A stretch of 21,174 bases of DNA from a virus. How positions within the stretch are numbered: the stretch's first letter is position 1; the number at the start of each line of letters is the position of its first letter. The notes under the pieces were generated by a model. That model made no database searches and had not been told where the DNA came from. It worked only from the letters and a program-made list of their open reading frames with translations. The DNA lies in the IMG/VR virus record IMGVR_UViG_3300017786_000183, positions 1 to 21,174 of that record; one strand, written 5' to 3'. Made by a program: the position numbers and the translations under genes. Below are positions 1 to 21,174 of the stretch, piece by piece.

Positions 1-900
1 ACAAATAAAGTAATAGCAAGGTTGAATGAAGTTGCATTAACTTCAACAACCTTTTCTAGTGCTAGGGGTATACCAGTTCAATGCCAAAACGCAGTTAATG
101 AATCTATACGTTTTATTAATCAGCGAGAGTTTAACTATCCTTTTAATCATGCTACTGCTACTCAGACACTGACAGCAGGTGTGGTTAGGTATAGTTTACC
201 TACTTCTACTAAGACAGTAGACTACAATACATTTAGAATAGTCAAAGACAGTGACTTAGGTAATAGTGGGTATAAATTAAATCTACTTGATTATAATGAT
301 TATATAAATAGAGTTATAAATCAAGAAGATGAAATAAATACTACAACAACGAGTACAACACACACAGATAGCGTAACAACTATAACTGTTGCAAGTACAT
401 CAGGATTTGATAGTGCAGGTACAATAGTCATAGGTAATGAAACAATTACTTATACGGGAGTAACTAGTACTACATTTACAGGTTGCACAAGAGGTGCGAG
501 TAGCACAACAGCTGCTTCAATAGCTAGTGGTGTCACAGTAGCACAGTTTGATAGAGGTGGTGTTCCTGAATTTGTAGTAAGAACACCTGATAATAATTAT
601 CTTCTATATCCATTTCCAAATAAATCATATGCAATAAAGTTTGATTACTATACATTTCCAAGTGACTTATCAGCACACGGAGACACAACAACTATACCTG
701 ATAGATTTGCACCTGTAATAATAGATGGTGCTACAGCATTTGTATATCAGTATAGAGGTGAGACACAACAATATCAATTAAACTTTGGTAGATTTGAGCA
801 GGGTATAAAAAATATGCAGACCTTATTGGTAAATAAATTTTCATACTTACGTTCAACATTTATAGCTAGGACAGGTAGTACAGACGTTAGGGCGTTGTAA
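1..900 (+). CDS. Head-to-tail adaptor-like virion protein, 5' end outside window
   Basis: The frame is open to the first base, and codons before the TTG at 22 read TNKVIAR, continuing naturally into LNEVALTSTTF. The gene therefore very likely begins upstream, and an internal TTG start is not needed. The N-terminal part (small helical region with N-x-AVNESIRFINQ and REFNYPF) followed by a beta-rich body resembles the adaptor proteins that sit under the portal in short-tailed phages; this is inference from pattern and position. A Thr/Ser-rich linker leads into a roughly 60-residue beta module (nt 370-549) that also occurs in the next gene. The body resumes after it with GGVPEFVVRTPDNNYLLYPFP. 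Its stop overlaps the next start by one base (TAATG at 898-902), consistent with one structural operon. It could instead be another tail-tube component. Confidence 0.6.
   Translation, partial: TNKVIARLNEVALTSTTFSSARGIPVQCQNAVNESIRFINQREFNYPFNHATATQTLTAGVVRYSLPTSTKTVDYNTFRIVKDSDLGNSGYKLNLLDYNDYINRVINQEDEINTTTTSTTHTDSVTTITVASTSGFDSAGTIVIGNETITYTGVTSTTFTGCTRGASSTTAASIASGVTVAQFDRGGVPEFVVRTPDNNYLLYPFPNKSYAIKFDYYTFPSDLSAHGDTTTIPDRFAPVIIDGATAFVYQYRGETQQYQLNFGRFEQGIKNMQTLLVNKFSYLRSTFIARTGSTDVRAL
370..549 (+). repeat. Shared ~60-residue beta module, copy 1 (in adaptor-like gene)
   Basis: Core residues TSGFDSAGTIVIGNETITYT then TSTTFTGCTRGASSTTA. It matches, with the same order and spacing, the module at 1431-1604 in the next gene. 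The consensus is I-T-V-x-x-TS-x-F-x-S-x-G-x-(L/I)-x-IG-(N/D)-E-x-x-TYTG-x-TSTTFTG-x-x-R-(G/A). It lies between a Thr-rich linker and the resumed protein body, so it looks inserted. Confidence 0.75.
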
Positions 901-2681
901 TGGCAGATGAATCTCAAACATCTCCTTCAGCTTTTAACTGCGAAGGGGGTTTAGTTTTAAACAAATCTACCTTTATGATGCAACCGGGTGAAGCATTAGA
1001 GTTGAGAAACTTTGAACCTGCTGTTGATGGTGGCTACAGAAGAATAAATGGTTATTCAAAGTATGTGTCAGCAGTTGTACCTTTTACATCTAGTTCTGCT
1101 GAAAAGGTACTTATGGTAGCAACTTTTGGTGATGTTGTATTAGCAGCTAGAGGTACTAGTATATTTAGTGCGACTCCGGGTGGTTCATCGTGGACTAGTA
1201 GAGATAGTGGCAGAACAGGTGCAGGTAAGTATAACTTTGAACGGTTTAACTTTGATGGCACAGATAAAATAATAGTAGTAGATGGTGCAAATGCACCTAC
1301 GGTATTTAATTCTAGTTTAGCTGCAGCAGATATTGCTGTAGATACTGTGGGTACAGGACAATCTACATCCTTGCTTGTGGCTATTGCTTCAGGTACAGGT
1401 ATGAGTACAGGAGGAGGTGCTAGTGGAGGTACTATAACAGTTCCTGATACATCTCAATTTAATAGCTCTGGCTCTTTACTTATAGGTGATGAATTATTTA
1501 CTTACACAGGTAAAACTAGCACAACTTTTACAGGTGTCGATAGAGCAACATCAAGCAGTGTTGCCGCAGACCATGCAGTTGGTGCGTTAGTAGCAGACCA
1601 ATTTCCTCCTGCTGTAGCAGGTGCTAAACATGTTGCTGCTTTTAAAAACCATATGTTTTATGCAGGTATGAGTGCAAACAAACAAGAAGTTGTATTTAGC
1701 TCGCCATTTCAAGAAGGCTCTCTTAAAGTATCTATTGGAGCAGGTAGTTTTAAAGTTGATGATGAGATAACTGGAATTAAAGTTTTCCGTGATAATTTAT
1801 TTATATTTTGTGAAACTAGAATATTTAAACTGTCAGGTAGTTCAGAAGCTAACTTTGCAGTATCAGACGTAACAAGAGACATAGGCTGTATCAATGGTGA
1901 TACAATTCAAGAATTTGCAGGTGACTTAATATTCTTAGGTCCTGATGGATTAAGAACAGTTGCTGGTACTGCAAGAATTGGTGACGTTGAATTGGGTACT
2001 ATAAGTTCTAACGTGCAGTCTATTTTTAATGATAACATAGCTAATGCTACAGAGTTTGAGTCGGCAGTTATAACTGATAAGACACAATACAGAATATTCT
2101 TTACTAAGTCAAGTGTTGGAGAAAATCAAACTAAAGGTATTATATGTGTACTCAAAGGACAGAAGTTTGAGTTCTCTGAAATAGTAGGCATAAGACCTGC
2201 ATGTACAGACAGCTTTGTATCAGAAGGTAATGTAATAGTTTTACACGGTGCATATCAAACAGGGTATATATACAGACAAGAATCAGGTAATACATTTGAT
2301 GGCACTAGTATATTAGGTCGTTATAGAAGTCCTGACTTAACATTTAATGACCCCGGAATACGTAAGCATATGCAAAGAGTTATTGTTAATTATAACCCTG
2401 AAGCAGCGGTAGATGCTGACTTGTTTGTTAGGTATGATTATGAAGATAAAGATTCTCCAAGACCATCAGCCTATCCTTTAGATTCTACAGATGTTGTTGC
2501 TATATACGGCACATCTGTTTATGGAACACCTACATATGGTGGTACATCACAGCCTTTAGTTAGGCAGTCAGTAGAGGGTTCAGGATTTGCTGTAGCATTA
2601 AGAGTGAATGATGGTGGTACAACTGCACCCTATTCATTAAAAGGGTTTCAATTAGAATATCAACTAGGAGCTAGAAGATAA
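900..2681 (+). CDS. Tail stabilisation/stopper protein, P22 gp10-like
   Basis: A 593-residue protein that opens with a short signature (NCEGGLVLNKS ... PGEALELRNFEP ... GGYRRINGY) and then a beta-rich body with repeated hydrophobic strands such as VFRDNLFIFCETRIFKL and FAGDLIFLGPDGLRTV, as expected of a propeller-like fold. This pattern fits the P22 gp10 type of DNA-stabilising, head-closing tail protein, which plugs the portal-adaptor channel in podoviruses. The protein is longer than P22 gp10 (about 470 residues). Part of the difference is an inserted module at residues 178-235 that also occurs in the upstream gene. It starts on an ATG overlapping the upstream stop by one base and is directly abutted by the next gene. 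Assignment rests on motif memory and gene order, so the family is probable rather than certain. Confidence 0.6.
   Translation: MADESQTSPSAFNCEGGLVLNKSTFMMQPGEALELRNFEPAVDGGYRRINGYSKYVSAVVPFTSSSAEKVLMVATFGDVVLAARGTSIFSATPGGSSWTSRDSGRTGAGKYNFERFNFDGTDKIIVVDGANAPTVFNSSLAAADIAVDTVGTGQSTSLLVAIASGTGMSTGGGASGGTITVPDTSQFNSSGSLLIGDELFTYTGKTSTTFTGVDRATSSSVAADHAVGALVADQFPPAVAGAKHVAAFKNHMFYAGMSANKQEVVFSSPFQEGSLKVSIGAGSFKVDDEITGIKVFRDNLFIFCETRIFKLSGSSEANFAVSDVTRDIGCINGDTIQEFAGDLIFLGPDGLRTVAGTARIGDVELGTISSNVQSIFNDNIANATEFESAVITDKTQYRIFFTKSSVGENQTKGIICVLKGQKFEFSEIVGIRPACTDSFVSEGNVIVLHGAYQTGYIYRQESGNTFDGTSILGRYRSPDLTFNDPGIRKHMQRVIVNYNPEAAVDADLFVRYDYEDKDSPRPSAYPLDSTDVVAIYGTSVYGTPTYGGTSQPLVRQSVEGSGFAVALRVNDGGTTAPYSLKGFQLEYQLGARR
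1431..1604 (+). repeat. Shared ~60-residue beta module, copy 2 (in stabilisation-like gene)
   Basis: Core residues TSQFNSSGSLLIGDELFTYT then TSTTFTGVDRATSSS, followed by a DQF end comparable to AQF in copy 1. It is preceded by a Gly-rich linker (MSTGGGASGG). The DNA is still partly alike around the TYTG and TTFTG codons, so the relation is at sequence level and not only in fold. Confidence 0.75.
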
Positions 2682-4871
2682 ATGGGTGATAATTATGTAA
2701 GACAAAAAACGTACACTGATGGTGACGTTATACAAGCAGCTCACACCAATGAAGAGTTTGACCAGCTAGTTGCAGCTTTTGCCGCAAGCAGTGGACACTC
2801 GCATGATGGTACTACAGGTAATGGTGGTGCTATTACTTCACTTGCAAGTAATACAGTAACAATAGGTGCAGGTACAACTAATCAAGACGTTGTTATAACT
2901 TTTGATGGTGAAGAAAGAGATGGACTTTTAAGATGGATAGGTCACGATAATAGTGGTACTGAGGATGACCATTTTAGATTTGATGATGATGTCATGCTTA
3001 ATAGCACTGAAAAACTTTACTTCAATGATACAGGTACTTATATATTCAGTAATGCAGACGGTGACTTAGACTTAGTATCTGATGGCACAAGTGCTGATTC
3101 AATTAAACTAGCTAGTGCTGGTGGTGTTACTTTAGATGCGGCAGGAGATATAACCCTAGATGCAGACGGTGGGGATGTTGTCTTAAAAGATAATGGAACA
3201 CAGTTTGGTTCACTTACTAATACATCAGGTAATCTTATACTTAAATCAGGCAGTACAACTGCTGTAACATTTAGTGGTGCTAATACTACTTTTGCAGGAA
3301 CAGTAACTATAGGTTCTGCTGAAATATCAGAAGCTGAACTAGAAATACTAGATGGTGCTACAGTTACTACTGACGAATTAAATTACAATGACACAGGTGC
3401 ATCTGTAGGTACAGTTGTTGCAAGTAAAACAGTTACAGTAGATGCAAACAAAGATGTATCTTCATTTAGAAACATAACTCTTTCAGGTGAATTAGATGCA
3501 GGGTCACTAGACGTTAGTGGTGATGCAGACATTGATGGTACACTAGAAGCTGATGCTATTACAGTTAATGGTACAGCTTTAGCTACAGTGATAGCAGGAA
3601 CAACAGTTACAACAGCAACAAATGCGAATCATGTTAGTGTTGCTGATAATGAAAATACAAATGAAGAAAACTTAATACCCTTTATAGAAGATGCTTCTGC
3701 AACAGGTAATGTCGGTTTAGAATCTGATGGAGACTTTTCTTACAATCCAAGTACAGGTACAGTTACTGCTACTATATTTAAAGGTAACGTAGATGCTGTA
3801 GATGGTGACTTTGATGGAACACTAGAAGCAGATGCTATAACAGTTGGTGGAGTAGCTTTATCTGAAGTTATATCTGATACAGCAGGAGCTATGTTTTCAA
3901 GTAATACTGAATCAGGTGTTACTGTTACATATCAAGATGCTGACAATACAATAGACGTTGCAATAGATGCAGCACAGACAGGTATTACATCTTTACTTGC
4001 AACAGATATAAAGATTGGTGAAGACAACGAAACAAAGATAGACTTTGAGACAGCCGATGAGATACACTTCTATGCTGCTAATGCTGAACAAGTATATGTA
4101 GCTGATGGCATCTTTGGTCCTCAAACAGATAGTGATGTAGACTTAGGTACAACAGGTGTACGTTGGAAAGATGCTTACATAGATACCATTACTACCACAG
4201 GTGCAATAACCGTAGGTGGTGATTTAACAGTGAATGGTACTACCACTACCGTGAATAGCACAACAGTCACTATAGATGACCCTATCTTCACTCTAGGTGG
4301 TGATTCTGCTCCGGGTTCAGATGACAACAAAGATAGAGGTATTGAGTTTAGATATCACAATGGTTCTGCAGCTAAAGTAGGTTTCTTTGGTTGGGATGAC
4401 AGTGCGAGTGCTTTTACTTTTATAGCAGATGCATCTAACTCTTCAGAAGTATTTAGTGGTACAGCAGGTAATGCAATCTTTACAAATGTCACAGGTACAT
4501 TACAAACTGCAGCTCAAGCTAACGTAACATCACTAGGAACACTAACTGCTCTAACCGTTGACAATATAGCAATGGATGGAGCTACAATAGGTCATACAAG
4601 TGACACAGACTTAATTACATTAGCTAGTGGTGTAGTTACTGTAGCAGGTGAAGTCTCTATGACTACACTTGATATAGGTGGTACTAATGTAACTTCTACT
4701 GCAGCAGAGTTAAATATACTAGCAGGTAAAAGTTTCGTAGATGAAGATGATATGTCTTCTAATAGTGCAACAGGCATAGCATCACAGCAATCTATTAAAG
4801 CCTACGTAGATAGCAGTGTCGGTTCAGCAGCAAGTAAAGGCTTTGCCACAGCTATGGCAATAGCATTATAA
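2682..4871 (+). CDS. Tail fibre-like virion protein with internal repeats
   Basis: A 729-residue protein, very rich in Asp, Gly, Thr, Ser and Ala and poor in Cys, typical of elongated beta-structured phage fibres. The N-terminus (about residues 1-55) has the YTDGDVIQAAHTNEEFDQL and GHSHDGTTGNGGAI pattern that I associate with the virion-attaching end of marine phage fibres. The shaft carries repeats: GTLEADAITV occurs twice (encoded near 3539 and 3818), and SEAELEILDGA (near 3330) echoes AAELNILAGK (near 4704). The C-terminal part has GIASQQSIKAYVDSS, a common fibre ending before a short helix. There is no S74 autoprotease or recognisable lectin domain. It starts directly after the upstream stop and is followed by the only promoter-bearing gap in the window. 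Whether it is a fibre, a spike or a head fibre cannot be decided. Confidence 0.65.
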   Translation: MGDNYVRQKTYTDGDVIQAAHTNEEFDQLVAAFAASSGHSHDGTTGNGGAITSLASNTVTIGAGTTNQDVVITFDGEERDGLLRWIGHDNSGTEDDHFRFDDDVMLNSTEKLYFNDTGTYIFSNADGDLDLVSDGTSADSIKLASAGGVTLDAAGDITLDADGGDVVLKDNGTQFGSLTNTSGNLILKSGSTTAVTFSGANTTFAGTVTIGSAEISEAELEILDGATVTTDELNYNDTGASVGTVVASKTVTVDANKDVSSFRNITLSGELDAGSLDVSGDADIDGTLEADAITVNGTALATVIAGTTVTTATNANHVSVADNENTNEENLIPFIEDASATGNVGLESDGDFSYNPSTGTVTATIFKGNVDAVDGDFDGTLEADAITVGGVALSEVISDTAGAMFSSNTESGVTVTYQDADNTIDVAIDAAQTGITSLLATDIKIGEDNETKIDFETADEIHFYAANAEQVYVADGIFGPQTDSDVDLGTTGVRWKDAYIDTITTTGAITVGGDLTVNGTTTTVNSTTVTIDDPIFTLGGDSAPGSDDNKDRGIEFRYHNGSAAKVGFFGWDDSASAFTFIADASNSSEVFSGTAGNAIFTNVTGTLQTAAQANVTSLGTLTALTVDNIAMDGATIGHTSDTDLITLASGVVTVAGEVSMTTLDIGGTNVTSTAAELNILAGKSFVDEDDMSSNSATGIASQQSIKAYVDSSVGSAASKGFATAMAIAL

Positions 4872-4882
4872 TAAGATTTTAC

Positions 4883-4911
4883 TTGACAAAATAAGCAATA
4901 CCGAGTATAAT
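4883..4911 (+). promoter_or_regulatory. Consensus sigma-70 promoter upstream of 4934 gene
   Basis: A perfect -35 hexamer TTGACA at 4883-4888 is followed, after exactly 17 bases, by a perfect -10 hexamer TATAAT at 4906-4911. The expected start of transcription is near 4918, giving a leader of about 16 bases that contains AAGGA at 4922-4926, seven bases before the ATG at 4934. The promoter lies in the only plus-strand gap long enough to hold one. Function is inferred from the match to bacterial consensus. Confidence 0.88.
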
Positions 4912-4933
4912 TATATAACATAAGGAAAAAGAA

Positions 4934-5269
4934 ATGGCACAAGATTTTGAAAGAACCATTACCAAAGACATAGATGCATCTCTTGTAGATATAAGAGCTA
5001 CGTCAAATAGTGATGATGCAATAGTTGGTATACGGATGGCTAATACGCACACTGCACAGATAACTGTAGACGTAGCTATTACTGACAATAGTGGTACTGT
5101 AACAGCTTACTTAATTAAATCTGCACCTATACCTGTCGGTGGTGCATTAGAGTTAATAGATGGTGGTTCAAAAATAATATTACAAACAGGTGATAAACTA
5201 CAAGCGAAGTCAAGTGTAACAAATTCACTTGATGTTGTTGTCTCAGCAGTTGATACTATTAGTGAATAG
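4934..5269 (+). CDS. Small beta-rich virion-associated protein
   Basis: A 111-residue protein first in the transcript from the consensus promoter just upstream, with an AAGGA ribosome site seven bases before its ATG. The sequence alternates hydrophobic and polar residues (TAQITVDVAITDNSGTVTAY, then APIPVGGALELIDGG, GDKLQAKSS, LDVVVSAV), which points to a single beta-sandwich. The IPVGGALEL/GG-I-LQTGD-L pattern is one I associate with small conserved proteins in marine phage fibre regions, perhaps head decoration or fibre-base proteins. No signal peptide, membrane segment or catalytic motif is visible. Its own strong promoter suggests it may be made earlier or in larger amounts than the proteins upstream, as expected for a high-copy decoration protein; that is inference. 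Confidence 0.5.
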   Translation: MAQDFERTITKDIDASLVDIRATSNSDDAIVGIRMANTHTAQITVDVAITDNSGTVTAYLIKSAPIPVGGALELIDGGSKIILQTGDKLQAKSSVTNSLDVVVSAVDTISE

Positions 5270-5277
5270 GAGATAGA

Positions 5278-6117
5278 ATGGCATATATAGGAAACTCATC
5301 ACCTAGTAGGTTTGTATCTAATAGAACAAAAACTGCTTTTTCAGGTAACGGTATCTTAGTTGACTTTACACTAGAACAAGCTGTTGTTCAACCTGAAGAT
5401 GTCCTAGTATCAGTAGATGGTGTTATACAAGAGCCAACCGTTGCTTATGGAATCATTAACGGAACTACATTAAGATTTACAGAAGCACCTTCTAGCAATG
5501 CAGGTAATAATATATTTGTGTATTATCTAGCTAGTCAGGTGGGTACAGCAGGACCACCTAATGATTCAGTAAGCACAGATACTTTAAAAAATAGTGCAGT
5601 TACTAATGCCAAAGTTGCAAACAGCACATTAGACCTTACATCTAAGGTTACTGGTGTATTGCCATTTGCAAATGGTGGTAATCAAACTGCATCTATAGCT
5701 GCTTATAAATGGGGTGCATTAGACCAAGATGATGCTAATACAACAATTCCAGCTACAATATCTGGTTCTAGTAGTATTATGGTTAATGTAGGAAGTGATT
5801 TAGCCACTAGTGGTGTTTATACTTGCCCAGTTGATGGTGTGTATAGAGCAACTATTTGGGGTATGGCAGGTGGAGATGGTACTAATAATTCTCAATCAAG
5901 TATTTTTAGTTGTTATCTTTCATTAAATGATGCCTTTCCAAGTGATGACCAGTATAGCATATATGTTAGCCCTGCTACTACTTATTCACAGTTTTCAGCT
6001 AACTTTCTAATTACTTGTAGTGCAACTAATACATTAAGGTGGGGCATACAAGCTAATAGACGAACTTTACACGCATCACATGGGCAAGCAACATTCAAAT
6101 TGGAGCATCAAACATAA
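5278..6117 (+). CDS. Tail fibre protein with C1q-like C-terminal domain
   Basis: A 279-residue protein with AGGAG shortly before its ATG. Residues 1 to about 95 form an attachment-type domain (MAYIGNSSPSRF, then FSGNGILVDFTLEQAVVQ and VSVDGVIQEP) whose start resembles that of the 6662 gene. Short shaft-like repeats follow (DTLKNSAVTNAKVANSTLD). The C-terminal half reads like a C1q/TNF-type jelly roll: a strand ending GVYTCPVDGVYRATIWG, further strands, and a final FKLEHQT. In phages such trimeric domains form fibre tips that bind the cell surface. The fold assignment is a pattern judgement. The stop overlaps the next start by one base. Confidence 0.6.
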   Translation: MAYIGNSSPSRFVSNRTKTAFSGNGILVDFTLEQAVVQPEDVLVSVDGVIQEPTVAYGIINGTTLRFTEAPSSNAGNNIFVYYLASQVGTAGPPNDSVSTDTLKNSAVTNAKVANSTLDLTSKVTGVLPFANGGNQTASIAAYKWGALDQDDANTTIPATISGSSSIMVNVGSDLATSGVYTCPVDGVYRATIWGMAGGDGTNNSQSSIFSCYLSLNDAFPSDDQYSIYVSPATTYSQFSANFLITCSATNTLRWGIQANRRTLHASHGQATFKLEHQT

Positions 6118-6653
6118 TGGCATTAACTCAAATAACAGGTGATGGATTAGCACCAAGTGGATTTCCTACAAATTCTGTAATACAAGTTAAATATTTTCAA
6201 CTTACAACTTCTCAAGATGAAGCATATGGAACAGCTAGTGCTAGTCAAGCAATAACTAATTTTACAGTTAATATAACACCTACGGCTTCAAATTCAATTT
6301 TTAAACTTGAATCTAATATAATATATGAATCAGCTAATGCTACACATAGTACAATGTGGTTTTTCTTTAGAGGTACTACAAAATTAGCGAACACTGATGG
6401 GTCTCCCGGAAATAGAATTATTGGTATATCTCCGGGATTAACATCTTTAGATGCAAATGCTGAATCAACTTTTGAACAGGCATCATTAGTTTATTTTGAT
6501 GCTCCATCAACAACGTCTGCAATAGATTATAAGGTGGGTGTAATGACAACTGGAACTAATAATTTTTTTATTAATAGAACTGTTGATGATACTAACACAA
6601 CTAGTTTTGACAGAGGTGTATCCTTTCTGTCAGTAACAGAGATAGCAGGGTAG
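6117..6653 (+). CDS. Putative fibre tip or fibre-accessory protein
   Basis: A 178-residue, beta-rich protein starting on an ATG that shares one base with the upstream stop. It begins MALTQITGDGLAPSGFP, then VIQVKYFQL, and continues as alternating hydrophobic strands (FTVNITPTASNSIFKLESNIIYE, split here by polar turns) to VSFLSVTEIAG. The opening TQITGDGLA with a later VIQV strand is a pattern I associate with marine phage tail proteins whose remainder folds as a receptor-facing beta-sandwich. It has no coiled coil, Cys pair or protease motif. Coupling to the C1q-like gene suggests the two proteins act at the same fibre, as fibre plus tip or as alternative tips. I cannot name a family. Confidence 0.45.
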   Translation: MALTQITGDGLAPSGFPTNSVIQVKYFQLTTSQDEAYGTASASQAITNFTVNITPTASNSIFKLESNIIYESANATHSTMWFFFRGTTKLANTDGSPGNRIIGISPGLTSLDANAESTFEQASLVYFDAPSTTSAIDYKVGVMTTGTNNFFINRTVDDTNTTSFDRGVSFLSVTEIAG

Positions 6654-6661
6654 GAGATAAC

Positions 6662-8041
6662 ATGGCATACATAGGAACATCTCCTTCAAATGGAGTTAGA
6701 CGAGTCTTTGATTACACAGCTACTGCTGGACAGGACACATTTCAAAGTACAGATAATAATGGGCAGTCTCTTGTATACACAGACAGTGCCTACATAGACG
6801 TATATCAAAATGGTATCTTACTTTTACCTTCTGACTACGTAGCAACTTCAGGTACTACCGTTGTACTAGACGTACCTGCGATATTAGAAGACACAGTTCA
6901 AATTGTAGCATATGATGTGTTCTCCGTAGCTGACACAGTAAGTGCTAGTGATGGTGGTTCATTTGCAGGTAATGTAGGAATAGGTGGTACTCTTGCTGTT
7001 ACAGGTGCTTTAACAGGAACTACAGCGACATTTACAACTGATGATAACAACCCACAACTTACATTAATATCTACTGATGCAGATGCGAGTAGTGGTCCTG
7101 TTTTAGAGCTATATCGCAACTCATCAAGTCCTGCTGATGATGATGTTTTGGGTGAAATAGAGTTTCATGGAGAAAATGATGCAGACGAAAAAATACAATA
7201 TGGACTTATTGCTGCTAAACTTCAGGATGCTTCAGATGGAACTGAAGATGTTAGATTAAGTTTTAAAACAATAACAGCAGGTACTGAAAGAGAAAGAATT
7301 ACAATTCAGCCAACCGAAACTGTATTTAATGAAGATAGTCAAGACCTAGACTTTCGTGTTGAATCAAATGGCAATGCAAATATGATTTTTGTTGATGGTG
7401 GTAATGACAAAGTTGGTATAGGAAATAATAACCCTAATGATTTTGGAAGTCTTGCTGCTGATTTAGTTATAGGAACAACATCAGGAGAACATGGTTTAAC
7501 TATTGTTACTGGTACTGATGCTAGTGCAAGAATGCAATTTGCTGATAACACATCTTCTCCATTTGTTGGTGCTATTGAGTATGCTCATGGTAGTAGTAAT
7601 TCTCTTATATTTTATACTGATGGTTCATCACGATTAACTATTAATGCTACAGGAAATTTAGTAAGTCCTGCAACATATTCCTCTACAACTGCAAATGCTA
7701 CAAATATGAGAGTTGAATCTAATGGAGTTTTTGTAAGGTCAACTTCTTCAAGACGATATAAAAACACTATAGAAGATGCAACTAAAGGTCTTGCAGAATT
7801 ACAAACATTAAGACCAGTAACGTATAAAGGTAATAATGATGGAGAAAAAGTTTTTGGTGGATTGATTGCTGAAGAAGTACATGATGCAGGATTAACAGAG
7901 TTTGTTGAGTATAATGAAAATGACGAACCTGATGCTTTAGCTTATGGTCATATGGTTTCGTTGTGTATCAAAGCAATTCAAGAACTTAAAACAGAACTTG
8001 ATGAAGCAAAAGCTAGAATTACAGCATTGGAGAGCAAATAA
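6662..8041 (+). CDS. Tail fibre/spike with self-cleaving S74 chaperone domain
   Basis: A 459-residue protein preceded by TAGGAGATAAC. Residues 1 to about 105 are an attachment domain starting MAYIGTSPSNGVRRVF, with YIDVYQNGILLLPSDYV. The middle is a repetitive beta shaft (GNVGIGGTLAVTG, DNKVGIGNNNPNDFG-like). Residues 361-459 match the Peptidase_S74 intramolecular chaperone: TSSRRYKNTIE, then LRPVTYKG, FGGLIAEEV, a YGHMVSL segment and a final helix with heptad spacing. By comparison with the canonical SDxRxK motif, the Ser-Lys dyad would be S362 and K367, with Ser replacing the usual Asp at 363. Such domains trimerise the fibre and then cut themselves off, which would leave a mature protein of about 361 residues. 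It is coupled to the next gene by a TAATG overlap. Confidence 0.82.
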   Translation: MAYIGTSPSNGVRRVFDYTATAGQDTFQSTDNNGQSLVYTDSAYIDVYQNGILLLPSDYVATSGTTVVLDVPAILEDTVQIVAYDVFSVADTVSASDGGSFAGNVGIGGTLAVTGALTGTTATFTTDDNNPQLTLISTDADASSGPVLELYRNSSSPADDDVLGEIEFHGENDADEKIQYGLIAAKLQDASDGTEDVRLSFKTITAGTERERITIQPTETVFNEDSQDLDFRVESNGNANMIFVDGGNDKVGIGNNNPNDFGSLAADLVIGTTSGEHGLTIVTGTDASARMQFADNTSSPFVGAIEYAHGSSNSLIFYTDGSSRLTINATGNLVSPATYSSTTANATNMRVESNGVFVRSTSSRRYKNTIEDATKGLAELQTLRPVTYKGNNDGEKVFGGLIAEEVHDAGLTEFVEYNENDEPDALAYGHMVSLCIKAIQELKTELDEAKARITALESK

Positions 8042-8397
8042 TGAGTAAAGCAGCAAAATTAGCAGTCATAGCAGGTAGAGCAGATACACTAGTAGACACA
8101 ACTAATACAGGTGATGTGGCACTTAACTTTGGACAGTATCAAAACTTCATCTTAACTTTTACAGATAATGTAGTATTTACTAATCCAACTACAGAAGCTA
8201 TAGGTCAATCAGGGTTTATTATTTGTATACAAGATGGAACAGGTAGTCGTGGTTTAACACTTAATGGAGACTATGAGACAGCAGGTGGTGTAGGCATTAC
8301 ATTAAGCACCAATGCTAACACAGTTGATATGATACCTTACGTGGTTCAGTCAGCTAGTAACATATTATTAGGACACGTACAAAAGGGTTTTGCATAG
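8041..8397 (+). CDS. Small virion protein between fibre genes
   Basis: A 118-residue protein encoded between two fibre genes with one-base overlaps on both sides (TAATG at its start, TAGTG at its end). After a short basic N-terminus (MSKAAKLAVIAGRA) it alternates hydrophobic strands with polar turns: VALNFGQYQNFILTF, then GFIICIQDGTGSRGLTL, and VDMIPYVVQSASNILLGHVQKGF. This reads as a small all-beta domain resembling the terminal piece found at the end of some phage fibres, here as a separate gene. It may be a fibre tip, a connector for the next protein or a chaperone-like partner. There is no membrane segment and no catalytic motif. The family is not recognised with certainty. Confidence 0.5.
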   Translation: MSKAAKLAVIAGRADTLVDTTNTGDVALNFGQYQNFILTFTDNVVFTNPTTEAIGQSGFIICIQDGTGSRGLTLNGDYETAGGVGITLSTNANTVDMIPYVVQSASNILLGHVQKGFA

Positions 8398-10940
8398 TGA
8401 CATTTAATGGCAATGGTAATTTAACAGGGTCAGCACAATACTTTAATGATAAGGTATTCTATAATGGTGTTGCTACACAGTCATTGAGGTTTGATGATGG
8501 CAGTTCTCATAAATTGACTAAAGACTTTAGTGGCTCTTCTCCTGATAATGATAAAAAAATGACCATAAGTGTGTGGGTAAAAAGAGGGAATTTATCTGGA
8601 AGCACCCAAGTTATTATTGGTAATTATAATTCTGTTCGCTTTTTAGGAGAATTGGCTTGGGATGGAACAGATAAATTACGTTTTGACCCCGGAGGTGATG
8701 GCAATGGTTCTTCAAATTCTTATAGAGTAGAAACAACTGCTTTATTTAGAGATGTTAGTGCTTGGTATCACATTGTTCTAGCATATGATTCAACACAAGG
8801 CACAGATACTAATAGAGTTAAACTTTATGTAAATGGCACACAACAAACACTAACTGCACCATCTGGTCAGTCATTTCCTCCACTAAATTATGCACATCTT
8901 TATTCCTATGCAGGGGCAAATAATACAATAGGAGAGTTTGGAGCAGGTTTTAATTCTGGTTTTTTAGATGGATATTTATCTGAATTTAATTTTATAGATG
9001 GACTTTCATTTTTTTCTGATACATCAGGAACTCCAAATACATCATTTAATATTAACTCATTTGGTGAAACAAAAAATGGTGTATGGATAGCCAAAGAGTA
9101 TGAGGGTTCATATGGCACTAATGGATATAGATTAGAGTTTAAACAAACTGGAACTGGTACTGCATCAACATCAACAATAGGTGCAGATACAAGTGGAAAT
9201 AATAATCATTGGACATCTAGTGGTATAGTCGCATCTGATTGTGCCATGCCTGATAGTCCTGAGAATAATTTTCCTACGTTAAATCCTTTAGTTGTTACTG
9301 CTTCAGCAACAAACTCTTATGCAGAGGGTAATTTGCAAGGTGGAACTAGCAGTACTGGTGGTGGTAATATAACTGCAACTATGGCAATACCATCTGAAGG
9401 CAAATGGTATTGGGAATTTAAGTCTACCACTATAGGAAGTGGCATAAATTTAGGTTTATGGGAGCCAGATGCTAATGAAGATTTTTTTTACCAAGTTACA
9501 CCTAGTATTGCTTATTTAAGTAATGCCAACAAAAGAATAAATAACTCAACTACAAGTTATGGAGCAAGTTGGGATAGTTCAAACATAATAGGTGTTGCTG
9601 TTGACATTGATGGTGGAACAGTAACCTTTTATAAAGACAATGCAAGTCAAGGTGCTATAACTTTTGATGGAAGTGGGTTATTACCAGTTTTTGGTGATAA
9701 TACTGGTGGTTCAGGCTGTACTGCAAAAATTAATTTTGGTCAAGACCCAAGTTTTTCAGGTACATTAACTGGTGATGATATAGGAACTGAAACACCAAGT
9801 AATGGAGTAGGAGTATTTAAATATGCACCACCAACAGGCTATCTAGCATTATGTTCAGCTAACTTACCTGAACCAACCATAGGTCCTAATGTTGCTACAC
9901 AAGCTGATAATTATTTTAATACAGTTCTTTGGACTGGGAATGGTACTAATCCAAGAACTATAAGTGGTGTAGGTTTTCAGCCAGATTGGATTTGGCATAA
10001 ACCCCGTAACTTAGGCTATAACCATTTAGCTTGGGATAGTTCAAGAGGAGCAGGTTCAAATAGCCTACTAACACTTTTTCCAAATCTTACAAATGACGAG
10101 TCTGATTCCTTGCAAAGTCAAGGTAATGCCACATCATTTGATAGTGATGGATTTATTGTAAATGCAGGTTCATCTGGTGATAATCATGTAAATGATGCAA
10201 GTTATAATTATGTAGCGTGGAACTGGAAAGCAAATGGTGGCACAACCTCAAGCAATACAGATGGCTCTATAACAAGTACAGTACAAGCAAACACAACGGC
10301 AGGGTTTAGTATTGTTACTTATACTGGTAATGGAACAAATGGTGCAACTATTGGACATGGTTTAGGTGTTAAACCTGCTATGATTTCATTTAAGAATAGA
10401 GATTCAACAGCAGGTTGGGCAACATATCACAAAGAATTGGGTGCTACTAAGTTAATTTATCTTGATTTGACTAACGCATCAACTTCATCAGATGCTCATC
10501 TTAATAATACAGAACCAACAGATACCTTGATAACATTACATGACCACGTTTTAACAAATTCATCAGATGATTATGTAGCCTATTGTTTTGCAGAGATAGA
10601 GGGTTACAGCCGTTTTGGCAGTTTTCTTGGAAACGGTGATGCTGATGGTGCGTTTGTTCATACTGGATTTCGCCCTGCTTGGCTTATGGTGAAAAGATAT
10701 GATTCAACTAATAATTGGCACATTTGGGATACTACAAGAGGAACTTCAAATCCAATGGGTAGTGGTTCACTATTAGTTGCTGATGATGTTTATTATGAAT
10801 CGCAACTTGGTTCAGTATTAGACATTCTAAGTAATGGCTTCAAACCTCGTGCTAATTCTAATGGTTATAATGGTTCTGGTGCTTCATACATATATATGGC
10901 ATTTGCCGAAACCCCTTTTAAGTATGCTAATGCAAGATAG
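8397..10940 (+). CDS. Large multidomain receptor-binding fibre: LamG, SPRY-like, three C-terminal repeats
   Basis: An 847-residue protein that starts on GTG (TAGTG overlap with the upstream stop; AAAAGGG lies about nine bases before it). Residues about 25-200 look like a LamG/concanavalin-type jelly roll (MTISVWVKRG, WYHIVLAYD, VKLYVNGT, GYLSEFNFIDG). Residues about 333-451 resemble a SPRY domain (EGKWYWEF, NIIGVAVDIDGGTVTFYKDN, GLLPVFGDN, INFG). The rest is three repeats starting near residues 505, 636 and 733, each with a TGNGT- or LGNGD-type opening, G(F/L)xP-W or A, K-x-R, W and then a YVAW/YVAY/YIYM-type closing strand; the protein ends FKYANAR. These carbohydrate-binding-type folds point to host-surface recognition. 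It is the longest product of the fibre block and is followed by the assembly-like gene. Confidence 0.7.
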   Translation: MTFNGNGNLTGSAQYFNDKVFYNGVATQSLRFDDGSSHKLTKDFSGSSPDNDKKMTISVWVKRGNLSGSTQVIIGNYNSVRFLGELAWDGTDKLRFDPGGDGNGSSNSYRVETTALFRDVSAWYHIVLAYDSTQGTDTNRVKLYVNGTQQTLTAPSGQSFPPLNYAHLYSYAGANNTIGEFGAGFNSGFLDGYLSEFNFIDGLSFFSDTSGTPNTSFNINSFGETKNGVWIAKEYEGSYGTNGYRLEFKQTGTGTASTSTIGADTSGNNNHWTSSGIVASDCAMPDSPENNFPTLNPLVVTASATNSYAEGNLQGGTSSTGGGNITATMAIPSEGKWYWEFKSTTIGSGINLGLWEPDANEDFFYQVTPSIAYLSNANKRINNSTTSYGASWDSSNIIGVAVDIDGGTVTFYKDNASQGAITFDGSGLLPVFGDNTGGSGCTAKINFGQDPSFSGTLTGDDIGTETPSNGVGVFKYAPPTGYLALCSANLPEPTIGPNVATQADNYFNTVLWTGNGTNPRTISGVGFQPDWIWHKPRNLGYNHLAWDSSRGAGSNSLLTLFPNLTNDESDSLQSQGNATSFDSDGFIVNAGSSGDNHVNDASYNYVAWNWKANGGTTSSNTDGSITSTVQANTTAGFSIVTYTGNGTNGATIGHGLGVKPAMISFKNRDSTAGWATYHKELGATKLIYLDLTNASTSSDAHLNNTEPTDTLITLHDHVLTNSSDDYVAYCFAEIEGYSRFGSFLGNGDADGAFVHTGFRPAWLMVKRYDSTNNWHIWDTTRGTSNPMGSGSLLVADDVYYESQLGSVLDILSNGFKPRANSNGYNGSGASYIYMAFAETPFKYANAR
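9912..10940 (+). repeat. Three C-terminal protein repeats within the 8397 gene
   Basis: Repeat A (about residues 505-625) opens VLWTGNGTNPRTISGVGFQP and includes WDSSRGAGS and YVAWNWK. Repeat B (about 636-732) opens VTYTGNGTNGATIGHGLGVK, includes KNRDSTAGW and ends YVAYCFAEIEGY. Repeat C (about 733-847) opens GSFLGNGDADGAFVHTGFRP, includes WHIWDTTRG and ends YIYMAFAETPF. They are diverged, so this is an old protein-level triplication rather than recent DNA repeats. Confidence 0.75.
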
Positions 10941-10949
10941 GAGAAAATA

Positions 10950-11417
10950 ATGGCGTGGTTACAAAATAAAAAAATTCTAAAAGTTGGTAAGAGTTTTACT
11001 GATGATAAAGGATTTAAACATCCCTATAATTGGGTAAGTATATATTCATCTGCCTATAAAAAGAAATGGGGTATCACTTGGAAAGATGAGCCTGATACTA
11101 GTTACGATGCTAGGTTTTATACTGCAAAAGACATTGAAAGAAAGATAGATGACCTCAAGGCTACGTGGATTGCTACCACAAAAACAACAGCTAATAGTCT
11201 TTTACGAAGTACTGATTGGTATGTGACTAGAAAAGCTGAAGTTGGAACTGCTATACCTTCTGATGTTACTAAATTTAGAACAGCAGTTAGGGATGCAACA
11301 GTCACAATAGAAAAAGCTATTAATGCTTGTTCAGAGTTAGATGGATTCAAGGCATTGTTTGACACACCTAAAGATGGTGGCAATGCTGTAATGTATAACT
11401 TTCCTAAAAGTATTTAA
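10950..11417 (+). CDS. Putative tail fibre assembly-like protein
   Basis: A 155-residue soluble protein with AGGAG ahead of its ATG, directly after the largest fibre gene. The N-terminal third is basic and aromatic (MAWLQNKKILKVGKSF, HPYNWVSIYSSAYKKKWG, TWKDEPDTSYD). The C-terminal part has LLRSTDWYVTRKAEVGTAIP, then TKFRTAVRDA. This recalls the conserved L-x-x-TDW-x-x-x-R-x-x-E-x-G-x-x-(I/V)-P-x-x-x-x-x-(Y/F)R-x-A-(L/V)R block near the end of tail fibre assembly and tail assembly chaperone proteins. Position right after fibre genes fits that role. The N-terminal part is not one I recognise, and here the protein could equally be a virion component. The stop touches the next start. Confidence 0.5.
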   Translation: MAWLQNKKILKVGKSFTDDKGFKHPYNWVSIYSSAYKKKWGITWKDEPDTSYDARFYTAKDIERKIDDLKATWIATTKTTANSLLRSTDWYVTRKAEVGTAIPSDVTKFRTAVRDATVTIEKAINACSELDGFKALFDTPKDGGNAVMYNFPKSI

Positions 11418-11612
11418 ATGAAAATGAGTATGCAACCTGAATTAAAAGTACAACTAGAGCTTGATGCACACGAAAAAGAATGTGCTATCAGGTATCAGAT
11501 GGTCAATGATAAACTAGAAGGTTTAGACAAAAGAATGTGGCGAATAGAAGCTATGTCTATGGTGGGAACTTTAGGTGTAGTAGCTTTGGTTGTCGCAATA
11601 GTAATGAAGTAA
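11418..11612 (+). CDS. Coiled-coil plus single-TM small protein; holin or XhlA-like candidate
   Basis: A 64-residue protein. Residues about 8-44 form a charged helix with heptad-like spacing (VQLELDAHEKECAIRYQMV, then DKLEGLDKRMWRIEAM). Residues about 46-63 form one hydrophobic segment (MVGTLGVVALVVAIV) with a final MK. The layout, N-terminal amphipathic coil and C-terminal membrane anchor, is that of XhlA-type haemolysin/holin-accessory proteins and some phage holin partners. It follows the upstream stop with no gap. Three in-frame ATGs (11418, 11424, 11430) are available and no clear ribosome site is seen, so the true start is uncertain and translation may be coupled. No endolysin is encoded next to it, so a lysis role is inference; a virion or regulatory membrane protein is possible. 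Confidence 0.5.
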   Translation: MKMSMQPELKVQLELDAHEKECAIRYQMVNDKLEGLDKRMWRIEAMSMVGTLGVVALVVAIVMK

Positions 11613-11621
11613 GGATAGAGT

Positions 11622-13940
11622 ATGCAAACATTAAATAACTTACCTGAAGAAATGCAAATGGTTATTGCTAGGAACTTAGGTTATGATGGAAAGAAAGAAG
11701 GTTTTCCTGCCTATCTAATGTCCAATAGAAGAGTAGCAGATAAGTATACTGCTTTAGAAAATGCATTTAAAGGACAACAAGAGTTTAGACAACAGGCATT
11801 ACAACAGAAGATGGCTGAGGGTGGTTTAATGAAACCCTTTGAGCAGAATCAACAACAGCCTATGGTTGGAGGTTACGTACCACCCCCCAAGCAATCCTTT
11901 GCAACAGGTGGTCAAGTAGCAGGGATAACTACAACTATGCCTACTGCTCCTACAATAAATGCTCCTGACAAACAACAGTATAACTTTGGAATACCTGAAG
12001 CTATAGAGCAAAATCCGGACTTTGGAAAGATAGTTGGTGGACCTGCTTTACCACCTGTTATAGACCCTAATTTACCTAACCCTGACCCTACTCCACCTGC
12101 ATCTACAGTCAATGTAGAAACAACGCCTACAGTAGCACCCCCATCACAAAACTTTACAGGTACAACTAGAGAGGTTGTTGACACTAATCAATTTCTAGAA
12201 GATGGAACAACTCCTAATCCTAACTATAATAAACCTGTTTTAGGTGAGGATGGTAACCCTCTTACAGAAGAAGTAGGACCAACGATAGGAGATGTGTCTT
12301 CTCAAATGTTGACAACTCCCGGATTACCTGCTGGTTCAGAGGTACAAACAGTTGCTACAACTGCTACAGGAGACCAATTAGTAGGTGATAGTGTAGGTCA
12401 ACTAACAGGTGATGTTGCATTAGGAACTGCACAAGCAAGTACAACCACAATAAATCAACAGGATGCTACAAGTGCTAACACAATGACAGCAGATACAGTA
12501 GCAACAGATGTTAATAAAGCTGTAGAAAACTTAAAGGGTGCAACAACAGTACTAGACTTGCAGTCTCAAGTATCAGCAGCACAACAAGAAACAAGTGCTG
12601 TATCTGGATTAGAAGCAGAGCAGGGTGTAGCCACAACAATGGAAAATCCTGTACAAAGAGAGATACAGGATGGTGAATTAATATCAGGTGCGGCTAATGC
12701 TGAAAAAGCAGCTAAGTATACTGAACAAATACAAGCAGCCACAGCATTACCTAGTGAAAAAGCTACTGTTCAAGGACAACTAGCAGGTCTTACTGCTAAC
12801 TTTGATTCTAATAATCCACCACCTTGGGCTGCAGGAACATTACGTGCTGTATCAGCTAAGATGGCAGCTAGAGGAATGGGTGCATCATCAATGGCAGGGC
12901 AGGCTATGCTACAAGGTGCATTAGAGTCAGCACTTCCTATAGCACAAGCAGATGCCGCAACAACTGCAAGTTTTGAAGCACAGAATTTATCTAACAGACA
13001 AGCTAGAGCAATGTTAGCAGCAGAGCAACGTGCTACTTTTCTAGGGCAAGAGTTTGACCAAGAATTTAAAGCAAGAGTGCAAAACTCTGCTAGGATAGGT
13101 GACATAGCTGATAAGAACTTTACTGCTGAACAACAGATAGCACTAGAAAATGCTAAAGCTGCCCAGACAATGAACCTACAAAATCTAAGTAACAAACAAG
13201 CTCTTGTTATGGCTGAAGCCGCAGCACTTGCAGACTTAGACATGGCTAACTTAAGTAATAGACAACAGGCTGCTGTACAAAATGCAAATGCTTTCTTACA
13301 AAAGGATATGGCTGAACTATCTAACCAACAACAAGCAGATATGTTTTCAGCACAACAACAAGTACAAGCTTTGTTTACTGACCAAGCAGCCACAAATGCG
13401 GCTAAACAATTTAATGCTACGTCAGAAAATCAAGTAGACCAATTCTTTGCTTCTCTGACACAGGCGGCTAATCAGTTTAATGCATCACAGACAAATGCAC
13501 AAGAACAGTTTAATGCAGGTCAAACAAATACAATAGAAAGATTTAATGCAGAGATTAATAACCAACGTGACCAATTCAATGCACAGAATCAAACTGTTAT
13601 AGCACAGAGTAATGCTAATTGGAGAAGACAAATAGCAACAGAGGGAACTGCCGCCACCAATCGTGCTAATGAATTAAATGCTCAGAACATATTAGGTATA
13701 AGTCAAACTGCTTACAATAATTTATGGCAACACTATGGAGACACAATGGAGTGGGCATGGACATCAGCAGAGAATGAAAGAAGTCGTGTTATTGAATTAG
13801 CAATGGCTCAATTACAAGCTGACAGTGCTACTAATATACAAGCAATGAAAGACGATACAGCATCATCAACTGCTTTTGGTGGATTGATAGGTAAATTTAT
13901 TACAGGTAGCATATTTGGAGGAGGAGGAGGATTATTCTAA
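11622..13940 (+). CDS. Large internal-virion-type protein with 11-residue helical repeat array
   Basis: A 772-residue protein with AAGGA ahead of its ATG. Residues 1 to about 75 are helical and charged (NLPEEMQMVIARNLGYDG). Residues about 85-330 are Pro-, Thr-, Gln- and Gly-rich and probably disordered (PPPKQSFATGGQVAG, NPDPTPPASTVNVETTPTVA). From residue 455 the chain follows an unbroken 11-residue period for at least 20 units (to 674), with Asn at the first position of most units, then less regularly to about 707. The end is a hydrophobic Gly-rich tail (KFITGSIFGGGGGLF). Gene order after the fibres and before two further large proteins fits an internal core or ejection protein that forms a helical conduit on infection, by analogy with T7-type internal virion proteins; no clear family match is claimed. 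No enzyme motif is seen. Confidence 0.6.
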   Translation: MQTLNNLPEEMQMVIARNLGYDGKKEGFPAYLMSNRRVADKYTALENAFKGQQEFRQQALQQKMAEGGLMKPFEQNQQQPMVGGYVPPPKQSFATGGQVAGITTTMPTAPTINAPDKQQYNFGIPEAIEQNPDFGKIVGGPALPPVIDPNLPNPDPTPPASTVNVETTPTVAPPSQNFTGTTREVVDTNQFLEDGTTPNPNYNKPVLGEDGNPLTEEVGPTIGDVSSQMLTTPGLPAGSEVQTVATTATGDQLVGDSVGQLTGDVALGTAQASTTTINQQDATSANTMTADTVATDVNKAVENLKGATTVLDLQSQVSAAQQETSAVSGLEAEQGVATTMENPVQREIQDGELISGAANAEKAAKYTEQIQAATALPSEKATVQGQLAGLTANFDSNNPPPWAAGTLRAVSAKMAARGMGASSMAGQAMLQGALESALPIAQADAATTASFEAQNLSNRQARAMLAAEQRATFLGQEFDQEFKARVQNSARIGDIADKNFTAEQQIALENAKAAQTMNLQNLSNKQALVMAEAAALADLDMANLSNRQQAAVQNANAFLQKDMAELSNQQQADMFSAQQQVQALFTDQAATNAAKQFNATSENQVDQFFASLTQAANQFNASQTNAQEQFNAGQTNTIERFNAEINNQRDQFNAQNQTVIAQSNANWRRQIATEGTAATNRANELNAQNILGISQTAYNNLWQHYGDTMEWAWTSAENERSRVIELAMAQLQADSATNIQAMKDDTASSTAFGGLIGKFITGSIFGGGGGLF
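12984..13643 (+). repeat. Twenty-unit 11-residue (33-nt) repeat array
   Basis: Reading from N455 in steps of 11, units begin NLSNRQARAML, AAEQRATFLGQ, EFDQEFKARVQ, NSARIGDIADK, and so on; 13 of 20 units start with Asn. Four units have (N/E)LSN(R/K/Q)Q, and later units end in (Q/R)F followed by NA, so the DNA shows near-identical CAGTTTAATGCA-type stretches every 33 bases between about 13407 and 13590. Later steps (GTAATNRANEL, NAQNILGISQT) keep the phase. Confidence 0.85.
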
Positions 13941-14131
13941 TGAATACTAACCCAGCATTAAATGCATATCGCAAGATTAAAGAACAAAAAGAAGAACCAA
14001 AAACTAATAAAGCAGGTGGTCTGCTAACACGTAGCAATGCTATTAAACGTGCAGGTAAGGCTGACCCTAAAGAAGAAGTGTCCATGCGAGTAGCTAGATA
14101 CGTAAATGATATAAGGAATTACAATGCCTGA
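13940..14131 (+). CDS. Small basic hypothetical protein in virion operon
   Basis: A 63-residue protein starting on an ATG that shares a base with the upstream stop and overlapping the next gene by eight bases. It is rich in Lys and Arg (AYRKIKEQKEEPK, RSNAIKRAGKADPKEE) and ends in a likely helix (SMRVARYVNDIRNYNA). It has no hydrophobic segment, Cys or enzyme motif. Tight placement between a large internal-type protein and a conserved-looking 167-residue protein suggests an accessory virion or assembly factor. I do not recognise a family. That it is a real gene rests on its fit between two overlapping neighbours. Confidence 0.6.
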   Translation: MNTNPALNAYRKIKEQKEEPKTNKAGGLLTRSNAIKRAGKADPKEEVSMRVARYVNDIRNYNA

Positions 14132-14627
14132 AGCACAACAACCCTCATTTAGCCGACCTATTCCCGGACAATCTCTCACAGCAGAGTTGGGTAATAGACC
14201 GTGGCAATCACCACCACAGTATTCTACACTAGAAGAAGCTATGGATTGGTACTTAGAAAGATTTGATAGTCAAGAAGTTATTGATGAACTTATGGCTGTT
14301 CTTGAATCAGGTATACCTATTAGTACTGTTGCTAACTCTATGCAGTTGGGTGCTGTCTTACAAGGTGTTCACAGTGTAGATGTAGGTGTATTGGTTATGC
14401 CTATAATTATGGAGATGATGAAATACCTAGCAGATAAAACAGATACTAAATATAAGATGGGTGATGAACCTGAAGAAACAGATAAACCTACAGATGCAGT
14501 AATGACATCAGCACTTAACGAATTAAAGAACCAACAACAAGGCTCTATGGAAACAGAGCCAATGGAAGAAGAGGAAGAAGAAGAACCAATGCCTGAACAG
14601 TCAGGTCTAATGGCAAGGAGAGCTTAA
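14124..14627 (+). CDS. Hypothetical virion-operon protein with acidic tail
   Basis: A 167-residue protein. It opens with a Pro-rich stretch (SRPIPGQSLTAELGNRPWQS, PPQYSTLEEAMDWYLERF) followed by helices and a hydrophobic but probably soluble centre (GIPISTVANSMQLGAVLQGV, HSVDVGVLVMPIIMEMMKYL). The last 30 residues include an uninterrupted acidic run (MEEEEEEEPMPEQ). The GNRPW-PPQYST-EEA-DWYL pattern with GIP and HS-DVGVLV-P is one I recall from hypothetical proteins of marine podoviruses next to their large internal proteins; no function is known to me. Its ATG overlaps the small basic gene by eight bases, and the stop overlaps the next ATG by one. The acidic tail may pair with its strongly basic neighbour, which is speculation. 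Confidence 0.65.
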   Translation: MPEAQQPSFSRPIPGQSLTAELGNRPWQSPPQYSTLEEAMDWYLERFDSQEVIDELMAVLESGIPISTVANSMQLGAVLQGVHSVDVGVLVMPIIMEMMKYLADKTDTKYKMGDEPEETDKPTDAVMTSALNELKNQQQGSMETEPMEEEEEEEPMPEQSGLMARRA

Positions 14628-15898
14628 TGGGTTTTAATTTTATGGCTGCCCTTGGTGGAGCAGCATCACAGATAACAAAAGATATAGAAGAGCAGGAGCA
14701 AGAGGTAAAGCTTCGTACTCGTACTATACTTGACAGACATGTAGCTGAAACTGCAGCTAATAGAAAAGAATATAAAGCCAATAAAAAGAAAGTACAAGAG
14801 CAACTTAACTCTATCGTATCTTACTTTGGTGATGACCCTGACAGGTGGAATAAAGCTAGAGCTATTGTAGCAGGTGGCGATGCTCATGTAGCTAAGATGT
14901 CACAATACTTTGCTAAAGCACAGAATAATAAACAAGATGTAAACGAGATATACAAACTTACTAAGAGTGAGAATGATGTAGGACTTAAGGGTATTGAAGA
15001 TACTACTAATAGTCTTGTACAAATGGCACAGATTGCACAGCCTTCATTTGGTGCATCTGGACAGACAAGTAGCCTATTAGGTTCTACTGATATGTCTAAG
15101 GTATATCAACGTGGCAGACAAGAGTTTGAGAAGGCAGGTCTTTTAGATGCAGTACCTACAGCTACAGAAACAGGTGCTACATATGGTTCAGGTACATTAG
15201 ATTTAAGCAAGATAAATACAGATGCTAAATCAATAGACCAACAAAAGGCTAACATACTTAATGACTTAACTAATTATGAAGTGGGTACTCCTGAACACGA
15301 TGCGGCTTTAAAGAAGCAAGCAACTCTTAATGAGTTTGAAGAGAGTAATAGCCTAGCTTTAAAGATAGCTAAAGAACAAAATAAAACTAAAGGTCAAGCT
15401 GCTCGTAGTTTTTACATGACAACATTAAAGAATGGTCTATTAGGAATAGAGAATAAGTTTAAAGAAACTATAGTAAATGGTCCTGATGGAAAACCAATAC
15501 AAGACCCTGCTAAGAAAGCAGAGTTTAAACAACAAAGTATAAAAAAATATAAGACTGACTTTGTCAATGACTTGTTAAGAAATCCGGGTGGTTTAAGTTC
15601 TAATGGCTTAGATGTTATACAAGCTGACCCTGAATTAAATGACATTTACCAGAATATAATGAAGAAGGAACAGGATAGAATAAAAGGTACAGCACAAAAA
15701 GAACAGGCACAAAAGATAGTATCTGAAAATAAAAGTGTAAATATAAATGTAGTTAAACAGCTAAGAAATATAAAGGCAGACATGACTAAAGAACAGTTAT
15801 ATAAATTTATACTACAGGCATACCCAAAAGTTCCGGGTGTAAGTGTTGAAGACCATGCGGCAAATATAAATAAGCTAGTAGAAGAAGCATATAAATAA
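14627..15898 (+). CDS. Putative internal virion protein, helical
   Basis: A 423-residue protein, mostly alpha-helical and highly charged after a short hydrophobic start (MGFNFMAALGGAASQITKDI). Residues about 17-60 form a long charged helix (EEQEQEVKLRTRTILDRHVA, NRKEYKANKKKVQEQL). The middle is Ser/Gly-rich (QPSFGASGQTSSLLGSTDMS). The C-terminal half alternates Lys-rich helices with loops and ends INKLVEEAYK. The layout and its position between other large virion genes resemble the middle-sized internal core proteins that podoviruses eject into the host. No lytic transglycosylase, nuclease or other active-site motif is visible. It is coupled on both sides by TAATG overlaps (14625-14629 and 15896-15900). 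Confidence 0.55.
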   Translation: MGFNFMAALGGAASQITKDIEEQEQEVKLRTRTILDRHVAETAANRKEYKANKKKVQEQLNSIVSYFGDDPDRWNKARAIVAGGDAHVAKMSQYFAKAQNNKQDVNEIYKLTKSENDVGLKGIEDTTNSLVQMAQIAQPSFGASGQTSSLLGSTDMSKVYQRGRQEFEKAGLLDAVPTATETGATYGSGTLDLSKINTDAKSIDQQKANILNDLTNYEVGTPEHDAALKKQATLNEFEESNSLALKIAKEQNKTKGQAARSFYMTTLKNGLLGIENKFKETIVNGPDGKPIQDPAKKAEFKQQSIKKYKTDFVNDLLRNPGGLSSNGLDVIQADPELNDIYQNIMKKEQDRIKGTAQKEQAQKIVSENKSVNINVVKQLRNIKADMTKEQLYKFILQAYPKVPGVSVEDHAANINKLVEEAYK

Positions 15899-18800
15899 TG
15901 GTAGAAAAAGATATATACTCTATCTTCGACCAAGAGGAAGAAGAAGAGGAGAATAATATCATATCCTCTAGTAGTAGCTCTGTTACTCAAGAAGATAATA
16001 AAGATGATATGTATTCTATCTTTGACTCACAAGAAGAAGAGACTGTAGAAGAAACTGAAACAGTTGAGGATACTTCTGACTCCGATACTCCCACCCCAAT
16101 GAATGAGCTATACACAAAGGCAGATGATGTAGAGTATGCTGATGAAACGTATGGTGATACCAAGAAAACAAAAAGCTATGATGAGTTTGTAAAGGATAAG
16201 AAGTTCCTATCCACTGCTAATGAATATATGATGGCTAGGTTTGGTGAGGACAAAGGACAACGAGAAGGTGAATCTGATTCAGAGTTTACTGACAGATTTA
16301 TAGAACACTATCGTAACGTTAATGCTAATACATTAGACCTTATGGGTCAAGTGGATTGGACTCGTAGTGCTAAAGAAAAAGATAAAGCTAACTTCGGTGC
16401 TTTGTTTCGTGACATGGAACGTCTACCTTCATTCTATGAAGAAGGTGGTACTAGTTCCTTTGATGCTATCATGGACTACGGTGGAGCATTATTAACTGAC
16501 CCCCTTACATATCTAGGTTTTGGTGCAGGTGCTGTTGCTAAGTTTGGTGCAACTAGTGCCGCAAAGAAACTATTATTATCTGGTGCTACTAAAGCAGAAG
16601 TTAAAAGACAATCAATGAAGCTTGGCTTAAAAGCTGCGGCTAAACCTCTTGCTGTAGAAGTTGCAGCAGGTGCAGGTGAAGGTGCATACTTTGCTAGTGC
16701 TGGTTCAGAGATAGATGTAGCTGCTAATCTTCGTGATGAAAAAGCAGGTGCAGGTGAAATGGCATTAAGTGGTGCTCTAGTAGGTGGTGCTGTAGGTGTA
16801 TTAGGTGGTGTTGGAGCATTAGGTATAGGTAAGCTTGGTGTTGCAGGTGCTGAACGTTCTATTAAGCTACAGAAACAAGCTAAAGAATCCTTACTTAAAA
16901 AGAGAGCAGAGAAACTTAAAGCAGACGGTGCAACATCTAAAGAGATAGCTGATGCACACGACCCATTTAAAGAGATAGAAGCTGATAAGGCTATACTAGA
17001 AGGTAGAGAAATACTAGATGCCTTAGACCCTAAGACAGACTTAACACAAGCAAGCTTACAACCTGAACTAACTAAACGTGTAGCTAAAATTGCTACTGAA
17101 GTATTCAAGTCTATATCTAAGGATAAAGGCGAGCAAGCTGAAGCCTTTATGAAACCATACTTAGAAGGTAATAAAAATGCATCAACTGCCATAGCAGAGA
17201 TACTTGCTAATCTAAATGCTGAAGGTGTAAAGATTGTAGACCAAGAAGTATTAGATGGTGCATTAGCTCGTGCAGGTTTAAACCAAGAGCAGTTTGCTAA
17301 GATAACTATGACATCTATTAGTGATGCAGGTAAGACACTTACTACAGCGAGTCCACTAGGTAAATTTATAAAGAGCTTACGTGAAGCTGACCCTGAGTTG
17401 GTTAAAGAGTTTGATAAGAAGTTTGGTAAGAATGAAGTTACTACAGGTATTATGGGTAATGCCTATGACTTTATGCAAAGACTAGACCGTGAACGTAGAG
17501 CCTTAATGGTTACACAAGTAGCCACTACAGTTCGTAACGTAGCCACAGGTGTAATGAGAGTTGGCTTTGAAGCAGGTGCAAACCTAGTAGAATCCTCTAT
17601 ATATAATATAGGAAGAGGTGTACAAAGTGCAGCTAAAGGTGAGTTCAGTGCTAGTGGTATTCAAAAGGGTATGAAAGATGTATTCTATGATACCACAGAT
17701 ACATTATTACGTACCATAGATGGCTTTGAGTCCAAAGAATTAACTGAAGGTTTACTTAAATATAATCCTGCATTGCTACGTCAGATAGACAGGTCTATGC
17801 AAGAGGTGACAGGTAATCAATCTCTATCTAAAACTACTAGATGGCTTAACGGTTTGAACATGGCACAGGATAAGTTGTTTAGAAGAGCAGTGTTTACAGC
17901 ATCTTTAGATAAACAACTTAGAAGAATGGGTACTAATGTAAGAGAAGTTATTGCAGACGGTAGACCCTTACCTACAAAACAATTACAACAAGCAACAGAA
18001 GATGCCTTGTACTTTACATTCTCACGTGAGCCTAATAAAGGTGGTGGTAAAGTTGGAGATACACTAGGTAGTTTATTTGTAAAGGTTAACGAAGCCGTTG
18101 GTCCTCTTCCGGGATTACTAAATATACCTATTGGTACAGGTGCATTTCCATACGCTAGATTTATGGTTAATGCTATGCAGTTTAACTTACAGTACTCCCC
18201 GGGTAGTGTGATTGGTGCATTTAATAGTGGTGCTAAAGGACTATACAATGTATTTAAGAATAGAAAGTTACAAGACCAAGAGATAAAAGACTTAGCAGGA
18301 AGACAATTTACAGAAGCTAGAGAGAGATTAGGTAGAGGTATTGTCGGTAGTGCTGCTATGTTTGCGGCTTATAAACATCGTAAAGATTCACAGAATGATG
18401 GTACTAAATGGTATGAAGCTAAGACAGATGATGGTAGAGTCACAGACTTAAGACCATTCTTTCCACTAGCACCTTATCTATTAGTAGGCGAACTGCTAGT
18501 TAAGTTTGAGAATGGTGACTTGAATGGTATGTCAGGTAAGGAAGCACTTGAAGGATACACAGGTGCTATGTTTAGAGGTGGCTCTAGTTCATACTTAATT
18601 GATAATCTATTTCAAACTATAGGCAGTGAAGAAGGTGTAGATAGTTTAACAGGTGAAAAGATATCTGAATATATGAGTGGTTATCTAGGTGAGTTAGTAG
18701 GTGGTGCATTTACTCCACTTAAAGTGTTAAATGATATTGATGCTGCCTTTGATGTTGAAGCTGCTTATGTAAGAGATGCTAAACAGATAGAAGGATTTGG

Positions 18801-19425
18801 TGGAGTTGATAGAGGTATTGATTCATTTAAAAATGCTGCCACTAGAAACATGCCATACTTATCTAGATTATTACCTGTAGTAGAATCAGCTACTCGTGAA
18901 GGTCCTATCATTAGGCAGAGTCCACTAGGCTCACAACTAACAGGTCTAAGAAAAGAACAAGTACGTAATCCTGTAGAGTTAGAGCTAGTTAAATTTAATA
19001 TGAAGAATTGGGATGTAATGCCCACAACAGGTAACAAACAAGCAGATGCCTATACTAAAAGATTTATGGGTAAGTTTGTAGAAAAGTATTTAGCTACTGA
19101 ATTAGAATCGGAATACTATCAGGGTTTATCTAAGAACAGACAGAAGATAGCATTTAAAAACAAGCTATCCAAGTATAGAAAGTTAGCTAAAGAGTTTGCT
19201 AAAGCAATCGCAGTAGGTGAAGAGAAAGCTAAAGGAAAAGCTTACACTCCATTTGATAGGGTAGAGTGGAATAAACTAGGTAGTGATAAACGACAACTAG
19301 CCGATGAATATTATTTAGGTAAGTATGGTAAAACCATAATGGAAATGCAAGAAGCAGAGCCTGATAAGAATCACTTAATGATAGGCAAGATTCTTGGTAA
19401 AGCTTTAGTTAAGCCTTACCAATAA
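15898..19425 (+). CDS. Giant internal/ejection-type virion protein
   Basis: At 1175 residues this is the largest product in the window. The first 60 residues are acidic and disordered-looking, with a motif used twice: DIYSIFDQEEEE (residues 5-16) and DMYSIFDSQEEE (37-48). Hydrophobic Ala/Gly segments near residues 195-230 and 286-314 (SGALVGGAVGVLGGVGALGI) could insert in a membrane. The remainder is mainly helical, with a conserved-looking central part (RNVATGVMRVGFEAGANLVE, FSREPNKGGGKVGDTLGSLF) and a basic C-terminus (YQGLSKNRQKIAFKNKLSKY). Size, membrane-active segments and last place in the structural operon fit a protein ejected ahead of the DNA, like T7 gp16. I see no transglycosylase Glu motif or other enzymatic signature. 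The last codons contain a hairpin that faces the convergent minus-strand transcript. Confidence 0.6.
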   Translation: MVEKDIYSIFDQEEEEEENNIISSSSSSVTQEDNKDDMYSIFDSQEEETVEETETVEDTSDSDTPTPMNELYTKADDVEYADETYGDTKKTKSYDEFVKDKKFLSTANEYMMARFGEDKGQREGESDSEFTDRFIEHYRNVNANTLDLMGQVDWTRSAKEKDKANFGALFRDMERLPSFYEEGGTSSFDAIMDYGGALLTDPLTYLGFGAGAVAKFGATSAAKKLLLSGATKAEVKRQSMKLGLKAAAKPLAVEVAAGAGEGAYFASAGSEIDVAANLRDEKAGAGEMALSGALVGGAVGVLGGVGALGIGKLGVAGAERSIKLQKQAKESLLKKRAEKLKADGATSKEIADAHDPFKEIEADKAILEGREILDALDPKTDLTQASLQPELTKRVAKIATEVFKSISKDKGEQAEAFMKPYLEGNKNASTAIAEILANLNAEGVKIVDQEVLDGALARAGLNQEQFAKITMTSISDAGKTLTTASPLGKFIKSLREADPELVKEFDKKFGKNEVTTGIMGNAYDFMQRLDRERRALMVTQVATTVRNVATGVMRVGFEAGANLVESSIYNIGRGVQSAAKGEFSASGIQKGMKDVFYDTTDTLLRTIDGFESKELTEGLLKYNPALLRQIDRSMQEVTGNQSLSKTTRWLNGLNMAQDKLFRRAVFTASLDKQLRRMGTNVREVIADGRPLPTKQLQQATEDALYFTFSREPNKGGGKVGDTLGSLFVKVNEAVGPLPGLLNIPIGTGAFPYARFMVNAMQFNLQYSPGSVIGAFNSGAKGLYNVFKNRKLQDQEIKDLAGRQFTEARERLGRGIVGSAAMFAAYKHRKDSQNDGTKWYEAKTDDGRVTDLRPFFPLAPYLLVGELLVKFENGDLNGMSGKEALEGYTGAMFRGGSSSYLIDNLFQTIGSEEGVDSLTGEKISEYMSGYLGELVGGAFTPLKVLNDIDAAFDVEAAYVRDAKQIEGFGGVDRGIDSFKNAATRNMPYLSRLLPVVESATREGPIIRQSPLGSQLTGLRKEQVRNPVELELVKFNMKNWDVMPTTGNKQADAYTKRFMGKFVEKYLATELESEYYQGLSKNRQKIAFKNKLSKYRKLAKEFAKAIAVGEEKAKGKAYTPFDRVEWNKLGSDKRQLADEYYLGKYGKTIMEMQEAEPDKNHLMIGKILGKALVKPYQ
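19394..19422 (-). terminator. Hairpin at the convergent junction, possible terminator/3' end stabiliser
   Basis: Two 12-base arms (19394-19405 and 19411-19422) flank a 5-base loop. In the minus-strand RNA all 12 positions pair, one as a G-U wobble; in the plus-strand RNA that position is an A-C mismatch. It starts 15 bases after the MazG-like stop codon, so it fits the end of the minus-strand transcript better. Neither side has a U-run, so it is not a classical intrinsic terminator; it may block 3' decay or be processed. It lies within the last codons of the giant + strand gene, which constrains both. Confidence 0.5.
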
Positions 19426-19436
19426 ACCTAGTGACT

Positions 19437-19811
19437 TTATCTATCATCACCTGAACCTGCAAGCGTACCACGTTCTTTCCTATCATGTAATTTCTCTAAG
19501 TTATTCTGCATAATAGTATTTAAACTGACACCCAACTCATTAGCTAATACAGCACAGTACCAAAGAACATCTCCTATTTCATAGGCTATAGCTTCTTTGT
19601 TTCCTTTGCCATCACGTATTATCTTTTTTATTTTACCTGCTACCTCACCTGCTTCACTTGTTAAGCCTAGAGCTAGATACTCTAAGGCTTTTTCTTGTGG
19701 AAAGATAGCTGTGCTTTTTGCTCGTGCTTCATAAAAGTCAGCAGTCATTACTTCTGCTGTAACTATGTTATTCTGCATGTACTTCTTCGCTTCTTCTTCT
19801 AGCTTCAACAT
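19437..19811 (-). CDS. MazG-like nucleotide pyrophosphohydrolase
   Basis: A 124-residue all-alpha protein with the metal-binding motif of the MazG/NTP-PPase superfamily: GLTSEAGEVAGKIKK supplies E53 and E56, and AYEIGDVLWY supplies E78 and D81 (ExxE-21-ExxD), followed by the usual LANELGVSLNTIMQNNLEKL helix. These enzymes hydrolyse nucleoside triphosphates to monophosphates and pyrophosphate; in phages they are thought to shape nucleotide pools or the alarmone response. The ATG at 19811 follows AAGGTG and overlaps the upstream gene by 44 bases. Internal Met12 and Met22 are alternative starts, and the core only needs residues from about 22. It is the last gene of the minus-strand block, next to the RNR, which fits a nucleotide-supply role. 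Confidence 0.88.
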   Translation of the reverse strand: MLKLEEEAKKYMQNNIVTAEVMTADFYEARAKSTAIFPQEKALEYLALGLTSEAGEVAGKIKKIIRDGKGNKEAIAYEIGDVLWYCAVLANELGVSLNTIMQNNLEKLHDRKERGTLAGSGDDR

Positions 19812-20040
19812 TCTTCACCTTCTTTAATTGCTGTGCATATGCAGAGTTATAACCACGTGACCACTCTCGTGACTGCATGGTGTTAGAGTTATAAGGATTC
19901 TCTGTCATAATAACCTTATTACCTCTGACAGTTTTTACATACTGTCTACCCTTGAAAGCATTGAAACCCCTCTCGAATTGTATTCGTAAGGGAGCATCAT
20001 ACTTACTTAGATTTGGATTCCTTTTCTTTCTGTGTTGCAT
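19768..20040 (-). CDS. Small basic protein resembling ribosome modulation factor
   Basis: A 90-residue basic protein. I place the start at the ATG at 20040 because AAGGAG lies eight bases upstream; the frame stays open to a TTG at 20058, but that would put the ribosome site inside the gene. With this start, residues 22-31 read FERGFNAFKG, residues 48-50 are NPY and residues 58-68 read REWSRGYNSAY. The order G-x-x-A-x-x-G ... (N/C)PY ... W-x-x-G(Y/W) is the layout of RMF, the small protein that drives 70S ribosomes into inactive dimers, and of RMF-like proteins. The region between them is longer than in RMF, and the ends differ, so this is a remote resemblance. A ribosome- or nucleic-acid-binding role is inference. 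It overlaps both neighbours. Confidence 0.5.
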   Translation of the reverse strand: MQHRKKRNPNLSKYDAPLRIQFERGFNAFKGRQYVKTVRGNKVIMTENPYNSNTMQSREWSRGYNSAYAQQLKKVKNVEARRRSEEVHAE

Positions 20041-20251
20041 CCTCTTGTCTCCTTTCAAAGTACTTTACTAGTACGTTTAGTTTACCATTAGCATTTTCTA
20101 ATGCGGCGAGTTCTTTATCTATAGTATCAATTATAGTAGGGTGGTCTCCCACCCCAACAGGATTGGTCATCATAACCTCTACATTAGCTATGTGACCATT
20201 CATTTCTCCTAGTAGTTTAGTCTTTAATGCTTGTAATATCATTTCTCTCAT
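20003..20251 (-). CDS. Small hypothetical helical protein
   Basis: An 82-residue protein preceded by AAGGGAG and overlapping the upstream nuclease-like gene by four bases (ATGA). It begins with a helix (MREMILQALKTKLLGEMNGH), then IANVEVMMTNPVGVGDHPTI, a second helix (DTIDKELAALENANGKLNVL) and a Lys/Glu-rich tail. The NPVGVGDHP loop between two helices is distinctive and is one I recall in small uncharacterised proteins of marine phages and in their replication regions; no function is known to me. It has no membrane segment or Cys. The gene is read in line with RNR and MazG-like genes, so it probably belongs to the metabolic/early set and not to the virion. Confidence 0.65.
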   Translation of the reverse strand: MREMILQALKTKLLGEMNGHIANVEVMMTNPVGVGDHPTIIDTIDKELAALENANGKLNVLVKYFERRQEDATQKEKESKSK

Positions 20252-20667
20252 GCTTCAACTCCCTTAAATGTTTTGATAACATCAGACGAGAACAACTTCT
20301 GTAAGCTAACTAAGTACATCTTACTTGCTTTGTTGTCTCCCCCTGCTACCCATTTCTTTGTGTCAAGCTTGTCAATAATCTTTTTTAAACTCTTGACATC
20401 AAAGACTAATGTGCAGAATGTCTCCTCTCCTACACACAGATTATGAAACCAATAGTCAGATTCAGTAGCGGCAATTCCACTAGGTTTACCGTAGCTTTCA
20501 AACTCGATAGCTATATTACCTGTTCTCTGCCACATACCTCTCTCACTTTTGACTTCTATCTTCTTATCTTGTAGCATCTCTGCTACTTGTTTTTCTCTTA
20601 CTTTACCATACTCTAGGTCTATGTCAAACTTTTTTCTGTTCTCTTTACTTGGTGCTAGGTTTTCCAT
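20248..20667 (-). CDS. Putative PD-(D/E)XK-type nuclease
   Basis: A 139-residue protein with AGGGAG six bases before its ATG. After a helix (KVREKQVAEMLQ, with E25) comes D34 and then IEVKSERGMWQRTGN, giving D34-x3-E38-V-K40, the beta-hairpin active-site layout of PD-(D/E)XK nucleases; E25 fits the extra N-terminal acidic residue of that fold. Next are IAIEFESYGKPSG and TESDYWFH, and a C-terminal part with LVFDVKSLKKIID. The set E-D-ExK-(G/N)NIAIE-x-x-GKPSG-x-ATE-DYW recurs in small phage proteins that I would class with endonuclease-like folds. Likely roles are host DNA degradation or recombination/repair; no test of activity is possible here. It lies just downstream of the RNR and of a short membrane protein that it overlaps by 23 bases. 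Confidence 0.6.
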   Translation of the reverse strand: MENLAPSKENRKKFDIDLEYGKVREKQVAEMLQDKKIEVKSERGMWQRTGNIAIEFESYGKPSGIAATESDYWFHNLCVGEETFCTLVFDVKSLKKIIDKLDTKKWVAGGDNKASKMYLVSLQKLFSSDVIKTFKGVEA

Positions 20668-20821
20668 TTGTAACTCCCTTTCTCTTAGGCTTTAAGTGTA
20701 ATAGTTCTCTTATGTGTAGCTTCCTACCTTTAAAGAACACGATTAAGTTTATTGTAGTGTTGATGGAAATGGCTATTAATAACCACCATTGCCACCAAAG
20801 TAATTCACTACCTTCTATCAT
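20645..20821 (-). CDS. Short membrane protein between RNR and nuclease
   Basis: A 58-codon open frame whose ATG shares one base with the RNR stop (TAATG at 20823-20819). The product begins MIEGSELLWWQWWLLIAISI, then NTTINLIVFF, one Trp-rich hydrophobic span of about 24 residues, followed by a basic tail (KGRKLHIRELLHLKPKRKG). Acidic N-end, membrane span and basic C-end follow the positive-inside rule for an N-out protein. Its last 23 bases overlap the nuclease gene. Without it, about 150 bases would be non-coding in a genome with almost none. There is no separate ribosome site, so expression would depend on coupling to RNR. Family unknown. Confidence 0.6.
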   Translation of the reverse strand: MIEGSELLWWQWWLLIAISINTTINLIVFFKGRKLHIRELLHLKPKRKGVTNGKPSTK

Positions 20822-21174
20822 TAACTAGCTTGTATGTCAACCATCTCACACGCATCTGCTGTGCAAGCTAATTCTCTACCACCACTAGTTGTATCTTCCT
20901 TCTCATAGTCTGCTAACTTAGACCAATCAATAGACTTAGGCATCCGTTGGCTCAACTCTAAGTACTCTTCTCTCTCTATGTCTTGGTATGGTGCTTGAGC
21001 ATATGTATGGTCACTAAATGGCAGGAAAGATATACCGGATACTTCATCAAAGTTTTTATATACCCATGCTCCTACTTCCATCCACTCATCTTCCTTAACA
21101 GACACAGTAACAGAAGGCTTGTGTTCACACCAATGTCTCTGAAACATTAACCAATATTCTAGTTGTTCAATGGC
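20821..21174 (-). CDS. Class II (cobalamin-dependent) ribonucleotide reductase, C-terminal part
   Basis: The frame runs through the window edge without a break: codons upstream of the internal ATG at 21147 read AIEQLEYWL, so 117 codons of a much longer gene are visible. Recognisable features are WLMFQRHWCEHKPSVTVSV, then DEVSGISFLPFSDHTYAQAP, which is the C-terminal barrel region of adenosylcobalamin-dependent, monomeric class II RNR. The tail CTADAC (C-x4-C, 14 to 9 residues from the end) matches the shuttle cysteine pair that re-reduces the active site, as in the Lactobacillus leichmannii enzyme. The enzyme makes deoxynucleotides for phage DNA synthesis and would depend on host cobalamin. 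It leads a minus-strand block with MazG-like and nuclease-like genes. Confidence 0.88.
   Translation of the reverse strand, partial: AIEQLEYWLMFQRHWCEHKPSVTVSVKEDEWMEVGAWVYKNFDEVSGISFLPFSDHTYAQAPYQDIEREEYLELSQRMPKSIDWSKLADYEKEDTTSGGRELACTADACEMVDIQAS

Follow-up and report, generated by a model that had tools for sequence, protein, structure and literature searches.

The window, a 21,174-nt stretch of viral DNA (positions 1 to 21,174 of IMG/VR record IMGVR_UViG_3300017786_000183), carries the hexamers TTGACA and TATAAT between a gene of tail-fibre type and the gene of a 111-aa virion protein. The features around this putative promoter are as follows:

2682–4871, plus strand: upstream gene of tail-fibre/structural type, 729 aa (PHROG 697 structural protein, E 3.8e-41)
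4872–4933, plus strand: intergenic gap of 62 nt, from the list of open reading frames, with nothing recognisable besides the putative promoter
4883–4888, plus strand: −35 hexamer TTGACA, read directly, exact consensus
4889–4905, plus strand: spacer of 17 nt, read directly, with ACCGAG as its right half
4906–4911, plus strand: −10 hexamer TATAAT, read directly and conserved like the −35 hexamer
4912–4933, plus strand: probable discriminator, transcript start (A4917/A4918) and 5′ leader, judged from the sequence, with the Shine-Dalgarno sequence AAGGA at 4922–4926
4934–5269, plus strand: 111-aa virion structural protein, predicted jelly roll, the first gene past the putative promoter
5278–10940, plus strand: fibre-type cluster, which the promoter would also transcribe unless a terminator lies in between
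5278–6117, 6117–6653 and 8041–8397, plus strand: fibre-cluster genes (list of open reading frames and profile matches)
6662–8041, plus strand: fibre-cluster gene with a Peptidase_S74 chaperone
8397–10940, plus strand: fibre-cluster gene with SPRY and DUF7483

The preliminary description of the window had reported TTGACA, 17 bases and TATAAT as an exact match at 4883–4911, and both the direct reading and a consensus scan bore this out. The arrangement is unique in the record when both strands are searched and is the sole 12/12 match among the 53 promoter-like sites in positions 1–20000. In 100 dinucleotide-preserving shuffles of the window, 12/12 sites at spacings of 16–18 nt on both strands averaged 0.03, and at least one appeared in 3 of the 100 shuffles. 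Weaker promoter-like sites are, overall, no more numerous than expected (53 found vs 67.8 expected), so only the perfect site stands out. The spacing lies within the 16–18 nt of sigma-70-type promoters, and the site shares with their consensus both hexamers, the 17-nt spacing, and fitting distances to the start and the Shine-Dalgarno sequence; TG is absent from the extended −10 position. Transcription is expected to start at the usual distance past a −10 hexamer. The purines A4917/A4918 sit 6–7 nt past it, and AAGGA precedes the ATG at 4934 by 7 nt, both of which fit a start near 4917/4918 and agree with the start near 4918 named in the preliminary description. Its placement of the site in the only non-coding plus-strand gap holds for gaps longer than 9 nt, but shorter ones exist, all other plus-strand gaps measuring 9 nt or less. 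A second site at 4843–4872 (11/12, 18-nt spacing) was rejected as a decoy because it falls in the coding sequence that closes the upstream gene (FATAMAIAL and stop), and its equivalent is also present in relatives that have no promoter. The 729-aa protein ends in KGFATAMAIAL, and this C-terminal end is conserved. No Rfam family matched the window at the gathering threshold.

Homologues of the 111-aa protein are annotated as structural in HMO-2011, HTVC103P and other phages. Its AlphaFold2 model is a jelly roll (pLDDT 91, pTM 0.83), for which the best VIA-align match was the trimeric cement protein of KHP40 (7dou; Z 10.3, rmsd 2.8, 105 aligned residues); several unrelated jelly rolls ranked next, at Z 9.4 and below. 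The predicted product resembles the KHP40/KHP30 cement protein and the HFTV1 turret protein in fold and size, at a sequence identity of about 9%. Because the fold is common, a jelly roll is weak evidence of a cement role, and we refer to the product as a predicted cement-like jelly roll. The Pfam family PCuAC was rejected for this protein, as its score of 20.6 bits lies below the cut-off of 29.4. Homologues of this virion protein (110 aa) are also encoded directly 3′ of a fibre gene in several groups of marine phages that otherwise differ, some with and some without an RNA polymerase of their own.

By its proteins, the window most likely belongs to an HMO-2011-type marine phage. The C-terminal end of its ribonucleotide reductase (RNR; 20821–21147) is 76.9% identical to that of HMO-2011, and its 593-aa protein is 59.6% identical to the HMO-2011 counterpart. 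Judged by protein identity, HMO-2011, of the group described in PMC9038755, is the isolate nearest to the window at two genes. The genes for RNR and MazG at the convergent end of the late arm (19437–21174) and the convergent long gene follow the order of HMO-2011, in which RNR and then MazG are likewise convergent with the late arm and the same junction promoter is found. The two differ in the spacer and leader at the junction, and a TGn extended −10 occurs in HMO-2011 only. The 21-kb record covers only the rear of the late arm, with the replication module and the early region outside it. None of 257 stretches with the promoter pattern in a cellular genome collection encodes a relative of the 111-aa gene.

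We surveyed the junction between the tail-fibre gene and the gene of the 111-aa virion protein in relatives that were retrieved by protein, regardless of promoter, and in annotated phages. Each protein query contributed its 80 best loci, out of 161, 524 and 437 relatives found, so all junction fractions describe this retrieved set and not natural frequencies. The 412 rows yielded 244 distinct junctions; 78 of them, reached only via promoter-pattern scans or other non-protein fetches, were dropped before counting, which left 166. HTVC104P's own row was left out of the count. Gap length, measurable in 162 of the 166, was bimodal, with 12–31 nt in 84 junctions and 46–65 nt in 78. A 12/12 promoter occupied 72 of the 78 long gaps (71 with 17-nt spacing and one with 16-nt spacing), and the remaining six, all with 17-nt spacing, matched at 11/12 (one) or 10/12 (five). 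In the six short gaps of 28–31 nt, the best match was 4–8/12. By lengths and promoter content, therefore, long gaps and promoters coincide. Shuffled long gaps reached 12/12 in 11 of 156,000 cases. TG at the extended −10 position accompanies 36 of the 71 perfect 17-nt sites, mainly HMO-2011-like ones.

Among isolates, the junction promoter was found in HMO-2011 (on SAR116) and in HTVC103P and HTVC104P (on SAR11). It was absent from the other annotated phages checked: HTVC019P, HTVC010P, HTVC100P, HTVC203P, HTVC035P, HTVC106P, HTVC115P, Lederberg, Hodr, CRP-9, 023Pt and HTVC033P, whose gene at the junction position was not picked up by tblastn as a relative of the 111-aa protein. The promoter is missing from about half of the orthologous junctions in the retrieved set, including those of phages with an identical 111-aa protein, which indicates that it is not essential.

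To compare the hexamers with the spacer, we aligned 77 long-gap junctions at 17-nt spacing, leaving out L459 (16-nt spacing); 71 of the 77 are 12/12 across both hexamers. The sets consist of related sequences, and since hexamer and spacer columns have one shared history, the comparison between them is fair. In the window's clade (15 junctions), none of the 12 hexamer columns and 5 of the 17 spacer columns were variable. The corresponding numbers were 0/12 and 15/17 in the HTVC103P-like clade (22 junctions), and 4/12 and 17/17 in the HMO-2011-like rest (40 junctions, including the six imperfect ones). For the three sets pooled, 4 of 36 hexamer columns varied vs 37 of 51 spacer columns (Fisher P 7e-9). 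The spacer half ACCGAG is common to the window's own clade only, and the element sits at the same place despite the divergence of the spacers, the leaders and the proteins, the last being about 50% identical. These alignments indicate that the hexamers are under selection relative to the spacer. The preliminary description had held that hexamers varying within a conserved gap would speak against a promoter; the opposite was found, with the hexamers fixed and the spacer and leader diverging. The conservation of the gap, which it had also suggested checking, takes the form of gap and promoter being present or absent together.

In a protein tree, promoter-bearing and promoter-less junctions are interleaved. 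On this tree, which has 109 columns only for 139 rows, the long-gap label changes at least 12 times, at least seven of these changes being forced by well-supported branches, vs 44 changes for shuffled labels. Junctions L003 and L004, and likewise L010 and L013, have identical tree rows, yet the promoter differs within each pair. L013 and L017 share 97.0% identity across 1962 aligned columns, with gaps in 49. The alignment of such neighbours shows one clean 47-column block missing in L013, L003, L018 and L021; the 47-bp block spans from just past the stop region to just before the Shine-Dalgarno sequence, and TATAA borders it on both sides in L013, L003 and L018. Loss of the cassette via pairing of the short TATAA repeats is the simplest reading of these alignments, although the block may have been gained instead.

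The HTVC103P-like clade has only 11–12 nt from the end of the −10 hexamer to the ATG in 22 of 22 junctions, and AGGA lies between the −10 hexamer and the expected start (L047–L058, L060–L065, L223 and others). At this distance, AGGA would precede the first base of the mRNA made from this promoter, which is predicted to be nearly leaderless. Tentatively, we put forward the possibility of a portable, all-or-none host promoter cassette of about 47 bp and maximal consensus that phages of marine alphaproteobacteria have acquired and lost time and again at a single junction. This would uncouple the dosage and timing of the cement-like protein and the fibre (probably receptor-binding) cluster from the remainder of the late programme, and in HTVC103P-like phages, where the promoter overlaps the ribosome-binding site, the own mRNA would be nearly leaderless while the read-through mRNA keeps its Shine-Dalgarno sequence.

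The junction promoter has companions in the late arm of relatives. Whole-genome scans gave two 12/12 sites in HMO-2011 vs 0.06 in shuffles, three in G002 vs 0.10 and three in G005 vs 0.05. The genomes were scanned in pieces; those of three records overlapped by about 100 bases, which slightly inflates the expected counts, sites across piece borders in G records would have been missed, and positions 1–3999 of HTVC033P and the last 33 bases of G003 stayed unscanned. With the HMO-2011 proteins placed on the relatives, three recurring late-arm promoters were located at the head of the arm, at the coat gene and at the fibre junction. The head promoter, before the phage1322_71 homologue, is 12/12 in HMO-2011, G002, G003 and G005 and 11/12 in G001. 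The coat-gene promoter, TTGACA-16-TATAAC, was found by the genome scan in all five HMO-2011-like genomes or contigs examined (HMO-2011 37617, minus strand; G001 13533; G002 17440; G005 14243; G003 46326), 225–242 nt upstream of the coat gene. The junction promoter occurs in HMO-2011, G001, G002 and G005, and not in G003. Leaders of the head and coat promoters are roughly 105–200 nt long, that of the junction being by far the shortest. The non-coding leader of the coat promoter is partly conserved in alignment and may be a structured RNA. Palindromic, operator-like CACTTAARTG repeats were also observed in HMO-2011 (53219–53340), G001 (439–498) and G002 (3764–3835); eight of the nine sites in these three sit in the head-promoter leader, and neither G003 nor G005 nor the window has such repeats.

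As for the polymerase, PF00940 (T7-type polymerase) was searched for in 11 records: HMO-2011, HTVC103P, HTVC104P, HTVC033P, six long relatives (three of them fragments shorter than 30 kb) and the control HTVC019P. It was not found in 10 of them, the single match being the positive control, and HTVC019P, which has its own T7-type polymerase, carries no such promoter at the junction. The sigma regions PF04542 and PF04545 had no match in seven of seven relative records. With neither a T7-type polymerase nor a sigma factor in the relatives checked, the host RNA polymerase with its main sigma factor is the most likely user. This assumes that the site matches the sigma factor of the window's own host.

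Taken together, these comparisons make it very probable that 4883–4911 is a host-type promoter of the sigma-70 family, close to the maximal consensus, within the virion operon of an HMO-2011-type phage. The host RNA polymerase holoenzyme, presumably with the main sigma factor, would bind 4883–4911, start near 4917/4918 and proceed through 4934 onward. The added transcripts of the 111-aa protein and the fibre cluster would supplement read-through from upstream. Since the scan detected no plus-strand terminator-like site from 4911 to 12781, read-through to the fibre cluster is plausible. The conservation pattern lends support to the earlier proposal that such a promoter could serve the genes from 4934 onward independently of upstream genes, and calling these decoration/fibre genes suits a first gene with a predicted cement-like jelly roll and next genes that include predicted fibre-type proteins. 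Because the late arm of relatives is served by up to three such promoters, we infer that the junction promoter may boost the latter half of what is a very long late operon. Very strong consensus promoters can escape slowly, so perfect hexamers are no proof of high output. In addition, a phage-encoded regulator outside known families could change the timing of the promoter.

Other explanations differ in what the site is and in when and by what it is used. The probability of a chance match of an AT-rich gap to the consensus is negligible: the window is AT-rich and its weaker promoter-like sites are no commoner than in shuffles, but 0.03 perfect sites are expected in the window, and the recurrence of the same element at the same junction, with fixed hexamers amid diverged spacers, leaders and proteins, rules chance out. 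The site might instead be a recombination or attachment site, or a protein-binding roadblock, that resembles a promoter. Its coming and going as a TATAA-flanked 47-bp block at the border of a variable fibre gene would suit such a site, yet conservation covers exactly the two hexamers and the distance between them and not the whole block, the spacer and flanks vary between clades, and comparable promoters stand before both the coat gene and the late arm; we regard a role outside transcription as highly improbable. A phage-encoded polymerase or sigma factor as the user is conceivable in that the early region of the window's own genome lies outside the record, but the lack of these domains in the non-control relatives searched and the housekeeping character of the consensus make it very unlikely.

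A promoter that is real but early or constitutive, with the cement-like protein and the fibres produced ahead of the capsid or expressed by a resident genome, has more in its favour and is nevertheless rather unlikely. The preliminary description had proposed early transcription, or transcription from an integrated or dormant genome, and the analysis found no support for either. Promoters with perfect hexamers need no activator, and the junction has no operator-like repeat, whereas CACTTAARTG palindromes stand in the head-promoter leader of HMO-2011, G001 and G002. These repeats are absent from G003 and G005, however, and we rest no regulatory claim on them. An integrase domain was matched in only three of seven genomes, namely HMO-2011 and G001, in open frames, and G002, where the match (50087–50521, minus strand) contains three in-frame stop codons. 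No match was found in HTVC103P, HTVC104P, HTVC033P or G003, and HTVC103P and HTVC104P nonetheless carry the promoter. We retain the host-type promoter as a supplement to late read-through as our preferred reading.

Extra promoters within a late operon have a precedent in T7, in which class III promoters stand before the capsid gene (phi10) and the tail-fibre gene (phi17). The T7 promoter has 23 bp and is read by the phage's own polymerase. The likeness is one of position, by the capsid gene and the fibre end; unlike in T7, the sequence in the window is the host consensus, and the relatives searched encode no T7-type polymerase. Perfect consensus promoters are uncommon in nature. The kind of element described here is known, and its conservation across the junctions compared is unusually strict and all-or-none.

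For Polarivirus skadi, a pelagiphage without an RNA polymerase, the portions of PMC10504331 available to us report predicted sigma-70 promoters near replication genes. The window differs from what is described there in that its site lies inside the virion operon, is 12/12 and is perfect in most relatives that have it. A map of the junction promoter was not found in the literature, as partly accessible, on HMO-2011, pelagiphages, and Pelagibacter promoters and transcription. The word "promoter" is absent from the main text of PMC9038755 and PMC8528129 in the form available, and the available parts of PMC9004378 and PMC6414667 gave no direct help on the junction promoter. Likewise, a transcription map of these abundant marine phages was not found in the literature searched, a scope that did not include the original HMO-2011 genome paper. 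Neither the strict all-or-none upkeep across several lineages nor the near-isogenic pairs were found described in the portions of the literature examined.

These results supply conserved promoter positions for HMO-2011-type phages, namely the late-arm head, the coat gene and the fibre junction. The near-isogenic natural pairs with and without one promoter make the control of a virion protein by promoter dosage directly testable, and the strict upkeep of perfect promoters raises the question of how they benefit a phage in marine hosts.

Follow-up and report, generated by a model that had tools for sequence, protein, structure and literature searches.

The late genes of HMO-2011-type podophages include one whose product is built around a proline-free rod of 11-residue units (hendecads), four-faced in its N-terminal half and encoded in a conserved gene cassette. 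Across the family, this rod changes in length almost only by whole units. We tentatively propose, at just short of an even chance, that the rod protein is an ejected pilot or conduit protein of these phages.

The rod protein and its late-gene cassette

The window (the whole stretch of DNA analyzed here) is a virus record of 21,174 bases, and its structural genes match those of HMO-2011-type podophages. The rod protein (772 aa) is encoded by an open reading frame at 11622-13940 on the plus strand, with codon 455 beginning at 12984; the coordinates in the preliminary description are correct. In a tblastn search, the 772-aa protein has homologues in 27 phage records, headed by Puniceispirillum phage HMO-2011 and the roseophages CRP-1, CRP-345, and CRP-2, with pelagiphages lower. 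The match to HMO-2011 has 60% identity over 70% of the protein (E 4e-154). The gene is found where the structural module ends, shortly before larger late genes. The window shares the gene order of HMO-2011, where the rod gene (phage1322_25) is followed by genes of ~165, ~500, and ~1130 aa and then by MazG on the opposite strand. The HMO-2011 rod gene and the next three genes are all annotated as hypothetical, and the rod gene orthologues, found in the same place, carry no other name. The cassette in the window is as follows.

11622..13940, plus strand: rod protein gene, 772 aa, homologue of HMO-2011 phage1322_25 (ORF; tblastn; annotated neighbourhood)
14124..14627, plus strand: p167 partner gene, 167 aa (tblastn; co-occurrence; AlphaFold2 [AF2])
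14627..15898, plus strand: 423-aa late gene of the cassette (ORF; synteny in HMO-2011 and relatives)
15898..19425, plus strand: 1175-aa late gene of the cassette, of the size of a gp16-type ejection protein (ORF; synteny)

The same 27 annotated phage records contain both p167 and the rod gene. It was found in 294 loci, and in nearly every viral contig whose flank is long enough p167 lies downstream of the rod gene. The AF2 model of p167 is helical and confident (pLDDT 85); its fold matches no solved structure in the PDB and has one significant match among viral models, which carries no name. The rod protein has no Pfam, PHROG, or NCBIfam match, and searches of all four cassette proteins against these collections gave only sub-threshold Pfam matches. 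Sequence and profile searches of the PDB with the rod protein and its three neighbours returned nothing relevant, the best scores resembling chance matches, e.g., to designed helices. A Foldseek comparison of the low-confidence rod model with viral models gave five significant rows with no helpful functional name, the others being non-significant.

Two further genes of the window deserve mention. One, at 6662-8041, encodes a tail-fibre-like protein whose C terminus resembles, by eye only, an S74 chaperone (SSRRYKNTIEDATKGL...GLIAEEVHDAG). The other, at 8397-10940, has a GTG start; its 847-aa product carries SPRY and DUF7483 domains and is probably a tail fibre.

The rod protein itself can be divided into the following parts, all on the plus strand.

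11622..11819: N-terminal helical domain, aa 1-66 (AF2 pLDDT mostly 75-84)
11820..12761: Pro/Thr/Gln-rich linker, mostly unstructured, aa 67-380 (AF2 pLDDT mostly <60; Pro-rich across the family)
12828..12962: N anchor, aa 403-447, RG..ASS.AG...ESALPIAQADA, a helix-turn-helix preceding the rod (conserved HMM anchor; AF2 turn 417-423)
12984..13379: rod N half, aa 455-586, 12 units, four-faced, with a 22-residue super-period (periodicity and face analyses)
13380..13709: rod C half, aa 587-696, 10 units, with F at position k in QF-NA units (periodicity; AF2 helix 588-761)
13611..13841: C anchor, aa 664-740, NANWRRQIAT ... NLWQ..GD..EWAW.SAEN, conserved (HMM anchor; alignment)
13875..13937: Gly-rich hydrophobic C terminus, aa 752-772 (sequence; similar short tails in most relatives)

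The low-complexity Pro/Thr region before the rod and the Gly-rich hydrophobic end had both been described from the sequence, and both hold. Most of the 44 aligned homologues share 45-60% identity with the window protein. In the window protein and in most relatives only ~90-105 residues follow the rod, and neither end of the protein varies with the host: both are conserved across phages that infect different hosts. The CRP-738 and CRP-3 homologues carry a C-terminal Peptidase_S74 domain (L052:4609-7023 and L056:5224-7083; E 1.7e-10 and 6.7e-6); a Pfam search found none in the window protein. Many relatives with 162-residue rods have similarly long C termini. HMO-2011 and some relatives (L038:14797-16917, L002, L003, L005) have a C-terminal add-on starting CWVAREVYG, which is absent from the window protein. 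In seven loci (L026, L027, L033, L039, L041, L043, and L044) the rod proteins reach 1014-1351 aa through N-terminal extensions of several hundred residues, and those extensions that were searched have no Pfam match.

A proline-free hendecad rod with quantized length

As the preliminary description had claimed, residues 455-674 keep an exact 11-residue frame without insertion, and Asn occupies the first position of most units (12 of 20). The self-identity of this region at shifts of 11, 22, 33, and 44 is 0.26, 0.27, 0.21, and 0.26, which against shuffled sequence corresponds to z scores of 7.8, 8.0, 5.4, and 7.1; the next best shift has a z of 1.4. The same test gave no 11-residue shift signal in residues 1-200 or 201-440. 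The frame in fact extends beyond the region first noticed, from about residue 439 to 696, and a long helical hendecad rod is supported.

We sampled 334 related loci plus the window, yielding 270 unique segments, and measured rod length as the distance from P439 (in the PIA motif) to W667 (in the WRR motif), placed with a profile HMM so that the repeats themselves were never aligned. This anchor distance is 8 mod 11 in 269 of the 270 segments. Fifteen rod lengths obey the rule: 140, 151, 162, 173, 184, 217, 228, 239, 283, 305, 316, 338, 426, 536, and 646 residues. The sole exception, L179 (317), has one additional residue near the C anchor. In contrast, the two control lengths, N-terminal to the first anchor and C-terminal to the second, fall evenly on all eleven residues mod 11. 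The comparison of unit number among homologues that had been proposed thus shows rods of 140-646 residues varying almost only by whole units. Single 11-residue steps occur, which rules out a 22-residue unit as the length step. The window's own length of 228 is common to 108 unique segments, and the HMO-2011 rod is likewise 228. The longest rod (L209:961-5283) has 646 residues between anchors; it exceeds the L204 rod by 110 residues (10 units), owing to a block that shares ~40% identity with the adjacent one.

Mapped onto a tree of p167, the neighbouring protein, which has no alignment columns in common with the rod, the lengths call for a minimum of 26 changes, and a tree of the anchors gives the same number; these are quick trees whose errors may inflate the count of 26, yet 15 lengths need 14 changes on any tree. 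Pairwise alignments of distant relatives do contain many non-11 gaps within the rods, at 3.5 per 1000 aligned residues, compared with 28 upstream of the rod and 3.2 downstream. We read those inside the rods as whole-unit gaps split by the aligner, as in the 13+53 of L048, and therefore relied on the anchor distance instead.

The 67,093 rod residues of the 270 segments include no Pro and one Cys, whereas the N-terminal parts of the same 270 proteins have 5,414 Pro in 97,088 residues. An AF2 monomer of the window protein, built on 45 sequences (mean pLDDT 54.6), places helices at 424-493, 503-517, 526-581, and 588-761 in the rod region, with helices 401-416 and 424-493 linked by an RGMGASS turn. 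One continuous helix over 455-674 is thus predicted for the C half only, which lies within the single helix 588-761 (pLDDT mostly 65-81). In the N half the model has breaks at 494-502, 518-525, and 582-587, where its confidence is low throughout; for a protein that may be oligomeric, a model of the monomer weighs little for or against continuity. Continuity through the N half is suggested instead by the lack of proline and of indels other than multiples of 11.

The two halves of the rod present different faces. In the C half there is a single stripe, with F at k, L/Q at d, and I/V at h, and the large hydrophobic residues peak at 3.66 residues, as in an ordinary hendecad coiled coil. A right-handed coiled coil, as first proposed, fits only the C half, whose hydrophobic period is 11/3. 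The hydrophobicity spectrum of the N half peaks at 11/4, not 11/3, and an 11/3 single-stripe coiled coil over the entire rod was rejected for that half. The N-half positions have distinct preferences: Asn at a; Ala/Leu at b; Ala/Met/Val at h; Leu/Met/Val at j; Gln at f and g; and charged residues at e and i. Projected on a helix with 11 residues in 3 turns, 846 units give a Gln direction of 196 degrees and a charged direction of 36 degrees, with resultants of 0.44 and 0.30 versus at most 0.07 in shuffles. The Gln face is thus ~160 degrees from the charged face, and hydrophobic positions lie on both sides between them. Taken by itself, the window protein follows this trend, though less strongly (Gln 221, charged 1 degree).

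The preliminary description also suggested recent unit duplication near 13407-13590, where similar DNA recurs at 33-base spacing. Tandem Repeats Finder (TRF) does report 2.4 copies of 33 bp at 13473-13551, but the suggestion is not borne out by codon and orthology tests. Same-residue pairs in the block 13413-13610 use the same codon at a frequency of 0.574, against 0.565 expected from codon usage. All 22 units are closest to the same-numbered unit in 107 other phages of the 228 class, not to other units there, and for 21 of the 22 the orthologous unit is closer than any paralogue in the window. With orthologous units closest and codon sharing at expectation, the units are old.

Candidate roles of the rod

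In the reading we favour, the head would contain the rod protein together with the products of the three genes that follow, and the protein would exit with, or ahead of, the DNA. The 11-residue units would form an uninterrupted alpha-helix, several copies of which could pack laterally along their two hydrophobic seams to make a tube or bundle; charged residues would point outward and the Gln amides would face the path of the DNA, an arrangement like that of the phiX174 H tube. Beyond this part, the C half would continue as a classical hendecad coiled coil with a Phe/Ile/Val core, and the Gly-rich hydrophobic end could touch the membrane. On this model, rod length would evolve in steps of 11, since inserting anything but a whole unit would turn parts of the helix relative to their neighbours. 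The sequence data favour such a mechanically packed helix in which register matters, and gene position, the Gln face, and the hydrophobic ends make a DNA-delivery apparatus its most likely setting. Counting for ejection are the periodicity (z 5-8), the length rule and its at least 26 changes, the absence of Pro, the Gln and charged faces, the gp14-gp15-gp16-like cassette, and the hydrophobic Gly-rich ends, conserved rather than host-variable. Counting against it are the poor confidence of AF2 over the N half, the occurrence in some relatives of S74, a chaperone domain usual in fibres, and sequence and profile searches in which neither T7 gp14 or gp16, nor solved ejection proteins, nor H was matched. 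In the literature searched we found no published virion proteomics of relatives, and the papers there on ICP2 fibre genes and relatives' proteomics hold no data on the rod gene.

Length itself bears on the model. At 1.5 A per residue, rods across the family would span 21 to 97 nm if straight, and those of 426-646 residues 64-97 nm. The periplasm is far narrower than the longest rods, and a podophage head is 50-70 nm in diameter. Rods of 426-646 residues thus exceed the periplasm, and the longest exceed the head, so they are not straight trans-periplasmic tubes. Such lengths pose no problem outside the head, where they fit better than across the periplasm, if the rod is instead an external trimeric alpha-helical stalk, of a tail fibre or whisker, in which the hendecad coiled coil holds a C-terminal domain off the virion. 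The CRP-3 and CRP-738 homologues end in Peptidase_S74, a chaperone of trimeric fibres, and the rod gene comes after the tail-fibre cluster in both the window and HMO-2011. We nevertheless consider a stalk less likely: the window protein and most relatives lack S74 or a receptor-binding domain in their short C-terminal parts, both protein ends are conserved between phages of different hosts, fibre-like genes are already present elsewhere in the window, and a two-seam helix with a Gln face would be unusual for a trimer.

Less probable again is a tape-measure-like or core scaffold. Here a structure about the portal axis would be set or filled by the length of the helical rod, following the logic of siphophage tape measure proteins (TMPs). 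The TMP of phage TP901-1 has 11-residue repeats (25/29) whose removal is tolerated and shortens the tail proportionally (PMC5099701), and the rod family likewise changes by whole units. However, no TMP family is matched in Pfam, PHROG, or NCBIfam, and the 184-residue rod of the related podophage MQM1 would be 27.6 nm long if straight, against a tail of 9.2 nm (PMC10410586). At 1.5 A per residue this rod does not set tail length, and a tape measure fixing the tail is unlikely. We give least credence to the idea that the rod has no mechanical role, its 11-residue steps being a by-product of recombination between 33-bp units of a tandem-repeat gene. Tandem arrays do change by whole units automatically, and the L209 and L204 rods differ by just such a block, similar to its neighbour. 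Yet this leaves unexplained the near-absence of Pro and of small net length changes in the rod, when the N-terminal flank is full of both. Moreover, the array is not homogeneous, and units that are old and individually conserved indicate that slippage is not active in the window lineage.

A more specific version of the ejected conduit, which we hold doubtful, is a length-tunable alpha-helical nanotube of dsDNA podophages: a modular, Gln-lined hendecad conduit that changes length over evolution by 11-residue steps and spans 21 to 97 nm across the family. If true, it would be the dsDNA-phage counterpart of the phiX174 H tube and the podoviral equivalent of the tape measure protein.

Comparison with phage DNA-delivery and tail proteins

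Phages of the HMO-2011 type rank among the most abundant in the sea (PMC9038755), and in the literature searched we found no description of how their DNA passes through the cell envelope. Nor did that literature, mostly without subscription journals, describe the repeats or the quantization of the rod family. That rod length has followed a strict 11-residue rule through at least 26 changes in evolution gives a clean handle for testing: should phages tolerate changes that keep the register but not those that break it, the rod would be a mechanically packed helix. Where sequence similarity fails, the rule may also help to recognize ejection modules, and the family supplies natural examples of very long helical rods.

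In order and size range, the cassette resembles the ejection operons of T7 (gp14/gp15/gp16) and P22 (gp7/gp20/gp16) (PMC8954989, PMC11784390), whose proteins, like the rod protein, are helical with a hydrophobic C terminus. It differs in having four genes rather than three, and T7 gp14, at ~200 aa, is far shorter than the rod protein. No homology to gp14 was detected (hhalign probability 0.2% against the single T7 sequence), and the 1175-aa late protein gave no sequence match to T7 gp16. With siphophage TMPs such as that of TP901-1 (PMC5099701), the rod family shares helical 11-residue repeats, tolerated length changes by repeats, and hydrophobic segments. In contrast, it comes from short-tailed phages, has no visible 18-residue repeats and no TMP family match, and in MQM1 its length does not correspond to that of the tail.

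Hendecads were thus already known in phage DNA-delivery proteins, from these TMP repeats (PMC5099701) and from phiX174 H (PMC7354561); the novelty lies in an unannotated podophage family whose rods are very long and follow a strict length rule. H comes from a tailless ssDNA phage and has only 3 hendecads plus heptads, and no H chain appeared among the PDB sequence and profile matches of the rod protein. Nonetheless, both have hendecad repeats and a long helix, with a proposed DNA-delivery role (PMC7354561). In the H tube, amide and guanidinium side chains make up most of the lining of the lumen. At the level of sequence, the two also share a Gln face ~160 degrees from a charged face, with hydrophobic or Ala positions between: the three H hendecads (PMC7354561) place Gln at 344 and charged residues at 147 degrees, practically the separation seen in the rod family.
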